Shown here in pieces: positions 1 to 64,000 of a stretch of 64,000 nt of DNA (position 1 is its first letter; each line of letters opens with the position of its first letter). Position numbers and translations under genes: made by a program. The DNA comes from an uncultured Eubacterium sp. (lineage in GTDB: Bacteria > Bacillota > Clostridia > Lachnospirales > Lachnospiraceae), in NCBI GenBank assembly GCA_910580075.1, contig CAJTVR010000008.1, forward strand, positions 20,312 through 84,311, written 5' to 3'. The notes beneath the pieces are model-generated. The model was not told the origin of the DNA. It ran no database searches and saw only the letters and a program-made list of their open reading frames with translations.

Positions 1-374
1 CCCATTTTTATAAATCCTGGATAGGAATTCGCATTTGGGATTCCTATTATATATTCTGTTTCTGTATCCTGCAGCTCCTGGTCTGTAATCAGTCTGGTAA
101 AAATATGTTTTCCACGGTATGCCGGTATCACAGCCGTATCATTGCTTTGGGAAACATCATGAAACAGCTGTGTACCTTGTGTATGTTCCACAAGCTTCAT
201 TTTCATAAATGCATTCATACCGGCAGGATGCCCGTCTTCTATATGTATTCTTACCGGATGTATAAGGCTTAATGGATTATCAAAATGCTTGTGGTAAAAT
301 CTTTCTTCTGTCATTCCATTTCCAAAAACACATTTAAAAATTTCATAGCTTTCTTTTTTCAGTGTCTCTTCCAA
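1..374 (-). CDS. GNAT-family N-acetyltransferase, 3' end outside the window
   Basis: The window begins inside this gene, so only the first 124 codons are visible. A TTG start at 374 is chosen because a good Shine-Dalgarno (GAGGAGG) sits just upstream and an in-frame stop lies at 396-398. The segment VIPAYRGKHIFTRLI has the acetyl-CoA-binding signature of GNAT enzymes, and the following IIGIPNANSYPGFIKM resembles the beta4-alpha4 region of the GNAT_9 type. It follows the deacetylase-like gene by 21 bases at the distal end of the polysaccharide operon, so an acetyl group transfer to a sugar or amino sugar is a reasonable inference. The acceptor cannot be read from the sequence. Confidence 0.7.
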   Translation of the reverse strand, partial: MEETLKKESYEIFKCVFGNGMTEERFYHKHFDNPLSLIHPVRIHIEDGHPAGMNAFMKMKLVEHTQGTQLFHDVSQSNDTAVIPAYRGKHIFTRLITDQELQDTETEYIIGIPNANSYPGFIKM

Positions 375-395
375 ATCACCGCCTCCTCTTATCCA

Positions 396-1166
396 TTATC
401 TTTTCCATTTCCTGGCCCTTCGAATAAAATAAACCGCATACTCAATCATTCTTCCAATGATTCCCTGCCCGCATTGATTACCTGAATTCTTTTTCTCATA
501 TATCCACCTTGTTACAAAATCCTGTGCATTGACAAATTCATGTGCATGTTTCTTTAAAAATGTTTCCAGCATACAAAAATCACTGTCAGTCATATTATTA
601 GGATGAAAGATAAATGTCTGCACTCCTCTTCCTGTAATTTTATGAGGGGTATCAAAAATAGCTGGGAGAAAGATCACATGTTGTTTCACATACGGACGTA
701 ATGCATATCCATCTGACACAAACAAAAATCTAGGCCTGAGCCTGTTTAATGCGCGTACCGTATTTTTGTCGAATGTATGACAGGGTGCAAAAAAACAAAC
801 CGGAATAATTCCCTTAGATTTCATGATTTCATATCCTTTTAAAATCATTTTAAACTGAATATCTTCTGGCTTTCCAGCCATTTCTGTCGCTGTTTCCACT
901 GCCATCTGAAATCTGCTGCCGGTATGAGTGTGCAGTGTATGGTGAAGCCCGTGCTGTGCAATTGTCCAGTGTTTTTCCTGCCAGATTCTGCATTTTTCCC
1001 AAAAACGGCTGTCTGTATCTTCCGTAAAAGTCTTATCCCGGTTATCCGGTATAATTCCGGCAACTGGCTGTATTTTGTATTGATCTAACAGCTCTTCCAT
1101 TCTGTGCCATTTCATTTGATTCATTTGCGGACAGGCATCGTCCAGCCGAAGTATAAAATATGCCAT
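396..1166 (-). CDS. Polysaccharide deacetylase-like (NodB/CE4-fold) protein
   Basis: 256 aa, no signal peptide. The N-terminus carries an Asp-Asp pair (D9, D10, in FILRLDDACP), like the first motif of NodB-type metal-dependent deacetylases. Residues 72-79 (HGLHHTLH) resemble the H-x-x-x-H metal motif, and CFFAPCHTFD near residue 125 matches the third motif. Family knowledge: such proteins remove N- or O-acetyl groups from sugars or are inactive relatives. It sits between the sugar formyltransferase and the GNAT gene in the EPS operon, so a role in tailoring a cytoplasmic sugar precursor is plausible. The exact substrate is unknown, and the motif spacing is not classical CE4, so it may belong to a divergent subgroup. 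Confidence 0.6.
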   Translation of the reverse strand: MAYFILRLDDACPQMNQMKWHRMEELLDQYKIQPVAGIIPDNRDKTFTEDTDSRFWEKCRIWQEKHWTIAQHGLHHTLHTHTGSRFQMAVETATEMAGKPEDIQFKMILKGYEIMKSKGIIPVCFFAPCHTFDKNTVRALNRLRPRFLFVSDGYALRPYVKQHVIFLPAIFDTPHKITGRGVQTFIFHPNNMTDSDFCMLETFLKKHAHEFVNAQDFVTRWIYEKKNSGNQCGQGIIGRMIEYAVYFIRRARKWKR

Positions 1167-1210
1167 ATGTACTCCATTTCTTTTCTGGTGTCAGACAAAG
1201 GAACCTTCAT

Positions 1211-2038
1211 TCATAAAAAATCAACCAAAATATCATAATCAGCCGTACTAATTCTTGCCCTTCTTTCATCTTCCCACAGCATAACTCCCGCTTTTTGCTC
1301 AGACCGGCAGTCTGTAATCTTCCAGGCAGTTACTTCTCTGCCCATAATCCTTGGAAGCTGGTATTCCCGAAACGAATATGCTCTCAGCTGATTTTGAATC
1401 TGATACGCTGTACCATTTAAATCTATTACTAAATTGTTATAATCAAGAACTTTTTTTGAAAAATAAGATGCTCCTTTTACCGGCTGATGATACGATTCAT
1501 AGCTTCCAGCCAGTAATGCTGCTGCGTTTTTTATAATAAGTATTTTTCCTTCTTCCATGCACTTTAGATACAAATCTCTGCTAGTCATATCATCACTCAA
1601 TTCAAATGATGACTGTGCAATAATCTTACCCGTATCAATTCCTGCATCTATTTCATGTAATGTAACACCTGCTTTTTCTTCTCCATATAAAATAGGCATA
1701 ACTGACGTATACATTCCCCTATATGCAGGAAGAAGCGAAAAATGAATGTTATACAGCTTCCCGTCTTTAAACATTTTGGGATTTAATATTCTGTCAAATT
1801 CGGCTGATATAAACACAAGATTCTCAATTTCATATAATTCTTCCATATTCTTTTCTATAAGTCCGTATTTTTTTATATGTGCACGGTACGAACGCTGCCA
1901 TCCATCTATTCCCATATCTGTTCTGTTGCAGCATGCCGCAAAATTACTATCATGCATATAATTATGAATCATATAATCCATTACATCACATGCGATATTA
2001 TTTTTTCCTGCCACACATATTGTTCTCTTAGCAGACAT
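1211..2038 (-). CDS. Sugar N-formyltransferase (N10-formyl-THF dependent)
   Basis: 275 aa, related to the catalytic domain of methionyl-tRNA formyltransferase. The Asn-His-Asp catalytic set is visible: N97 and H99 in YNIHFSLLPAYRG and D135 in DAGIDTGKII. It lies downstream of a 3,4-ketoisomerase and a DegT-type aminotransferase. That is the gene set which, in characterised Gram-negative pathways (QdtA-QdtB-QdtF), makes dTDP-3-formamido-3,6-dideoxyglucose. The inferred reaction is therefore transfer of a formyl group to the 3-amino group of a dTDP-3-amino-3,6-dideoxyhexose in the cytoplasm. A Qui4N-type substrate (VioF-like) is the main alternative and is less likely given the ketoisomerase. 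Confidence 0.75.
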   Translation of the reverse strand: MSAKRTICVAGKNNIACDVMDYMIHNYMHDSNFAACCNRTDMGIDGWQRSYRAHIKKYGLIEKNMEELYEIENLVFISAEFDRILNPKMFKDGKLYNIHFSLLPAYRGMYTSVMPILYGEEKAGVTLHEIDAGIDTGKIIAQSSFELSDDMTSRDLYLKCMEEGKILIIKNAAALLAGSYESYHQPVKGASYFSKKVLDYNNLVIDLNGTAYQIQNQLRAYSFREYQLPRIMGREVTAWKITDCRSEQKAGVMLWEDERRARISTADYDILVDFL

Positions 2039-2087
2039 ATCTCATTTCCCTTCCTGCTGACACTTCTCATTATTGAAAGTTATACAC

Positions 2088-3185
2088 TTATTTAAAATGA
2101 TTAACTGCTTCTATTACATATTGCACTTCTTTCTTTTTCATTCCATAATAAACCGGAAGGCTCAGTTCTGTCTGGCTGATTTTTTCTGCTACCGGCAAAT
2201 CCCCTTCTTTGATTCCTAAGTCTTTATAGCACTCCTGCAAATGTATAGGAATAGGATAATGCTTATTTGTCATAATTCCCTTTTTTAACAGATAATGTTC
2301 CAGTTCATCCCGCCTTTTGCTTTTAACTGCAAAAATATGCCATACAGGATCTGCATCAGAAATAACTGACGGTAGAATTATTTCTGGATTTGTAATACCT
2401 TCCAGATACATCTTTGCTATTTTTTTTCGCTTCCTATTCATTTTGTCTAAATAGGGAAGTTTTACATTTAAAAAAGCCGCCTGAAATTCGTCCAGTCTGG
2501 AATTGTATCCTTTGTAAATATGATGGTATTTATAATCGCATCCATAATTTCCTAAACTCTTAATTTTCTCAGCCATTTTACGATTATTTGTCACTACTGC
2601 ACCCGCATCACCCAGTGCACCCAGATTTTTCCCTGGATAAAAACTAAATGCAGCAGCATCGCCAAACGTACCTGCTTTCCTGCCTTTGTAAGATGCCCCA
2701 TGAGCCTGTGCACAATCCTCAATAATATACAGATTATGTTTACGGGCAATATTCATAAGGACATCCATTTCACACATCTGTCCGTAAAGATGCACCAGAA
2801 TCACTGCTTTTGTTTTTTCTGTAATCAATGGTTCAAATTTTTTTACATCAATATTAAATGTATGAATATCCGGCTCTGCCAGCACAGGTACTGCGCCCGA
2901 ATATGTAACAGCCAGCGCCGTTGCGATAAAAGTATTGGCCGGAACAATAACCTCATCCCCTTCTTTTATGCCAGCTGCTTTTAAAGCCAGCATCAGTGCA
3001 TCTAGTCCGCTTCCGGTTCCTATACAGTACTCTGCTCCAAGATATGCTGCAAATTTTTTCTCAAATTTCCGGTCTTCCGCTCCTCGTATATACCAGCTGC
3101 GATGAAGCACCCGCTCAAATGCTTCTTTTAACTCTCTGTTTAGTTCTCTTTCCATAGGAAGAAAACTTACAAATGGTACATTCAT
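2088..3185 (-). CDS. DegT/DnrJ/EryC1-family dTDP-sugar aminotransferase
   Basis: 365 aa PLP enzyme of the sugar aminotransferase family. Lys186 in [15 protein letters not shown] is the expected Schiff-base lysine, D157 in [12 protein letters not shown] is the pyridine-nitrogen aspartate, and GTGSGLDAL near residue 56 binds phosphate. Length is normal for the family. It starts 7 bases after the ketoisomerase gene, so the two are probably translated from one message. The inferred role is to aminate a dTDP-3-keto-6-deoxyhexose to the 3-amino-3,6-dideoxy sugar (FdtB/QdtB type). Gluco- versus galacto-configuration of the product is set by the ketoisomerase and cannot be told from sequence here. 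Confidence 0.85.
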
Positions 3186-3192
3186 GTATATT

Positions 3193-3609
3193 CTATTCCC
3201 TTCCTTGCAAATCTTTTTTTACAAAATCAAGAAATTCATCGTAATTTCGTATATAATCTGATTCATCATATAATTCAGAGGCCAGCACAAGCAGCACAGC
3301 ATCTTTAGAGAAATCATACATTTCACGCCACATGCTGTTTGGAACATATAGTCCCTCATACGGTTTTTCAAGAGGTATCACTTTTGTATCTGTTCCGTTA
3401 TCCAGCTTGATCTTACAGTTTCCATGAATGCAGACCAGAATCTGTTCCAATGATTTATGTGCATGATATCCTCTGACAACGCCCTCAGCTGTTTCATACA
3501 TGTAATAAACTCTTTTTATCGTAAACGGAATATCTTTGAATTCTTCCAATGCCACTAACTGTCCCCTGTCGTCTCCATGAGGCTGAAACATATATTTTAC
3601 AACCTGCAC
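3193..3609 (-). CDS. dTDP-4-keto-6-deoxyhexose 3,4-ketoisomerase (FdtA/QdtA family)
   Basis: 138 aa from a GTG start at 3609, preferred over the upstream ATG at 3636 because GAGGTG lies five bases before it and because it brings the protein to the family's usual length. This numbering also puts the cupin motif GYHAHK so that its histidines are H49 and H51, the positions of the catalytic pair in studied FdtA/QdtA enzymes. The enzyme moves the keto group of dTDP-4-keto-6-deoxyglucose from C4 to C3, the first committed step before amination by the next gene. The rmlA/rmlB genes that supply the substrate are not in the window. Confidence 0.85.
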
Positions 3610-3647
3610 AATAACACCTCTTTCTTTCAAGTACATTCTTTCTATTC

Positions 3648-4643
3648 TTACAGCCTGGACCCGGTTATGAAATATTTCAAGCCATAATAAAAATCATACA
3701 GCATCGCATCCATATATTTGATCCGATCCTTCCACGACGCCCCTTCTCTTTTCTTCGCTGTCCATTGAAGCTGGCGCAGACGCAGTTTTTTTAACAGCCC
3801 GTTGCACAATCCTCCTCTTACTTCATTGGAAATATAAATATGTTCCATAATATCCTGATAGTCACGCAAAAACTCCTGGTTCGCTGTATTGCTGATGCCG
3901 TTTAATTCATACTGCATCATACGGATATGCGCAAAATGAAATTTTTCTCCACGTTTTGCCAGATAAGGCCAGTATGTCATATCTTCAATTAACCGGTAAT
4001 CTTCCAGAAATCCTCCCGTCTCCCTTAAAAGATCCATGCGGTAAAACACAGAAGGCGTTGATATAATACATCTTGATGCCAGAAGTTCATTGCATTTTCT
4101 GCTGTCCAGCTTTTTTAAATAATTAATATCACGGTCAGAAGGTGTAACTGTACAAAGCCTCCCGTTTCTGGCTCTTAGCCTGTAAAACATCGTATTTTTC
4201 ACAACGTCTTTTTTCTGCTTCCCGGCTTGTCTGCCAGTGTTTCTTCTCAGCACATAAGTCTGTCCTGCTAAAATTCTTGCATTCAGCCGTTCTGCTGTTC
4301 TGACACATTTTGCAATCATATCGTCGCTGTAAAACGGATCATCTGTCGTAGCCAGTTTCACATACTTTCCTTTTGCAAGGCGGATTCCGGCATTGACATT
4401 TCTGCTGGTTCCCAGATTCTGCTCAAGATGGCTGATGACCACATTCTCTATATTTTCTTTTTGATGACATTTTATATACTTTCGTATCCGGTCTTCATAT
4501 TTTGCAAAATCAGGAGAACCGTCATCCTGCCAAATCAGTTCCAGCCTGGGATAGGTCTGGTTCAGTATACTGTCAAGCACCTGAAAAATACCTTCAAATT
4601 TTTTGTATGAAATCAATATTACAGACACTAACGGATCTGCCAT
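3648..4643 (-). CDS. GT2-family glycosyltransferase
   Basis: 331 aa. The N-terminus (PLVSVILISYKK) is the first strand of a GT-A fold, QDDGS near residue 40 binds nucleotide, and ATTDDPFYSDD near residue 98 supplies the DxD-like metal site. It should transfer one sugar from a nucleotide donor to the lipid-linked repeat unit on the inner face of the membrane. Twenty bases separate it from the upstream GT2 gene, and 38 bases lie before the ketoisomerase gene. Donor and linkage cannot be predicted. Confidence 0.85.
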   Translation of the reverse strand: MADPLVSVILISYKKFEGIFQVLDSILNQTYPRLELIWQDDGSPDFAKYEDRIRKYIKCHQKENIENVVISHLEQNLGTSRNVNAGIRLAKGKYVKLATTDDPFYSDDMIAKCVRTAERLNARILAGQTYVLRRNTGRQAGKQKKDVVKNTMFYRLRARNGRLCTVTPSDRDINYLKKLDSRKCNELLASRCIISTPSVFYRMDLLRETGGFLEDYRLIEDMTYWPYLAKRGEKFHFAHIRMMQYELNGISNTANQEFLRDYQDIMEHIYISNEVRGGLCNGLLKKLRLRQLQWTAKKREGASWKDRIKYMDAMLYDFYYGLKYFITGSRL

Positions 4644-4662
4644 TTAATCTGCTCCTTTTCCC

Positions 4663-5718
4663 TTAACTGTGTTCCTTCAAATGAAGCCGGCCAGTCATTA
4701 TTTTAGCTGCATGTATCAGGTTCCAGACAGCGTTATATACATAGCTGATTCTGCAGTAAGACCGGTATGAATCTTTGGAAAGCCTGTACAAAAACCCGAA
4801 CATCCCGTCATAAAATCCCTCTCTGCAGACACTTCCAATTTCCTCAAAATTTGTTTTCAGTATATGCACAGCAAATGTTCTTTCCTCTTTTGTGTATTCC
4901 CTGTATTGTCTGTTGTACTGAGCCTGATGTGCCATGAGGGAACGCAGCCACTTTTTCCTGCACATAGCCTGGATGCTCTCATCCATTTGTTCTGACACTG
5001 CATACCGGTACAGGCTGCCGTCTGTCGAAAGTGCTTCATACATACGGGCCCGGTTTTTTTTAGAATTTGTAGTGCTCTGCGGATTCTGTCTGTAATAATA
5101 AATTCCCTTTGTAAATAAAACATCCCTGCAGTTATAAAAAATTTTTCTGCTTGTAAATTCATCCCCGTTAATAAGCCCGGGATCAAATCTGACAGAAAGA
5201 ATCAAAGCCCGTCTTACAGCGATGCAGCCATGAATCGTCCAGTCCAGTGACAGCACAAACGCTCTTTTTCCATTCACAGCCTGTCCTGTAAAGCAGCTGG
5301 CTTTTGCAGTTTCTGTCAGAATTGTGCCATCGTCATTTACGGAATAGGAAACCGGAGATATTGCCGAGGGCAGACGGCCGGCTGCCTTCAGATATTTTTC
5401 TGCCATCTTTTCATACTCTTTGAAACAGTGCCTGTCCAGATAATCATCTGCGTCAAGTATCTGTACATAATCACCGGTCACATATAACAGAGCCGTATTT
5501 CTGGCCGCGGCTGCCGTACCGGAATGTTTTTGATGTACCGCTTTAATCCTCTCATCAGCCTTTGCAAATCCGTCAGCCAGAGCGCCCGTGCGGTCCGAAG
5601 ATCCATCGTCCACAATAATAAGCTCCCAGTTTCCATAGGACTGGTTTCTGACCGAATCTACTGCCTCTTTGATATATTTTTCCGCATTATAAGCGGGCAT
5701 GATAATAGAATATTTCAT
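4663..5718 (-). CDS. GT2-family glycosyltransferase
   Basis: 351 aa. Starts with the classical GT2 sequence KYSIIMPAYNAEKYI, followed by VDDGSSDRTG (nucleotide binding) and ILDADDYLD (DxD metal site). The last hundred residues are basic and amphipathic (SYCRISYVYNAVWNL), as in peripheral EPS transferases. It is one of three consecutive GT2 genes, each adding a different sugar to the repeat unit. It starts 12 bases after the preceding gene's stop. Confidence 0.88.
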   Translation of the reverse strand: MKYSIIMPAYNAEKYIKEAVDSVRNQSYGNWELIIVDDGSSDRTGALADGFAKADERIKAVHQKHSGTAAAARNTALLYVTGDYVQILDADDYLDRHCFKEYEKMAEKYLKAAGRLPSAISPVSYSVNDDGTILTETAKASCFTGQAVNGKRAFVLSLDWTIHGCIAVRRALILSVRFDPGLINGDEFTSRKIFYNCRDVLFTKGIYYYRQNPQSTTNSKKNRARMYEALSTDGSLYRYAVSEQMDESIQAMCRKKWLRSLMAHQAQYNRQYREYTKEERTFAVHILKTNFEEIGSVCREGFYDGMFGFLYRLSKDSYRSYCRISYVYNAVWNLIHAAKIMTGRLHLKEHS

Positions 5719-5730
5719 AAATAGTTTCCT

Positions 5731-6798
5731 CTAAAACAGATTTCGAAGTGAGATATGCAGACAGCTGCTTACAGCCAGTACGAATAAATACAATTTTAAC
5801 TGTATGCATTTAAAATAAATCCATTTTGTCTGTTTATAATCCAGACTGTTTAAATCTGACAAAGCCTGGCTGATATAAGGATGCTTCACCATTTCTTTTA
5901 AAGCATTCCGTTTCAGGTGCAGGCCAAGCGGGCATTCGGGATGATTGAAAGTAATCATAATCTGTGCCAGCAGCTGCTCCAGGCAGAACCGTTCATAGCC
6001 GTATCTGTGACATGCGTCTGCTGTATGGATATACTGTCCCAGCTCCTTCATCCAAGCACATCTTCTGTGCCACTCGCCGCTATGATATTTTTTTGTTATG
6101 GAAGCGGCATGCTGGCGGTAGTAATAACCATACTCTTCCAGCAAAAGCACCTTATCTGCCCTTCCTGTGATCTGATAAATAAAGGGCAGGTCTTCTCCTC
6201 CTGACCTCATATGTTCCGGGAAACGGACATCCGCATGTTTTCTTAAAAACTCTGTTTTAAACAGCTTCGCCCATGCCGTTCCAAACATCGGAAGCTGCAG
6301 GGATTTTGTCAGATAAGTCGGGTCCAGCACCTGGAGCTGCAGGGATTTTATTTCTTTACCTAAAAACAGCTTTTCTTTTGGCCCGATATAGTCTGTATGT
6401 TCTGTTATTCCATTTTGGGCAGCTGAAAAGCTCCATACCGTCATATCCGGAAAACCGGCAAGGCTGCTTTTTACATATGCCTTTTCAAGCATATCTTTTT
6501 CCATCCAGTCATCCCCGTCTACAAAACAGATATATGTTCCTTTTGCTTCTGCAGCTGCCTGGTTTCGAACCGCTGAAAGTCCGCGGTTTTTTCTGTTTTC
6601 AATTACCCGGACACGTTTATCAAAAGCCTGGTAATCTCTTAATAAAGCCAGATTTTCCTCACAGGTATGATCGCTTACCAGCAAAATCTCAATTTCTTTG
6701 AGCGTCTGCGCACAAAGAGAGTCGATGCATTTTTTTAAATATTCATTGCTGATTTGATAAACTGCTACCGCAGCTGTCACTTTTGGTTCATCCGTCAT
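5731..6798 (-). CDS. GT2-family glycosyltransferase
   Basis: 355 aa. The N-terminal GT-A core shows AAVAVYQISNEYL, then LVSDHT in place of the more usual VDDGS, then FVDGDDWM as the DxD motif. The DxD region is intact, so it is probably active. The C-terminus ends in a hydrophobic stretch (LKLYLFVLAVSSCLHI) that may anchor it to the membrane. Five bases separate it from the truncated sulfotransferase gene. Donor unknown. Confidence 0.85.
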   Translation of the reverse strand: MTDEPKVTAAVAVYQISNEYLKKCIDSLCAQTLKEIEILLVSDHTCEENLALLRDYQAFDKRVRVIENRKNRGLSAVRNQAAAEAKGTYICFVDGDDWMEKDMLEKAYVKSSLAGFPDMTVWSFSAAQNGITEHTDYIGPKEKLFLGKEIKSLQLQVLDPTYLTKSLQLPMFGTAWAKLFKTEFLRKHADVRFPEHMRSGGEDLPFIYQITGRADKVLLLEEYGYYYRQHAASITKKYHSGEWHRRCAWMKELGQYIHTADACHRYGYERFCLEQLLAQIMITFNHPECPLGLHLKRNALKEMVKHPYISQALSDLNSLDYKQTKWIYFKCIQLKLYLFVLAVSSCLHISLRNLF

Positions 6799-6803
6799 TT
6801 ATG

Positions 6804-7190
6804 TCACATTGTCCTTTTTATTAATGTTTTTGCAGCTGGTTTTCTCTTATCATATCCTGTAAAATCGTATAAATAACCGGCAAGATGTTTCTCAATATAA
6901 GCAGTCTCCTTTTTTACCGCAGAATTTCCTGCAAACAGCTGCGTATTTTGAATCGAAACTGCCGGATTAAAAAAGGCTTTTTTTCTGACATGCTTATGAA
7001 TGCCTAAAAAGTTTTCAATTTTTCTGACCGTATCTTCGTATTGATAAATCAAATCTTCAAAATGAATCAGAAGTACATTTTTACTGCTGTAATCAGCCCC
7101 GTTTCTGCAGTAGCGGTAATAATCTGCAAAAAGCAGATCGTTAACTGCACTCGCACCGGTTAAACCAATGCCGCAAATTCCAGCTACCAT
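6804..7190 (-). pseudogene. Sulfotransferase-like gene with an internal in-frame deletion
   Basis: 128 aa, open from ATG to stop with a good RBS (GGAGAAAAAT). The first 20 residues (GICGIGLTGASAVNDLL) match the 5'-phosphosulfate-binding P-loop start of the sulfotransferase-like EPS proteins. The next residues jump directly to FADYYRY and LLIHFEDLIYQYEDTVRKIE, which belong near the C-terminus of that fold. The central 150-200 residues that normally bind acceptor and the 3'-phosphate are missing. I infer an internal in-frame deletion and loss of function; the reading frame and RBS survive. A naturally tiny member of the family is the alternative. Confidence 0.6.
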
Positions 7191-7199
7191 ATTTTTCTC

Positions 7200-8360
7200 C
7201 TAATTACTGATACTTTTTTCTTCTATCTTATCTTCCATAAAAAGCGGCAGACACAGATACATCAGTATCATTGGCAAAGTCATCAGACAGTTTTCTGCCA
7301 TGGATATACATGCAAACAAAATACATGACATAACCGGCAGATATTTCCATCTTCCCGCATAGGAAGAAAATGAAAACCGAAATGCACGCAGGCATAAGAG
7401 CACTATAAAAATAAAATAAAAGAATCCATTGAAGAATCCATAGTTCTCCATCAGTCCCAGATAAACATTGTGGGAAGCAAAGTCCGTTTTTGCAGATCCG
7501 TCACTGAACATTTCAACGTGTTTCCACGTTTCCTGCCACAAATACATCCTTCCATTTGTAAAGTCTCCCCGTTCTGTTAATATTTTTGATTTCATAAATA
7601 TTGAAGAATCTAAATATCCAAATGACCAGATCAAATATAACATTCCCAGAATAAAAACAGCGCCCAGCATTACCCATACTAATTTTTTTCGAAACAGACG
7701 GATCTGAATTTTATATTTTTTCTGATCTGCGATCATCAGCATAACAATCTGCATAGCCACTGCTGCAAATGCACTTCTGCAGCTTGATATAAATACAAAA
7801 AACAGACTGGCTGCCACAAATACTGCTGTCCTTCCTGTTTTTCTGCCATATACTGCATCTGCTGTCAGCTTTGAAATATAAAATGTAAACAATGCAGCAG
7901 CAAATATCCCAAATGAATTCGAGGTTGCCATTCCTCCCGCAAAATTGGAAAGTGTCAGCCTCTGCTTTGTAAAGGCATAAATAAGCACCATGAAAGAAAA
8001 GCCTGCAGAAATCCGGCAGATCTTATCATACATTTTTTCATAACTGTCTGCAAAAACAGCAGACCTGATCAGCAGATACATAAAAAACATCGCTGTCCCA
8101 TAAACAAAAGGCCTGATACTGGCATAAAGAAACCCGTCGATGATAAATGTAGAAATAAACAGGCCATATACTCCGTCAATAACAGTGAAATTCCTTTTTG
8201 CCAGCATACAGATTTTTCTGACAGACACCAGCGCTGTGCCTATAAACAAAAAGAACAAAACCCTTTCAGATATCTGCCCGATTACAAGATATGCAAATCC
8301 TGACGCCACAAATAACAACAGTGCCGCTGTATACAAGTATCTGTTACACCGTATTTTCAT
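7200..8360 (-). CDS. Wzy-like polysaccharide polymerase / O-antigen ligase-family membrane protein
   Basis: 386 aa and strongly hydrophobic, with about ten predicted membrane segments. The family signature appears near residue 297 (ASHNVYLGLMENYGFF), the H-N-x-x-L motif of the large outer loop in Wzy/WaaL-type proteins. It would polymerise lipid-linked repeat units at the outer face of the membrane. The start overlaps the end of the upstream GT4 gene by 17 bases. No Wzx flippase is visible, so that function must lie beyond the left edge or elsewhere. Confidence 0.8.
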   Translation of the reverse strand: MKIRCNRYLYTAALLLFVASGFAYLVIGQISERVLFFLFIGTALVSVRKICMLAKRNFTVIDGVYGLFISTFIIDGFLYASIRPFVYGTAMFFMYLLIRSAVFADSYEKMYDKICRISAGFSFMVLIYAFTKQRLTLSNFAGGMATSNSFGIFAAALFTFYISKLTADAVYGRKTGRTAVFVAASLFFVFISSCRSAFAAVAMQIVMLMIADQKKYKIQIRLFRKKLVWVMLGAVFILGMLYLIWSFGYLDSSIFMKSKILTERGDFTNGRMYLWQETWKHVEMFSDGSAKTDFASHNVYLGLMENYGFFNGFFYFIFIVLLCLRAFRFSFSSYAGRWKYLPVMSCILFACISMAENCLMTLPMILMYLCLPLFMEDKIEEKSISN

Positions 8361-9411
8361 ATTTTTTTACTGCTTTCCCGTAAATTCTCTTGATATTTTC
8401 TATATACCGGCTGCGGTTATCCAGCTTTTCTGCACGCAAACGCGCATGTTTAGATTTGTCTGCATAGTAATGTTCATCCGAAATCAGACGGCAGATTTCT
8501 TTTACATATTCATTCCCGTGCAGGCAGATTTTTCCGCATTCTTCGCTGACAATCTCTTTCAGCCCTCCCGCTCCGCTGCATATGACAGGTTTTCCCAAAG
8601 CCATCGCTTCAACTGCCGCCAGACCGAATCCTTCCCATTTCGAAGGCATGCACAGAATTTTAGCATGCTTTAGAATCCGGTATGGATTTTCCAAAAATCC
8701 TGTCATCGTAATTACATCCTCAAGTCCTAAATACCGAATCCGCTCCTGTACCTGGCCGCTTAGTTCCCCGTCTCCAATCATAACCGCTTTTACCTCTGGT
8801 CTTTTTTTATAAACTCTGGCTGTAATTTCTACAAATGCTATCGGATTCTTTGGTTCGGAAAGCCTCCCTAGAAATGCCAGGCTGTAGTCATTTTCCGAAT
8901 CCGGCTTCTGTCTGGATTTTTGAATAATCTGCATCGTGTCTATTGGATTGTGAATGACAGCAGATTTGTGCCTTAAGTATGTTCCAAAAATAAAATCGTC
9001 CATCACACAGTCCGATACCGTCAGGATTTTATAATACCGCATACAGGAAATGCCATAAGCTGCAGAATAAAGCCCAAACCTGCGAAGCCATGGAGCATTA
9101 TTGTGCAGATGACTGATCAGAGGAACTTTCGTTTTCAGCATGGAACAAAAAAGCCCGGCCCGGAAATCGTGCGCATGAATCAGGTCCGGCTGTATCTTAT
9201 TTACAGCCCGGCTAAGCTCTCTGATGCAGATTTTTTTTATTCTATAGTGTGGAATTTTGTGTTTTAACAGGATATCATGTATACTGCCATCTGGTGATAC
9301 ATATACACTGTCAGCCATTTCTCTGGTATGATTTATAATTGTTATGACGACATGTTCCGCACCAGAATAGCTTCCCGATGCCAGTACATGCATCACACGG
9401 ATTTTAGACAT
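8344..9411 (-). CDS. GT4-family glycosyltransferase
   Basis: 355 aa GT-B enzyme. The N-terminal acceptor domain opens with IRVMHVLASGSYSGAEH. The donor domain has FLGRLSEPKNP and the E-x7-E motif in KWEGFGLAAVEAMALGKPV, which contacts the nucleotide sugar. It overlaps the upstream GT4 gene by one base (TGATG), suggesting translational coupling. Retaining chemistry is typical for GT4; the sugar is unknown. Confidence 0.88.
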   Translation of the reverse strand: MSKIRVMHVLASGSYSGAEHVVITIINHTREMADSVYVSPDGSIHDILLKHKIPHYRIKKICIRELSRAVNKIQPDLIHAHDFRAGLFCSMLKTKVPLISHLHNNAPWLRRFGLYSAAYGISCMRYYKILTVSDCVMDDFIFGTYLRHKSAVIHNPIDTMQIIQKSRQKPDSENDYSLAFLGRLSEPKNPIAFVEITARVYKKRPEVKAVMIGDGELSGQVQERIRYLGLEDVITMTGFLENPYRILKHAKILCMPSKWEGFGLAAVEAMALGKPVICSGAGGLKEIVSEECGKICLHGNEYVKEICRLISDEHYYADKSKHARLRAEKLDNRSRYIENIKRIYGKAVKKYENTV

Positions 9412-10634
9412 CAGAAACCTCCTTTGGCATAAATCTTTTTCATCTTTGCACTGACAGCTTCCAGTCTGAATTTTTTTAATCTGCTGTATGGTTTTCTCTC
9501 AGACGTCATAACTGTCCCTTTTTCTGACAGACTGATCACCGCAGCAGCGATTTCCTTATGGTCTGCCGGATTCACAAGACAGCTGTTTTCAAGTCCTTCC
9601 AGCAGGTCCCGGTTTCCCCTGATCCGGCCTGCTATACATGGCAGGCCGGAAGCCATAGCCTCCATAAGGCTCATGTTAAGCCCTTCTCTTTTGGAGGGCA
9701 GAATAAAAATATCTGCTGCCGCAAGCAGTCCGGGTATATCCGTACGGTATCCAAGCAGATGAAGATGAGCGCTGACTCCCAGCCTTTGTGCCAGCTTTTC
9801 CAGTTCATTTCCCAGACTTCCTTTTCCGGCAATCATGTAATGCAGGCTGGCGTATTTGAGCGGATCTGCCTTTTTTATTTCAAAAAGTGCTTCAATGACA
9901 GCTTTATGATTTTTATTCTCATTCAGTTCTCCTGCTGAAAAAAGCATGATATCACTGTCTTTCAGGCACAGGCTGGCACGTACCTTTCCCCTGCATGTAT
10001 TGTGAGGTGCAAATTTTTCAATATTCACACCGGCTCCCGGCAGAGCATGTATCCGCTTTGCATGGAAATGTTTTTTTGCCCTCTGATAGTCTTCCTTTGT
10101 AATCGTAATCAGATCATCTGTCACCCATGAAAACAGCCATTCAGCCGGATAATAAAGCAGCCAGTTCCGTTTTGGAGCACCGCTGAAAAAATGAAATCCG
10201 TGTGCCGTATAAAATACTCTCGTTCCGTATGTTTTCCTGTACTTTGCAGCTTCTGCACGAACGAGCGCAGCACATATTGGAGAATGACAGTGAATAAGGT
10301 CAAAGTTTTGTTTCAGTAGTTTTTGAACCTGAAGTGCAGACTTAAGCTGGCATCCGGCTTTCCAGATGTTCCTGGAAAAATCAATCTGTACGGTATGTAC
10401 GCCTTTTGCCCTCATTTCTTTCGCAAAAGCGTCTATTTTTTCCTGTGAGTTAATGTCTTCTTTACTGTGGAAATTAGCGGCTGCTGTAACCTCATAACCC
10501 ATTTCAAGAAGGATTTGTATATTATTTCTGTTAAAATTGTCCAAAAGCGAAGCCACAGAAGCGATACAAAGTGCCTGTTTCTGATGCAGACAATTGTTAT
10601 TCCCTGCCTTCCCATTATGAATATCCAGTTTCAT
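9411..10634 (-). CDS. GT4-family glycosyltransferase (EpsD-like)
   Basis: 407 aa GT-B enzyme of the EpsD-like group that commonly follows the chain-length regulator in Firmicute EPS operons. Visible motifs are DLIHCHSPICAAL, YTAHGFHFFSGAP and the donor-site E-x7-E in KREGLNMSLMEAMASGLP. The first 20 residues are polar and not conserved-looking, so a slightly later start is possible. It lies 56 bases downstream of the chain-length gene. By position it may act early in assembling the repeat unit. Confidence 0.87.
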   Translation of the reverse strand: MKLDIHNGKAGNNNCLHQKQALCIASVASLLDNFNRNNIQILLEMGYEVTAAANFHSKEDINSQEKIDAFAKEMRAKGVHTVQIDFSRNIWKAGCQLKSALQVQKLLKQNFDLIHCHSPICAALVRAEAAKYRKTYGTRVFYTAHGFHFFSGAPKRNWLLYYPAEWLFSWVTDDLITITKEDYQRAKKHFHAKRIHALPGAGVNIEKFAPHNTCRGKVRASLCLKDSDIMLFSAGELNENKNHKAVIEALFEIKKADPLKYASLHYMIAGKGSLGNELEKLAQRLGVSAHLHLLGYRTDIPGLLAAADIFILPSKREGLNMSLMEAMASGLPCIAGRIRGNRDLLEGLENSCLVNPADHKEIAAAVISLSEKGTVMTSERKPYSRLKKFRLEAVSAKMKKIYAKGGF

Positions 10635-10690
10635 TTTTCATCTCCAGTCAAAACAGCATATTCCAGCTTTAAGGATTTTCGCAGGCAGTC

Positions 10691-12097
10691 TTACCTGATA
10701 TCCAGCAATACAGCCCCTATGACAGGCACATCATTTTCAAGATAAAACTCTATTGCATTATTAAGTACAGAATAGGAAGTTGCTCCTATTTTGCACACTG
10801 CAGCGACTGCGAAATCATGTTCCGGCAGTTCCCACTGTGAACTGCCTTTTGATAAACTCTCCCCCGCTGCTGCCTGTATGCCCTGGTCTTTCAGCTGATC
10901 TGTCAAATATTTCAAAAATTCTGTTTCCTGTATCCCAGGTGTAAACTCTGTCAGCAGGCACAGCTTTTTAACCTTCTGTTTTTTACACGCCAGACTGATC
11001 CGGGCCATCATCTGTCTAACACTGTCTTCACCATTTACCGGAGCGCTCATAGATGCTTTGAGTTTTAATTTCCCATAAAACGGGATTCTGTAGTACGATT
11101 TGAATTCCTGCTCGCTTCTAATGACGCCTTTCAGTAAATAACTGCAGGCAAACATACAGCCGTAAATAAAAATGCCGCCACAGCATCCTAAGATGATGTA
11201 TTTGAAACTGATCTGATTAGCCGCCGGATTGTCCGCTTCTGCTGATTCTTCTTCCTGATCCGGCTGCGCTTCCTTTTCATATACCTGCTTTTGCTCTTCA
11301 TTTAGTGCACTGACCAGCGCATTCAGATTTGCCTGCTGTGATTTTAGAAGTTCTCTTTTTTCACGCTGCTGAGCCTGCAAAGTACTGTCTGTTCTTGTAC
11401 TATGCGTATCATCCAGAAGTGTCAGTATATGATTCCCGCAGAATTTTTTTACAGAAGAAGCATATTCTTTCAGGGAAATCTGTATAGCTTCAGCCAGCTG
11501 GTCTGCCATTTCAGCATCTTTTCCTGTCACTTCGATATACAGTAGTTTTTGAGTTTTAAAAGCATCTGGATTTTCCAAAATCACCTGTCTTTGAGCTTCT
11601 GCTGCTTCCCATACTGAAATCAGTTCTGTCAGGTAAGGAGCTTTTATCGAATCAAATTTCTTATTCTCTTTTATTACAGCCTCTGCTGCTTTTCCATATC
11701 TAAGAAATGATAAATAACTTTCAGCTATTTTAGGAAGTTCCTGAATGGATGCATCCTCTATGCAGTAGAGCAAAACCACGTGTTCCTTAGAATATGCATC
11801 CGCCTGCATCAGCACAGAGTTCTCTAAATATTCTTCCAGTCCGTCTATATCTGTTTTTATCCGCACCGCTTCCGTAACACTGCTGCGTTCTTCCTTTGTT
11901 AATTCCTTCTCTTGTGATACAGTTTCAGCTGATGTATCCGCAGTTCTATTTTTCAGATAACTATATCCGCCTAAAAGTAATGCTCCGGCAATTGCAAATA
12001 CCGCTGCCTGCTTCCATTTTCTGCAAAAACTGTAAAGTAAGTCCAGAAAATCAGCTTCTATATCATCTGATTTTTTGTAATCATTCATTTTTTCCAT
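10691..12097 (-). CDS. Wzz-like polysaccharide co-polymerase with a degenerate kinase-like tail
   Basis: 468 aa. One membrane segment near residues 33-50, an extracytoplasmic helical region rich in Lys/Glu/Gln, and a second segment near residues 296-320 (IILGCCGGIFIYGCMF) give the Wzz/YveK topology that sets chain length. The ~140 residues after the second segment resemble the BY-kinase fold (KVKKLCLLTEF, then VPVIGAVLLD), but no Walker A P-loop is visible. It therefore looks like a fused, catalytically dead kinase domain rather than a CapB/YwqD enzyme. It is the second gene of the operon, behind the XRE regulator. Confidence 0.75.
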   Translation of the reverse strand: MEKMNDYKKSDDIEADFLDLLYSFCRKWKQAAVFAIAGALLLGGYSYLKNRTADTSAETVSQEKELTKEERSSVTEAVRIKTDIDGLEEYLENSVLMQADAYSKEHVVLLYCIEDASIQELPKIAESYLSFLRYGKAAEAVIKENKKFDSIKAPYLTELISVWEAAEAQRQVILENPDAFKTQKLLYIEVTGKDAEMADQLAEAIQISLKEYASSVKKFCGNHILTLLDDTHSTRTDSTLQAQQREKRELLKSQQANLNALVSALNEEQKQVYEKEAQPDQEEESAEADNPAANQISFKYIILGCCGGIFIYGCMFACSYLLKGVIRSEQEFKSYYRIPFYGKLKLKASMSAPVNGEDSVRQMMARISLACKKQKVKKLCLLTEFTPGIQETEFLKYLTDQLKDQGIQAAAGESLSKGSSQWELPEHDFAVAAVCKIGATSYSVLNNAIEFYLENDVPVIGAVLLDIR

Positions 12098-12136
12098 TTC
12101 AAAACTTCTCCTGCTCTATATTTGTACCGCCAGCAT

Positions 12137-12469
12137 CTATGTGCTGCTCATGATTTCCGCTACAGACTGCATGATTCGAATGTACATAGCATAACTGCTA
12201 TTTTTCTCCCTCGAACTCGTCCAGATTTTCTTCAGCTCATGACCAGACAGATTCGGAATTCCAAACAGCAGCTCTTCTGCATCAGATTCTAAAATACTGC
12301 AGATATTTGCAAATGTTTCCAGGCTCATACAGCGCGTCCCGCGTTCTATATGCCCCATAAATGAAAGGCAGATCCCGCATTTTTTCGCAAGCGCATCCTG
12401 TGACATCCCTTTTGCCTTTCTTGCCTGGCGAATCCTCTTTCCAATACCGGTATAGTCCAGTTTCTGCAT
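12137..12469 (-). CDS. XRE-family transcriptional regulator heading the EPS operon
   Basis: 110 aa. Residues 8-65 form a Cro/CI-type helix-turn-helix (IRQARKAKGMSQDALAKKCG, then FMGHIERGTR). The last 40 residues are unassigned. GGAGG lies five bases before the ATG. It is the first gene downstream of the promoter at 12580-12608, so it is co-transcribed with the polysaccharide genes and may control them. Similar small XRE genes head EPS operons in other Lachnospiraceae (recall, not searched). Confidence 0.85.
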   Translation of the reverse strand: MQKLDYTGIGKRIRQARKAKGMSQDALAKKCGICLSFMGHIERGTRCMSLETFANICSILESDAEELLFGIPNLSGHELKKIWTSSREKNSSYAMYIRIMQSVAEIMSST

Positions 12470-12546
12470 ATACTCCTCCCACCTTTTTCATGTCTTAAAT
12501 CAAACCTGCACAGATTGCTGCAGTTTCTTAAAAATAATTTTCATAC

Positions 12547-12870
12547 ATAACTTTTTGTTATAAAATGTTATCTAAAAGCATTCTATAGCAATTCTTTTAT
12601 TTTTGCAACTCTTAAGATTAAATTGGTATATTTTCAATAATTTCTCATTGATATTTTGCACTTTTTCTGTTTGTTTTTGTGCAAAATGTTTAAATTCTCT
12701 TACTTCAAGGCATCACACAAAATATTTTATCAGATATAGATTAAATGTGTAAATGTATCATTTCAAAGATATAAAAGTCATAACCAGATCCCGCAGACCC
12801 CGCATAAATTAAGAAGCTCATGGATTTTCAAACTTGATTTCATACATAACATTTTATAACAAATTGTTGC
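12547..12870. repeat. Predicted invertible promoter segment bounded by inverted repeats
   Basis: An exact 18-bp inverted repeat is present: TTTGTTATAAAATGTTAT at 12554-12571 and its reverse complement at 12846-12863. Allowing three mismatches the match extends to about 26 bases. Each copy holds a recombinase-core-like site with short inverted arms: ATAAC-N5-GTTAT at 12547-12561 and ATAAC-N5-GTTGC at 12856-12870. A direct 13-mer TTTCATACATAAC also occurs at both ends (12539-12551, 12838-12850). The ~275 bases inside are AT-rich and contain the only good promoter, pointing at the EPS genes. This accounts for much of the 540-base gap between the XRE gene and 13010. Inversion has not been observed; it is inferred from architecture. 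Confidence 0.6.
12580..12608 (-). promoter_or_regulatory. Sigma-A promoter of the EPS operon, inside the predicted invertible segment
   Basis: On the minus strand, -35 TTGCAA (12608-12603), a 17-base spacer and -10 TAGAAT (12585-12580) point toward the XRE/EPS genes. Transcription would start near 12573, leaving a leader of about 100 bases. Farther upstream lies a 9-bp inverted repeat (ATTTTGCAC at 12653-12661, GTGCAAAAT at 12679-12687) that could bind a regulator and would move with the promoter. Confidence 0.65.
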
Positions 12871-12898
12871 CTGGTAGTATCTTTAATCTGATAACTAA

Positions 12899-12984
12899 AA
12901 GGAGCTGCTGCACTAAGCAAACTATATACAGGATATAGTATACAGCTATATCTTGTATCAATTTTCTTAATGCGGCAGCCCCTT
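12899..12984. repeat. Palindromic MITE-like element, family A copy 1
   Basis: 86 bp with imperfect 19-base terminal inverted repeats (12899-12917 and 12966-12984; 16 of 19 match), ends reading AAGGAGCTGC / GCAGCCCCTT. The 15-mer TACAGGATATAGTAT at 12927-12941 recurs as its reverse complement at 54423-54437 inside a second element with similar ends. It sits between the promoter switch and the PIN gene and may also act as a terminator hairpin for the PIN module. Confidence 0.6.
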
Positions 12985-13009
12985 ATAAAAGCTGTCCTTA
13001 GTATCTGTT

Positions 13010-13822
13010 TTATTGTTTATATCTCAGACTGCCATTCTGCAGCACTTCCAGCCTGCCCGCATACATTTCCTCGATAATTTGTCCGCATGGAACCTTACAC
13101 ATTTGCATCTGCTTTGACATATCGTGAACTCTGAAGGTCATCTGATTATGTTTTCTGCATTCATCAAGGTATGTCTGAATATATGGTTCTGCATCTTTCC
13201 TCGAAAGAATGCCTTCCTTGTTAAGCCGCATAAATGCAGAAAGCACACTAATGCATCTTGCACCGCCAAGACTTACTATCCCATTTCGTGCATTTTTATC
13301 GTCAGAACAGAAAACATATATTTGTTCACCCAGTTTTGTACTCAGCATTTGAAAGAGTACATAACTCTTTAACTCTCCAAGATTCTTTCCTTCACCGATT
13401 TTATCACAATCTGCCTTTAACTCTTGAAGAAAAGTCTCCTTCGATAACGCTGAATAATCCAATGCCTGAAGTCTTGTAAAATTTTCCTCAAAATAGCCAT
13501 TCTTATATGCTTCACAGCCATTCCTGAGCATGCCTGCATACACAGCCTGCGCAGAATCTGAATAGATGGCATGCAATTCATCCATTATTTCCTCATCAAA
13601 AACACAATGAACAGTTCCATCTGAATTCTTTGCTTTCAGCCACTCAGATGAATTTCCTATATTATGCCTTTCCAGCTCAGTCTTTATCTGCTCATGACAA
13701 TAAAACCGGTACCCCTGCATCTCCATGATCCGGTCGATCATTCGATTCTGGTCATCCTTCCGGATCAGATGAGTCTTTGAAATGAAATCAGTGTCCAGAA
13801 GAGCATATTTTACTTTTGCCAC
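13010..13822 (-). CDS. PIN-domain protein, probable toxin of a three-gene module
   Basis: 270 aa. The N-terminus KYALLDTDFISK supplies D10 and D12. E50 (IKTELER), E144/E150 and the pair D174-D175 (FCSDDKNARNG) complete the acidic set of a PIN-type Mg-dependent nuclease. It is longer than VapC toxins (about 130 aa), with an ~80-residue C-terminal extension of unknown role. It begins 9 bases after the ImmA/IrrE-like gene and follows an XRE gene, so the three form one operon. RNA cleavage as toxin activity is an inference from the fold. Confidence 0.7.
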   Translation of the reverse strand: MAKVKYALLDTDFISKTHLIRKDDQNRMIDRIMEMQGYRFYCHEQIKTELERHNIGNSSEWLKAKNSDGTVHCVFDEEIMDELHAIYSDSAQAVYAGMLRNGCEAYKNGYFEENFTRLQALDYSALSKETFLQELKADCDKIGEGKNLGELKSYVLFQMLSTKLGEQIYVFCSDDKNARNGIVSLGGARCISVLSAFMRLNKEGILSRKDAEPYIQTYLDECRKHNQMTFRVHDMSKQMQMCKVPCGQIIEEMYAGRLEVLQNGSLRYKQ

Positions 13823-13831
13823 ATGCTCACC

Positions 13832-14653
13832 TTAACCTTCATTACGAAAGCCCTTTCTGATTTTTTCCAGGTATTCTCTGTCTGATTCCTCCCTGCTATC
13901 TGTTAAAAGATCGTTTTCACTGTTATATTCCATATCATCAAGCAGACTGCCAAAGTATAAAAGCTCCCTGCTGTTTTGCTGCCATCCTAAAGCCTTTCCG
14001 GTAAGCATTATCCGCTCTGATATAAAAGAAGCATCAGCCTTTAGCAGTTCCCCTGCTTTAGCAGGTGTAATATTATGATTCTCAGCCAGGCGCAATACAG
14101 CCGCCTTATACGGTAGTGCAAATAATTCCATCAGTGTCAGCACATCATCTACCCATATTTTCTCACAATTGATACCATAAATCTTAGTCTGCTCATCCAG
14201 TATACGATCCGGCATCAGCAACAGTCCGGCAAATGCATTAGCTTCAAGATCTTCCTGCGACACAGCCAGATCATCAGCCGTTTTAGAATCCAGTAACGAT
14301 CCGCTTGCAATCGTATCCGGATCTATATCTTCCGCATAGCAATGAATATGATACAGCTCATGACCTACGGCAAAAATCTGTTTGCAGATGGCAAGTTCTG
14401 AATTCACACAAAGAAAGAGCGTTCCTTTTTTTACGAATGTAAATGCCCACAGTTCCTCATCCTTAAACGGATACCTGAGTATTTCTAAAGGCAGTTCCCG
14501 CTTCCTTGCATAATTTGCAGCGATTCCAAAAATAGAATCACGAATGATCGTATTTCCACAATAATTTGCAGCAAAAGACTTTGCCTGAAAATCTATCTTT
14601 TCAAATTGCCCGGGCTGCCTGCTGAATAGGCTTTCCTCAAAAATATCTCCCAT
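13832..14653 (-). CDS. ImmA/IrrE-family metallopeptidase (COG2856-like)
   Basis: 273 aa. The zinc site is clear: H98-E99-L-Y-H102 in AVGHELYHIHCY, with a candidate third ligand around E137 in LEANAFAGLLLMP, the usual E-x-x-A-x-x-FA-x-x-LLMP block. Proteins of this family cleave or inactivate a partner XRE repressor in mobile elements and stress responses, and COG2856-XRE pairs are known as toxin-antitoxin-like modules. Its ATG overlaps the stop of the upstream XRE gene (TGATG), so expression is coupled. Substrate is most simply the XRE protein; not shown. Confidence 0.82.
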   Translation of the reverse strand: MGDIFEESLFSRQPGQFEKIDFQAKSFAANYCGNTIIRDSIFGIAANYARKRELPLEILRYPFKDEELWAFTFVKKGTLFLCVNSELAICKQIFAVGHELYHIHCYAEDIDPDTIASGSLLDSKTADDLAVSQEDLEANAFAGLLLMPDRILDEQTKIYGINCEKIWVDDVLTLMELFALPYKAAVLRLAENHNITPAKAGELLKADASFISERIMLTGKALGWQQNSRELLYFGSLLDDMEYNSENDLLTDSREESDREYLEKIRKGFRNEG

Positions 14654-15030
14654 CAGTCTTCCTCCCAGGCAGTCATCATAACATTTCCATTCTCACGAAC
14701 TCTTTTATGAAAGAGAATCATGTCAGCAAGCTCATCGGCAAGCTGCAGGGCTTGTTTTGCCTGTTCAGACTGAACCTTTCCCATAAAAGCATGAACCGCA
14801 CTGGTATCAGCATGCACTGAAGATATCCTTGTCAGTTCCTCCATTTTCACATCAAGGTAATCCGCAATGGATTTAAGCTCAGCTGCATGAATCATACGTG
14901 TACCATTAAGCATCTTATTTACAGTCTGTTTATTTGTTCCGAGAGCATCTGCGAGTCCTGTCTGTTTTTTATTCTGCTTTTTAAGCAGCGCAAGTATATT
15001 TCCTGCAATCATCATATTCATATTAACCAT
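14653..15030 (-). CDS. XRE-family regulator, antitoxin-like, first gene of the module
   Basis: 125 aa from the ATG at 15030. That start is preferred because AGAAGGAGG lies seven bases before it, while the longer frame to 15084 has no comparable site and would begin within three bases of the -10 element. Residues 10-65 form a helix-turn-helix (LLKKQNKKQTGLADALGTN) with a C-terminal helical domain (EQAKQALQLADELADMILF) likely for dimerisation. It should repress its own promoter at 15076-15104 and may be the target of the adjacent peptidase. Confidence 0.82.
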   Translation of the reverse strand: MVNMNMMIAGNILALLKKQNKKQTGLADALGTNKQTVNKMLNGTRMIHAAELKSIADYLDVKMEELTRISSVHADTSAVHAFMGKVQSEQAKQALQLADELADMILFHKRVRENGNVMMTAWEED

Positions 15031-15075
15031 TGAATCTGCCTCCTTCTCTGGTAAGAATCTCATTTTCTCACCTAT

Positions 15076-15104
15076 ATTATACATCGTAAAACCACAATGG
15101 TCAA
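15076..15104 (-). promoter_or_regulatory. Sigma-A promoter of the XRE/ImmA/PIN operon
   Basis: Minus strand -35 TTGACC (15104-15099), 17-base spacer, -10 TATAAT (15081-15076). Transcription would start near 15069, about 40 bases before the ATG at 15030. It is one of the strongest-looking promoters in the window, as expected for an autorepressed module. Confidence 0.75.
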
Positions 15105-15356
15105 CATTATATTTACTTAATTTTATTTATGCAAAAAGTTGGTAACTATATTATTGATTTTCTCTGTCACAAATTGAATTTCACAATATGATGCATATAC
15201 CAGTATACGTAATCTCAAAACATTTACCTTAATTTCCATTATCCAAAATGCTTTGCTAAAGCTTCTAATCCGTTTGTCTGCTGAACGTGTTTTACGGGCG
15301 GCCGCCAAAGCGCACCGCCCGTTTTTATAACTAAATCCAGCCAATTTATCTAATTT
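15105..15356. other. AT-rich intergenic stretch with one hairpin
   Basis: Between the TA-like module promoter and gerW. An open frame (15123-15344, minus) has no RBS and no recognisable motif and is not called. A GC-rich hairpin, ACGGGCGG (15294-15301) with CCGCCCGT (15315-15322), is followed by a T run to 15326, so it would end rightward transcripts. It may also fold in leftward transcripts coming from gerW, without a U tract. Nothing else is seen. Confidence 0.5.
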
Positions 15357-15782
15357 TTACACATTCGTCTGATTCAGCGACTGATCCAGCTGGCTTTCTA
15401 ATTCTTCTGCCGCTTTCTGCTGTGCCTGGGCATCGACTTCTGCTGTCTTATCTTTTGAGGTAAATTTATTTACAAAATCCGGTACCATATCCAGAATTTT
15501 TGTGATACCATCCTGATTTTTGACATTTACAAGCTTTGTTGTACCGTTTTGAATCACCAGTACTGCACTTGGTGTAATTTTACCGCCCATACCGCCGCCG
15601 CCACTGTTTTTGTTTTCACCTGTAAATGCTCCTGCTGCAACACCAAAGGTCACATCTACCAGCGGAAGAATAATGGTTTCGCCAATATGAACGGCATCAC
15701 CTACTACGGTTTTGGTTGTAATGAAACTGTCCATGCCTTTAAATAAGGATGCGACTGTTGTGCTGAAACTGTTGTCTGACAT
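15357..15782 (-). CDS. gerW: Sporulation protein GerW/YtfJ
   Basis: 141 aa. The start SFSTTVASLFKGMDSFI, the glycine-rich GGGGMGGKITPSAVLVI and the acidic, Gln-rich tail are typical of GerW (YtfJ), a spore coat-associated protein needed for normal germination in Bacillus. AGGAGG precedes the ATG. It lies next to a DUF2953 gene, as ytfJ lies next to ytfI in Bacillus subtilis. It suggests the organism forms spores. Confidence 0.9.
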   Translation of the reverse strand: MSDNSFSTTVASLFKGMDSFITTKTVVGDAVHIGETIILPLVDVTFGVAAGAFTGENKNSGGGGMGGKITPSAVLVIQNGTTKLVNVKNQDGITKILDMVPDFVNKFTSKDKTAEVDAQAQQKAAEELESQLDQSLNQTNV

Positions 15783-15919
15783 CTGTTTTTCCTCCTGTTT
15801 CTCAGAATATAGTTTCTACCTGTAATATTTCAGATATACTGCCCCGTTACTCTGTTTTTATTATTTACTGTATCAGGCAGCCTTTTGAACTTTTTTATGG
15901 CTGCTGTATCAAAAATCCG

Positions 15920-17281
15920 TTACCTGCGTTTCATAAGCCTTTTTACTATTTTCATAAATTCCCTGTCACGCACCAGCCGCAGCATGCTGAGCAGAAAAAC
16001 ATATACGGTTACTTTTCCACGTATAACCAGACTGCCTTCCAGATACAGCTTTTCAGATTCAAAATCAGGAATCAGGCTGCATGGATAGCGGTAAACCGCC
16101 GGAATCAGGCTCAGAATTCCTAATACCCCGCCCGTCAGCGCCGGATCTGAGAGCGAAAACGTGATATCCGCTTCAAATTTTCTAGGCTTATAGCTGCGGA
16201 TCAGGCAGCAGAGCTCTTTCCATAAATGCCCCAGAACAAGCCGGTTTGTTTCGTCTTTATACTCTTTATAAACCTGACGGATTTTATCAGTTATTCCGCC
16301 TGTTTTTCCTGAACGCGGCTCCTTGTGTGAATCTTTTTTCTGTCCGCTGTTTTGGGAAGAAGCCTTTTTCTGCCGGCGTCTTTGTTTGGCAGAGCGGGAT
16401 TCTGTTTCCTGCTTTGTTTTGTTTCCAGCGTTTTCTGACAGTTTTTCCTGTCCTGCTTCTGCCGGTATTTCTGCCGTGTTTTTCAGTCTGATTTCAGCAG
16501 ATTCTTTCAGAGCATGTGACGCTTCTCCTGCTTTTTTCACCGATGTTTCTTTTTCTATATCTATATCTGTATCTATATCTGCTGGTATTTCTGCTGATAT
16601 TTCTTCTGCTGTATCTGCCGGTGTTTCTGCTGATATTTCTTCTGTATCTGCCGACGTTTCTGCTGTATTTGCCGGTGTTTCTTTTTCTATATCTGCCGGT
16701 GTTTCTGCTGATGTTTCTTTTTCTGTATCTGCCGGCGTTTCTATCTGTATTTCTTTTGGTATTTCCACCGGTGTTTCTTTCGCTGTTTTTACCGATGTTT
16801 TTTCCTGTCCCTGGCTTGCAGCATCTGTCTGATTTCGTGACAGATTCCCCTGCCCGCAGCCGGAATCTGCCTGCTGCGGACCACCCGGGCTCTGATTCGA
16901 ATCTGCTTTCTGATTTTTTTTCCGGCCCCGCTGTCTTTTGCGGCTTTGCCGGACCTGTTTTCTGTCTGAAAGCCATGCAAGTGCTTTTAACACGTCAATC
17001 CCGGCTGCCTTAACTGTACTCACAATCCCCTTTGGCCCGTAGCTGAATGTGACATGAATCAGATGCAGCAGCCAGCTGATTTTTACCTGTATGCTGATAT
17101 TTTTTACAGGATTTTTCTCCTCTGGATCTGCTATTCTTTCATTGTGCACCCTGATGTCATAACGTACCGGTACAAAGCAGACAAGCAGCAGTACTGCAAG
17201 AAGAAGCACAAACAGTGCGAGCAAAAGCCATCCGGCAGCCTGAAGCAGCATCAGAAGAAACAGTCCGATTGTTTTGATCAT
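15920..17281 (-). CDS. DUF2953 (YtfI-like) protein with a long Thr/Glu/Ala repeat insert
   Basis: 453 aa. An N-terminal membrane segment (residues 5-32) is followed by the first DUF2953 part (YDIRVHNERI, WLLHLIHVTF). The C-terminal part (ADITFSLSDPALTGGVLGIL, then YLEGSLVIRGKVTVYVF) completes the domain. Between them, about residues 110-320, is a polar insert whose centre repeats ETPAD, ETSAE and EKET motifs (bases 16540-16800). Role is unknown; the family is linked to sporulation by neighbourhood with gerW. Its ATG overlaps the preceding stop by four bases. Confidence 0.8.
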   Translation of the reverse strand: MIKTIGLFLLMLLQAAGWLLLALFVLLLAVLLLVCFVPVRYDIRVHNERIADPEEKNPVKNISIQVKISWLLHLIHVTFSYGPKGIVSTVKAAGIDVLKALAWLSDRKQVRQSRKRQRGRKKNQKADSNQSPGGPQQADSGCGQGNLSRNQTDAASQGQEKTSVKTAKETPVEIPKEIQIETPADTEKETSAETPADIEKETPANTAETSADTEEISAETPADTAEEISAEIPADIDTDIDIEKETSVKKAGEASHALKESAEIRLKNTAEIPAEAGQEKLSENAGNKTKQETESRSAKQRRRQKKASSQNSGQKKDSHKEPRSGKTGGITDKIRQVYKEYKDETNRLVLGHLWKELCCLIRSYKPRKFEADITFSLSDPALTGGVLGILSLIPAVYRYPCSLIPDFESEKLYLEGSLVIRGKVTVYVFLLSMLRLVRDREFMKIVKRLMKRR

Positions 17282-17619
17282 GTACTGTCACCTGCCTTTT
17301 CGTGCTGCCCGAAAAAATGTTTTACTTTAAACCCGCCTGTTTCTTTATAGACATCTGTCACAATCTCTGCTGCTATTTCCAAGGCCTCATCATAGCCTTT
17401 TGCAATTCCGACGATATAAAGATTCTGTTTCGGATAACATTTCTGCCGAAGCTCTCTGACTGGAATAATTTCCAGCAGGTTTGTCCCATATCTGCACAGC
17501 ACAATAATAAAAGTATTTATAAGAAGTGCATTATGAGTGATTTTCCATTTTAAGCGCCTGATTTTTGCAGCTTTCTTAGGAATGCTTTCCCCAAGATACA
17601 AATTTTCATACCAAATCAT
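17278..17619 (-). CDS. Conserved hypothetical protein coupled to the DUF2953 gene
   Basis: 113 aa from the ATG at 17619, chosen because AAGGAG lies five bases upstream; the frame extends 13 codons further but without an RBS. I do not recognise the family. It is basic, with one moderately hydrophobic stretch (ALLINTFIIVLCRYG) and an alpha/beta-looking C-terminal half (NLYIVGIAKGYDEALEIAAEIV). The stop overlaps the ATG of the DUF2953 gene, so the two are probably made together with gerW. Confidence 0.65.
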   Translation of the reverse strand: MIWYENLYLGESIPKKAAKIRRLKWKITHNALLINTFIIVLCRYGTNLLEIIPVRELRQKCYPKQNLYIVGIAKGYDEALEIAAEIVTDVYKETGGFKVKHFFGQHEKAGDST

Positions 17620-17697
17620 CCATACTCCTTGCGGACTCCCGCCAAAGCATGCAGACATACTACAATATTGTGCAAAAAGAAATGCCGCACACGTAAC

Positions 17698-18150
17698 CTA
17701 AAAATACTTTTTGTTTCCCCAAAGATTACTCTTTTTCAGACTCAGGTATTCATTATAAGCCTGCTCTAAAATCTGCTTTTCATTCGAAAATTTCAGCAGA
17801 TGATATGCTTCATGAAACTTGTAATAACCGGAGTCCACAAAAAATTCTTCCCATTGTGGCTTACTGTAATAATTGTCCGCCATCATCAGATACCAATGGA
17901 CTTCTTTTTCCACGGTATCCTCCGGTACATTAAAAGAATACTGGCTTGCACCGATATATTTGATGATTGCCGCATTCACACCAGTCTCTTCCAAAACTTC
18001 TCGGGCCGCTGTCTCCTTATAGTCTTCCCCTTCTTCAACAGTACCCTTTGGAAGAACCCAGCCCTCGTACTTATTCTTATAATTTTTATAAAGCAGCAGG
18101 ATTTTACCGCGGAATATTACCACACCACCACAACTGGTTGCTTCTATCAT
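17698..18150 (-). CDS. Nudix hydrolase
   Basis: 150 aa. The Nudix box is complete: G-x5-E-x7-R-E-x2-E-E-x-G beginning at PKGTVEEGEDYKETAAREVL. The N-terminal SCGGVVIFRGKILLLYK is the usual first strand pair. Such enzymes hydrolyse nucleoside diphosphates linked to another moiety (Ap4A, sugars, oxidised nucleotides); the substrate is not predictable. AGGAGG precedes the start. It is transcribed alone from the promoter at 18240-18268. Confidence 0.9.
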   Translation of the reverse strand: MIEATSCGGVVIFRGKILLLYKNYKNKYEGWVLPKGTVEEGEDYKETAAREVLEETGVNAAIIKYIGASQYSFNVPEDTVEKEVHWYLMMADNYYSKPQWEEFFVDSGYYKFHEAYHLLKFSNEKQILEQAYNEYLSLKKSNLWGNKKYF

Positions 18151-18239
18151 TACAACACCTCCTGATGTGGCTTTGTAATAGAAATAGAAACAGGCGAAGC
18201 AGCCTTCTTTCTATTGCCTAAAACAAATAACTAAACAGT

Positions 18240-18268
18240 AGTATACCCCAATTCATGAATACATGCAA
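18240..18268 (-). promoter_or_regulatory. Sigma-A promoter of the Nudix gene
   Basis: Minus strand -35 TTGCAT (18268-18263), 17-base spacer, -10 TATACT (18245-18240). The start would be near 18233, giving a leader of about 80 bases. Confidence 0.6.
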
Positions 18269-18305
18269 GAAAATCGTGGTGTTTTTTTAGAGAATCGTCT
18301 GGCCG

Positions 18306-18457
18306 CGGCAGTCCATTTAGAAAATCTGCAGCGCCAGACTGTTTTCAAAGTCTACAGCCGCAGTCCATCCAAAAAATCTGCAGCGCCAGGCTGATCTCAA
18401 AGTCTGACTGCTGCAGTTCATTCAGAAAGTCTGCGGCTGCAGTCCATTCAGAAAAAA
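18306..18457. repeat. Tandem array of ~53-bp imperfect repeats
   Basis: Units begin near 18306, 18359 and 18411, sharing GCAGTCCAT, AAAATCTGCAGCGCCAG and CAAAGTCT blocks; the third is partial and ends with a fourth fragment from about 18440. There are no spacers, so this is not a CRISPR array. It fills the space between the Nudix promoter and the end of the GNAT gene and has no open frame that looks coding. Confidence 0.65.
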
Positions 18458-18509
18458 GAGTATTTCATTTTGATGCCAGACACCCATCATGACATTCAAT
18501 TGCAGTTTT

Positions 18510-19277
18510 TCAGACCCCAAACAGCACTTCATACGCTGTATACTCCCGCTCAAAATGATACCCCAGCTTTTCTGCCAGGCCCAGTGACCACAGATTCTGT
18601 GCATCCCATGCCGGATACCAGCCGCGTTTTAAACACTCCAGAATCAGTTTTGCCCCGCAGCGGTAAGCAAGTCCTTTTCTCCTGTAATCTTTTCTCGTAT
18701 CAATCTCGATCTCAATGCCGCCCGGATACCCGGAATAGGAAGAAGCTCCTGAAACAGGCTCGCCGTCTTTTAAGATCACCGCTCCAAGCCCGTATTTTTG
18801 ATACAGCGCATAGCTGTCATACTGTGCCGTCCAGTCCCTGCACCATTCAGACTGTCTGCAGCGCCAGAACAGTTCTTCATCCATCATCTTCATTGTATAA
18901 GCCGCATCCAGCCCGTCTGCTGCTGCCTGAAGGCTTTCCCTGTGAAAGATATCCGGTTCTTTTTTTAGTGCATAACGGACTGTTTTTTTCGCCCTTTTTA
19001 AATAGCAGCTTTCTATAAAAGCTGCCCAGCCATCGTCTTTTGGAACCAGAATCAGAAAATCCCTTCCGGCAGACTCTGCATAAAATATAAGCTCTTTGTC
19101 CGGCGCTCCGGCAAAAAAGCAGAAATCTCCAAGCAGGGCCATGGCTGAGGATGGATTTTCCAGGGAATCTGTATAGATATTTCCCATTACCCCTTTTAGA
19201 CATGACCAGATCATCGTTTCCTGCCATCCTTCAAATAACCTGGCTGCTTTTTCTGTCTGTATCAGATGATAAACCAT
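18510..19277 (-). CDS. GNAT-family acetyltransferase (GNAT_acetyltran type)
   Basis: 255 aa. The N-terminal half (ALLGDFCFFAGAP, LILVPKDD) is the non-catalytic domain of this Firmicute subgroup (Pfam GNAT_acetyltran, recalled). The C-terminal half has the acetyl-CoA loop region DYRRKGLAYRCGAKLILECL (R-x-x-G-x-A). AGAGGA precedes the ATG. It lies 12 bases downstream of cysK on the same strand and is probably co-transcribed. Acceptor unknown. Confidence 0.8.
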   Translation of the reverse strand: MVYHLIQTEKAARLFEGWQETMIWSCLKGVMGNIYTDSLENPSSAMALLGDFCFFAGAPDKELIFYAESAGRDFLILVPKDDGWAAFIESCYLKRAKKTVRYALKKEPDIFHRESLQAAADGLDAAYTMKMMDEELFWRCRQSEWCRDWTAQYDSYALYQKYGLGAVILKDGEPVSGASSYSGYPGGIEIEIDTRKDYRRKGLAYRCGAKLILECLKRGWYPAWDAQNLWSLGLAEKLGYHFEREYTAYEVLFGV

Positions 19278-19289
19278 TTTTTCCTCTTT

Positions 19290-20225
19290 TTATTCTTCGT
19301 TTTCAAACAAAGGCGTCGAAAAATAGCGTTCAGCCGTATCAGGCAGAATGGTAACGACCGTCTTTCCTTTTCCAAGTTTTTTTGCCAGCTGGATAGCAGC
19401 AGCTACATTTGTTCCGCTGGATATTCCGCACATAATCCCTTCTAAGCTGGCAAGGTCTTTGGATGTCTGTATCGCTTCCTGGTCTGAGACAATATAAATA
19501 TCTTCATAAATCTCCTGGTTTAAAATGGCCGGAATAATCCCGTCGCCAATTCCCATCTGCAGATGCGTCCCAATTGAGCCTCCGGATAAAATAGCCGCAT
19601 TTTCAGGTTCTGCAGCCCAGATTGTAATATCCGGATACTGTGCTTTTAATACTTCCCCAATACCGGTAATCGTACCGCCCGTGCCAATGCCGGAACAAAA
19701 ACCGTCGATCTGCCCTTCGGTCTGTTCTAAGATTTCCACCCCGGTATGATATTTATGGGCAATCGGATTTGCCGGATTTTCAAACTGCTGCGGTACAAAT
19801 ACATTCGGATCTTCGGCTGCCATGCGAAGCGCTGTCTTCATGCATTCTTCAATACATGCGCCGATATTGCCGGCATCATGAATCAGCACGAGCTCGGCTC
19901 CGTAATGCTGTACCAGTTTTCTTCGTTCTTCACTGACAGAATCCGGCATAATAATCCTTATTTTGTATCCGCGGACCGCACCAATCAGTGCAAGGCCGAT
20001 GCCCTGGTTTCCGCTTGTTGGTTCTACAATTATGGTATCTTTATGTATTCTGCCTTCTTTTTCTGCCCGGGCAATCATCTGGTATGCCGTCCTTGTTTTG
20101 ACAGACCCTCCCACATTCAGCCCTTCAAATTTCACGAGCACCTGTGCGCTGTCATCTGATACCATTCTGTTTAACCGGATCATCGGCGTGTGCCCCATAG
20201 CGTCTAATATATTATTATAAATCAT
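19290..20225 (-). CDS. cysK: Cysteine synthase A
   Basis: 311 aa from the ATG at 20225 (MIYNNILDAMGHTP), preferred over the ATG at 20255 because GAGG lies seven bases before it and the length fits the family. Lys43 in GGSVKTRTA binds PLP, PTSGNQGIGLA is the substrate loop and GIGTGGTITGIG binds the cofactor phosphate. The enzyme makes L-cysteine from O-acetylserine and sulfide in the cytoplasm. No cysE is nearby. A role with another sulfur nucleophile or as cystathionine beta-synthase-like enzyme is less likely. Confidence 0.9.
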   Translation of the reverse strand: MIYNNILDAMGHTPMIRLNRMVSDDSAQVLVKFEGLNVGGSVKTRTAYQMIARAEKEGRIHKDTIIVEPTSGNQGIGLALIGAVRGYKIRIIMPDSVSEERRKLVQHYGAELVLIHDAGNIGACIEECMKTALRMAAEDPNVFVPQQFENPANPIAHKYHTGVEILEQTEGQIDGFCSGIGTGGTITGIGEVLKAQYPDITIWAAEPENAAILSGGSIGTHLQMGIGDGIIPAILNQEIYEDIYIVSDQEAIQTSKDLASLEGIMCGISSGTNVAAAIQLAKKLGKGKTVVTILPDTAERYFSTPLFENEE

Positions 20226-20317
20226 GATCTGTCCTCTTTCTCTTCGCTTTTTCACTGCATTCTACTATATCATACTCTTGTGTCTTCGTAAATATGAAAT
20301 TTAACTGCTGCTGAATC

Positions 20318-20346
20318 TTGAAATGTGCGGTATTTTATGCTATAGT
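20318..20346 (+). promoter_or_regulatory. Sigma-A promoter of the flavoprotein/MATE pair
   Basis: -35 TTGAAA (20318-20323), 17-base spacer, -10 TATAGT (20341-20346). The start near 20353 gives a 135-base leader that contains the structured element below. Confidence 0.7.
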
Positions 20347-20368
20347 ATGTCCAAACCAAAAATTCATT

Positions 20369-20463
20369 TGCCGCCGGGTAACACTGCTTCCCATTCCGTC
20401 AGGCCACTGTACAGCTTTCTGTACGAGAAGGAATGGAGAACCAGTGTTTTTTATTTTGCGGCA
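20369..20463 (+). ncRNA. Structured leader RNA with terminator-like hairpin
   Basis: Three nested helices can be read. P1 pairs TGCCGC (20369-20374) with GCGGCA (20458-20463). P2 pairs AACACTG and CCATTCC (20380-20397) with GGAATGG and CAGTGTT (20430-20448). P3 is GTACAG-CTTT-CTGTAC (20409-20424). P2 is followed by a T-rich run (20446-20457), as in an intrinsic terminator, and P1 overlaps the end of that run. This could be an attenuator or an unrecognised riboswitch controlling the two genes downstream. It matches no riboswitch class I know. A plain terminator of an unseen upstream transcript is the alternative. Confidence 0.45.
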
Positions 20464-20487
20464 GCTTAAAAATCAGGAGGTACTGCT

Positions 20488-20967
20488 ATGTTTCGTAAAA
20501 TGAGAAGAAACAGACAAATGTTAACTGAAGAAGAATGTATCAGGATTCTGGAAACAGATTCATCCGGCGTCCTGGCTGTCCTTGGAGACGATGATTACCC
20601 GTATGCGGTTCCGTTAAGTTTTGTATATGCAGACCGGAAACTGTATTTCCACTGCGCATTAAGCGGACACAAACTGGATGCCATACAAAGACATGCGAAA
20701 GTTTCCTTCTGCGTCATTCACCAGGACCAGATTGTTCCAGAGGAATACACGACCTATTTTCAAAGCGTCATTGCTTTCGGCAGAATAAAAATCTTACAAA
20801 ACGATCAGGAAAAGCAGCAGGCAGCTGAAAAATTATCATTAAAATATGCCCCGGATGACTCTGCAAAAAACAGGGAAGACGCTATAAAAAAATCATGGAA
20901 TTCCCTCTGCATGCTGGAAATGACGATAGATCATCTTTCCGGCAAAAAAGCAAGGGAACTGATTTAA
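20488..20967 (+). CDS. Pyridoxamine 5'-phosphate oxidase-family flavin-binding protein
   Basis: 159 aa of the split-barrel FMN-binding fold (NimA-like group). Visible blocks are GVLAVLGDDDYPYAVPLSFVY, LYFHCALSGHKLDAI (FMN phosphate contact) and FQSVIAFGRIKIL. Members reduce nitro compounds or bind flavin or haem; true PNPOx activity is unlikely. AGGAGG precedes the ATG. It lies 26 bases before a MATE exporter, so the two may form a drug- or toxin-handling pair under the structured leader. Confidence 0.8.
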   Translation: MFRKMRRNRQMLTEEECIRILETDSSGVLAVLGDDDYPYAVPLSFVYADRKLYFHCALSGHKLDAIQRHAKVSFCVIHQDQIVPEEYTTYFQSVIAFGRIKILQNDQEKQQAAEKLSLKYAPDDSAKNREDAIKKSWNSLCMLEMTIDHLSGKKARELI

Positions 20968-20993
20968 AAACATAAAGAAAGAAGGTTCCTGCC

Positions 20994-22313
20994 ATGCGCA
21001 AATCATCTGACGCAGACTGTTTTTTCGAATTTGCAAAATATTCCTCGCTCAATGTACTCGGCATGCTCGGGCTGTCCTGCTATATACTGGCTGATACTTA
21101 TTTTATTTCCAGAGGAATCGGCGCTGACGGACTGACGGCCCTCAATCTTGCCATTCCTGTCTACAGCTTCATTCACGGATGCGGGCTGATGATCGGAATG
21201 GGTGCCGGCACCAGGTATTCCCTTTATAAAAGCCTTGACCATTCTAAAGAAACTGACCGGCTGTTTACAAATGCCGTGCTGCTGGCTCTGTCTGCTTCTT
21301 TGCTTTTTCTAATGACCGGGATCTTTTTCACCGGTAAAATAGTAACCCTGCTGGGAGCAGACGTGCATGTTTATCAGATGACAAAGACTTACCTAAAGGT
21401 CATACTGCTGTTTTCCCCGCTCTTTCTGATGAACAATGTGATCCTTTGTTTTGTCCGAAACGACGGAGCGCCCCAGCTTGCGATGCGCGCCATGCTAAGC
21501 GGCAGCCTTTCTAATATCGTATTAGATTATATATTTATTTTTCCATGTAACATGGGAATAACAGGCGCTGTACTGGCTACCGGAATGGCTCCTCTGGTAA
21601 GCCTTTTAATACTGTCCGCACACTTTTTCAAAAAGAAAAACCAGTTCCATTTCATTCCGTGCAGGCTGACGTTTCAAAGGATATCCGGCATTGTGATTAG
21701 CGGGGTTCCTTCCCTTGTTACCGAAGTATCATCCGGCATTGTTATGATGATCTTTAACGCTGTGATTTTAAATCTGGAAGGAAATACCGGAGTTGCCGCA
21801 TATGGTGTGATTGCAAATATTTCCCTGGTCGTGATTTCCATATACACAGGAATTTCCCAGGGAATCCAGCCGGTAATCAGCAGACATTACGGTATGGGAA
21901 ACCGCCGCAGCGCCCTGGCAGTGCTTAAATATGCCGTCGTATCCATGCTTTTGTTTTCTGCACTGATTTATGCCGGAATCTTTCTCTATGCAGAACAGTT
22001 AAGCAGCATCTTTAACAAAGATCAGAACGAACTGCTGCAGCTAATCGCCGTAAAAGGACTCCGCATATATTTTACTTCCTGTGCGCCTGCCGGGTTTAAC
22101 ATTATTATTTCCGCTTATTTCACTTCCTGTGCGCATCCGGTACCGGCAAACCTGATTTCCATGCTGCGCGGATTTGTTATCATTATTCCGCTTGCTTTTC
22201 TTTTGCCGGCCACAGCCGGCATGACTGGCGTATGGTGCGCCCTTCCATGTACAGAATTTGCGGTATCAATTGTGGGAATCGCATTTTACAGAACATACGG
22301 CCTGTCCGGTTAA
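20994..22313 (+). CDS. MATE-family efflux transporter
   Basis: 439 aa, about twelve membrane segments in two six-helix halves. The repeated MATE blocks are visible: DTYFISRGIGADGLTALNLA in the N-terminal half and the internal GVPSLVTEVSSGIVMMIFN opening the second half. It should export organic cations or drugs using a Na+ or H+ gradient. It is downstream of the flavin-binding gene and convergent with the broken second MATE gene; the two pumps belong to the same family but are not recent copies. Confidence 0.9.
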   Translation: MRKSSDADCFFEFAKYSSLNVLGMLGLSCYILADTYFISRGIGADGLTALNLAIPVYSFIHGCGLMIGMGAGTRYSLYKSLDHSKETDRLFTNAVLLALSASLLFLMTGIFFTGKIVTLLGADVHVYQMTKTYLKVILLFSPLFLMNNVILCFVRNDGAPQLAMRAMLSGSLSNIVLDYIFIFPCNMGITGAVLATGMAPLVSLLILSAHFFKKKNQFHFIPCRLTFQRISGIVISGVPSLVTEVSSGIVMMIFNAVILNLEGNTGVAAYGVIANISLVVISIYTGISQGIQPVISRHYGMGNRRSALAVLKYAVVSMLLFSALIYAGIFLYAEQLSSIFNKDQNELLQLIAVKGLRIYFTSCAPAGFNIIISAYFTSCAHPVPANLISMLRGFVIIIPLAFLLPATAGMTGVWCALPCTEFAVSIVGIAFYRTYGLSG

Positions 22314-22332
22314 AGGGAGCTGCAGCTCCCTT
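22313..22332. terminator. Palindromic terminator between the convergent MATE genes
   Basis: Perfect 20-base palindrome AAGGGAGCTGCAGCTCCCTT overlapping the stop of the first MATE gene. Only short T runs flank it on either strand, so termination strength is uncertain. Confidence 0.45.
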
Positions 22333-22339
22333 AATGCCT

Positions 22340-23672
22340 TTAATACCCATACTTTTTTCTGTATTTTAAAAACATAAAAACAGACAGCACAAGTGCCATA
22401 AGCTCTGCCGCAGGCGTCGCCAGCCAGATTCCGTTCACGCCCAGAATCACCGGAAGTACCATCATGGCAGCCAGCATAAATACAAATGACCTTGAAAATG
22501 CAAGCACACCCGAAACCACTCCGTTTGATAATGCTGTAAACATACCGCTGGCAAAAATATTAAAGCCGATAAAAAAAAAGTGCAATGGTACAAATCCTGT
22601 TGCCCGTTACCGCAAGCTGGTAAACCGGATGCCCCGGGCGGGTAAAGACGGAAACCAGAGGGCCTGTCAGCAGCCAGGAACCAGCCGCCGTTATGACAGA
22701 TATTCCTGTAATGGTTTTCAAACTGACCGCAATCAGTTTTTTCAGCTTTTCATGATTCTGCTCTCCGTAATAATAACTGATCATAGGCGCTGCTCCATAG
22801 GAATATCCGGTATACAGGGAACTAGCAAACATTAATACATACATAATAATCGTAACTGCCGCAACCCCGTCTTCTCCGGCATAACGCAGCATTGTCCAGT
22901 TAAACATCATTGTAATTATTCCAGTCACAAGTGCTGTCGCCATCTCCGAACATCCGTTCGAAGCTGCCTTTGCTAGTACCTGAAACCGCAGTACTGGTTT
23001 TTTGAAACATAACAGGTTCTTTTTATTGCTGAAAACAAATAACCCTGCAACCGCTGTCACGGAATAGCCAAGGCCTGTTGCAATCGCGGCCCCGCCGATT
23101 CCCATATGAAATACCGCAATCAGCACATAATCAAGCACCATGTTTAAAACACCGCCCGTTACAGAACATATCAGAGAAAGAGCTGATTTGCCGCTTGCAA
23201 TCATATACAGTGTAAAATTATTCATAAGAAGAACCGGAACTGTAAATAGCAGATAGCGGCTTAAATATTCCATACAGTATCCTTCAACATCTGCCGAAAG
23301 ATTCATTCCGGCAAACATATGTTCCATAACCAGATACCCGGCAGAACACATCACTGCTCCTGCAATAACATTGACCAGAATCAGAAACGTAAAGTCTTCT
23401 TTTGCTTCTTCTGTTTTGTGCTCTCCCATTTTTTTCATAATCAGCGCGCTGCCTCCTGCAGCAAGCATTGTAGAAATCGCTGTAACCAGCTGGATGACCG
23501 GTGCTGTCAGGTTAATCGCAGACAGTGCATTCGTACCAATCAGATTGGATACAAACAGCCCGTCAGCCATTGTATAAAAAGACATAAATACCGTCATTGC
23601 AATCGTTGGCAGCGCAAATCTGAAAATATTTTTAAGTGTTACAGGCTTGTCGTATACATTCAGGTTTTCCAT
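22340..23672 (-). pseudogene. MATE-family efflux transporter interrupted by a frameshift at a homopolymer
   Basis: The first ~370 codons (from the ATG at 23672) encode a good MATE N-terminal part (MADGLFVSNLIGTNALSAINL). The frame ends early, and the remaining ~80 codons (FFFIGFNIFASGMFTALSNG, to 22340) continue in another frame. The break coincides with a run of nine T on the coding strand (A9 at about 22571-22579). One extra T would restore a continuous ~450-aa pump. Whether this is slippage-based phase variation, decay or a sequencing error cannot be decided here. The gene is transcribed from a MerR-type promoter. Confidence 0.8.
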
Positions 23673-23716
23673 AGATTTTTCCTCCGTTTGGCTTGTATTT
23701 ATTCCCTGTATGCAGT

Positions 23717-23747
23717 ATCATAAACTATACAGTAACTGTACGGTCAA
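23717..23747 (-). promoter_or_regulatory. MerR-type promoter with a 19-base spacer and palindromic operator
   Basis: Minus strand -35 TTGACC (23747-23742), a 19-base spacer and -10 TATGAT (23722-23717). The spacer contains a perfect 13-base palindrome, TACAGTAACTGTA (23728-23740). A 19-base spacer centred on an operator is the hallmark of promoters activated by MerR-family proteins by DNA distortion. The divergent MerR gene at 23775 is the obvious regulator. Confidence 0.8.
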
Positions 23748-23774
23748 GCCTTATTTTTATTTTAGGAGAATGCT

Positions 23775-24599
23775 ATGAACGAAAAAAATAAACTTCTGAC
23801 AATCGGCCAGTTTGCGGCCATGCATGGAATTAACAAAAAAACGCTGATGTGGTATGATGAAACCGGACTGTTTAAACCCGCTTTCGTGAATCCTGAAAAC
23901 GGATACCGCTGCTACAGCTATTATCAGAGCCCTGTGCTGGAAACCATTCTGCTGCTGCGGGAACTGGATGTTTCTATTCAGGAAATACAGGAATTTATGA
24001 AAAACCGCTCTGCCGCCAGCTTAAAAAACCTTCTCGAAGAAAAAACAGCAGCCCTTGACCTGCAGATTAACCACCTTCAGGCGGTACGTACCCTGCTCTG
24101 CACACACCGCCAGAATATGGATACATTACTGAACATAAATTTATCGGAAATAAGTATCATCGAAAAAGAAGAACGCTGTCTGGTCACCGTAGAAATCAGC
24201 CGGGACACTTCTTTTGAACGCGAAGTAGAACTAATCACTGCCGAAACAGAGAAATATCAGCTGGGACGGCTTCACAAAGCTTCCTATGGTTCGATGATTT
24301 CCACTGCAAGCCTGTTAAAAGGCAGCTATGACGATTATACCCGGCTCTTTATAGAAATCCCGCTTCTTTCTTACCACACCGGACTGCATATGACCCCGCA
24401 CGGAGCATACCTGAGAGCTTTCCATAAAGGCGGCTTGGAACAGCTTCCCAAACGCTACCAGCAGATTTTGGACTATGCAGACGCCCATAACCTGACTCTT
24501 TATGGCTATTCTTATGAAACGGGACTTAATGAAAATGTCATTGACCAGATTGAAGATTATATTGTGCAGATCGAAATTCCGGTTTTGAGGGAAGCATAG
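23775..24599 (+). CDS. MerR-family transcriptional regulator with effector-binding domain
   Basis: 274 aa. The N-terminal winged helix (LTIGQFAAMHGINKKTLMWYDE, then NGYRCYSYYQ) is followed by a dimerisation helix (residues 80-120). A C-terminal GyrI/BmrR-like effector domain (CLVTVEISRDTSF ... LTLYGYSYETGL) follows. This layout is that of multidrug-sensing BmrR-type activators. It is divergent from the second MATE gene and should act at the 19-base-spacer promoter between them. AGGAG precedes the ATG. Confidence 0.87.
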   Translation: MNEKNKLLTIGQFAAMHGINKKTLMWYDETGLFKPAFVNPENGYRCYSYYQSPVLETILLLRELDVSIQEIQEFMKNRSAASLKNLLEEKTAALDLQINHLQAVRTLLCTHRQNMDTLLNINLSEISIIEKEERCLVTVEISRDTSFEREVELITAETEKYQLGRLHKASYGSMISTASLLKGSYDDYTRLFIEIPLLSYHTGLHMTPHGAYLRAFHKGGLEQLPKRYQQILDYADAHNLTLYGYSYETGLNENVIDQIEDYIVQIEIPVLREA

Positions 24600-24604
24600 A
24601 ATAT

Positions 24605-24655
24605 CCGGACGCTGGGAAAAGACACGCAGCCGGGAAAACCGGCTGCCCTGTTTTC
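24605..24655 (+). terminator. Terminator of the merR gene beside a half-copy of the CCGGACGCC repeat
   Basis: Hairpin GCAGCCGG (24626-24633), loop GAAAA, CCGGCTGC (24639-24646), then CCTGTTTT. Just before it, CCGGACGCTGGGAAAA (24605-24620) matches one end of the palindromic family seen at 26888, 37321 and 63871, without the opposite end. Confidence 0.65.
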
Positions 24656-24737
24656 ATGAGCGTCAAAATCAAGAGGTTTATTTTAAATGACCGTGAGAAC
24701 ATTTCTTAAACACCTTTGACAAAGCGTACCTGGTGCA

Positions 24738-25583
24738 TCATGACCCATGGTGTGTATCATGATTCTTTCCATTTCTATTTTCATTTTGATGATGTTTCTG
24801 CTCTCCGGTATCCTCCTGCTGTATGCCTTCTTCTGCATTTTCAGCTTCTTGTGTATTTTCAGCTTCGTCTTCCTGATCCTCAGGTACACCTGCGTTCCCG
24901 TGGTTGTTTTCATGCCCGTGCTCATGTTCCAGAATGCGTCCGTGAATTTCCGTCATACTCATTTCTTTACACTCGTGAACCGTTACCGTGTCATCGTACT
25001 GGGACAATTCAAGAAAAGCCTGGTACTTGCCGACTGACAGGCCGTTTTCATGCGCATCTGGAACGATACCCGGATCAGCAGTGACACTGCGGCTGCTATG
25101 CCCGATATGGCTGCTGCAGCTTTCTATGCCTGATAAGAGTTTCTCTTTCCGGCTGCTGTCTGCGGCAACTGTAATAACAAGCTCTTCCTCTTCGGCCAGA
25201 TACTGTTTTAATGTACTGCTGTCTGCAACTGCATCGATTGCCTCTGTATATTTCTTTCCTTTTAAAGACAGTTCTTCTAACAGCCTGTCACCCTGATCAT
25301 TATAAGCCACGGCAGATACAACTCTGTCAAAGGCATTCAAAGCAAGCTCAATGGAAGGATTTACATCAATGCTCAGATAAGAAACAGGGGTCTGCGTCCA
25401 CGAATAGCCGCCGATTCCCGCTGCGAGGACCAGCATGGCACACACTGCCGCAAAAGTTTTTTGAACCGCCAGGAGCGGATATCTTCTTTTTCTGCGCTCT
25501 TTTTCTAAAAACTGCATCGCAGATTCTTTCAGGCTGCTGTCTGCTTTTACAGAATCAAATGCGTTTTTGATCTTATTCGCCAA
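24738..25583 (-). CDS. RsgI-like anti-sigma factor
   Basis: 281 aa from a TTG at 25583, whose Shine-Dalgarno (GGGAGGTG) is well placed; a GTG at 25592 is the alternative. Residues up to about 45 are the cytoplasmic sigma-binding part, one membrane segment follows (TFAAVCAMLVLAAGIGGYSW), then an external domain with YLSIDVNPSIELALNAFDRV, the RsgI middle-domain signature. The tail (about 215-281) is a disordered Glu/Asn/His-rich region. It overlaps the sigma factor gene and should hold that factor at the membrane. The tail lacks any carbohydrate-binding module, unlike Clostridium thermocellum RsgI proteins. Confidence 0.82.
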   Translation of the reverse strand: MANKIKNAFDSVKADSSLKESAMQFLEKERRKRRYPLLAVQKTFAAVCAMLVLAAGIGGYSWTQTPVSYLSIDVNPSIELALNAFDRVVSAVAYNDQGDRLLEELSLKGKKYTEAIDAVADSSTLKQYLAEEEELVITVAADSSRKEKLLSGIESCSSHIGHSSRSVTADPGIVPDAHENGLSVGKYQAFLELSQYDDTVTVHECKEMSMTEIHGRILEHEHGHENNHGNAGVPEDQEDEAENTQEAENAEEGIQQEDTGEQKHHQNENRNGKNHDTHHGS

Positions 25584-26067
25584 TCCCTTCACCTCCCAGC
25601 TCTTTTCTTAGCATTTCCCTGCCCCTCGAAAGCAGAGAATACACCGTATTTTCCTTTTTATTTAGAATCTTTCCGATTTCTGCTGCAGTATACCCTTCAT
25701 AATAATGCAGATATATGGCATCTTTATACCGTTTGGGCAGATTCAGCACTGCTTCCAAAACTTCTCTGTTATCATCTGTCAGCTCTGCGCCCGTTTCTTC
25801 CAGTTCTTTTATTTCATCCAGCGGCACCATCCTGCGCCTGAAAAAACTCTTCAGAAAATCTTTGCAGGCATTTATAGAAACACGCGCAAACCATGCCTTT
25901 TCATGCTCTTCATGATCAAACGATTCTTCATAAAGCATATATTTCAAAAACACATTTTGAAAAACATCTTCTGTATCCGCATAGTTTTTCAGATGATAAA
26001 AGCAAATGCGGCGGACCATATCGGCATATTTTTCAATTGCACTGTTTACTTCCGTTTCACTGCGCAT
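25573..26067 (-). CDS. Sigma-70 family (ECF/SigI-like group) RNA polymerase sigma factor
   Basis: 164 aa with two domains. Region 2 is around residues 10-75 (YADMVRRICFYHLKNYADTE, VFQNVFLKYML). Region 4 is around residues 105-155 (VLEAVLNLPKRYKDAIYLHY, YTAAEIGKILNKKENTVYSL). The order and size are those of ECF factors. The next gene is an RsgI-like anti-sigma factor with which it overlaps, so it probably controls an envelope response. GAGGAGGGG precedes the ATG. Confidence 0.88.
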   Translation of the reverse strand: MRSETEVNSAIEKYADMVRRICFYHLKNYADTEDVFQNVFLKYMLYEESFDHEEHEKAWFARVSINACKDFLKSFFRRRMVPLDEIKELEETGAELTDDNREVLEAVLNLPKRYKDAIYLHYYEGYTAAEIGKILNKKENTVYSLLSRGREMLRKELGGEGIGE

Positions 26068-26105
26068 TTACCCTATCCCCTCCTCCTGTACATAGACTGA
26101 TATTT

Positions 26106-26134
26106 ATTATAGCTGATTCCGGTGTTTCTGTCAT
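26106..26134 (-). promoter_or_regulatory. Sigma-A promoter of the sigma/anti-sigma operon
   Basis: Minus strand -35 ATGACA (26134-26129), 17-base spacer, -10 TATAAT (26111-26106). Start near 26099, about 30 bases before the sigma gene. No clear ECF-type (AAC ... CGT) promoter was seen. Confidence 0.65.
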
Positions 26135-26174
26135 CCTTTATGTTTTACTGCTTTTATGCAGAAATATAATGCTG

Positions 26175-26267
26175 TCAATGCATATATTTTGAAATAGAAA
26201 TTCTATTTGTGCATATTTTCATCTTTCTGCATATTGCCATACTATGAATTTACCTATAAAATGTTAT
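26175..26267 (+). promoter_or_regulatory. Recombinase upstream region sharing a 13-mer with the EPS promoter switch
   Basis: TATAAAATGTTAT at 26255-26267 is identical to the core of the 18-bp inverted repeat at 12554-12571/12846-12863. Its first six bases could serve as a -10 (TATAAA) with TTGCCA (26234-26239) at a short 15-base spacing. A hairpin AAATAGA-AAT-TCTATTT lies farther upstream, near 26190-26210. If the recombinase binds this motif it would cover its own promoter. The match could be chance in AT-rich DNA. Confidence 0.4.
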
Positions 26268-26308
26268 GCATTACAGAAAGCATTCGAAAGATAAATGGAG
26301 GTAGCGCT

Positions 26309-26884
26309 ATGATGACAACACCCATAAGGACAAAAGAAGAAATTGAACAGATGAAAACATATTTTTTATCCAAAAACAGAATCCGGGATTATACGCTGTT
26401 CGTGACCGGAATCAATACTGCTCTGCGGATTGGCGATTTGTTAAAGCTGCGGTGGATGGATATCTATGACGGCAGTAAAAATACATACCGCAGACACATT
26501 GACATCTTTGAGCAAAAGACACGCAAACATGCAGAAATCGCACTAAATGAAAGCTGTATCAAATCCTTTAAACTCCTCAGACAGTACAGCCCGTTTATCT
26601 ATGAAACCGAATATATATTCTGCCACAAATATAACCATTTTCAGCATATTTCCAGAAACCGTGCATATCACATCATTAAAGATGCAGCGCTGATTAACCA
26701 CATAGACGGCAATATCAGCTGCCATTCACTGCGCAAGACATTTGGATACCACGCCTGGAAAAAGGGGACTCCGAGTGCACTGATTATGAATATTTATAAC
26801 CATTCCAGTATAGAAATTACAAAACGCTATTTATCCATTTCACAGGACGATAAAGATGAACTGTATCATTCCATGAATTTATAG
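26309..26884 (+). CDS. Small tyrosine recombinase (FimB/FimE-size, catalytic domain only)
   Basis: 191 aa from the ATG at 26309, which follows GGAGG at proper distance; the open frame extends upstream without an RBS. It is essentially a bare catalytic domain. Visible residues are Arg in NTALRIGDLLKLRW, a Lys in QKTRKH, H-x-x-R in SCHSLRKTFG, His in IYNHSSIEIT and the nucleophile Tyr in TKRYLSI. No N-terminal core-binding domain of normal length is present. Enzymes of this size commonly flip promoters rather than integrate phages. It is a stand-alone gene with no phage or transposon genes beside it. A remnant of a mobile element is the alternative. Confidence 0.85.
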   Translation: MMTTPIRTKEEIEQMKTYFLSKNRIRDYTLFVTGINTALRIGDLLKLRWMDIYDGSKNTYRRHIDIFEQKTRKHAEIALNESCIKSFKLLRQYSPFIYETEYIFCHKYNHFQHISRNRAYHIIKDAALINHIDGNISCHSLRKTFGYHAWKKGTPSALIMNIYNHSSIEITKRYLSISQDDKDELYHSMNL

Positions 26885-26887
26885 ATG

Positions 26888-26974
26888 GTCCGGACGCCGG
26901 ATAAAACATCTGTTTCTTTTTCTGTTCAAAGGAGGAACAGACAAGGAGTGAGTTTCTCTGCCCGGCGTCCGGAC
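26888..26974. repeat. CCGGACGCC palindromic element, 87 bp
   Basis: Perfect 13-base terminal inverted repeats, GTCCGGACGCCGG (26888-26900) and CCGGCGTCCGGAC (26962-26974). An internal hairpin TCTGTTC / GAACAGA lies inside. A partial direct copy of the left part (CCGGATGAAACATCTGT) follows near 27009. The same ends occur at 37321-37607 and 63871-63912. It directly follows the recombinase stop codon and may double as its terminator. Confidence 0.65.
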
Positions 26975-27041
26975 AGCATGCAGACCAGCAGACGATCCTG
27001 CCAGCTGCCGGATGAAACATCTGTCTTACAGAAAATTCACA

Positions 27042-27226
27042 TTGATTTTTTTCCTCCCCCGTACTATAATAAGCGTGTTCGAAAAATGCTTTCCGTAAGT
27101 TACTGGGAAATCATTTTTCAGACACGCTCCAGGGCCAGTTCCGGGAGGAGTGCGGTTTTGCCCGTATCGCCAGTGTCTCGGTTCACACATGATTATCCCG
27201 GAGGAACACTTGGCGGCTGGCCCTGC
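27042..27226 (+). ncRNA. Candidate structured non-coding RNA with its own promoter-like sequence
   Basis: TTGATT (27042-27047), a 17-base spacer and TATAAT (27065-27070) form a near-consensus promoter. After it comes a long hairpin pairing AGCGTGT, AAAAATG and TTTCC (27072-27093) with GGAAA, CATTTTT and ACACGCT (27106-27128). Then follows a branched domain closed by AGGGCCAG (27131-27138) and CTGGCCCT (27217-27224). That domain has inner pairing of CGCCAGTGT with ACACTTGGCG and of CGGG with CCCG. No RNA family was recognised, and the first hairpin begins slightly before the expected start site. It could instead be a palindromic repeat in the convergent gap between the recombinase and ABC-F genes. 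Confidence 0.35.
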
Positions 27227-27243
27227 CATAATAATCCGTTTTC

Positions 27244-28779
27244 TTAAATTTCACAGCAGAAAAGTCCATGTCTGGTCAGTTCATAAACAGCCGTACATAC
27301 CTCTTTCATATAATCCCTGTCATGAGAAACGCTGATAATCGCTCCGCTGTAATTTTTTAACAGCGAACGGATCACAGGTCCGGAAAGCGGCGAAAAATTT
27401 CTCGTCGGCTCATCCAGAATAAGCACATTGCAGCCCTGCATGCTGGCCTTCAGCAAAAGGAGTTTCGCCTTCTGGCCGCCGGAAAGCATTTCAGCCGGAT
27501 GCTCCATTTCATCTGCGCAAAACTTCATGCTTCCCAGATAAGTGCGGATCCGCTCCTCTTCCTGCCTGTTTCCGCTTTCACTCAGAAAAGAAACCGGAGT
27601 CTGATCCATATCCAGCAGCTCTTCGTAATTCTGAGGCATATAAAATACATTCAGATCACTCCGGTCTGACAGCTGTTTTACAATCTCTTTTATCAGCGTC
27701 GTCTTCCCGGATCCGTTTTTTCCAATAATGCAGACATGCTCCGGCCCGAGCACAGACAGTCTGAGATGTTCAGACAAAACCTTCTCTCCTGCCGTTAATT
27801 GTTCAGCAGAAAGGTCTAATACCCGTTTTCCAGCCGGCAGATCTGTTTTTTCCGCAAATTTTATAAAAACCGCATCTTCTGTCTCCGGGAATTCTGTCAT
27901 CTGGGCGAATTCTTTTTCAAACCGGTGTTCCAGCGCTTTGACCGCATGCATTTTCTTCTTTAAAAGCTGTCCTCCATGCGGGTCCTGTCTGGTAATTACA
28001 TTCTGCTGATGCTCGACTTTCTGCTGGATTTTCCGGAATTTTTCCTGTTTCTTTTCATACTCGCTGCGTTCGTTTCTGGCCGTCTGCTCCTGATGCGCCA
28101 GCGCCTGGCGGCGTTTTTTTGTATATTCTTCATATCCCATCACTGCTACCGTATGACGCGGCCTGGTCTTTTTTTGTATCTGCTCAAAATGAATAATTTT
28201 ATTCGCCGTATTCCGAAGCAGCGTTTCATCGTGGGAAATATATAGAACCGGCAGCGCAGTTTTTTTCATAAATGTCTCCAGCCATTCAAGTGTCTTAAGG
28301 TCAATATCATTCGACGGTTCATCCAGGCAGAGAATGTCCGGTTTTTCCATCAGAATCCGCGCCATCTGCAGCTTTACCTTTTCCCCGCCGGAAAGGCTTT
28401 GCACCGTCTGGTCTGAATAAAAGAACTCTGCCGGCAGTAAAAATTTAGCAGCAATATCCCCCAGTTCTTTCGGCGTCATAAAACAGAACTCTTCACATTC
28501 CATACAGTATTCATAAACTGTCTGGCTTTTTGGCACAGTTAGCAGTTCCTGTTCCAGATATCCGATGCGTGCTCCGTTTTTTATAATTTCTCCGCTATAT
28601 TCCACATATTCTTCGGCCTGTGGCGCATTACAGATGAGTTTCAAGAGCGTCGATTTTCCATTTCCTTCCTCTCCGATTAAAGCTGCCTTATCCCCGTCGT
28701 TTAAGACCATTGAAAAATGATCTATCATTACCCGCAAATCCCTGCGGTGCGTAACTGTTAAATTTTTAATCTGCAGCAT
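27244..28779 (-). CDS. ABC-F family ATPase, probable ribosome-protection type
   Basis: 511 aa from the ATG at 28779, which has AAGGAGGG seven bases upstream. Two ATP-binding cassettes without membrane segments: Walker A GEEGNGKST and signature LSGGEKVKLQMA in the first, Walker A GKNGSGKTT and LSGGQKAKLLLL in the second. A charged ~80-residue linker (KKRRQALAHQEQTARNERSE) lies between. This is the ABC-F layout; such proteins act on ribosomes and many displace antibiotics. The attenuator-like leader upstream fits an antibiotic-responsive role. It starts 17 bases after the P-loop NTPase gene. Confidence 0.85.
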   Translation of the reverse strand: MLQIKNLTVTHRRDLRVMIDHFSMVLNDGDKAALIGEEGNGKSTLLKLICNAPQAEEYVEYSGEIIKNGARIGYLEQELLTVPKSQTVYEYCMECEEFCFMTPKELGDIAAKFLLPAEFFYSDQTVQSLSGGEKVKLQMARILMEKPDILCLDEPSNDIDLKTLEWLETFMKKTALPVLYISHDETLLRNTANKIIHFEQIQKKTRPRHTVAVMGYEEYTKKRRQALAHQEQTARNERSEYEKKQEKFRKIQQKVEHQQNVITRQDPHGGQLLKKKMHAVKALEHRFEKEFAQMTEFPETEDAVFIKFAEKTDLPAGKRVLDLSAEQLTAGEKVLSEHLRLSVLGPEHVCIIGKNGSGKTTLIKEIVKQLSDRSDLNVFYMPQNYEELLDMDQTPVSFLSESGNRQEEERIRTYLGSMKFCADEMEHPAEMLSGGQKAKLLLLKASMQGCNVLILDEPTRNFSPLSGPVIRSLLKNYSGAIISVSHDRDYMKEVCTAVYELTRHGLFCCEI

Positions 28780-28796
28780 TCCGCATCCCTCCTTCC

Positions 28797-29606
28797 TCAT
28801 ATACCGTCATGCAGGCACCAGTCTGTAATTTCGTCTGTCCCCCAATGCTTCGCCGGAAAAATGCGCGCATGATCTTTGAAGATTTCCCTGATGATACGAA
28901 GCTCCAGGCGCTGCCTGTGCGCAAGATGCGCGGTCAGGTCATCAAAATCTTTATATCCATGCACGCGTCCGTATGGAGAACTGGCAAGATAAGACATCAC
29001 CAGCTCATACCACAGCTGATTCCCTCTGCCGTCTGCCCGCTCTTTTTGAATGATTTTAATATGATCTTCAATTCTGTCACTATACAGGTATACGAGCCTG
29101 AAACGGTCTTTGTGCATGACATGAAACAGCTTTTCGTAAAATGCCAGAATCTCATCATCCTGATACTGCAAAAACAGCATCAGATTCTCCAGTATATTCT
29201 GCATAATGGCACATTCCAGTAAATACCCTGAGCCGGAAAACCGGCGGTATCTGGATATTATAAGATCCTCAAATTCCTCCGGCGGTATTGCGCCATTATA
29301 TATTTCATACTGTTCCAGATTTTTATGAAATCCGGGCAGATCTGTAATAATTTTTGTATAACAGACCACATAATGTGATCCTTCCAGGACTGTATTAGCC
29401 GAAATTTCATTTGCCAGAGTCTCATACTGGTTTAAGATTCCCTGGTACTCTTTCTGTGTCATATATGCACACCACGCCAGATCTGCAGGGGAATAATCTC
29501 CTTCACGGCATACATAAAACTCTGGTATTTTTTCAGAAATTTTCTGCAGCAGATAAGATTTTCCCATGCCCTGAATACCTTCTATAAAAATATTTTTCAA
29601 AAACAT
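28797..29606 (-). CDS. P-loop NTPase of unknown function, kinase-like
   Basis: 269 aa. Walker A is at residues 10-18 (GIQGMGKSYL). The rest looks like a deoxynucleoside- or thymidylate-kinase-type fold, with an acidic VLEGSHYVV strand, a long helical middle and a lid-like segment QKERADGRGNQLWYE. No family is recognised with certainty. It shares the leader and operon with the ABC-F gene, so it may modify a drug or nucleotide, or support the ABC-F protein. GAAGGAGG precedes the ATG. Confidence 0.65.
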   Translation of the reverse strand: MFLKNIFIEGIQGMGKSYLLQKISEKIPEFYVCREGDYSPADLAWCAYMTQKEYQGILNQYETLANEISANTVLEGSHYVVCYTKIITDLPGFHKNLEQYEIYNGAIPPEEFEDLIISRYRRFSGSGYLLECAIMQNILENLMLFLQYQDDEILAFYEKLFHVMHKDRFRLVYLYSDRIEDHIKIIQKERADGRGNQLWYELVMSYLASSPYGRVHGYKDFDDLTAHLAHRQRLELRIIREIFKDHARIFPAKHWGTDEITDWCLHDGI

Positions 29607-29655
29607 GTTCCGCCTCCTTCATCCGGTTTCTTTTCCTGCTGCCTGATCACGGCAC

Positions 29656-29686
29656 AAAAAAAGAACCGTTTGCTGCCAAACAGTTC
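29656..29686 (-). terminator. Leader terminator (attenuator) ahead of the P-loop NTPase/ABC-F operon
   Basis: On the minus strand GAACTGTTTG (29686-29677), loop GCAG, CAAACGGTTC (29672-29663), then seven T (29662-29656). The ten-pair stem plus U tract is a textbook intrinsic terminator. It ends 50 bases before the first start codon, so most transcripts would stop here unless the hairpin is prevented from forming. Confidence 0.8.
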
Positions 29687-29766
29687 CATTCCATACAATA
29701 ACCATAGCAAAAACCGCACTAAACCAGAACCTGGCGGACTGGTTCTGCTGCCAGGAAATGCCAGTA

Positions 29767-29990
29767 TCAGAGACTGGTTTTTCTGACGGCTGGCAGACAG
29801 CTGGATTTTGCGTACAAAAAAAAGAGGTTATGAGGATATAATCTGCTTCTGGCAGCATGATAAAACAATGCGCATCCTGATATGCGTACTGTCTCTTGTT
29901 TCCATGCAATCAAAAGTAAATTATATCCGCATTTTTTCACCTCTCTCCTTAAGATGGTGTCATTCTAACACACTGCCTTTTACTTGTCAA
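29767..29990 (-). promoter_or_regulatory. Promoter and leader with short upstream reading frames for the ABC-F operon
   Basis: Minus strand -35 TTGACA (29990-29985), 17-base spacer, -10 TAGAAT (29967-29962); start near 29955, so the leader is about 350 bases. GAGGTGA is followed five bases later by ATG CGG ATA TAA (29932-29921), a three-codon frame. An overlapping GTG frame of 57 codons runs 29940-29767. Downstream, a second hairpin pairs AGAACC with GGTTCT (about 29715-29750), and its AGAACC could alternatively pair with GGTTCT of the terminator. Ribosome stalling on the short frame would then switch transcription on. The switch itself is inferred. Confidence 0.6.
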
Positions 29991-30005
29991 CACAAATTTT
30001 ATAAT

Positions 30006-30557
30006 TTAGCGGTTTGCGGTGATCTTTAACAGGCTCTGCATCCACTGGTCATATGCCAGATAAGAATCCCAGCTCCCCATTTTTTTATGATCCTGCATCA
30101 CTGCTTCTATTACGGACATAAAATCTCTCTGTTCAAAATAACTGTCTATCCCTGCCTGATCGCGTACAACAGCTGCATGCAGATAATCTGCCGGAGACGT
30201 ACGGCCTGTTTCCAGGTTCAGTACCATTAGTTCATTGTAGCTGCAGTACTCCGGATCAATATTTCGTGCATCTATTTCCTGACTGAACTCCTTTCCGTCT
30301 TTGTCAAGTCCTTTTATCATATAAACCGGATGTTCTTTTGTGTAATTTCCGGCTCTGTAAATATTCACAGATTCTCCTGTCTGCGGGCTGGCATACGACA
30401 TCAGTGCATCCTGGTTCAGCATTACCTTCTGTCCTCCTGCCTGGACGCATTTCATGACTCTTCCGCTAAATTCAGTTCCTGCTTTATCAGCGCTGTTTTT
30501 TTTGTTCGTCTGGCTGTATGGCTGTATTTCCGGCCGGGCTGCTATAATCATACTCAT
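30006..30557 (-). CDS. Hypothetical protein, Lachnospiraceae-type
   Basis: 183 aa; not recognised. Polar N-terminus (about 30 residues), then a compact-looking region (GESVNIYRAGNYTKEHPVYM, SYNELMVLNLETGR) and a C-terminal helical part (SVIEAVMQDHKKMGSWDSYL). No signal peptide or membrane segment. GGAAGGAATT precedes the ATG. It lies 36 bases after the next hypothetical gene on the same strand, so the two are probably one operon. Confidence 0.6.
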   Translation of the reverse strand: MSMIIAARPEIQPYSQTNKKNSADKAGTEFSGRVMKCVQAGGQKVMLNQDALMSYASPQTGESVNIYRAGNYTKEHPVYMIKGLDKDGKEFSQEIDARNIDPEYCSYNELMVLNLETGRTSPADYLHAAVVRDQAGIDSYFEQRDFMSVIEAVMQDHKKMGSWDSYLAYDQWMQSLLKITANR

Positions 30558-30593
30558 AATTCCTTCCTTTCTTTGTCTGTAAAACTGCTCCTG

Positions 30594-31694
30594 TTATACA
30601 TACGTTCTGCCGCCTACGCGCTTTTTAAGTTTCGCATTTGCCTGAATTTCCATTTCCCACTGTTTCTGGAATTCTTCTCTGGTATACATACGGTTTCCAA
30701 ATGTATTAAAATATTTTGCCCACTGTATTTTATCCCTGTCAAAGTGCATCGATCCGTCTTCTTCTATCGTCACATAATCCGGAACACCCTGATCTGTACT
30801 CTTCATAAATTCCATAAAACTTTCGATATCAATGTTATCGTTTAGAAAATCTGTCCAGAAATTCTCATGAGCTGCAAAACGCATATTCCAGTCTGAAGGA
30901 AACTGACTGATAAACTTCATGACCTGATCGTACTGCCCTTCCTTTGTAAATAAAACAGACCACTCATAGTCTTCTTTCTGTCCCATTTTACGGCAGAAAA
31001 TCCCCTCTGCTGTATACCATGTAATATAACGGTCGTCGTCTTTACCAGTATTGGAGGACGGATAGACACATGATGTGGATTCTGTAACCAGAAGGCTGCT
31101 TTTGTCTGACGCACCCGTCTGCTGCTTTTTAAGCTCAGCTTCTGCTCTCTTTTCGTATTCCTGGCGCATCAGTTCGCGGATGGCATCCTCTATAGCATCA
31201 AATTTTTCCAGAAACTTATCCCACTCTTTCAGCGTCATCGACAGAGAGCCTATCTGAAAACTCTGCTCATTCTCCCCGTTTTGAAGCTGTACATACATTT
31301 CCTGAATCTTATCCTCAAAAAATTTCTGATAATCCATTACTGCATGTTCATCTTCCGGTTCCGCATCCGAAGCAGACGTCATCTCTTTTGGAGAAGATGT
31401 CTGTCCGGACCCAGCCAGGTTCTCCGTCCCTTCCGGAGTTTTATGATCTGCTGTTAACTGCTTTGTTCCTGCTGAGGCCTTTTGTCCTTCCATAGCTTCC
31501 TTAGCGGATACATTTTTATGAAATGCTGTTTTGCATCCTGCCTGCCCGGCAGTTTCCTTCGCAGTTTCTTTCGCACAGTGCAGCAGCCTTTCTGCGAAAA
31601 ATACACCGGATTCGGTTTTTACAGACGGTGTGTCTGACCCAGGGCTGTAATACCTGGCATTGCCAGATGCAGCCTGTAAGGTTTGTGATACCAT
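30594..31694 (-). CDS. Hypothetical protein with disordered N-terminal region
   Basis: 366 aa; not recognised. Residues 1-115 are low-complexity and polar (many Thr, Lys, Glu, Ala), then a coiled-coil segment (residues 125-195: FEDKIQEMYVQL ... REYEKRAEAELKKQ-like). A C-terminal globular part follows (YITWYTAEGIFCRKMGQKED, FISQFPSDWNMRFA). No signal peptide. GAAAGGAG precedes the ATG. Co-oriented with the 183-aa gene; function unknown. Confidence 0.6.
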   Translation of the reverse strand: MVSQTLQAASGNARYYSPGSDTPSVKTESGVFFAERLLHCAKETAKETAGQAGCKTAFHKNVSAKEAMEGQKASAGTKQLTADHKTPEGTENLAGSGQTSSPKEMTSASDAEPEDEHAVMDYQKFFEDKIQEMYVQLQNGENEQSFQIGSLSMTLKEWDKFLEKFDAIEDAIRELMRQEYEKRAEAELKKQQTGASDKSSLLVTESTSCVYPSSNTGKDDDRYITWYTAEGIFCRKMGQKEDYEWSVLFTKEGQYDQVMKFISQFPSDWNMRFAAHENFWTDFLNDNIDIESFMEFMKSTDQGVPDYVTIEEDGSMHFDRDKIQWAKYFNTFGNRMYTREEFQKQWEMEIQANAKLKKRVGGRTYV

Positions 31695-31900
31695 TTGTTT
31701 CTCCTTTCTGCAGTCCTTCCATCATTCCAGACTGCACCGCCCTCCTGAAAGGTCCGGGCGGATATTTTTTTATGTAAAAATAGCGTTACGATTTCTTTTT
31801 TATGTCTGAAATCATAGCGCTATCCTTAGCCTTTTATTCCTACATCCCTGCATGAAATCTCTTTATTTTGTCATCTGTATTATCGGCATATATCATCCAA

Positions 31901-32037
31901 AAGTTTACCAGATCGTCAGCGGTTCTTTTTATACCGCATTCAACATTTCGAAGTTTGCCAGATCATCAGCGGTTCTTTTTATACCGCATTCAACATTTCG
32001 AAGTTTACCAGATCATCAGCGGTTCTTTTTATACCCG
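31901..32037. repeat. 50-bp tandem duplications of the 3' end of the repeat-protein gene
   Basis: Units at 31901-31950 and 31951-32000 differ at only two positions. A third, partial unit at 32001-32037 is the real gene end and includes its stop codon (32016-32018). The downstream units therefore repeat the last codons and stop of the 916-aa gene. They arose by tandem duplication, most simply by replication slippage. The rest of the 31695-31900 gap holds nothing recognised. Confidence 0.8.
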
Positions 32038-34766
32038 CATTCCGGACATGTCTCCCTGTCCTCATACACGCACCCGCACCTTTTACAGGTAATCTGATCC
32101 TCATCTTCCAATGGTTCATAAGCCAGTTTTCCAGACATTTTTCTCGTATTTAAAAAGCGGATAAATTTATCCAGCAGTTCCGCCCAGTCTTTCAGCTCTT
32201 CTGCTTCTACCGCATACGGAAGCCTGTGCCTGACTCCGTTTGCCTCCTCTGCAATCAGCGCTCTGTGATTTAACAGGCCTGAGGAAACATAGACTGACTT
32301 TATGGATGCAGCCGCCATGCGGTATCCGTTTAACCGTGTACTGTAAAACAGATGCTCCGGTGTCAGCAGCATGCCGTCCCTGCCATTGCATTCTTTGGAT
32401 GTATCCACCATAAGAATCGGGTATTCAAACCGGCTCCTTCTTTCTGCATAAGCAGAAACTGCACTTTCAATCAGCCTGGTCTCTTCCGGAACGGCTGTTT
32501 TTGCCAGAATCTTTTCTGCCGGGTAAAAATGATGCCTTGGATTTTCTTTGATCACGCCAGCCATGTTTTGTTCAAATGCCCGCACAAGCAGCCTGCACTC
32601 ACCCAGGCAGATTTCTTCCAGACGCCTGGAAACCGATGCTTTGGCCCGATCTTTTAAAGCCGGCAGAAAGCTGCCCTTGCAGATGGTTCTGTAAGCGGAT
32701 AAAGCTGTATCAAAATCCATCAGGCTGACATTAAGCAGCAGTTCCTTTAACCGTGCTTCGTCGATCTCGCTGACCCAGTCCAGAATCCGTTCGATATAAG
32801 GAGAAGCATTTTCCTCTGCAAAATCCTGATCTTCTATACGCCGCAGCAGATCCATATAATCTTTCCTGTCTTTTTTCTGCGACTGCATAAGCATATTGCT
32901 GATTTCTTTGATTTCCAGTGTTTCGCGCATTTTCCGAAGCGGTTCTTTATAAATAGAAAAGTCAATACCTTCATAAGGAGTCAGCTTTTCAATTAATTCT
33001 TTATATTCGGCCCGCTCTACATGCGCCGGAACTTTATCCATAATATTTTTTACTTCCTGGATTCCAAACTGCTGACGCATCTCTTTGAGCTTTTCTAACA
33101 CAGCCTGTTTTGTTTGTTCAAAAAGATCTTCCTGTTCTGTTTTCTGAATGAGTTTTTGTGCACATGCAAAATAACTGCCTTCACACTCTTGAAATGCTGC
33201 ACTGACCGCACTCATTTTTTCCTGATATTCATAGTCCTGTATTGGATAAAACAGCGATTCTTTTTCCAGATCGTTTAACATTCTGTCATTTCGGATATCC
33301 CTTACAAGCGTCTTTCTCTGAAGCTCTGATAAACGGTCCAGCACGCCGATTCTTGCATGGTATTTTTCAATCCGCTCTGCCGCTGCCTGGCTGTTCCTCT
33401 GAACTGCTCCTGTTCCCGGCACAAAACTGTTTCCTCCTTTGCTTCCTTCCGATGCATACATCCCATTGGCTGCATTCTGTTTTTCCTGCTCTTCATAATC
33501 CTGTATCGGATAATACAGGGCTTCTTTTTCCTGACTGGTTAGCAGATTATCGTTTCGGATATCCCTTAATAGCGTCTTTCTCTGAAGGTCCGATAAGCGG
33601 TCCAGCACGCCGATTCTTGCATGATATTTTTCGATCCGCTCTGCCGCTGCCTGGCTGTTTCTTTGAACTGTCTCTGTTCCCGGCCCCTGGCTGTTTCCTT
33701 CCGATGCATACATCCCATTGGCTGCATTCTGTTTTTCCTGCTCTTCATAATCCTGTATCGGATAATACAGGGCTTCTTTTTCCTGACTGGTTAGCAGATT
33801 ATCGTTTCGGATATCCCTTAATAGCGTCTTTCTCTGAAGGTCCGATAAGCGGTCCAGCACGCCGATTCTTGCATGATATTTTTCGATCCGCTCTGCCGCT
33901 GCCTGGCTGTTTCTTTGAACTATCTCTGTTCCCGGCTCGAAACTGTTTCCTCCTCCGCCTGCCGCATACATTGCATTTCGTTTTTCCTGCTCTTCGTAAT
34001 CCCGTATCGGATAATAAAGGTCTTCCTTTTCCTGATCAGTTAACAGCTTATCGTTCCGGATGTCCCTGAGCAGCGTCTTTCTCTGAAGCTCCGATAAACG
34101 GTCCAGCACGCCGATTCTTGCATGATATTTTTCAATCCGCTCTGCTGCTGCCTGGCTCGTATCCGCACCCTGCGCAGCACCCGTATTTCGAGCTTCCGTA
34201 TCAGAAACAGCCTTAAAACCGGATAAAGCACTGTCTAAGACCTGCGTCCTGTCCGCTCCCGCCTCTTTCAGCGCCGGCATTTCCAGCATGGGAATCTGTA
34301 CTCTTGCCTGAGGCTGTGCAATCACGGTATCCAGCACATCCTCATATGTAATACGCATGCCTGATTTATAAAACTCTATATTCTCCTCAGAAAAATCAGA
34401 CTTAAGATGATAGATGCCTAATATTTCTCCAAAAACCTGATTCAGCTGCTGCACATCCTTTTCTGAATCTATTCCTTTTATGACGCCAAATTTATCAAAA
34501 GCATATACAGCTATTGTAATTAAATCTGCCAGACCCGGATACTCCTGTATCTCCAGTTCTTCTCCGTCATCATCCGGCAGTTCGGCAAGCTCTACGGATA
34601 CTTTCTGGATATCAAAATGAAAAAACAGGGAACGTACAAGCCCCTCTAAAATCAGACGGTCTCCCATAATTACAAACCGCCCGTTCCATACCACCTGTGC
34701 CCCCATTTCCTCAATCAGCCTGCCAAATACCTGCATTTGCTCCTGATTAGCATTTATGACCAGCAT
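32016..34766 (-). CDS. Large repeat protein with PH-like and zinc-ribbon C-terminal domains
   Basis: 916 aa from the ATG at 34766 (MLVINANQEQMQVF), preferred to 34805 because AGGTG lies seven bases before it. Residues ~1-150 form an uncharacterised N-terminal domain. Four near-identical 83-88-residue units then follow, each with AAERIEKYHARIGVLDRL and a YYPI-x-DYE ending. A helical middle, a YokE/PH-like domain (MLLTPEHLFYSTRLNGYRM) and a C-terminal zinc ribbon with four cysteines (CKRCGCVYED ... CPECGY) complete it. It is cytoplasmic by sequence. Function unknown; the layout suggests a scaffold. Confidence 0.7.
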   Translation of the reverse strand: MLVINANQEQMQVFGRLIEEMGAQVVWNGRFVIMGDRLILEGLVRSLFFHFDIQKVSVELAELPDDDGEELEIQEYPGLADLITIAVYAFDKFGVIKGIDSEKDVQQLNQVFGEILGIYHLKSDFSEENIEFYKSGMRITYEDVLDTVIAQPQARVQIPMLEMPALKEAGADRTQVLDSALSGFKAVSDTEARNTGAAQGADTSQAAAERIEKYHARIGVLDRLSELQRKTLLRDIRNDKLLTDQEKEDLYYPIRDYEEQEKRNAMYAAGGGGNSFEPGTEIVQRNSQAAAERIEKYHARIGVLDRLSDLQRKTLLRDIRNDNLLTSQEKEALYYPIQDYEEQEKQNAANGMYASEGNSQGPGTETVQRNSQAAAERIEKYHARIGVLDRLSDLQRKTLLRDIRNDNLLTSQEKEALYYPIQDYEEQEKQNAANGMYASEGSKGGNSFVPGTGAVQRNSQAAAERIEKYHARIGVLDRLSELQRKTLVRDIRNDRMLNDLEKESLFYPIQDYEYQEKMSAVSAAFQECEGSYFACAQKLIQKTEQEDLFEQTKQAVLEKLKEMRQQFGIQEVKNIMDKVPAHVERAEYKELIEKLTPYEGIDFSIYKEPLRKMRETLEIKEISNMLMQSQKKDRKDYMDLLRRIEDQDFAEENASPYIERILDWVSEIDEARLKELLLNVSLMDFDTALSAYRTICKGSFLPALKDRAKASVSRRLEEICLGECRLLVRAFEQNMAGVIKENPRHHFYPAEKILAKTAVPEETRLIESAVSAYAERRSRFEYPILMVDTSKECNGRDGMLLTPEHLFYSTRLNGYRMAAASIKSVYVSSGLLNHRALIAEEANGVRHRLPYAVEAEELKDWAELLDKFIRFLNTRKMSGKLAYEPLEDEDQITCKRCGCVYEDRETCPECGYKKNR
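33220..34160. repeat. Four long intragenic tandem repeats
   Basis: The marker GCACGCCGAT begins at 33341, 33605, 33857 and 34106, so the units are 264, 252 and 249 bases apart, all multiples of three. The two central copies are nearly identical over most of their length at the DNA level. Differences are mainly in the glycine/serine-rich linkers, pointing to recent duplication. Confidence 0.85.
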
Positions 34767-34882
34767 TTTAAGACACCTCACTTCTTCGTCATATTTTCTG
34801 CACATATTTTCTTATGCCAGAGTTATTATAACACAGAAGCTGGCGCATTGGAAGGTTATACTGAATTTTTGGGGGAAATCGG

Positions 34883-34912
34883 ATTAGCTGGAAAGTATAC
34901 TTTCCAGCTAAT
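34883..34912. repeat. Perfect 30-bp palindrome upstream of the sugar-binding gene
   Basis: Bases 34883-34897 (ATTAGCTGGAAAGTA) are exactly the reverse complement of 34898-34912, with no loop. It lies 44 bases upstream of the -35 of the sugar-binding gene and about 30 bases from an intergenic edge with no other gene. A dimeric regulator's operator or a cruciform terminator are both possible; there is no T run. Confidence 0.7.
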
Positions 34913-34955
34913 CATACAGCTTCTTCAAGCACCCTCTAAGGCTGCAAAGTTTCCG

Positions 34956-34984
34956 TTGATTATTACACTTCTATTCGGTATAAT
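34956..34984 (+). promoter_or_regulatory. Sigma-A promoter of the sugar-binding lipoprotein gene
   Basis: -35 TTGATT (34956-34961), 17-base spacer, -10 TATAAT (34979-34984). Start near 34991, leaving a leader of about 90 bases. Confidence 0.72.
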
Positions 34985-35082
34985 AAGGTATAACAATAAA
35001 TACAGCAGTTTCGCATCGTCTTCGATTAACAAATCATGACTGACATACTGAACATGACTGGCATAAAAAAGGAGGGGTAACT

Positions 35083-36279
35083 ATGAAAAAGAAACTTTTA
35101 TGCGCTCTGCTATGTATGGCACTGCCGGCAGCGTTATTGTCGGGATGTGCTTCAGACAGTTCGAAAGAGCCGGACAGTGACAAGGTGTCTGATTCTGAGA
35201 ACAAACCGGATGAAACTGACAGTCCGCAGGACAGTGAAGCAGATTCCGATACGAAAACAGATGAGACAGCTTCTGACGATGAAAAAAAGAAAATCGCACT
35301 GTCCATGCCTGAGAGCACTTCCGGGCGCTGGCCGATGGATGCAGCTAATATGAAAAAGGCATTAGAAGCGCTGGATTATTCTGTTGAAATACAGTTTGCA
35401 GAAAATGACCCTAAAATACAGGAAGCTCAGATAGCAGATTTTGTTGCTGCACAGGCAGACTGCATTGTTATTGCCGCAGTAGATGCCGGCTCGCTCGTAT
35501 CCGTATCAGAATCTGCGAAAAATGCAGGCATTCCGGTTATTGCCTATGACCGGCTGTTAATGGATACGGATGCCGTACATTATTTTGTATCATTTGACAA
35601 TAAAGGTACAGGCACTGAAATGGGCAAAGCAATTGCAGAAGAAGCCGGGCTGGAACAGCTTCCTGAAGGTGAATACAGAACGATTGAGTTTTTTATGGGT
35701 TCTGAGAAAGATAAAAATGCCAGGCTTTTATATAACGGACTGATGGAAGTCCTGCAGCCATACCTGGATGACGGACGGCTTGTATGCAAGACAGAACGTA
35801 CCTCGTTTGATGATACATCTATTGCAGACTGGTCACAGGAAAAAGCAAAACAGCGGTGCGAAAATTATCTGGAAGGATACTATATGGATGAAGAACTGGA
35901 TATCTGCGCATCCGCATCCGACGGACTCGCATACGGCTGTATCGCAGCCCTGCAGTCGGCCGGTTATACTGACCAGAACTGGCCGGTTATTTCCGGACAG
36001 GACTGTGAAGCACTTGCCTGCAAAAATATACAGGAAGGCACACAGACATTTTCTATTTATAAAGATACACGTATCCTGGCAGAACGATGCACCTCCATTG
36101 TACAGGCTGCTGTCACCGGCACAGAAGCTGAAATCAATGACACTGAGCAGTATGACAATAACAAGCTGATTGTTCCTTCTTACCTGTGCCTGCCGGCTGT
36201 AGTAAATAAAGATAATCTGCAGGATGTCATTATAGACGGCGGCTATTATACAGCAGATGAGATTGAATCCGCAGAATAA
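35083..36279 (+). CDS. Sugar ABC transporter substrate-binding lipoprotein (ChvE/XylF-like)
   Basis: 398 aa. Signal peptide with lipobox LLSGC places the mature cysteine near residue 22. A ~50-residue Asp/Glu/Ser linker follows, then a type I periplasmic-binding fold: KKKIALSMPESTSGRWPMDA, IPVIAYDRLLM, VSFDNKGTGTEMGKA, ASASDGLAYGCIAAL and VISGQDCEALA. These match the ChvE/xylose-binding subgroup, so it should capture a monosaccharide outside the membrane. No permease or ATPase gene follows, so it is an orphan and may feed a remote transporter or a sensor. AAGGAGGGG precedes the ATG. Confidence 0.88.
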   Translation: MKKKLLCALLCMALPAALLSGCASDSSKEPDSDKVSDSENKPDETDSPQDSEADSDTKTDETASDDEKKKIALSMPESTSGRWPMDAANMKKALEALDYSVEIQFAENDPKIQEAQIADFVAAQADCIVIAAVDAGSLVSVSESAKNAGIPVIAYDRLLMDTDAVHYFVSFDNKGTGTEMGKAIAEEAGLEQLPEGEYRTIEFFMGSEKDKNARLLYNGLMEVLQPYLDDGRLVCKTERTSFDDTSIADWSQEKAKQRCENYLEGYYMDEELDICASASDGLAYGCIAALQSAGYTDQNWPVISGQDCEALACKNIQEGTQTFSIYKDTRILAERCTSIVQAAVTGTEAEINDTEQYDNNKLIVPSYLCLPAVVNKDNLQDVIIDGGYYTADEIESAE

Positions 36280-36292
36280 AATCTATGGATTT

Positions 36293-36318
36293 CACTGTTG
36301 CTTTTACAGTGCTGTTTT
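36293..36318 (+). terminator. Weak terminator after the sugar-binding gene
   Basis: CACTGT (36293-36298), loop TGCTTTT, ACAGTG (36306-36311), then CTGTTTT. It overlaps the last codons of the convergent LysR gene. Six-pair stem only. Confidence 0.45.
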
Positions 36319-37212
36319 CGCCTGGCGATAAAAATCAATAAACTGTTCCAGCGGTTTTGAGGCATGTTTGGCAGGCTTATAGACAAATCCAATGGAACGC
36401 TTCAGAACCGGAACCGGCAGTGGTATTTCGACTAAAGAACCATCTGCCAGTTCCGGTTCAATAAACTGGCGGATCACACAGGCCGCCCCAAGGCCGATTT
36501 TGGCAAATTCGATCAAAAGATCCATAGAAGAAGCCTCAATGCATTCCCGTACGGCAATCTGGTTCTTCTGCATATATTCATCAATATACTGTCTGGAAAT
36601 ATTATTCTTATCTAACATCATCAGAGAACAGTTCTGCAAAATCTCACTCTCTTCAATACCGGACTGTTTCAAATAATATAAATACGGTCTGGCAGCCACA
36701 AACACGTCTTCCACATCCGCTATAAAATCAAACAGAAGCGTATGCGGCATTTCATAATTACCAAGTCCTGCAAGACCGATATCCAGTCTGTCATCCGAAA
36801 GCAGATGCAGCGTTTCACTCGTCGACTGGCAGGCAATCGAAATATTAATATGCGGATGTTCGCGTACAAACTCTTTTAAATAAGGAAGAAGTACATATTT
36901 GCAAAGCGTAGAACTGACACCGATTTTCAAATGACCGATACCCAGCCCCGCTGTCCGCCTGACTTTTTCCTCTCCGGCATCCAGCGTCTCAAAAGCTGCC
37001 CTGACATGTTCGTACAGGATACTTCCCTCTTCCGTCAGCGTCACCCCGCGTGAACTGCGCACAAACAGCTGGCATCCGAGACCTGATTCTAATTTCTGTA
37101 TGGCTTTGCTGACTGCCGGCTGGCTGATAAACAGTTTTGCAGCGGCTTTGGAAATATTGCCGCAGCTGGCGGCGGTATAAAAAATATAGTAAGATGATAA
37201 AGTCTGATCCAT
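36304..37212 (-). CDS. LysR-family transcriptional regulator
   Basis: 302 aa, normal length. The N-terminal winged helix (FYTAASCGNISKAAAKLFIS, QPAVSKAIQKLE, LFVRSSRGVTLTEEG) is followed by the two-part effector domain (LKIGVSSTLCKYVLLPYL, LDIGLAGLG). It is convergent with the sugar-binding gene and alone on its strand; targets are unknown. The effector cannot be predicted. Confidence 0.92.
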   Translation of the reverse strand: MDQTLSSYYIFYTAASCGNISKAAAKLFISQPAVSKAIQKLESGLGCQLFVRSSRGVTLTEEGSILYEHVRAAFETLDAGEEKVRRTAGLGIGHLKIGVSSTLCKYVLLPYLKEFVREHPHINISIACQSTSETLHLLSDDRLDIGLAGLGNYEMPHTLLFDFIADVEDVFVAARPYLYYLKQSGIEESEILQNCSLMMLDKNNISRQYIDEYMQKNQIAVRECIEASSMDLLIEFAKIGLGAACVIRQFIEPELADGSLVEIPLPVPVLKRSIGFVYKPAKHASKPLEQFIDFYRQAKTAL

Positions 37213-37320
37213 GCCTGGCGGCTCCTTTGACTGATAAACTTTTGTGCAGCTATCATAACATAAAATATCCGTGCATTCAATGCCAGTTCATTAATGCTGC
37301 GCAGCTGAGAAATTCGTTAC

Positions 37321-37607
37321 CCGGACGCCGGATAGAGAAGCGGTTCCTTCTGATGTGACTCCGGAGAACAGTTAGAAATTCTTAATTTTCTGCCCGACAC
37401 CCAGGATTTGGGGCACTGTCTGCCGCATAAAAAAAACTGGAAGCCCCAAAAGGTGCCTGCCCGTGCCACAGCTTATCGCATGCCACAACGTCAGGGCATC
37501 AGACACCGCTCCGTCCGCTGCCTCAGTCCTGATGCAGAAAATTTAGTATTTCTTACTGTTCGCAGGCGGAACTGAAAAAGGAAAAAGTTTCTCCGCCCGG
37601 CGTCCGG
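37321..37607. repeat. CCGGACGCC palindromic element, 287 bp, MITE-like
   Basis: Outer ends pair: CCGGACGCCGGATAGAGAA (37321-37339) with the near reverse complement at 37589-37607. An inner arm pair also matches closely: 37366-37392 (GAACAGTTAGAAATTC... TTCTGC) against 37534-37562. The ~140-base centre has further self-complementarity (TTTGGGGC with GCCCCAAA). It has no open frame with transposase character. Together with an unremarkable 150-base stretch on the ilvC side, it makes up the long gap between the LysR gene and ilvC. Confidence 0.65.
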
Positions 37608-37760
37608 CTAATCCACTGCCCTCCCGGCCGCATGAATACCCTTGCCCCAAGATGCCTGCAAGTCCACACAAAAAGAAACCTGACAGTACAGCCCCCTCTC
37701 AGACACCTCCTGCCAGATTTCCCTCTATTTTTAACTGTTAAATTATACGGCCTGTCCCGC

Positions 37761-38786
<1,026 letters not shown>

Positions 38787-38801
38787 TTAGCCTCCTAAAA
38801 A

Positions 38802-39302
38802 TTATTCTAAATATGTAACATCGGAAGAACCTCTGGTTAAGCCAGTTATTCCGGTTCTAGCAAGTTCAAGGATTTCAAAGCCGGATACCAGGTCTAAAAA
38901 AGCACTCAGCTTGTCCTGATTTCCTGTCAGCTCAATAACCATGGAATCCCGTGTGACATCTACTACCTTGCCACGGAAAATTTCAATCACGCTTAAAATT
39001 TCCTGACGGCTGGATTCCTGAACACGGAGTTTGACTAAAATCAATTCTCTTGTGACAGAACTTCCTGCCTCTAATCTTTTAATATCCAGTACGTCTTCCA
39101 GTTTTGCCAGCTGATTTTCAATCTGTTCCAGAATCAGCCTGTCCCCGCTTGATACAATTGTAATTCTTGTATATCTCGGATCCGCTGTAACTCCTGCAGA
39201 AATGCTGTCAATATTATAACCGCGCCTGCTGAACAGACCGGATACATGGCTCAAAACGCTGGAAGTGTTTTCTACTATTAACGATAATGCCTGTTTTCTC
39301 AT
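38802..39302 (-). CDS. ilvN: Acetolactate synthase small (regulatory) subunit
   Basis: 166 aa from the ATG at 39302 (MRKQALSLIVENTS), which has AAGGATGG upstream and gives the family length; the frame continues 14 codons further without support. The N-terminal ACT domain (VLSHVSGLFSRRGYNIDSIS) binds valine, and a C-terminal ALS_ss_C domain follows. It makes the large subunit IlvB active and valine-sensitive. Operon with ilvC, driven by the promoter at 39350-39377. Confidence 0.95.
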   Translation of the reverse strand: MRKQALSLIVENTSSVLSHVSGLFSRRGYNIDSISAGVTADPRYTRITIVSSGDRLILEQIENQLAKLEDVLDIKRLEAGSSVTRELILVKLRVQESSRQEILSVIEIFRGKVVDVTRDSMVIELTGNQDKLSAFLDLVSGFEILELARTGITGLTRGSSDVTYLE

Positions 39303-39349
39303 TGTGATAACCATCCTTTTTTCTGAATCGATATACTCACACAAGTTTT

Positions 39350-39377
39350 ATTCTAGCACATTCACCGGGAATGTCAA
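39350..39377 (-). promoter_or_regulatory. Sigma-A promoter of ilvN-ilvC
   Basis: Minus strand -35 TTGACA (39377-39372), 16-base spacer, -10 TAGAAT (39355-39350). Start near 39343, only ~40 bases before ilvN, so there is no room for a T-box or long leader attenuator. Confidence 0.75.
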
Positions 39378-39532
39378 TAAATTTTCTGCCCCAGCCAGTT
39401 AATTTAGTCAGAGCCGGTCCGGCAAAAAACCGCACAAAATGGATTTTTCCATTCTCCGCGGCTTTCCCTGCATCCATACTTAAAAACATTCTTCTGACAG
39501 TGCATCTCATGAAAGCGGCTCTGCATCAAACA

Positions 39533-39568
39533 GCCGGATACCCCGCAGCAGACTGCAGGGTATCCGGC
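39533..39568 (-). terminator. Strong hairpin downstream of cheR
   Basis: GCCGGATACCC (39533-39543) pairs fully with GGGTATCCGGC (39558-39568), extended inward by GCAG/CTGC. Only a weak U stretch follows on the minus strand (TGTTTG). It lies in the 350-base gap between cheR and ilvN; nothing else is seen in that gap apart from the ilvN promoter. Confidence 0.5.
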
Positions 39569-39655
39569 CCTCACGGCATCCGCCAAATGCTCATGCAGAC
39601 ACAGCACCCGGCTCATTGTGCGTGGAAATAAAACACATATACAGAAAAAAACATA

Positions 39656-40438
39656 TTATTTTGTTCCCTTAATAAAGAAGAATGACGAAGATCTCTCATA
39701 GCCAAGTTCTTTATAATTCATAATCTGTTCTGTACTGCCGATAAACAAAATACCGTTATTTTTAAGCGCCTGGTTAAATTTTATATATATTTCCTGTTTC
39801 GCATCGTCGGTAAAATAAATAACAACATTTCTGCATACAATCATATCACATCCTGTCGGATATGCATCCCTCAGCAGATTATGTTCTTTAAAATCTACTC
39901 TCTTTTTAATTTCGTCTGAAATCTGGTAAGACCCTCCGATTTCAGTAAAATATTTCTTCTTTAAGTCATCCGGCACATTGGCGATGCTTTTCTTATTGTA
40001 AAGACCTACACGTGCCTTTTCTAATACCTGCTTATCGATATCTGTAGCAATAATATGTATCTGGCTGAGCGGAATATGTTTTGACAGCGCCATAACAAGC
40101 GAATATGGCTCATCACCTGTAGAACATGCCGCACTCCATATTTTAAGGTTTTTACCAAATTTCTGAATGAGTTCCGGAAATATTTTTTTATCCAGGATCT
40201 GCCACTGGTCAGGATTCCGGTAAAACTCAGAGACATTAATCGTCAGAAAATTTACAAACTGCTCCAAAACATTCTTGTCCGTCTTTAACAATGATACATA
40301 TTCATCATAAGATTTTGCCTTTGTCTTTCCAATGAGTGTATCAATCCGGCGTTTCATCTGCTTTTCTTTATAGCAGTTTAAGTCAATTTTCGTTAATGCC
40401 AAAACGTCCTTTTTAAATTTTTCATAATTTTCAAACAT
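39656..40438 (-). CDS. cheR: CheR-type chemoreceptor glutamate methyltransferase
   Basis: 260 aa. The N-terminal helical domain (residues 1-70) is followed by the SAM-dependent methyltransferase: TINVSEFYRNPDQW, KIWSAACSTGDEPYSLVMAL (SAM loop), HIIATDIDKQVLEKA and VCRNVVIYF. It methylates glutamates on chemoreceptors with SAM. It stands alone rather than in a chemotaxis operon; the window has one chemoreceptor at 52889 but no cheA/cheW/cheB. Expression is separate from rpsA because of the terminator at 40471-40510. Confidence 0.92.
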   Translation of the reverse strand: MFENYEKFKKDVLALTKIDLNCYKEKQMKRRIDTLIGKTKAKSYDEYVSLLKTDKNVLEQFVNFLTINVSEFYRNPDQWQILDKKIFPELIQKFGKNLKIWSAACSTGDEPYSLVMALSKHIPLSQIHIIATDIDKQVLEKARVGLYNKKSIANVPDDLKKKYFTEIGGSYQISDEIKKRVDFKEHNLLRDAYPTGCDMIVCRNVVIYFTDDAKQEIYIKFNQALKNNGILFIGSTEQIMNYKELGYERSSSFFFIKGTK

Positions 40439-40470
40439 ACGGCTAGACTCCCATGTGTTATATTCTTGTT

Positions 40471-40510
40471 AAAAACAGCATATAAACAGCAGTGCTGCTT
40501 ATATGCTGTA
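40471..40510 (-). terminator. Terminator of the cmk-ispH-rpsA operon
   Basis: Minus strand ACAGCATATAA (40510-40500) pairs with TTATATGCTGT-type bases (40486-40476) across a self-complementary loop (GCAGCACTGCTG), then five T (40475-40471 region). Good stem and U tract just after rpsA. Confidence 0.75.
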
Positions 40511-40547
40511 ATAAATACTGACTTGAAAAAAGATCTCTGCCTGCTGT

Positions 40548-41630
40548 TTATTCTTCTTCCTTTGCAGACGCATCTTCGTCCTGGATCAGAGCTTTCATGC
40601 TCAGGCTGATTTTACGCTCTGATTCATTAAAATCAACAATCTTAGCTTCGATAACCTGTCCTGTCTTTAAAACATCAGACGGTTTGTCAATGTGTTCTTT
40701 GGAAATCTGTGATACATGAAGCAGTGCATCAATGCCTGGTGCTAATTCTACGAATGCGCCAAAATCTGTCATTCTTGCTACCCGGCCGCTGACAATAGTA
40801 CCTGCAGCAAATTTTTCAGTAGCATTATTCCAAGGATTATCTTCCGGGAATTTCATGCTCAGGGCGATCTTTGTGTCATTGATATCTTTGATAAATACTT
40901 TTACAACATCTCCGACTTTAAATGCCTTCTTCGGGCTTTCTACACGGCCCCAGGACATTTCTGAAATATGAAGCAGTCCGTCTGCACCGCCCAGATCGAT
41001 AAATGCACCAAAATCTGTGACATTTTTAACTGTGCCTTCGATCACATCACCTACGTTAATTCTTTCAAATAATGCCTTGCGAAGCTCTTCTTTCTTTGCT
41101 GCTAAAAGCTGCTTGCGGTCACCGATGATCCGTCTTCTCTTTGGATTGAACTCTGTAATGACGAATTCAATCTCCTGTCCGTCATATTTGGTCAGGTCTT
41201 TTTCAAATACATCGGATACGAGACTGGAAGGGATAAATACCCTTGCTTCATCTACGATCACGCTTAAGCCGCCGTTTAATACCTGGGCTACTTTTGCTGT
41301 TAGTACTTCCTGGTTTTCAAATGCTTCTTCTAATCTCTTGCTTCCTTTTTCTGCGGCAAGGCGTTTGTACGTTAACAGTACCTGTCCGTCGCCGTCATTT
41401 ACTTTTAAAACTTTTGCTTCCATTGTACTGCCTACCTCTACCTGGGTGGTCAGGTCAATGTTTGGTTCGTTGGTGTATTCATTCCGGGTAATGATACCAT
41501 CTGACTTGTAACCGATATTAAGCACGATTTCGTCTGGTTTTACATCGATAACAGTACCTTCAACAACCTCCCCGTTCCTTATTGTTTTAAAAGATTCTTC
41601 CAACATTTGTTCAAAGCTCTGTTCTGACAT
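40548..41630 (-). CDS. rpsA: 30S ribosomal protein S1 (four S1 domains)
   Basis: 360 aa from the ATG at 41630 (MSEQSFEQML), with GAGGAGG nine bases upstream; it overlaps the end of ispH by 20 bases. Four S1 RNA-binding domains are visible, starting near VVEGTVIDVKPDEI, TAKVAQVLNGGLSV, VIEGTVKNVTDFGAFIDLGG and VSGRVARMTDFGAFVELAPG. The last two are the best conserved. It is shorter than the six-domain proteobacterial S1, as usual in Firmicutes. In some clostridia S1 is fused to IspH; here the two are separate but overlapping genes. Confidence 0.93.
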   Translation of the reverse strand: MSEQSFEQMLEESFKTIRNGEVVEGTVIDVKPDEIVLNIGYKSDGIITRNEYTNEPNIDLTTQVEVGSTMEAKVLKVNDGDGQVLLTYKRLAAEKGSKRLEEAFENQEVLTAKVAQVLNGGLSVIVDEARVFIPSSLVSDVFEKDLTKYDGQEIEFVITEFNPKRRRIIGDRKQLLAAKKEELRKALFERINVGDVIEGTVKNVTDFGAFIDLGGADGLLHISEMSWGRVESPKKAFKVGDVVKVFIKDINDTKIALSMKFPEDNPWNNATEKFAAGTIVSGRVARMTDFGAFVELAPGIDALLHVSQISKEHIDKPSDVLKTGQVIEAKIVDFNESERKISLSMKALIQDEDASAKEEE

Positions 41631-42480
41631 ACTTTTGAACCTCCTCAATAATTTTCTTTGGGGTGGAAGCCCCTGCGGTAATACCTACGTTATCAATGTG
41701 ACTTGTCGAAATCAGATTTAAATCTGCTTCAGTCTGTATATAGTAAGTATTTGCACATTCTTCTTTGCATATCTCATACAGTTTCTGCGTATTCGAACTG
41801 CTCCTTCCTCCAATGACAATCATAATATCGGAAGTTTCTGCCAGACTTGCTGCTTCATTCTGCCGTTCTTCTGTAGCGTTACAAATTGTATTCAATACAC
41901 GTATATTTCTAATATAACCTTTTTCTCGAATAATTTCAACTAATTCTTGAAATTTCTTGTAATTAAAAGTCGTTTGTGCCACAATGCACAGTTTTTGGCC
42001 CTCTTTTGGGCAAAAAGCTGCCGCTTCTTCCGGTTTTTCAATGACGGCTGTATGCCGCGGGTCGCACCAGCCCCGTATGCCCTCTACTTCCGGGTGAGAG
42101 CTGCTGCCAATTATAACAATCTCATAACCGTCTTTCGAAAATTCCTCAACAATCTGGTGAATTTTTAACACAAAGGGACAGGTTGCATCCTCGATTTCAA
42201 ATCCCAGCCGGCCAAGCCTGTCATAAACTGATTTTGCCACCCCGTGAGAACGGATGACCACGGTTCCTTTGTCCTGTATCTGTGTTTCAGTGAAATCTTC
42301 CAAAGATTCGATCACTGTAACCCCTTTTTCTTCCAGATCCCTGACAACTTCCTCATTATGGATAATCGGCCCATAAGTATAAACCGGCCCTTTTTTTATA
42401 TCGGCCTGTTCGTAAACTTTATTAACGGCTCTCTTTACGCCAAAACAAAATCCAGCGCTTTTTGCTACTGTAATATTCAT
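41611..42480 (-). CDS. ispH: 4-hydroxy-3-methylbut-2-enyl diphosphate reductase
   Basis: 289 aa. The three iron-sulfur cysteines are C12 (AGFCFGVKRAV), C101 (DATCPFVLK) and C200 (NTICNATEERQ). H41, H79 and the E-x-x-Q-style TEERQNEA region also fit the family. It catalyses the last step of the MEP isoprenoid pathway with a [4Fe-4S] cluster. Its ATG overlaps the stop of cmk by four bases (ATGA), and its 3' end overlaps rpsA, so the three are translationally linked. Confidence 0.96.
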   Translation of the reverse strand: MNITVAKSAGFCFGVKRAVNKVYEQADIKKGPVYTYGPIIHNEEVVRDLEEKGVTVIESLEDFTETQIQDKGTVVIRSHGVAKSVYDRLGRLGFEIEDATCPFVLKIHQIVEEFSKDGYEIVIIGSSSHPEVEGIRGWCDPRHTAVIEKPEEAAAFCPKEGQKLCIVAQTTFNYKKFQELVEIIREKGYIRNIRVLNTICNATEERQNEAASLAETSDIMIVIGGRSSSNTQKLYEICKEECANTYYIQTEADLNLISTSHIDNVGITAGASTPKKIIEEVQKYVRTEL

Positions 42481-43157
42481 TTCTTTTCCTCTGCCACCGC
42501 CTTGTCATATATATTTCGAACCGCAGCCACTGCTTGTTCAATGCCCATGTCAGAAGTATCCACATACACGGCATCTTCTGCCTGCTTTAACGGGGCAATT
42601 TCTCTTGACATGTCACGCTCGTCACGGTCTTTGATGTCTGCCTCAATCTGTGAAAGATCCGCAGAAATGCCTTTGTGAACCAGCTCATCATACCGTCTTC
42701 TGGCGCGGGCAGACACCTTAGCCGTCAGATAAATTTTTACCTGTGCGTCTGGCAGCACACATGTCCCGATATCCCTTCCGTCCATAATGACATCGCTGCT
42801 GCGTGCAAGTTTTTGCTGCAGTGCGGTCAGCTTGGAGCGGACTGCAGGATAAACGCTGATGCCTGAAGCCATTCTGCCTGCTTCTTCTGTGCGGATATAC
42901 GCATTGACATTTTCCCCATTCAAAAGCACACACTGAACGCCGTCCTGATACTGAATCGTAATGTCTATATCTGCACATGCCGCAGATATGGCTCCTTCAT
43001 CCTGTGGGTCAATACGCCTGCGCAGAAAGTACAGTGCCATTGCACGGTACATTGCTCCTGTATCCACATATACAAATGATAACTCTTTTGCAAGCATTTT
43101 GGCAATGGTACTTTTTCCCGCTCCGGCTGGGCCGTCAATTGCAATGTTAAAGCTCAT
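42477..43157 (-). CDS. cmk: Cytidylate kinase
   Basis: 226 aa from the ATG at 43157 (MSFNIAIDGPAG), the family's normal start; the frame runs upstream into the flavoprotein gene end. Walker A is GPAGAGKST at residues 9-17, then YVDTGAMYRAMAL, IMDGRDIGTCVLPDA and the Arg-rich lid RARRRYDEL. It phosphorylates CMP and dCMP with ATP. First gene of the overlapping cmk-ispH-rpsA set. Confidence 0.95.
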   Translation of the reverse strand: MSFNIAIDGPAGAGKSTIAKMLAKELSFVYVDTGAMYRAMALYFLRRRIDPQDEGAISAACADIDITIQYQDGVQCVLLNGENVNAYIRTEEAGRMASGISVYPAVRSKLTALQQKLARSSDVIMDGRDIGTCVLPDAQVKIYLTAKVSARARRRYDELVHKGISADLSQIEADIKDRDERDMSREIAPLKQAEDAVYVDTSDMGIEQAVAAVRNIYDKAVAEEKK

Positions 43158-43197
43158 TTTTATATTCCTCTCATCATGTTTTCTGTATTGCCTGCAT

Positions 43198-44433
43198 CTA
43201 TAACTCCGCGGCACTCATTCCGGCCAGATATCCGCTCGACCACGCAATCTGCAGGTTATACCCGCCTGTCAGGGCATCTGCATCCAGCATTTCTCCAGCA
43301 AAATAAAGCCCTGGTACCAGTCTGGATTCCATTGTAGAAGGATTGACTTCCTTTACACTGACACCTCCGCGGGTAATAACTGCTTCCTTAAAATCCCGCA
43401 GTCCCGTCAGTGTGGCCGGAAATTTTTTCAGGATATCTGTAAGCATCCTGCGGTCCTGCTTTGTAAATTCATTCAGCTTTTTTTCAGGCGTAATTCCACT
43501 CAGCTGTACAGCCACTGGAATCAGTTTGGATGGAAGCAGCTGGTTTAAAGCATTTTTAAACTGCCTGTTGCGGTTTGCATCAAAATCACGTACAATCCGC
43601 TGGTCAAGCTGATCGTTTGATAATGCCGGCTTTAAATCAATCAGGAGTTTCAGCGGACGCTTCATAAGTCTTTCACCGACAATGCTGCTGGCACTCAGCA
43701 TCAGCGGCCCGCTGACTCCGTAATGCGTAAATAATAGTTCTCCAAAATCGTCATACAGGATCTTTTGATCTTCATAAATGGCTGCACGCACATTTTTCAG
43801 CGTCAGCCCCTGAAGCTGCGGAATATAGGATTCTTTCGTATTCATTGCCACTAATCCCGGATACTGTTTTACCAGCGTATGCCCGAAACTCTGCGCAAAT
43901 GCATATCCGTCTCCTGTAGAACCAGTAGACGGATAAGAAAGACCGCCTGTAGCAAGAATGATCCTGTCTGCACTGTATGATTTCAAAGATGTGTCCTTTA
44001 CGATAAATCTGCCGTCATTTTTCGTAACAGACTGGATTTTTGTGTTCAGCCTGACTTTTACAGACAGGCGCTCCATAGCACGGGCAAGCCCTCTTATAAT
44101 GTCAGAAGCATGGTCTGATTCAGGAAACACTCTCCCGCCGCGCTCTGTCTTTAACGGAACACCGTTTTCTTCAAAAAAATCCATGACACGGAAATTATCA
44201 TAAGTATAAACGGCACTGTAAAGGAATTTCGCATTTCTTAAAATCTGTTTAAACAAATCCACAGTATCGCAGGCGTTGGTTACATTGCACCTACCTTTTC
44301 CTGTAATATACAGTTTTTTTCCAAGTTTTTCATTCTGCTCTAAGAGCAAAACGCTGCAGCCTGATTCAGCTGCAGCCACTGCTGCCATCATTCCGGCAGC
44401 GCCTCCGCCCGCCACTATGATCTCTTTAGACAT
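43198..44433 (-). CDS. NAD(P)/FAD-dependent oxidoreductase of the HI0933/YhiN family
   Basis: 411 aa. The Rossmann dinucleotide loop is IIVAGGGAAGMMAAVAAAES at the N-terminus, followed by GKKLYITGKGRCNVTNA, a strong family block. The C-terminus has GVSVKEVNPSTMES and GGYNLQIAWSSGYLAG. The family binds FAD; its substrate is not established in general. It is located between the RpiR regulator gene, with which it overlaps by eight bases, and cmk. Confidence 0.92.
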   Translation of the reverse strand: MSKEIIVAGGGAAGMMAAVAAAESGCSVLLLEQNEKLGKKLYITGKGRCNVTNACDTVDLFKQILRNAKFLYSAVYTYDNFRVMDFFEENGVPLKTERGGRVFPESDHASDIIRGLARAMERLSVKVRLNTKIQSVTKNDGRFIVKDTSLKSYSADRIILATGGLSYPSTGSTGDGYAFAQSFGHTLVKQYPGLVAMNTKESYIPQLQGLTLKNVRAAIYEDQKILYDDFGELLFTHYGVSGPLMLSASSIVGERLMKRPLKLLIDLKPALSNDQLDQRIVRDFDANRNRQFKNALNQLLPSKLIPVAVQLSGITPEKKLNEFTKQDRRMLTDILKKFPATLTGLRDFKEAVITRGGVSVKEVNPSTMESRLVPGLYFAGEMLDADALTGGYNLQIAWSSGYLAGMSAAEL

Positions 44434-45358
44434 CCGTATCTCCTATTTTTGCGTAATGCATTTTCAGCGTATCATCAATATAGTCAATTTCATCATTCTC
44501 ATAAACCTGGTATTCATCCCATATGCCTTCCAGCTGGTCCAGTGTGTCTGCCACCTCATCCTGTTTGCGCATGCACAGCGCCGCAATCAGCGCATTGATC
44601 ACGCTCAAAGGTGCCACCAGGGAATCGGCAATCGATATCAGGTCGCTGTCCGCAATCAGGTTACAGGAGGAATACAGGTTCATAGGGGAATGCACGCTGT
44701 CTGTCAGCGTGATTACCTTTGCATTCCGGTTATTTGCAAATTCCAGTGCTTTTAATGTCCGAAGCGAATATCTGGGAAAGCTGATGCCGATAATCACATC
44801 ATCTTTGCAGATCCGTACCATCTGTTCGAATAATTCACTGGAACTGTTTGTCTGAAGATGAATCACATTGTCAAACATAAAGTTTAAATAAAATGCAAGA
44901 AACGATGCAAGGGGCGCACAGCTGCGGATTCCGGCCACATATATCCGCTTTGCTGATAAAATCGTATCCACTGCCAGTTTAAAAGCATTTTCATCGATTT
45001 TTTCCAGCGTCCCCCTGATCTTTTCCATATCAGCACGAAGGACAGATTCTAAAACCCCCGACCGGCTGATTCTTCCATAAGACACTTCCGTACGCTGAAT
45101 AGAACTCAGCTTATTTTGAACCATGTCTGCCAGAGCGTGCTGAAATTCCGGATATCCTTTGTATCCAAGCTGCACGGCAAAGCGCACAACTGTGGATTCA
45201 CTGACACCGACAGTCTCCCCTAATTTTGATGCGGTCAGAAAGACTGCCTGGTCATAATAATCTATGATGTAACTTGCCAAAAGTTTCTGACCTTTGCTCA
45301 TTGTACTGTACCGGTCATTGATGCGGTTTGTCAGGTCATTTGTATTACTCATGTGCAT
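44426..45358 (-). CDS. MurR/RpiR-family transcriptional regulator with SIS domain
   Basis: 310 aa. N-terminal HTH_6 domain (LASYIIDYYDQAVFLTASKL, VGVSESTVVRFAVQLGYKGY) followed by a SIS phosphosugar-binding domain (AKRIYVAGIRSCAPLASFLA, VIIGISFPRYSLRTLKALEF). Such proteins sense sugar or amino-sugar phosphates. Its overlap with the flavoprotein gene suggests co-transcription, which is unusual for an RpiR target. A second ATG two codons later (45352) is equally possible; neither has a clear RBS. Confidence 0.88.
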   Translation of the reverse strand: MHMSNTNDLTNRINDRYSTMSKGQKLLASYIIDYYDQAVFLTASKLGETVGVSESTVVRFAVQLGYKGYPEFQHALADMVQNKLSSIQRTEVSYGRISRSGVLESVLRADMEKIRGTLEKIDENAFKLAVDTILSAKRIYVAGIRSCAPLASFLAFYLNFMFDNVIHLQTNSSSELFEQMVRICKDDVIIGISFPRYSLRTLKALEFANNRNAKVITLTDSVHSPMNLYSSCNLIADSDLISIADSLVAPLSVINALIAALCMRKQDEVADTLDQLEGIWDEYQVYENDEIDYIDDTLKMHYAKIGDTDV

Positions 45359-45401
45359 TTACTCATTTCTAGCTGTCCGTCTCTGTTTTTATTCCATAAC
45401 T

Positions 45402-47396
45402 TTACATCGCTGTCACAGTTATGGTTCTTACTTTCTCAGCCACATTTCCCTGTGCATCCTCATAGCGGTAGGTAATCCGGTATATACATGTTGTAACAGG
45501 AAGCCTGTCAATCGATTCTGTCAGCATCAGATCTGATTCCTGCTGGGCTAAAGAAGGCTGGAACGTTACTCTGCGCCGGATTCCTTCTGTTGTAGATGCC
45601 GTACGCTGTGTACCGTCGCTCATAACAGATGTAATCTGCAGGGAAACCCCATCTGAAAGACTTATTTCCGACCTGTCAGGAACCACCGTATCTGCCGGAA
45701 TAATCAGTGCATAAGCGGTCGTCACCACTGACGGTTCCTGAACCGGCGGATTCTGTGTACCATCCGGATTCTGTGTGTTTCCTGGATTCTGCGTATTTCC
45801 CGGATTCTGTGTATCATCAGGGTTCTGTGTGCCGTCCGGATTTTGTGTATCACCAGGCTCTTTGGTATCATCCGGGTTTTGTGTATCATCAGGCTCTTTG
45901 GTATCATCCGGGTTTTGTGTATCATCAGGCTCTTTGATATCGTCAGGGTCTTTGGTATCGTCCTCTTCCGGCTGGGATGCTTTTTCTTCCACAATCAGCT
46001 TTCTTTTCTTTTCTGCAACAAGATACTTGCCTGTTTTTAAGCTCTTAGTCGGATTTGAACAGTAATAGGATACCTGGTATGTGCCAGGCTCTGAGATCTT
46101 GTACGATCCATTCTGAGCCACCGTTTTTACCTTTCCGTCCGGATCTGTTACTTTAATGCTGATTTTAGATGTCATGCTTTTGCCCGACACCAGCTTTGCT
46201 GTTACGCCGGAAATCAGCTTTTTATAAGTAACGGATTTTGTGTCTGAAGATAACTTCATTGCAGCAAATTTATCCTTGCTGGAAATAACCGGTTTTTTTG
46301 TATCCTTTACAACTATTTTCATATATTCCTGCGTCACCATTTTATTGGTAGGATTTTTCAGGTAATACATAATACGGTAAGTACCTGTATGCCGCAGTTT
46401 TAATGAAGAAGATTTTACACCCTTATATTCCTGCGTACCAGGTTTGCGGATTTTTGTCACAATCTTGTCAGTCAGTACCGTACCCATGGAATTTTTGGCC
46501 GTAATTCCAGAACGGATATTTACTGTAGATTTATATTCTTTTGTAATCTCTTTTTTTACGCCATAAATCTCCGCCTTTTTTGCATCGCCGACCGTATAGG
46601 TCACAGTCACGGATGCATTGCGCCCAAAAGAATCCGTCAGAGAATACGTCACAGGATAGCTTCCCATCTGCTTTGTATTCACTGTGCCGGATGTGCGTAT
46701 CCATGCGCTGCTCAGCTGGTTTCCGGCTGAATCATATGCTGTCATTTCAACAGGCTTAAACGGTACATTGTACTGCGCACTTACTGTCGTGCTTTTTACG
46801 CTGATTCTAGGCTGGGAATTTTTCGTACTGTATGTATTGTTCGGATCAGGATCTGTCGGGTCCCATCCCATCCGCACTGAAGAATTTACTTTAATTGAAG
46901 CCGGCTTGCCAAGCGGATCATCTCCTGAGGAACCGTTAAATATGATGACTTTTGTCTGAAGCGGACAGTTATCATAAATCCATTTTGCAGCGGCGGTCGT
47001 AATCCGGACACAGCCATGGGAAGCCAGCGAGCCTAGTTTGTTATACTGCACATAAGACTGTGTTGTCTTATTCTGTTCATAATACCACACGGAATGAAAC
47101 AGTATCGATCCTGTAATTCTCGTACAGTACTGTCCGTAGCTCGGGCCGTCCAGCACCCACCAGGAATATTTATTCATTGTATGAAATGTACCCGTCGGCG
47201 TCGCATACCCGGCTGAACAAACAAATGCCGTATACGGCTTATCATCCTTCGTATAAACAGTAACAACATTTGTGCTTTTGTTGACTTTGATATAGTAATT
47301 TCCCGTTTCTGCTTTTACATTCGTCTGAAAACCCAAAATCATCATACAGCAAAGAAAAGCCAGCAAAATACTGCGTACAAGAGTTTTCTTTTTCAT
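45402..47396 (-). CDS. L,D-transpeptidase (YkuD) with Ig-like and Pro-Asp repeat regions
   Basis: 664 aa, secreted: signal peptide at residues 1-29. The YkuD domain covers about residues 33-155 with catalytic C129 in SHGCVRI and H101 in ILFHSVWYY. It would form 3-3 peptidoglycan cross-links or attach proteins outside the cell. Several Ig-like domains follow (ISVKSTTVSAQYNVPFKPVE and later copies). After them comes a linker of repeated DDTKEP/DDTQNP/GNTQNP hexapeptides (bases 45742-45965) and a last beta-rich domain. The linker DNA is repetitive and likely to vary in length. No sortase motif or membrane anchor at the end. Confidence 0.88.
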   Translation of the reverse strand: MKKKTLVRSILLAFLCCMMILGFQTNVKAETGNYYIKVNKSTNVVTVYTKDDKPYTAFVCSAGYATPTGTFHTMNKYSWWVLDGPSYGQYCTRITGSILFHSVWYYEQNKTTQSYVQYNKLGSLASHGCVRITTAAAKWIYDNCPLQTKVIIFNGSSGDDPLGKPASIKVNSSVRMGWDPTDPDPNNTYSTKNSQPRISVKSTTVSAQYNVPFKPVEMTAYDSAGNQLSSAWIRTSGTVNTKQMGSYPVTYSLTDSFGRNASVTVTYTVGDAKKAEIYGVKKEITKEYKSTVNIRSGITAKNSMGTVLTDKIVTKIRKPGTQEYKGVKSSSLKLRHTGTYRIMYYLKNPTNKMVTQEYMKIVVKDTKKPVISSKDKFAAMKLSSDTKSVTYKKLISGVTAKLVSGKSMTSKISIKVTDPDGKVKTVAQNGSYKISEPGTYQVSYYCSNPTKSLKTGKYLVAEKKRKLIVEEKASQPEEDDTKDPDDIKEPDDTQNPDDTKEPDDTQNPDDTKEPGDTQNPDGTQNPDDTQNPGNTQNPGNTQNPDGTQNPPVQEPSVVTTAYALIIPADTVVPDRSEISLSDGVSLQITSVMSDGTQRTASTTEGIRRRVTFQPSLAQQESDLMLTESIDRLPVTTCIYRITYRYEDAQGNVAEKVRTITVTAM

Positions 47397-47410
47397 ATTA
47401 TCCTCCTTTT

Positions 47411-47438
47411 AGAGAAAAGGTGCTGCAAACGCAACACC
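47411..47438 (-). terminator. Terminator of the decarboxylase operon
   Basis: Minus strand GGTGTTGC (47438-47431), loop GTTT, GCAGCACC (47426-47419) with one G-U pair, then TTTTCTCT. The opposite strand has a T6 run on its own 3' side, so it may work both ways. Confidence 0.75.
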
Positions 47439-47456
47439 CTTTTTTCCAAAATAAAT

Positions 47457-48875
47457 CTAAACCGGATAAGCGCCGTTTTTGGTATCAGCTACAGAAGCAT
47501 CTACTTTCTTCTGCTGTGCCTCCCGGTATTTGAAAAACTCGGTCGCAACCTGCGGGAACAGTGCGTAAGATAAGACATCCTCATCCTGCTGCTTATACTG
47601 TCTCATTTCAGCTTCGATTTTAGACAGTTCCGGCTCAAGCAGGTCTGCCGGCCTGCAGGTAATTGCATTTTTCTTATCTTCTCCAAGTACTTTGTCTACA
47701 ACTTCCGGGTTAAAAGGCTTGACTGTCTGTCCGTATTTTCCAAGCAGTACATCCTTTGTTTCTTTTGTAGCTACTTTATAACGCTCGCCCATCAGTACAT
47801 TAAATACAGCCTGCGTGCCTACAATCTGCGAAGACGGCGTAACAAGCGGCGGCTCGCCCAGATCTTTTCTCACCCGCGGTACTTCTGCAAGCACTTCTTC
47901 ATACTTATCTTCCTTGCCCTGTTCCTTTAACTGGGAAATCAGGTTGGATAACATGCCGCCAGGAACCTGGTACAGCAGTGTTTTAATATTTACGCCTAAT
48001 ACCTTCGGATTCATCAGCCCGCTTTCTAAGGCTTCTTCACGCATCGGACGGAAATAATCTGCAATTTCTGCTAAAAGGTTCTGGTCTAATCCGGTATCAT
48101 AAACAGAGCCTTTAAAAGCCTCTGCCATAACTTCCGTTGCCGGCTGTGAGGTTCCAAGTGCAAACGGGGACATAGCCGTGTCGATAATATCACATCCTGC
48201 TTCGACTGCTTTCATATAAGTCATAGAAGCTACACCGGATGTATAATGCGTATGCAGTTCAATCGGAAGGTTTGTTGAAGATTTCAGCGCCCGTACAAGC
48301 ACATCTGCTTCCTGCGGCACTAAAAGTCCTGCCATATCTTTGATACAAATCGAATCTGCGCCCATTTCCTCAATTTTTTTCGCCATATCCGTCCAGTATT
48401 CTAACGTATAGGCATCGCCAAGCGTATAAGACAGCGCTACCTGTGCATGGCCTTTTTCTTTGTTGCAGGCTGTGACTGCTGTCTGCAGATTGCGCAGATC
48501 ATTCAGGCAGTCGAAAATACGGATAATATCTATCCCGTTTGCTATCGACTTCTGCACAAAATATTCTACCACATCATCTGCATAAGGGCGGTAGCCGAGA
48601 ATATTCTGGCCTCGGAATAACATCTGCAGTTTCGTCTTTTTAAAACCTGCTTTTAATTTCCGGCGTCTGTCCCACGGGTCTTCTTTTAAAAACCGCAGAG
48701 ACGCATCAAACGTAGCCCCTCCCCAGCACTCTACCGCATGGAACCCGGCTTTATCCATTTTATCAACAATCGGAAGCATCTGCTCTGTTGTCATTCTGGT
48801 TGCAATCAGAGACTGGTGTGCATCACGTAATACAGTTTCCGTAATTTTTAACGGTTTTTTTGCAGCTTCTGCCAT
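47457..48875 (-). CDS. oadA: Oxaloacetate decarboxylase alpha subunit / carboxyltransferase (PYC_OADA family)
   Basis: 472 aa. The TIM-barrel carboxyltransferase begins ETVLRDAHQSLIATRM, with metal-binding IELHTHYTSGVASM, the lysine block DSICIKDMAGLL and RIFDCLNDLRN. A conserved C-terminal PYC_OADA region follows (PSSQIVGTQAVFNVLMGERY). No biotinyl domain is fused at the end; the separate biotin carrier at 50073 replaces it. It moves the carboxyl group of oxaloacetate (or pyruvate in reverse) to biotin. Last gene of the five-gene Na+ pump operon. Confidence 0.92.
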   Translation of the reverse strand: MAEAAKKPLKITETVLRDAHQSLIATRMTTEQMLPIVDKMDKAGFHAVECWGGATFDASLRFLKEDPWDRRRKLKAGFKKTKLQMLFRGQNILGYRPYADDVVEYFVQKSIANGIDIIRIFDCLNDLRNLQTAVTACNKEKGHAQVALSYTLGDAYTLEYWTDMAKKIEEMGADSICIKDMAGLLVPQEADVLVRALKSSTNLPIELHTHYTSGVASMTYMKAVEAGCDIIDTAMSPFALGTSQPATEVMAEAFKGSVYDTGLDQNLLAEIADYFRPMREEALESGLMNPKVLGVNIKTLLYQVPGGMLSNLISQLKEQGKEDKYEEVLAEVPRVRKDLGEPPLVTPSSQIVGTQAVFNVLMGERYKVATKETKDVLLGKYGQTVKPFNPEVVDKVLGEDKKNAITCRPADLLEPELSKIEAEMRQYKQQDEDVLSYALFPQVATEFFKYREAQQKKVDASVADTKNGAYPV

Positions 48876-48893
48876 CTTTTCTATTCCTCCCTG

Positions 48894-50045
48894 TTATATG
48901 CCAAAAATTGCCATAAATGTTCCGGCTGCTACTGCCGTGCCTATAACGCCTGCAACGTTCGGTCCCATTGCATGCATAAGCAGAAAGTTCGTAGGGTCTT
49001 CTTCTGCTCCGACTTTCTGAGAAACACGCGCTGCCATCGGCACTGCAGATACACCTGCAGAACCAATCAGCGGATTAATCTTACCATGTGTAACAACGCA
49101 CAAAAGTTTGCCAAGCAGTACGCCTGCTGCCGTACCAAATGCAAATGCAATCAGTCCGAGTGCTACAATCTTTAATGTACTGAAATTAATAAATGCCTCT
49201 GCACTCGTAGAAGCGCCTACAGATGTACCCAAAAGGATAACAACGATGTACATCAGCGCATTGGAAGCTGTATCCGTCAGCTGTCTGACTACCCCGCACT
49301 CACGGAACAGGTTTCCTAACATCAGCATGCCTACTAAAGGAGCTGTTGTCGGCAGAAGCAGGCAGACGATAATGGTAACGACAATTGGAAACAGAATTTT
49401 CTCCAGTTTGGATACCGGACGTAAGTTCTGCATCTTAATCTGGCGTTCTTTTTTTGTCGTCAGCGCCTTCATAATCGGCGGCTGGATAACAGGAACTAAC
49501 GCCATATAAGAATAAGCTGCCACTGCAATCGGCCCCATCAGAGCAGACTGGCCGAGTTTTCCGGCAAGGAAAATCGAAGTCGGGCCGTCAGCACCGCCGA
49601 TAATGGATATCGCTGCCGCTGCTTTATCGTTAAAGCCCATAAAAATAGCCATAAAATAAGCCATGTAAATACCAAACTGCGCTGCCGCACCCATTAAAAA
49701 GCTGATCGGATTGGCAATCAGCGGCCCGAAGTCTGTCATCGCCCCGACACCTAAGAAAATCAGGGACGGAAGTATAGACCATTCATCTAATGTATAAAAA
49801 TAATACAGTAATCCGCCAACACCATTGCTTGTCTCTTCCGGACTTGCCATAATATCCGGATAAATATTAACAAGCAGCATCCCGAATGCAATCGGTACAA
49901 GCAGTAACGGTTCATAGCCCTTTGCGATTGCAAGATACAAAAAAACACAGGCAACCAGAATCATAAGGTAATTTCCCCATGTCAGGTTAAAAAATGCTGT
50001 CTGGTGCAGGAGGTTACTCATTGTCTCTCCAACGTAACTAAGCAT
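48894..50045 (-). CDS. oadB: Na+-translocating decarboxylase beta subunit
   Basis: 383 aa integral membrane protein with about ten membrane segments. The family core is intact: IIGGADGPTSIFLAGK, with D153 as the expected Na+/proton-coupling aspartate, and SAGVSAVPMAARV near the C-terminus. It decarboxylates carboxybiotin while exporting sodium. GGAGG precedes the ATG; it lies 18 bases before oadA and 27 bases after the biotin carrier gene. Confidence 0.93.
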   Translation of the reverse strand: MLSYVGETMSNLLHQTAFFNLTWGNYLMILVACVFLYLAIAKGYEPLLLVPIAFGMLLVNIYPDIMASPEETSNGVGGLLYYFYTLDEWSILPSLIFLGVGAMTDFGPLIANPISFLMGAAAQFGIYMAYFMAIFMGFNDKAAAAISIIGGADGPTSIFLAGKLGQSALMGPIAVAAYSYMALVPVIQPPIMKALTTKKERQIKMQNLRPVSKLEKILFPIVVTIIVCLLLPTTAPLVGMLMLGNLFRECGVVRQLTDTASNALMYIVVILLGTSVGASTSAEAFINFSTLKIVALGLIAFAFGTAAGVLLGKLLCVVTHGKINPLIGSAGVSAVPMAARVSQKVGAEEDPTNFLLMHAMGPNVAGVIGTAVAAGTFMAIFGI

Positions 50046-50072
50046 ATTTGTCCTCCTAAAATAATCTGCTCA

Positions 50073-50438
50073 TTAATTCATAGTAGCTAATAAAGCGCCT
50101 GATTCTACCGTATCACCGACAGCTACTTCTATGCTTGCTACTGTGCCATCCTGCGGAGCTACAACCGGCGTTTCCATTTTCATGATTTCAAGTACAAGAA
50201 TCGGGTCGCCTTTTTTCACCTGGCTGCCTGCAGCTGATTCAATCTTAAATACCTTGCCTGCTGCGCCGGCTTCTATTTTAATGCTTCCAGCGCTGCCGGA
50301 TGCCTTTGGTGCTGCTGCCGGTGCAGGCGCTGCTGCTCTAGGCATTGCTGCTGCCGGTGCTGCTGCATGCGCCGCGCCAGTCTCTTCTACAGTAACATCA
50401 TATACATTCCCATTTACGGTAATTGTGTAGCTTTTCAT
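50073..50438 (-). CDS. Biotin carrier protein of the decarboxylase
   Basis: 121 aa. The C-terminal biotinyl domain contains EIMKMETP with K87 as the biotinylated lysine. Before it is an Ala/Pro-rich flexible linker (residues 22-50), and the N-terminal 15 residues form a small beta segment typical of GcdC/MmdC. It swings the carboxyl group between the carboxyltransferase and the beta subunit. Confidence 0.93.
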   Translation of the reverse strand: MKSYTITVNGNVYDVTVEETGAAHAAAPAAAMPRAAAPAPAAAPKASGSAGSIKIEAGAAGKVFKIESAAGSQVKKGDPILVLEIMKMETPVVAPQDGTVASIEVAVGDTVESGALLATMN

Positions 50439-50469
50439 TATTAGATCCTCCTGTTCATTTCAACCTTCT

Positions 50470-51210
50470 TTATTTTCTTCTCTTAATCGAACGGACTACA
50501 AATCCGTCTGCTGCAAGAGCCCCGTCTGAGGCTGCAACCGCTGCTGCAATCACTGCAATCAGCTCTGTATCATCCTGAACCGGTACTTCCACCGCCGGTA
50601 TAACAGGCACAGCCGGTGCTGCTGCCGGTACGTTTTCCGGTGCCGGTGCATTTTTTGCTTTTGCCTTTTCCTGCAGATACGGAATGATTTTAAAAGCATA
50701 AATAACCAGACTGATTAAAATCAGTATCATAAATACGGTTCCAAGACCCATCAGCGTATTCATAGCCGCTTTCTGCATCTTTTCTCCAAGGGAATAAATC
50801 TCGTCTAACGTCATATCTGTAATCTGCATATCCAGATAATTATAAACACAGGTCAGCGTAATATCACGGTTTTCAAAATCCATAACCAGTGTCGTTGCCA
50901 GTGTTTTGCCGGATTTATCAATGCTGAATTCCCCAAGCTTTTCAAATCCGCCAAGCTGTGGTTTCAGCTCTTTCCACCGCTTAATCAGGCTTACCAGCGG
51001 CATGTCCTCATACTGTTCATAGTAAGAAATGACCTCATCTAACTGCGCATCCTCAGATTCCGTCAGATTCGAGGCAAGACTTTTTGCCGAAGTCTCCAGC
51101 TCGTCATAGGTCATGCCATTATAGTCTGCCTTCTTCGGGTCTTCCCCGCATCCGCATACACCAAGCAGCAGCATACACAGACAAATGACCAGACATAATT
51201 TTTTCTTCAT
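50470..51210 (-). CDS. OadG-family lipoprotein-like subunit
   Basis: 246 aa. An N-terminal signal with lipobox LGVCGC, an extracytoplasmic helical region (residues 25-150), one membrane segment (LGTVFMILILISLVIYAFKI, about residues 156-176) and a cytoplasmic Ala/Pro-rich tail ending in basic residues (VVRSIKRRK). The membrane segment and tail resemble OadG/MmdD, the assembly subunit of these pumps, but the lipoprotein-like N-terminal extension is longer than the usual ~80 aa. Gene order supports the assignment. Confidence 0.75.
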   Translation of the reverse strand: MKKKLCLVICLCMLLLGVCGCGEDPKKADYNGMTYDELETSAKSLASNLTESEDAQLDEVISYYEQYEDMPLVSLIKRWKELKPQLGGFEKLGEFSIDKSGKTLATTLVMDFENRDITLTCVYNYLDMQITDMTLDEIYSLGEKMQKAAMNTLMGLGTVFMILILISLVIYAFKIIPYLQEKAKAKNAPAPENVPAAAPAVPVIPAVEVPVQDDTELIAVIAAAVAASDGALAADGFVVRSIKRRK

Positions 51211-51228
51211 ATAATATACGTCACCTTT

Positions 51229-52665
51229 CTACTTTGTTCCATGTTTCTTATTTGGCTGATCTACCCGTTTAGTATACAGCATTTCCACTGCTGCAATCAG
51301 GTATTTTCTTGTACCCGGATAATCAATAATGCGGTCTACATAGCCTCTGGCCGCTGCTGCATTTACATTTCCCTGCAGCGCTTCATATTCTGCTGCTTTT
51401 TTATCGATATCAGCTGCGGATTCATCTGCATACATAATCTTTGCCGCAAGATGCGCATCCATCATGCCCGTTTTTGCATCCGGCCATGCATAGACAAGAT
51501 CTGCTCCAAGGGACTTGGAATTCATAATGGTATAAGCACTTCCATATGCTTTGTCTGTAATCAGGTTTACTTTCGGCACGGTAGCGCCTGCAAAAGCACT
51601 TACAAGCCGTCCTGCTGCTTTTGCCAGGTTTTTCTCGGAGCACATCGCTGCACGAAAACCGGCTGCGTTTGTAAGAGAGATGACAGGAATATCAAAAGCG
51701 TCGCAGAAAGTAATAAATTCTGCCGCCTTGCTGCATCCCCTTGCAGATAACACCGCATCAAATTCCTCCGTCTTTTCGCCTTTTTCATCATAAACTTCTG
51801 TACAGTTTGCAACAGCGCCGACTGTTATGCCGTCTAATCTGATAAATCCTGCAACCATGTCTTTTGCATAATCTGCTTTTACTTCTACAAACACATGCCC
51901 GTCGGAAATCTCGCTTAATACGTATCTCGGGTCGCCTTTCATCGTATCCAGGTTTTCACAGGCACGGTTTAAATCATCCGCACAGTCTGCCGTACAGCCG
52001 CCTTCTGCATTATTGGAAGGCAGGATGCCGATCAGCTCACGAATGCGCATCATCATCTCATCTTCTTCACAGACAGCATCTATCGTGCCTGTTTCTGCAC
52101 TCTGAAATGCAGCATCAGCTGTATTGCACTTATCTATGCGGTTGCCGTCAATCGCATTCGGAGAATTGATAAACATCTTTGCTGTATCAGCTTTTACAAA
52201 TGTAAAATCGCTTAACGCCGCTGCTACTGCCAGTCCGCCGCCGCAGGTGCCGAATACCGCACTGATCTGCGGAATGATGCCGGATGCTTCAGCCTGTTTT
52301 TTGTATATCAGGCCAAACGCTTCCAGAGCATCTACAGATTCCTGAAGCCGGATGCCTGCGCAGTCAATCAGACCTATGACAGGAGCACCCATTTTTACTG
52401 CCATGTCATATACAGCCGCGATTTTTTTCGCATGCATTTCGCCAATGGTGCCGCCTAATACAGATACGTCCTGGCTGTAAACAAATACCAGACTGCCATC
52501 AATCAGACCGTGTCCTGTGATCACACCGTCAGAAGGAGTATCTGTTTTTGCCAGATTGAAATCGGTGCTTCTTGCAGTAACAAGCGAACCAATTTCCATA
52601 AAGCTGTTTTCGTCGACTAACTTTGCAATCCGCTGCATTGCAGAGTTATCATTACTATTACTCAT
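51229..52665 (-). CDS. Acyl-CoA carboxyltransferase (MmdA-like) subunit
   Basis: 478 aa. Two crotonase-fold carboxyltransferase halves: N-terminal DGVITGHGLIDGSLVFVYSQ, GLIDCAGIRLQESVDALEAF and CGGGLAVAAALSDF; C-terminal ITLTNAAGF-type block (VISLTNAAGFRAAM) and KAYGSAYTIMNSK. Family knowledge: MmdA removes the carboxyl group of methylmalonyl-CoA to biotin. The presence of both this gene and oadA in one operon suggests either two substrates sharing one pump or a transcarboxylase. No CoA mutase or epimerase gene is nearby. Confidence 0.85.
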   Translation of the reverse strand: MSNSNDNSAMQRIAKLVDENSFMEIGSLVTARSTDFNLAKTDTPSDGVITGHGLIDGSLVFVYSQDVSVLGGTIGEMHAKKIAAVYDMAVKMGAPVIGLIDCAGIRLQESVDALEAFGLIYKKQAEASGIIPQISAVFGTCGGGLAVAAALSDFTFVKADTAKMFINSPNAIDGNRIDKCNTADAAFQSAETGTIDAVCEEDEMMMRIRELIGILPSNNAEGGCTADCADDLNRACENLDTMKGDPRYVLSEISDGHVFVEVKADYAKDMVAGFIRLDGITVGAVANCTEVYDEKGEKTEEFDAVLSARGCSKAAEFITFCDAFDIPVISLTNAAGFRAAMCSEKNLAKAAGRLVSAFAGATVPKVNLITDKAYGSAYTIMNSKSLGADLVYAWPDAKTGMMDAHLAAKIMYADESAADIDKKAAEYEALQGNVNAAAARGYVDRIIDYPGTRKYLIAAVEMLYTKRVDQPNKKHGTK

Positions 52666-52888
52666 TCTTTAGCCCTCCATCTATTTTGAAACTTTTCAAA
52701 AATTTCGTCAGTATAATAGTAACGCTTTTCGAACGAATATTCAATAGGATTTTGTTAAATTTTTCACTGCAGGCGGACGGGCGCATGCGGACACAGAGAC
52801 GTTACAGCGCCCGGAATGCCGGAATAAAGCCCATTTAGTCCTGTAAAAGTCTATACAAAATTTTTACATAAAAAAGGTTGCAAAAATC

Positions 52889-54355
52889 ATGAAAATTCCG
52901 TATCATTATTTTATATGCGGAAAACAGACACCGCAGTGCAATGATCAGAATAAAATGGATCAAATAGTCAGAAAGAGTCAGAGGTATGCTATGAGAGGAA
53001 AAAAAGCAAAACTTATCAACGCTGTATCCGAATTAAGGGAAGAAGACTACTCCAGAGAACCCGAACTAAATGATATTTACCAGCGGCTTTTAACTGCCCG
53101 CCGGCAGTTTGCAGAAATTTTTGAAAAAAATATCAAAGCAGTCATGCAGATAAGCTCCCTTGATTTGACCATGCAGCATCAGACAGAAAAAATTCTGGAT
53201 ATATCACATAAAGTAGCTAAAGCTGCCGATACCATTTTCGGAACAGCTACCGGCAATTCGATGTTCACAGGGACATCCAGCAGCCAGCATGAAGAACTTG
53301 CACATATGATTACCAATATCGCTTCTGAAACATCTGAAGTAAATGATAAAATACAGTCCTGTCAGAATGAGCTGACTGAGATCCGCAGCCTTTCTGTAAA
53401 GACCATTGATATCTCACGCAAAATGCAGGAGGATATGGATAACCTGTCTGATATTATCGGCCGTATGAATGACGTCATCTCAGGCATTGAATCTATATCC
53501 CTGCAGACGAATCTGCTGGCGCTGAATGCTTCCATCGAAGCAACCAGAGCCGGAGAAGCCGGAAGGGGATTTGCCGTTGTGGCAGACGAAATCCGCGCCC
53601 TGGCTGGCGAAACACAAAAGCTGACAGGAAATATGGGCAGTTTTGTAGAAGAAATCGAATCTGCTTCGCGCCAGAGTGTAAAAAGCGCTTCCGGAACGAT
53701 ACATGCTCTGGAATCCATGACTGGCAAAATTGGAAATGTGTGGGAATTAAACGATCAGACTCATAAACACGTTACCAAAGTCAGTGAATCTGTCAGCTCC
53801 ATTGCTGCGGTAAGCGAAGAAATCAGCAGCTCTATGACCGAAATGGAAAACCAGCTGCATGACAGCACCGACTTTATGCAGAATGTAAGCCATGATTTAA
53901 AAGAAGCCACAAAACCTGTTGTTGACATAGAAAAAACACTGGATGAGACAGTAAAGCAAATGGGTGTTTTATCGGAAGACGCCTTCTTCCATTTAGAAAG
54001 AAGCGAATTTGTCAAGCATATTAACAATGCAATTACCGCACACCAGGCATGGCTGCGGAATCTGAAAAACATGATCAGGCAGCGCAGCATTGTTCCGCTT
54101 CAGCTGGATTCGACAAAATGCGGTTTTGGCCATTTTTACAATGCAATGACCCCGAATTTACCAAAAGTACGTCAGATCTGGGACGGACTTGAAAAAAAGC
54201 ATGAGCGGTTTCACCAGTTTGGCGGCGAAGCTATTGAAGCGTTAAAAGCAGGCAGCTATACCGAAGCGGAGTCCGTTTACAACCAGGCAGAACTATACTC
54301 CAGGGAACTTATCGCGGATCTTGAAAAAATACGCAGACTGGAAGAAGAAGAGTAG
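52889..54355 (+). CDS. Soluble methyl-accepting chemotaxis protein with CZB domain
   Basis: 488 aa without any membrane segment. The signalling tip is present ([20 protein letters not shown], then [14 protein letters not shown]). The C-terminal ~110 residues match the chemoreceptor zinc-binding (CZB) domain: [13 protein letters not shown], a [10 protein letters not shown] motif and [13 protein letters not shown] supply the His/Cys zinc ligands. The domain commonly senses zinc or hypochlorous acid. The start at 52889 is the longest open choice; an ATG at 52991 (MRGKKAKL) has a better RBS (AGAGG) and would remove 34 residues. Confidence 0.87.
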
Positions 54356-54369
54356 AAAAAATTCTAAAA

Positions 54370-54522
54370 AGGACTGTCGCACCAAGAAATGCTGCAAAAT
54401 ATAGTTAGTATTAAACTATTACATACTATATCCTGTAAACATTCTGTTTAGAACGTGTCTTAATCATACTTTCCGTAAAATGAGCTTCACGGTATTAAGG
54501 CACGCTGCAGTGCGGCAGTCCT
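54370..54522. repeat. Palindromic MITE-like element, family A copy 2
   Basis: 153 bp. Ends AGGACTGTCGCAC (54370-54382) and GTGCGGCAGTCCT (54510-54522) pair at 12 of 13 positions. It shares the 15-mer ATACTATATCCTGTA (54423-54437) with the copy at 12899-12984, in opposite orientation. An inner block CTTTCCGTAA (54469-54478 region) also occurs in the structured region near 27090. It occupies nearly the whole gap between the chemoreceptor and csoR genes and may terminate both. Confidence 0.6.
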
Positions 54523-54546
54523 CTGCTATTCATGATATCTGCATGT

Positions 54547-54837
54547 TTACTTCATAAACTGGTCAATGGCCTTGTTCAAATCTTCCACAGCCTGATGATC
54601 CCCATGTTCTATTGCATGAACAATGCAGTGGCTGATATGCTCTTTTAAAATAAGTTTTCCTGTATTGTTTAATGCAGATTTAACTGCAGCAAGCTGTATC
54701 AGCACCTCGCTGCAGTCCCTTCCGTCTTCTACCATTGCCTTTACCGCCTCCAAATGCCCGATTGCTTTTGACAGACGGTTGATTACAGCTTTCATTTCTT
54801 TCGGGTCATGTGTATGGGTATGGGCTTCCATGCTCAT
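54547..54837 (-). CDS. csoR: CsoR-family metal-sensing repressor
   Basis: 96 aa, four-helix DUF156 fold. Copper-type ligands C42, H67 and C71 show the spacing of characterised CsoR proteins (Cys, then His 25 residues on, then Cys four later). An N-terminal HTHTH motif adds histidines more typical of nickel sensors. It should leave DNA on binding Cu(I). No copper transporter or chaperone is adjacent. It lies 37 bases after a hypothetical gene and may be the last gene of the DUF5716/DUF5717 operon. Confidence 0.85.
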   Translation of the reverse strand: MSMEAHTHTHDPKEMKAVINRLSKAIGHLEAVKAMVEDGRDCSEVLIQLAAVKSALNNTGKLILKEHISHCIVHAIEHGDHQAVEDLNKAIDQFMK

Positions 54838-54874
54838 TCATTCCTTTCCTAAGATCACTGGTTTTTCAGAAACA

Positions 54875-56041
54875 TCACTGCCCCAGTTCGGCCATTTCAT
54901 CGATTTGTGCGATTAACTCAAGCAGTCTCGGGCTGTTTTCATTGTGAAGTTTCATAAGCCTGTCTATCTCCCGGCGTTCTTTTTTGACGATATCCAGGTT
55001 ATAGGCAATCTTTGAGCGCAGTTTCTGGCGGCGTACGAGCAGGTTATGCTTAATCTCCACCATTTCTTTTTGATCTACCAGCGCCTGCGGCTGTTCAATC
55101 CATACACGGGAATCATACAGTTCGCATTTTTTGAGAAGCCTGACCAGCTTTTCATAGTAATAATTTAAATCTTCATTTGTTTTTCTGTATTTTTCCTGTT
55201 CACGCATCGCTTCCTGGTACAGGTCCCACTGATATTCAAATTCCCTGGAATCTCTTACGTGATATTTTTCATGTACATAGTCGACTGCATTTGTAATGTT
55301 TACATATTTAATCTTGACTTTATTTAAAAGCGTAATCGCATAGTTAATATTTACTTCCGCCTGTCTGCTGTCCCTCCTGCTGCTTTCTAAGCGCAGAACA
55401 ATATAGGCTGCTCCGAGAAAAGCAGCTGTGATCACACCGATCCAGGCATACTGCAGTTCATAGTAAAAACCTTTTTCAAGCACGATTAAAAGGACTGCTG
55501 CTGTCAGCACTGTAAAAAGAAGCATAAAAGATGCCTGGCGCAGCCTTTTGCGCAGTCTTCTTAAGTCTTTTTTCTGAATTTCCCATTCATGCTTTTCTCC
55601 TTCCAGATACTGCATATCACGTTTTACCGTTGTCTGATATTCCTCATTTGAACGGAGATTTTTAATGGCATCCGGAATCTGGTCTTCCTGCCTTTGAATC
55701 ATCTGAAACTGTGCATCCGATATTTTTTTTGATGTGTTTAAGAACTGGTCTCTTGCCAGATTCAGCTTTGCCACATAATCTGCCGCTTTTTGAATTTCTT
55801 CGGCCTGGTCTGGAGCCAGATTTTCAATCAGCTCGATATCATTCAGATAGGAAGTTACGATATAATATTCCTTTTTCCCGTCATCAATCTCTCTTGCGTT
55901 TTCCATTACCCGCTCACAGCGCTCTATCATCGTGCCCGCCGGACTCTGGTCCGACAGACTTTCCAGTCCTCCGGATATCTGTACATCTTCCAATACTTTT
56001 TCAAGTCTTTTCTGGTCCTTTCTGCGCTTAAAAAATCCCAT
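54875..56041 (-). CDS. Hypothetical coiled-coil protein with a membrane hairpin
   Basis: 388 aa, not recognised. A basic N-terminus (FFKRRKDQKRLEK) and a helical region precede two adjacent membrane segments at about residues 178-230 (FMLLFTVLTAAVLLIVLE and YAWIGVITAAFLGAAYIVLR). Two long coiled coils follow (EAMREQEKYRKTNED, LLVRRQKLRSKIAYN). Both ends should be cytoplasmic. It starts 11 bases after the TPR-like gene, within the DUF5716/DUF5717 cluster, and may tether that system to the membrane. Confidence 0.65.
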   Translation of the reverse strand: MGFFKRRKDQKRLEKVLEDVQISGGLESLSDQSPAGTMIERCERVMENAREIDDGKKEYYIVTSYLNDIELIENLAPDQAEEIQKAADYVAKLNLARDQFLNTSKKISDAQFQMIQRQEDQIPDAIKNLRSNEEYQTTVKRDMQYLEGEKHEWEIQKKDLRRLRKRLRQASFMLLFTVLTAAVLLIVLEKGFYYELQYAWIGVITAAFLGAAYIVLRLESSRRDSRQAEVNINYAITLLNKVKIKYVNITNAVDYVHEKYHVRDSREFEYQWDLYQEAMREQEKYRKTNEDLNYYYEKLVRLLKKCELYDSRVWIEQPQALVDQKEMVEIKHNLLVRRQKLRSKIAYNLDIVKKERREIDRLMKLHNENSPRLLELIAQIDEMAELGQ

Positions 56042-56052
56042 GCCCTCACCCC

Positions 56053-56883
56053 TTACTTATAGCTGATATATTCTTCTTTCCACTGATTTACCTGTCTTGC
56101 CGCCTCGCTTGCAGCCTGAATCTGGGATACCTGCAAAAGGCGCTCCAGTTTTGCCGTCTGTTCAAATTCTGCCGAAGCCTCTGTCAGCTGGATTAACTCG
56201 TTTAAATTCTTTTTCATTGCCGCATACTGCTGCGTACTGATATGATAACGCTGCAGAAACTTCAGGACACGTTCGCTTTCTTCCAGAAAGCAGACAGCCT
56301 GTGAAGCAGCTTTTAATGAATCTGCCCGGTGGCTTAATTCATATGCTCTTTCATAGCAGCTGACTGCCCGTTCAAAGCAGAACATTTTCGCGTAAGCGGT
56401 ACCCATATTGTGCCAGATATCTCCGCTGACCCTGATATCAGAAGGACTCTTAGACGCATGTCCGAGCAGATTTCTGTATTCAAGGACTGCCGCCAGATAT
56501 TTGCCCCTTTCCATCAGCTGGTCTGCTTTTATTTTGCGGTTTTCATAGTTGCTCTGATGATCCATCTTCTGCAGTTTCATGCCCAGAAACTGCATCTCAT
56601 TTTTGGAAAAATAACCGGAATCCGTTATAATCTGCATGCAGAAAGCCCGGAATCCTTTTCGGCCTTCCATAAGCTGCCTTAGTTTTTCTGACAGTGCCAC
56701 TGCCTGCAGTTCTGTTTCCAGCCAGCCGCAGAATTCCGGTGTCATGATATTTTCATCCAGAAGATATATATTATCCTGCAAAAAATAACACAGTTCTTCT
56801 ATTGAATAAATATTTTTTCCTGCACTTTCCAGATAATAAGGCCTTGCAGCCCGTTTATAACTGCAAAAAATCAATCCGCTCAT
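56053..56883 (-). CDS. TPR-like hypothetical protein
   Basis: 276 aa. Residues ~125-215 look like two to three tetratricopeptide-type helical hairpins (LAAVLEYRNLLGHASKSPSD, IWHNMGTAYAKMFCFERAVS, CYERAYELSHRADSLKAASQ). The N-terminal 100 residues (YYLESAGKNIYSIEELCYFL) begin a conserved-looking domain. No membrane segment. Co-oriented and close to the Hsp70-like gene (40 bases) and the coiled-coil gene (11 bases), so probably part of one machine. Confidence 0.65.
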   Translation of the reverse strand: MSGLIFCSYKRAARPYYLESAGKNIYSIEELCYFLQDNIYLLDENIMTPEFCGWLETELQAVALSEKLRQLMEGRKGFRAFCMQIITDSGYFSKNEMQFLGMKLQKMDHQSNYENRKIKADQLMERGKYLAAVLEYRNLLGHASKSPSDIRVSGDIWHNMGTAYAKMFCFERAVSCYERAYELSHRADSLKAASQAVCFLEESERVLKFLQRYHISTQQYAAMKKNLNELIQLTEASAEFEQTAKLERLLQVSQIQAASEAARQVNQWKEEYISYK

Positions 56884-56923
56884 TTCCTGTCCCTCCAGCT
56901 GCAGCCCGGATTCAAATAAACTG

Positions 56924-58162
56924 CTAATTTACTTTCATCACGTGTTCCCACACCATGTCGCTTGCTTTAAAAAACTCCCCCAGACCCAGATCCCGGATTG
57001 TAATCTTTACCGAACGGTCCGAGACCGGCTTTGCCTGTATCTGCAGCCTGGTTGCCTTTTTCGGGCGTGCCGGGAGATTTGTAAGTTCCAGTGATTCGAT
57101 CCTTGCCTCACGGCTGTTTGGCCTTTGAATCCAAAAATCAATTTCACCAGGCCCGTCTAAAATCATCTCACAGTTACTTTCTGCTTCATACCAGTTATCT
57201 CCTGCCATAATCAGCGTATGAAATGCCATCTCATTATTTTTGCGTACTTTCAGGCTGATATTAAATTTCATCTGGTTTTCACCCATATACGTATAATTCC
57301 ACGGAATCAGCCCCGCCTGTTTTTCTGCCCCGTAGCAGGCTCCCTTCGAAAACAGGTTTTTCCCAAGAAACGCACGCCTGCCCTGGCACATAGTTCTTAA
57401 AGACTGTTTCATCCAGTCCCCGTCAAATCCTTCTCCTACCAGATAAATAGATGAGATGATTTTTTTTCCAAATATTTTCGGAATAATTTTGGAAAATACA
57501 TAATCCCTGTTCTCTGTCAGATATCCGCAGTCCGTCTCCATAATCTGCACAATCTGAGGATTTGACTGTTTCCCGCGGATCAAATACCAGCAGAGCATGT
57601 TTTCCCCGTAATAGCGGAACATTACGACGTCATGGTTCGACAGCCCGTCTTTCTGGCTCATTGCATAATAATAAAAGCTCTCCATATAGTCCATGACAGT
57701 AATCTTATTTCTTTCAACCGGCAGCTGTTTAAACACATACTCCATTAAACTCATTAATTTTTCATTTAATTTTTCAAAAGTAAATGTGATTCTGCCGATT
57801 TCAATTTTGGGACCGAGTTTTCCCGCCAGCGAGAGTATTTTTTTAATAAAGATGGCAAGAAGATAGCGAACCTCGTAAGTCTGGTCTTTGATCATTGTAA
57901 AATCCCGCTCCAGCGCTCTTGCTAACAGACTTCTTTCACACCTGCCCATATCTGCTTTCTCAAAACGGACTGCTTCATCTCCGTACACCCACTGGCCTGA
58001 TGCAGATGCCATGCACACTGCAAGCGGTATCTGAAATATTTCACTGCCTGCAACCGCGCTTACTGTTTCTGGTTCCTGATGGGACGTTGTGGCAAAACTA
58101 ACCATGGCATAGCTGTCATTTAAATCAATTCCAATATATAATTGCTGTTTACGATCTGCCAT
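56924..58162 (-). CDS. Hsp70/actin-fold ATPase-like protein (DUF5716-type)
   Basis: 412 aa. The N-terminus (LYIGIDLNDSYAMVSFATTS) is the phosphate-1 strand of the actin/Hsp70 ATPase fold, QIPLAVCMASASGQWVYGDE resembles the DnaK segment after it, and SIYLVGEGFDGDW is a phosphate-2/adenosine-like block. No substrate-binding domain like that of DnaK follows; the C-terminal ~100 residues are a beta-rich domain. I recall it as DUF5716 and not functionally studied. It is 35 bases downstream of the DUF5717 gene. Confidence 0.7.
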   Translation of the reverse strand: MADRKQQLYIGIDLNDSYAMVSFATTSHQEPETVSAVAGSEIFQIPLAVCMASASGQWVYGDEAVRFEKADMGRCERSLLARALERDFTMIKDQTYEVRYLLAIFIKKILSLAGKLGPKIEIGRITFTFEKLNEKLMSLMEYVFKQLPVERNKITVMDYMESFYYYAMSQKDGLSNHDVVMFRYYGENMLCWYLIRGKQSNPQIVQIMETDCGYLTENRDYVFSKIIPKIFGKKIISSIYLVGEGFDGDWMKQSLRTMCQGRRAFLGKNLFSKGACYGAEKQAGLIPWNYTYMGENQMKFNISLKVRKNNEMAFHTLIMAGDNWYEAESNCEMILDGPGEIDFWIQRPNSREARIESLELTNLPARPKKATRLQIQAKPVSDRSVKITIRDLGLGEFFKASDMVWEHVMKVN

Positions 58163-58197
58163 CGCCTTCCCTTTCCATAAGTCTGTTTCCTGGGTGT

Positions 58198-61100
58198 TCA
58201 GATAATTTTAAACATCTTTGCACTTAATATATGTAACTTTTCGTATTCCTGCATCGTATGTACAAGCTCCTTAAAATTCCCCTGTCTGCGCTGATGCAGC
58301 ATACGGTTAATATACGCATAGCGTCCTCCCCAGGCGGTATCCTGGTATCCCGTGCCTGCAATGCGGCTGCTTGTAACCAGCTGCTGTGTGCCGTCACCCG
58401 TTTCCTCTGTGATATAATACTCCGCCTCTTCATCCAGAAACAGCAGAAATTCCCAGGTAAAGATCCCGTCATACACATTCAGCATATTTTCTGTTATAAA
58501 TTCTTCCTGCTCTGGCGGCATCCGGTAGTGAATCCGTATAATACTGTCCGGCCTGGCATGATGTTCCACCAAAACCCTGTTATACAGCTGGTATCTTGCA
58601 CGCAGGCTGTCTGGCAGGTTTTCAAAAAACGCAAAATTCATATTCCTGGATATAAATTCATGTAACAGCTCATCCGCCTGGCCAAGCTGGTAACGGTCCA
58701 GATGCTCTGTCTGCGAATAGTATTTTAAAAGTCCCAGACGGCAGGCTGTCCCTCTTAATTTTCCTTCCTTCTGCAGCTGGACTGCCTCCATAAAAAGACT
58801 CTGCGGCAGCACCATATCCGAAACCGCATATTCATGCATACAGTATGACCGGTATGCCTGCAAAATAAATTCCCTTCCATTATGTGCGCGGTATCCCTGG
58901 TACACTTCCTGAATCTGGTCCACATATTCTGTGCTGTATAAAGCCTGAACCAAAAGCCTCTCTTCTAATTCCGCTACATCATCGATCTCACATGCTTTTG
59001 CGGCCTTAAATACCATCATCATCTGTTTGGACGGCCCTTCATAATATCTGGCAAGATAAGAAGTGATCGTGGCATTGCATATACCTGAGAGCATCACCGA
59101 CATGCACATTTCTAAAAGGTATGCATCCTCCCCGATATCCTTGGCACGAAGCATAAATGTCAGAAGCTGCGCCAGCACTTTTTTATCAATACCGGCATAT
59201 CCATAACTGTTTACCAGCTCATATGCCTTTTCATGATAGGAATGCTGCACCATAAGCTCAATTAAGATATTCCTGTTTGCCCTGCTCATCCCTGCAAAAT
59301 CAATCTGTGTAAAATATACTTCCAGCCCTTCTTCCTGCTGGTTAATCAGACAGTACCGCACAAGGCCCGGCCCAATCTGGTTTTTAAATTTTGTGCTGAT
59401 CTGCGGGGCATCCATTAATATACGCAGATAATCCACATCTGTTTTTACCGGCACATTCAAATCCGTCTTTCCATCCATATGGTGCATCAGAAACTGCAGT
59501 TTGAAAGGAGCCAGATTCAGGCACTTGCGGATATAATGGGAAGGCTTCATCAGTTTTTCCAGCTGGCAGGACTCCGGGGATACAAACCTCTGCCCTCTGT
59601 TATTTTCCAGCACAATTGCATAATCATTTGAAAACAGCTGAAAATACGCCGACTCTGAACTAATTGCAATCCGCTGTTCTTCTTTCATATGTTTTTGAAT
59701 CACTACTACAAAAGCCGCCATCTTATTCATGCAGTAAAATTTATGCGTGTATAAAATATCTGCTAACGGTGCCGCAAGTTCCTGGGTCAGAATGCCTTTG
59801 TCAAGTACTTCTTCATAAATCACTGCCAGATTGTCATCCATATGGCCTTTTAAAATCTCATCGATTGCAAACTGCTTCATCGTTTCTGTATATTTTGCAT
59901 ACATCACAGGCTGTTCTTCTTTATGCGCGATAATATTCACGTACAAAGCAGCCTTATACTGATAGGCCAGCTGGTTATTATACTGAAAATACATCTGGAT
60001 CACTTTTGGAAGCGGCTGGATATTATGTAAATCCATGGTCAGAAGGAACGCTTCGTACAGTCCGGTAATCTTTAGATTCTCACCAATTCCCTTTGCATAC
60101 CACTTATGATGCTTTCTCTGATAGCACTGCCCTTTAATCAGATAGGCACACACACCGGCAAGCATATCTTCATCCTGGTATTTTTCATAACTGCGGAATA
60201 AAATCCTGCAGACAATCGGCTGAAACTGGCGCATATTATTGGCCAGACGCATAACCTGGTCGGCTAAATCCCTGGTCATGACACCCTGCCTGGATACCCA
60301 GTTCATTAAAAGTATTTCAAATAAATCCAGTTTTGTCAGTAAATAAGGCTGTTCGAGAAAGATTCGAAACGCCTCCACATACCATAGCGGCGAATACTGC
60401 CCCTGTAAAATCCGGCTCTCAATCGCACGCAGTTTTACCTGAGGCTGGGTGCGCAGCACGCTGTTTAACCGCAGTGTGAGAAAAAATATCATAGGATGCG
60501 AGCTGTAACGCTTTGCAATGGCCTCGATTTCATCTAACAGCTGTTCGATCACAGCCGGTTCCTTTTCTTTCTGCAGGCACAGATAATTATAAAATGCCCA
60601 CTGCGGCCTTCTTTTATCTTTATATTTCTTTCTGAAATCATTCATCAGCCATTCTGCATCCTGGCGCTGTTTGTTGCGCATCAGTGCATACGCTTTAAAC
60701 AGCATATACCAGGGATCATCCGGCTTTAATTCTTCCAGCCTCTTAATCAGTGCCAGTGTCTGCTTCGTCCATTCCCCGGTCACGATTTTTTTCAGACGGT
60801 AATTAATATAACATCTGGTCAAAAGACAGGTCGCCCGCTGCAGAGCCTGTACTTTGCGCTCTTTGCGTACCTTGATGCTGTCTGTGGATGCCCATACATG
60901 AAATTCTTCTTTCTGAACGTCGTTTTCAAAATAAATGCAGCCGAAATTATTGCCTGCATGCATATTTTCTTTATCTATGTAAAATGTAAACGGATAGCTG
61001 CTGCCTATAAAATCCTGGTCTGTAAGAATGCGTTTCTGCGGAACTAAAAAATCCCCGCTTGCAAAAACCCGGATTTCCAAAAATCCCCAGCCTTCCTTGT

Positions 61101-61746
61101 GGATACTAATCTGCTCTTCCGCCGGGCCAGTAATTTCAAACACTTCAATGCTTCGTTTTTCCAGCGTAAAAGTTACCCGCTCTTTTTTTCCTGTGCCAAT
61201 TAAAAATTCATCCATAGTCTGGTCTGTAACCGAAGACCTGGAAAGCCCCTCATATAATAAAGCTGCTTTTAATTCTTTTGGCGTCAGTATATTTTTAAAG
61301 GCTGGCGAATGAAAGATATGATAAGCTTCTTTCCATTCCTTTTTTGCGAGTTTTACAAAATCCCTTAAGTTTTTAATTTTTCCTAAGGACGCCTCTGCAT
61401 ACAGCCTTGTTACAGTCACTGCATAAGAAAGCTGGTATTCCCCGCCGTTTAATACCACATGCAGTTCCCCGGCTGCAATCTCTCCTTCTGTCATGCCGTC
61501 TGCACGAAACTGTACCTGAATCTCTGCTTCTTCCCCCTCGAACTGGGGCGTCAGGCATTCCATTCTCGCACTGGAAGAATAAATAATACCTCTCATCCAT
61601 ATTCCATTTTCACTCTTCACCTGAAAGCTGTCTGTTACAGACTGTCCCTCCACAGCCTCTAATTCCAGTTTTTCTTTTGAGAACACAACCTGCGGATACT
61701 CGTAAGGAATTTTGCCCTCTGCCAGTTCTTCGATTCTCTTTCGCAC
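58198..61746 (-). CDS. Very large helical-repeat protein (DUF5717-type)
   Basis: 1182 aa from a GTG at 61746, chosen because CAGGTG lies five bases upstream; the ATG at 61782 and TTG at 61806 have no Shine-Dalgarno. Residues ~1-320 hold two beta-sandwich-like domains (VFSKEKLELEAVEGQSVTD, ISIHKEGWGFLEIRVFASG). From about 320 to 1080 the sequence is a helical solenoid of TPR-like repeats (TCLLTRCYINYRLKKIV, WYMLFKAYALMRNKQRQDAE), and a last beta domain ends the protein. No signal peptide. I recall it as DUF5717; function unknown. First gene of the cluster. Confidence 0.7.
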   Translation of the reverse strand: MRKRIEELAEGKIPYEYPQVVFSKEKLELEAVEGQSVTDSFQVKSENGIWMRGIIYSSSARMECLTPQFEGEEAEIQVQFRADGMTEGEIAAGELHVVLNGGEYQLSYAVTVTRLYAEASLGKIKNLRDFVKLAKKEWKEAYHIFHSPAFKNILTPKELKAALLYEGLSRSSVTDQTMDEFLIGTGKKERVTFTLEKRSIEVFEITGPAEEQISIHKEGWGFLEIRVFASGDFLVPQKRILTDQDFIGSSYPFTFYIDKENMHAGNNFGCIYFENDVQKEEFHVWASTDSIKVRKERKVQALQRATCLLTRCYINYRLKKIVTGEWTKQTLALIKRLEELKPDDPWYMLFKAYALMRNKQRQDAEWLMNDFRKKYKDKRRPQWAFYNYLCLQKEKEPAVIEQLLDEIEAIAKRYSSHPMIFFLTLRLNSVLRTQPQVKLRAIESRILQGQYSPLWYVEAFRIFLEQPYLLTKLDLFEILLMNWVSRQGVMTRDLADQVMRLANNMRQFQPIVCRILFRSYEKYQDEDMLAGVCAYLIKGQCYQRKHHKWYAKGIGENLKITGLYEAFLLTMDLHNIQPLPKVIQMYFQYNNQLAYQYKAALYVNIIAHKEEQPVMYAKYTETMKQFAIDEILKGHMDDNLAVIYEEVLDKGILTQELAAPLADILYTHKFYCMNKMAAFVVVIQKHMKEEQRIAISSESAYFQLFSNDYAIVLENNRGQRFVSPESCQLEKLMKPSHYIRKCLNLAPFKLQFLMHHMDGKTDLNVPVKTDVDYLRILMDAPQISTKFKNQIGPGLVRYCLINQQEEGLEVYFTQIDFAGMSRANRNILIELMVQHSYHEKAYELVNSYGYAGIDKKVLAQLLTFMLRAKDIGEDAYLLEMCMSVMLSGICNATITSYLARYYEGPSKQMMMVFKAAKACEIDDVAELEERLLVQALYSTEYVDQIQEVYQGYRAHNGREFILQAYRSYCMHEYAVSDMVLPQSLFMEAVQLQKEGKLRGTACRLGLLKYYSQTEHLDRYQLGQADELLHEFISRNMNFAFFENLPDSLRARYQLYNRVLVEHHARPDSIIRIHYRMPPEQEEFITENMLNVYDGIFTWEFLLFLDEEAEYYITEETGDGTQQLVTSSRIAGTGYQDTAWGGRYAYINRMLHQRRQGNFKELVHTMQEYEKLHILSAKMFKII

Positions 61747-61829
61747 AATGACACCTGCTTTGCTCTTGCATTTTTCATTCATATCGCTATAATGAACAAA
61801 AGACAATGTATATTTTGACTATCTACTGA

Positions 61830-61858
61830 ATTATAAACTATTTGCGGTGGACGTGCAA
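61830..61858 (-). promoter_or_regulatory. Sigma-A promoter of the DUF5717/DUF5716 cluster
   Basis: Minus strand -35 TTGCAC (61858-61853), 17-base spacer, -10 TATAAT (61835-61830). Start near 61823, about 77 bases before the GTG at 61746. Confidence 0.7.
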
Positions 61859-61895
61859 TATGTTAATGAATGAATCTAAAAAAGGAGGATCCGCT

Positions 61896-62987
61896 ATGAT
61901 CCAGCATAAAGACCATTTTCACGGAAGCGACCTGGAAAAAATTGAACAGGTCTACGGAATCAAAAAAGAAACCATTACCAGTTTTTCAGCAAATGTAAAC
62001 CCGCTTGGCATTTCTCCCATTTTAAGACATACGCTGTCTGAAAAAATCGATGCCATCTCCTCTTACCCGGACCGGGATTATGTATCCCTCCGCAGAAGCA
62101 TTGCACAATATGCAGGTACAGATTATGAAAATATTATTGTAGGAAACGGCTCCACGGAACTGATTTCACTGTTTATCCAGATTGAACATCCGAAAAAAGC
62201 CCTCATCATCGGGCCGACTTATTCCGAATATGAGCGCGAGATTTCTTTAGGCGGCGGCACAACGCTGTATTATCCGCTCAGGGAAGAAGACGGATTTGTA
62301 CTGAATACACAGGATTTTATTTCCCATTTAAAAGATGATATCGACCTTTTAGTACTCTGCAATCCAAACAACCCGACCTCGACCTGTGTGACAAACAAAT
62401 CGATGCGTCTGATTCTGGATGCATGCCTGCAGCACGGAATTTATGTCATGACAGACGAAACATATGTAGAATTTGCTGACCATACCGAAGAAATTACTTC
62501 TGTTGCGCTCACTCATTATTATAATAACCTGGTAATTCTGCGCGGAACATCAAAATTTTTTGCTGCTCCCGGACTGAGACTCGGTTATGCAGTTACAGGC
62601 AACAAAGATTTAATCAAGATGATAAATACAAGAAAAAACCCTTGGACGATCAATTCTCTGGCTGCCATCGCTGGCGAACTGATGTTTCAGGACGAAGCAT
62701 ACATCCGTGAAACAAAAAATCTCATCTCCTCAGAACGCAAACGGCTGTATGAACTGTTTCAGCAGAGAAACGATTTTAAAGTATACAAACCTTCAGGAAA
62801 CTTTATGCTCGTCAAAATATTAAAAGAAAATTTGACTTCCCAGGATTTATTTGACCGTGCGATACGCCGCGGCATGATGATACGGGACTGCTCGACATTT
62901 CCATTTCTGGATGATAAATATATCCGCTTCTGTTTTATGAAACCTGAAATGAATCATGCACTCGTCAGCTGCATGTTCGAAGAATAG
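61896..62987 (+). CDS. Class I/II aminotransferase, CobD/HisC-like
   Basis: 363 aa from the ATG at 61896 (MIQHKDHFHGSDLE), with AAAGGAGGA seven bases upstream. PLP enzyme: SANVNPLGISP at the N-terminus, IVGNGSTELISLF (phosphate loop), LVLCNPNNPTSTCV, MTDETYVEF (pyridine Asp) and the Schiff-base lysine in RGTSKFFAAPGLRLGYAV. The NPLG start and size match L-threonine-O-3-phosphate decarboxylase (CobD), but no cobalamin genes are near, so histidinol-phosphate-like or another aminotransferase activity is also possible. An AraC regulator follows 15 bases later. Confidence 0.8.
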   Translation: MIQHKDHFHGSDLEKIEQVYGIKKETITSFSANVNPLGISPILRHTLSEKIDAISSYPDRDYVSLRRSIAQYAGTDYENIIVGNGSTELISLFIQIEHPKKALIIGPTYSEYEREISLGGGTTLYYPLREEDGFVLNTQDFISHLKDDIDLLVLCNPNNPTSTCVTNKSMRLILDACLQHGIYVMTDETYVEFADHTEEITSVALTHYYNNLVILRGTSKFFAAPGLRLGYAVTGNKDLIKMINTRKNPWTINSLAAIAGELMFQDEAYIRETKNLISSERKRLYELFQQRNDFKVYKPSGNFMLVKILKENLTSQDLFDRAIRRGMMIRDCSTFPFLDDKYIRFCFMKPEMNHALVSCMFEE

Positions 62988-63002
62988 CCGGGAGATACTG
63001 CA

Positions 63003-63857
63003 ATGAACCAGCCTCATCATGAAAAAATATTTGAAACAAGCACATTAGGAATCGGCCTTTCTTTCAGCACAGTTCCGGGCGGCTACCAGCCGTCCCACTG
63101 GCATGACGGAATGGAAATCCTCTACCCGCTCAATGGGGAAGCAGAGATTACTGTGGATAACAAAAACTATAATCTGCCGACTAAAAATGCCACTGTCGTC
63201 GATTCCTTTAAAATCCACAGTACCTTTTCAAAAGACAGCTCTATGCTGCTTCGCATCCTGATACCAAAAGAACAGCTGAAAAATTATATGCCGGACATTA
63301 TGCTCTGCCACATTGACTGCATTCCGCAAGATATCCGCATAGACCAGTTCGAACAGTATTATAAGCTCTGTGAACTCTTAGCAGAGCTGACACGCCTGTA
63401 TATCTACGATGTCACAGCTTTCCGCCTGTCAGCAGAAGGATTAATCCTACAGGCTGCAGCACACCTGATCCGCTATTTTTCTACCAAAGATACCTTAGCC
63501 GTTTCAGAAACCGATCCCCTTACCGTAGAACGTATCCGTTCTGTCATCCGGTATGTGGAAACTCATTATCAGGAAAATATTTCTCTGCAGGATGCAGCTG
63601 CACACATCGGCATCAGCCGCGAATATTTCTGCCGGATATTCAAAAAAAATACTGGCAGTTCGTTCTTACAGTATTTAAATGATGTACGGCTATCCAAAAT
63701 TTACGGCGACCTGCAGACTTCCAGTCTGTCTGTATCGGAAATCATGGAAAAAAATGGAATAACGAGCCAGAAGCAGTTTAATTTGTCTTTTAAGAAAAGA
63801 TATGGGTGTACGCCTTCTGCTGTGCGAAGGGCGAAGGCGGAGGCGAAAGAGCTATAG
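63003..63857 (+). CDS. AraC-family transcriptional regulator with cupin sensor domain
   Basis: 284 aa. The N-terminal cupin (HWHDGMEILYPLNGEAEITV) would bind a small effector. The C-terminal ~100 residues form the double helix-turn-helix (YQENISLQDAAAHIGISREY, FCRIFKKNTGSSFLQYLNDV, then GITSQKQFNLSFKKRYGCTP). Overlapping spacing with the aminotransferase gene suggests a shared transcript. The effector is unknown. Confidence 0.9.
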   Translation: MNQPHHEKIFETSTLGIGLSFSTVPGGYQPSHWHDGMEILYPLNGEAEITVDNKNYNLPTKNATVVDSFKIHSTFSKDSSMLLRILIPKEQLKNYMPDIMLCHIDCIPQDIRIDQFEQYYKLCELLAELTRLYIYDVTAFRLSAEGLILQAAAHLIRYFSTKDTLAVSETDPLTVERIRSVIRYVETHYQENISLQDAAAHIGISREYFCRIFKKNTGSSFLQYLNDVRLSKIYGDLQTSSLSVSEIMEKNGITSQKQFNLSFKKRYGCTPSAVRRAKAEAKEL

Positions 63858-63870
63858 GATTATTGATGAG

Positions 63871-63912
63871 CCGGACGCCAGGTAGAGAAACTTTTTCCTT
63901 TCCGGCGTCCGG
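63871..63912. repeat. CCGGACGCC palindromic element, 42 bp
   Basis: CCGGACGCC (63871-63879) pairs with GGCGTCCGG (63904-63912). The centre reads AGGTAGAGAAACTTTTTCC, matching the inner edges of the 287-bp copy. It sits just after the AraC stop codon, in a terminator-like position. Confidence 0.6.
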
Positions 63913-63928
63913 AAAACCTATAAAGTGT

Positions 63929-64000
63929 ATGAAATTTCCACAACCGGAGCGTGAATATGGCGTAAACCGGAGTACTATCAGTGGCTGGGTAAAGCAGCTT
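63929..64000 (+). CDS. IS3-family OrfA transposase fragment at the window edge
   Basis: 24 codons are visible to the end of the window. The peptide includes REYGVNRSTISGWVKQL, the DNA-binding helix-turn-helix of IS3-type OrfA proteins. The preceding residues (MKFPQPE) do not resemble a normal OrfA start, so the 5' part may have been lost, possibly where the palindromic element inserted. Downstream sequence is needed to tell whether an intact IS is present. Confidence 0.5.
   Translation, partial: MKFPQPEREYGVNRSTISGWVKQL

Follow-up and report, generated by a model that had tools for sequence, protein, structure and literature searches.

A probable invertible promoter ahead of an XRE-headed exopolysaccharide operon in a relative of Eubacterium plexicaudatum, and its sister loci

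We propose, at a probability of roughly 85%, that positions 12572-12845 of the window (the whole 64,000-nucleotide stretch of uncultured Eubacterium sp. DNA analysed here) are an invertible segment that carries the promoter of an XRE-headed exopolysaccharide (EPS) operon, likely flipped between ON, the orientation as written, and OFF by a small tyrosine recombinase. The invertible promoter switch taken by itself is highly probable; that the inverting enzyme belongs to a small 191-aa recombinase family, the weakest step, is probable to a lesser degree. The initial annotation had already read this region as a phase-variable EPS promoter, and that reading is supported by relatives, in which matched site pairs were found at 104 of 120 loci and the segment occurs in both directions. 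The elements of the switch and its surroundings are as follows.

12572-12845, no strand: 274-bp segment predicted to invert, inversion being seen at relatives only
12547-12571, minus strand: gene-proximal recombination site, reading ATAACTTTT-TGTTATA-AAATGTTAT on the plus strand; the same site type occurs at sister loci
12846-12870, plus strand: distal recombination site, inverted, reading GCAACAATT-TGTTATA-AAATGTTAT when inverted; spacer identical
12608-12580, minus strand: predicted promoter TTGCAA-17-TAGAAT, 8 bp from the gene-proximal site and facing the XRE gene (ON)
12137-12469, minus strand: XRE/HTH_3 protein of 110 aa, the operon's first gene, by family match and with homologs in relatives
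396-12097, minus strand: EPS genes, taken as a single operon from strand and spacing
12899-12984, no strand: large terminator-like hairpin 3' of the gene at 13010-13822, at -44.6 kcal/mol and z -7.0

An 18-bp repeat, TTTGTTATAAAATGTTAT, lies on the plus strand at 12554-12571 and recurs as an exact inverted copy at 12846-12863, 274 bases away. The inverted repeat described earlier around the promoter was thus confirmed in its coordinates, and it is unique: in a scan of the 64 kb, this pair was the only exact inverted repeat found of at least 16 bp with a gap of 80-1500 bp. With up to 3 mismatches allowed, the repeat has three matches in the window, against a shuffle mean of 0.21 (0/100 shuffles reached three). 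Each of the two 25-bp sites consists of 9-bp arms that flank one common 7-bp spacer, TGTTATA. The outer arm of the distal site, GCAACAATT, departs from the consensus at positions 1, 2 and 7, and among 99 arms a G at position 1 was found once and a C at position 2 seven times. Such a weakened distal site could be inactive, leaving the window's EPS genes fixed ON while sister loci invert. We consider a locked switch quite improbable, as the window's spacers are still identical and as another locus, L174, is assembled in both orientations despite GCAAC arms at two sites.

The window also holds a 12-bp direct repeat, TTCATACATAAC, at 12540-12551 and 12839-12850, which together with the inverted ends recalls a MITE-like mobile element with terminal inverted repeats that happened to carry a promoter. 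This is scarcely credible: the second copy of the direct repeat is inside the segment, where a target duplication would be outside, and among relatives the structure recurs in the same position before the XRE gene of 104 loci, where spacers differ and segments share short similarity only.

The predicted promoter faces the XRE gene across the gene-proximal site, which is 77 bp from the XRE ATG, itself preceded by GGAGG. A consensus promoter scan of 2.5 kb is not significant alone (7 matches, compared with 8.6 +/- 3.2 in shuffles), so the case for 12608-12580 comes from its conservation across loci: in 22 hand-picked aligned sequences, 21 from other loci plus the window, the TTG.AA and TA.AAT columns are invariant. 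The promoter proposed in the initial annotation is therefore present and conserved, but it is not the sole good one, because a second promoter-like site at 12753-12724, on the same strand and segment, scores 10 of 12. The assignment of the written orientation as ON also fits the alignment. In the flipped state the promoter had been expected to face a palindromic element and the end of a "PIN" gene; a strong hairpin does lie there, at 12899-12984, whereas the PIN label was not confirmed, the 270-aa product of 13010-13822 having no Pfam match even at E 1. Beyond that gene, an IrrE-like peptidase and an XRE protein encoded at 13832-15084 on the minus strand match the candidate phage-defence families PDC-M69B (E 3e-41) and PDC-M69A (E 7e-17), and this pair may form, with the 270-aa gene, a defence module beside the switch.

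Downstream of the operon's XRE gene, a 468-aa protein without any Pfam or family match over cut-off is encoded on the same strand. The EPS gene set comprises two GT1 and three GT2 glycosyltransferases, FdtA, a DegT aminotransferase, a formyltransferase and a DUF2334 protein and, below cut-off, Wzy_C-like and sulfotransferase-like proteins.

A search with the XRE protein, in which each species was represented by a single genome, yielded 62 loci. The best of these occur several to a genome in the group of Eubacterium plexicaudatum, which consists of uncultured Eubacterium and Lachnospiraceae MAGs, assembly B36_36_MI_H and strain ASF492. Thirteen genomes of this genus (G001 to G013) each hold 1-23 XRE matches at 1e-8, among the matches listed. 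Because the window's best stretch in the genus, 15363-15800, is only 89% identical, the window likely represents another species of the same group, as judged from sequence.

In the first 42 upstream regions, inverted pairs with arms ATAACATTT / AAATGTTAT were found, whose centre is common within a pair and not among loci. We then compiled a census of 139 regions upstream of XRE genes in 11 genomes, from the matches listed, 120 of them at least 360 bp long. At each locus the best pair was chosen by arm score alone, and the match between spacers was judged afterwards. An arm pair is present at 115/120 loci, and the 7-bp spacers are inverted-matched at 6-7 of 7 positions at 104/120, exactly so at 102. 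Resampled upstream regions gave a matched pair in 1/360 cases, and 2000 cross-locus pairings of sites gave an exact spacer match in 1.5%. A matched pair is absent at 16 of the 120 loci, in some for reasons of method: L148 was lost on a tie after its spacers had matched in earlier scoring, and L174 is a tandem locus. Set aside from the census were G004:C42 (two rows, analysed as L030), second copies within L174 and L186, L032, the ASF492 fragments 610886, 610957 (L050) and 628860, the weak matches G001:C122, G004:C70 and G009:3994905, and L252.

Spacers of 59 kinds occur among 99 oriented loci. Equality within a pair, combined with difference among loci, is what repeated strand exchange would leave. 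We suggest that the 9-bp arms are bound by a recombinase and that strand exchange takes place across the 7-bp spacer; both spacers of a pair would have to match for it, which would keep the pair equal while loci drift apart. The same spacers speak against a reading to which we give very little credence, namely that the repeats are an operator pair bound by the XRE protein or another regulator, around a segment that never inverts. XRE proteins bind palindromes, the arms are palindromic and a regulator gene is close by; a regulator, however, would not keep 7-bp centres equal within pairs and different among loci, nor would it account for two loci (L030 and L174) assembled in both orientations. 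We also considered whether the spacers serve as orthogonal addresses. Spacers are shared in 11/520 pairs within genomes and in 71/4331 between them, which gives no sign of selection against cross-talk, and the idea was dropped.

The genes behind these promoters resemble those in the window. Homologs of the window's EPS proteins follow the XRE gene at 31 of 38 loci with flanks; four of the seven loci that lack them (L032-L035) also show no site pair. A promoter-plus-site model built from 22 sequences, the window included, matched 12 of the 13 genus genomes, with 9-26 matches in eleven, one in G011 and none in G013, and these matches mostly precede XRE genes. In a sample of 299 genomes of the family, G001, itself of the genus, was the sole match at 1e-4; since 16 candidates were scored per genome, weak relatives may be missed in this sample. 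As a separate observation, G010 has 14 promoter-site matches and 3 XRE loci, among the matches listed, and an excess is also seen at G001:C33 and G001:C38:4663; with more matches than XRE loci, the first gene behind some of the switches may be of another kind.

The direction of the promoter was called at the 104 matched loci from a -10 motif near one end, which gave 93 OFF, 6 ON and 5 unclear; by alignment, the window is in the ON direction. A second promoter type, in which ACTAATAGAAC adjoins the site and the TTGCAA box is lacking, was recognized by eye at about 18 of the 99 switches, among them L129, L144, L172, L180, L186, L193, L204, L219, L242 and L246. Four of the six ON calls (L186, L193, L204 and L246) rest on this type and are less sure, and L186 and L204 were tied in earlier direction scoring. 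In a separate case, L179 (G004:C2:110793-111287), two promoter-site matches of equal score point toward each other at a distance of about 430 bp, and the direction call is unclear.

The inverted orientation, which the initial annotation had suggested looking for in related genomes, was found at two loci of G004, each present both ways with promoters in both directions. One contig carries L030 twice, with 11 N between the copies. Their flanks, 133 and 597 bp long, agree at 100% identity, and so does a 351-bp stretch, made up of a 299-bp segment plus sites, which stands inverted in one copy relative to the other. L174 is a tandem locus joined by 29 N, in which a 297-bp stretch is 100% identical in inverted orientation between flanks of 99.1% and 99.8% identity. 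The promoter-site model matches in G004 point opposite ways with equal scores. Less probably, these N-joined scaffolds represent true tandem duplications with one copy inverted. A third case comes from two contigs of G002 (L171 and L259), which have an exact 55-nt stretch of promoter plus site in common and diverge at the site's outer edge, beyond which one contig continues into XRE and the other into a different flank; this could alternatively be a shared repeat rather than a junction pair. Draft contigs end within 400 bp upstream of the XRE gene at 20/125 loci and downstream at 0/125. When contig-end partners were sought in 20 further contig regions, L171/L259 was the one junction pair obtained, and a second candidate, L160/L275, proved to be an ordinary continuation. 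Taken together, these observations make it very likely that both orientations in relatives are real. Neither circumstance that would have spoken against the initial annotation, a lack of inverted relatives or unconserved repeats, applies. Among 79 loci, window included, there was no clean case of an orthologous locus lying opposite in two species; the long segment alignments among them, 31 in plus and 11 in minus orientation, cover 110-261 bp at 68-88% identity and serve as supporting evidence only.

With the segment ON, the XRE and EPS genes would be transcribed from the promoter, which lies 8 bp inside the gene-proximal site; with the segment OFF, this promoter would run into the hairpin at 12899-12984. 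An enzyme of the 191-aa family would act in trans on many such switches. The window contains one tyrosine recombinase, encoded outside the operon and 13.4 kb away from the switch.

26309-26884, plus strand: tyrosine recombinase of 191 aa, the candidate inverting enzyme, in an open frame from 26207
26244-26266, plus strand: lone site-like sequence, one arm of which is good (AAATGTTA), ahead of the start of the recombinase

This protein scores 82.1 bits against PF00589 (cut-off 27.1), and it has no match at 1e-5 among PDB sequences. R40, H139, R142, H165 and Y174 are kept in 42/42 family members and K70 in 41/42; we take these R-K-H-R-H-Y columns to be the catalytic residues. FimB and FimE are likewise small, being catalytic-domain-only recombinases of about 200 aa, and their fimS is one locus in E. 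coli; by score, the 191-aa protein is not of the FimB/FimE type (39.8 against a cut-off of 222 for NF007371, and 25.5 against 221 for NF007370). Relatives 83-95% identical occur in G001, G002, G003, G004 and G009, and a second type, 69-73% identical, in G001, G003, G004, G008, G009 and G012. In ASF492 the two closest genes of the small family are located at 1658536-1659108 of the main contig and at 33594-34166 of contig 6.

What may tie the small recombinase family to this site type is that some of its own genes lie bracketed by such sites. Outside the genus, 12 of 27 recombinase genes (L294, L295, L317-L319, L322, L323, L327, L328, L330, L337 and L339) sit between inverted sites of the type (C/T)AACATTT-N7-AAATGTT(A/G) with equal spacers; inside the genus this holds for 1/15 loci, L292. 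Bracketing was judged by hand from the positions of pair and gene. Site-pair scores at the bracketed genes are 22-28; in 126 resampled loci, a score of 22 was attained once and a score of 24 never. We predict that the bracketed genes form self-inverting cassettes, one of them in this genus and the others in different genera of the Lachnospiraceae. Around the window's own recombinase gene (26309-26884) no site pair was found, the single good arm lying upstream. At another recombinase locus, L284 of G008, short inverted copies of the site lie on both sides of the gene, at 1465-1479 and 2173-2187. Such site-like sequences beside the recombinase gene, in the window and at L284, possibly reflect autoregulation or the remnant of a cassette.

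The choice of enzyme is where an alternative has to be taken most seriously. No relative of the small recombinase was found at 1e-30 in the draft genomes G005, G006, G007, G010, G011 and G013, of which G005, G006 and G007 have 8, 8 and 11 switches and G010 has 14 promoter-site matches. The switch could then be the same and its enzyme another, with a chromosomal Xer-type recombinase flipping the segments and the small recombinases serving their own cassettes only. A XerD-like protein, 62-100% identical, is present in 11/13 genus genomes, including G005, G006, G007 and G010, which lack the small family, and a XerS-like protein in 9/9 genomes looked at; furthermore, dif half-sites contain the arm core ATGTTA as well. 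But G008, with 7 scored switches, yielded no XerD-like protein, and G013, where the promoter-site model has no match, does possess one, and XerD-like and further Xer-like families track the switches no better than the small recombinase family does. Bracketing by switch-type sites was seen for small recombinase genes, 12 of 27 outside the genus, and for no Xer gene. We regard a Xer-type enzyme as unlikely and favor the small recombinase family as the inverting enzyme.

Invertible promoters in gut bacteria were reportedly surveyed in 2019, and the kind of switch described here is known; what is new is the host group, the target class, the site, the head gene and the likely enzyme. The capsule promoters of B. 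fragilis are inverted by the serine invertase FinA/Mpi at seven loci and by the tyrosine recombinase Tsr19 at the large capsule (PMC3090145, PMC5903667). The resemblance lies in many polysaccharide loci per genome with invertible promoters, which in B. fragilis are described there as ON and OFF within one population (PMC3090145, PMC5903667). Unlike that system, the present set belongs to a genus of Clostridia and has an XRE head, locus-specific 7-bp spacers and a likely 191-aa tyrosine recombinase. The FinA/Mpi loci of B. fragilis are headed by Upx-type antiterminators, whereas the head gene in the window encodes an HTH_3/XRE protein.

The Cdi switches of C. difficile have segments of 154-230 bp, and the master tyrosine recombinase RecV acts there in trans on several loci (PMC5903667). 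Short invertible segments and a tyrosine recombinase acting in trans, here a putative one, are common to both systems. Compared by description, RecV targets cwpV, flagella and signalling genes through mostly unrelated repeats, whereas the window's set has one arm consensus at many EPS loci. Inversions in Clostridia are placed mostly near signalling genes, and the fimS segment of E. coli is given as 296 bp (PMC5903667), which resembles the present promoter segments of about 300 bp.

In hCom2, according to the portion of the source at hand, inverton group 139 with invertase group 35 comprises 33 invertons, 32 of them in class Clostridia and nearly all near a tyrosine recombinase (PMC11892184). 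By description, the enzyme of that group may be of the same family as the self-bracketed cassettes. No link of group 139 to EPS is described in that portion, and the EPS-linked inverton groups are from Bacteroidota (PMC11892184), unlike the Clostridia set of the window. Among the matches listed, by title and opening of the abstract, from a search of non-subscription journal papers, there was no EPS switch set in Lachnospiraceae.

Given the many promoter-site matches per genome, mostly before XRE genes, promoter flipping is likely a means by which the cell changes its coat. Promoter inversion as a way of switching coats at many loci has been described mainly in Bacteroidota, and here it would reach a like scale in a genus of Clostridia. 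More tentatively, we can imagine a wardrobe in the manner of B. fragilis outside the Bacteroidota, in which about 10-25 polysaccharide operons per genome each have their own flipping promoter. All of them would be served in trans by a single family of small tyrosine recombinases, which in other Lachnospiraceae forms a self-inverting cassette and whose sites would have been recruited before XRE-headed operons; the matched 7-bp spacers would be the address of a locus, and roughly one coat would be ON at any moment. A strict rule of one coat at a time did not hold up: ON calls never exceed one per genome, yet with 6 ON among 99 this arises by chance at P = 0.13 and is a hint only. The locus-specific spacer pairs also provide a natural series of site variants for one recombinase family.

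E. plexicaudatum ASF492, a strain that belongs to the altered Schaedler flora of mice, is a named carrier with a 6.35-Mb contig, in which coat variation, phage escape and host recognition would be directly testable. Of its switches, 12 were scored and one was ON. This ON switch (L029, 9016-9978) has 938 bp between site starts, and its extra DNA appears by eye to be IS200/IS605-type transposase-like. A further ON switch lies outside the census at L050, 9576-10326, where the XRE gene behind it is broken by a frameshift or stops.
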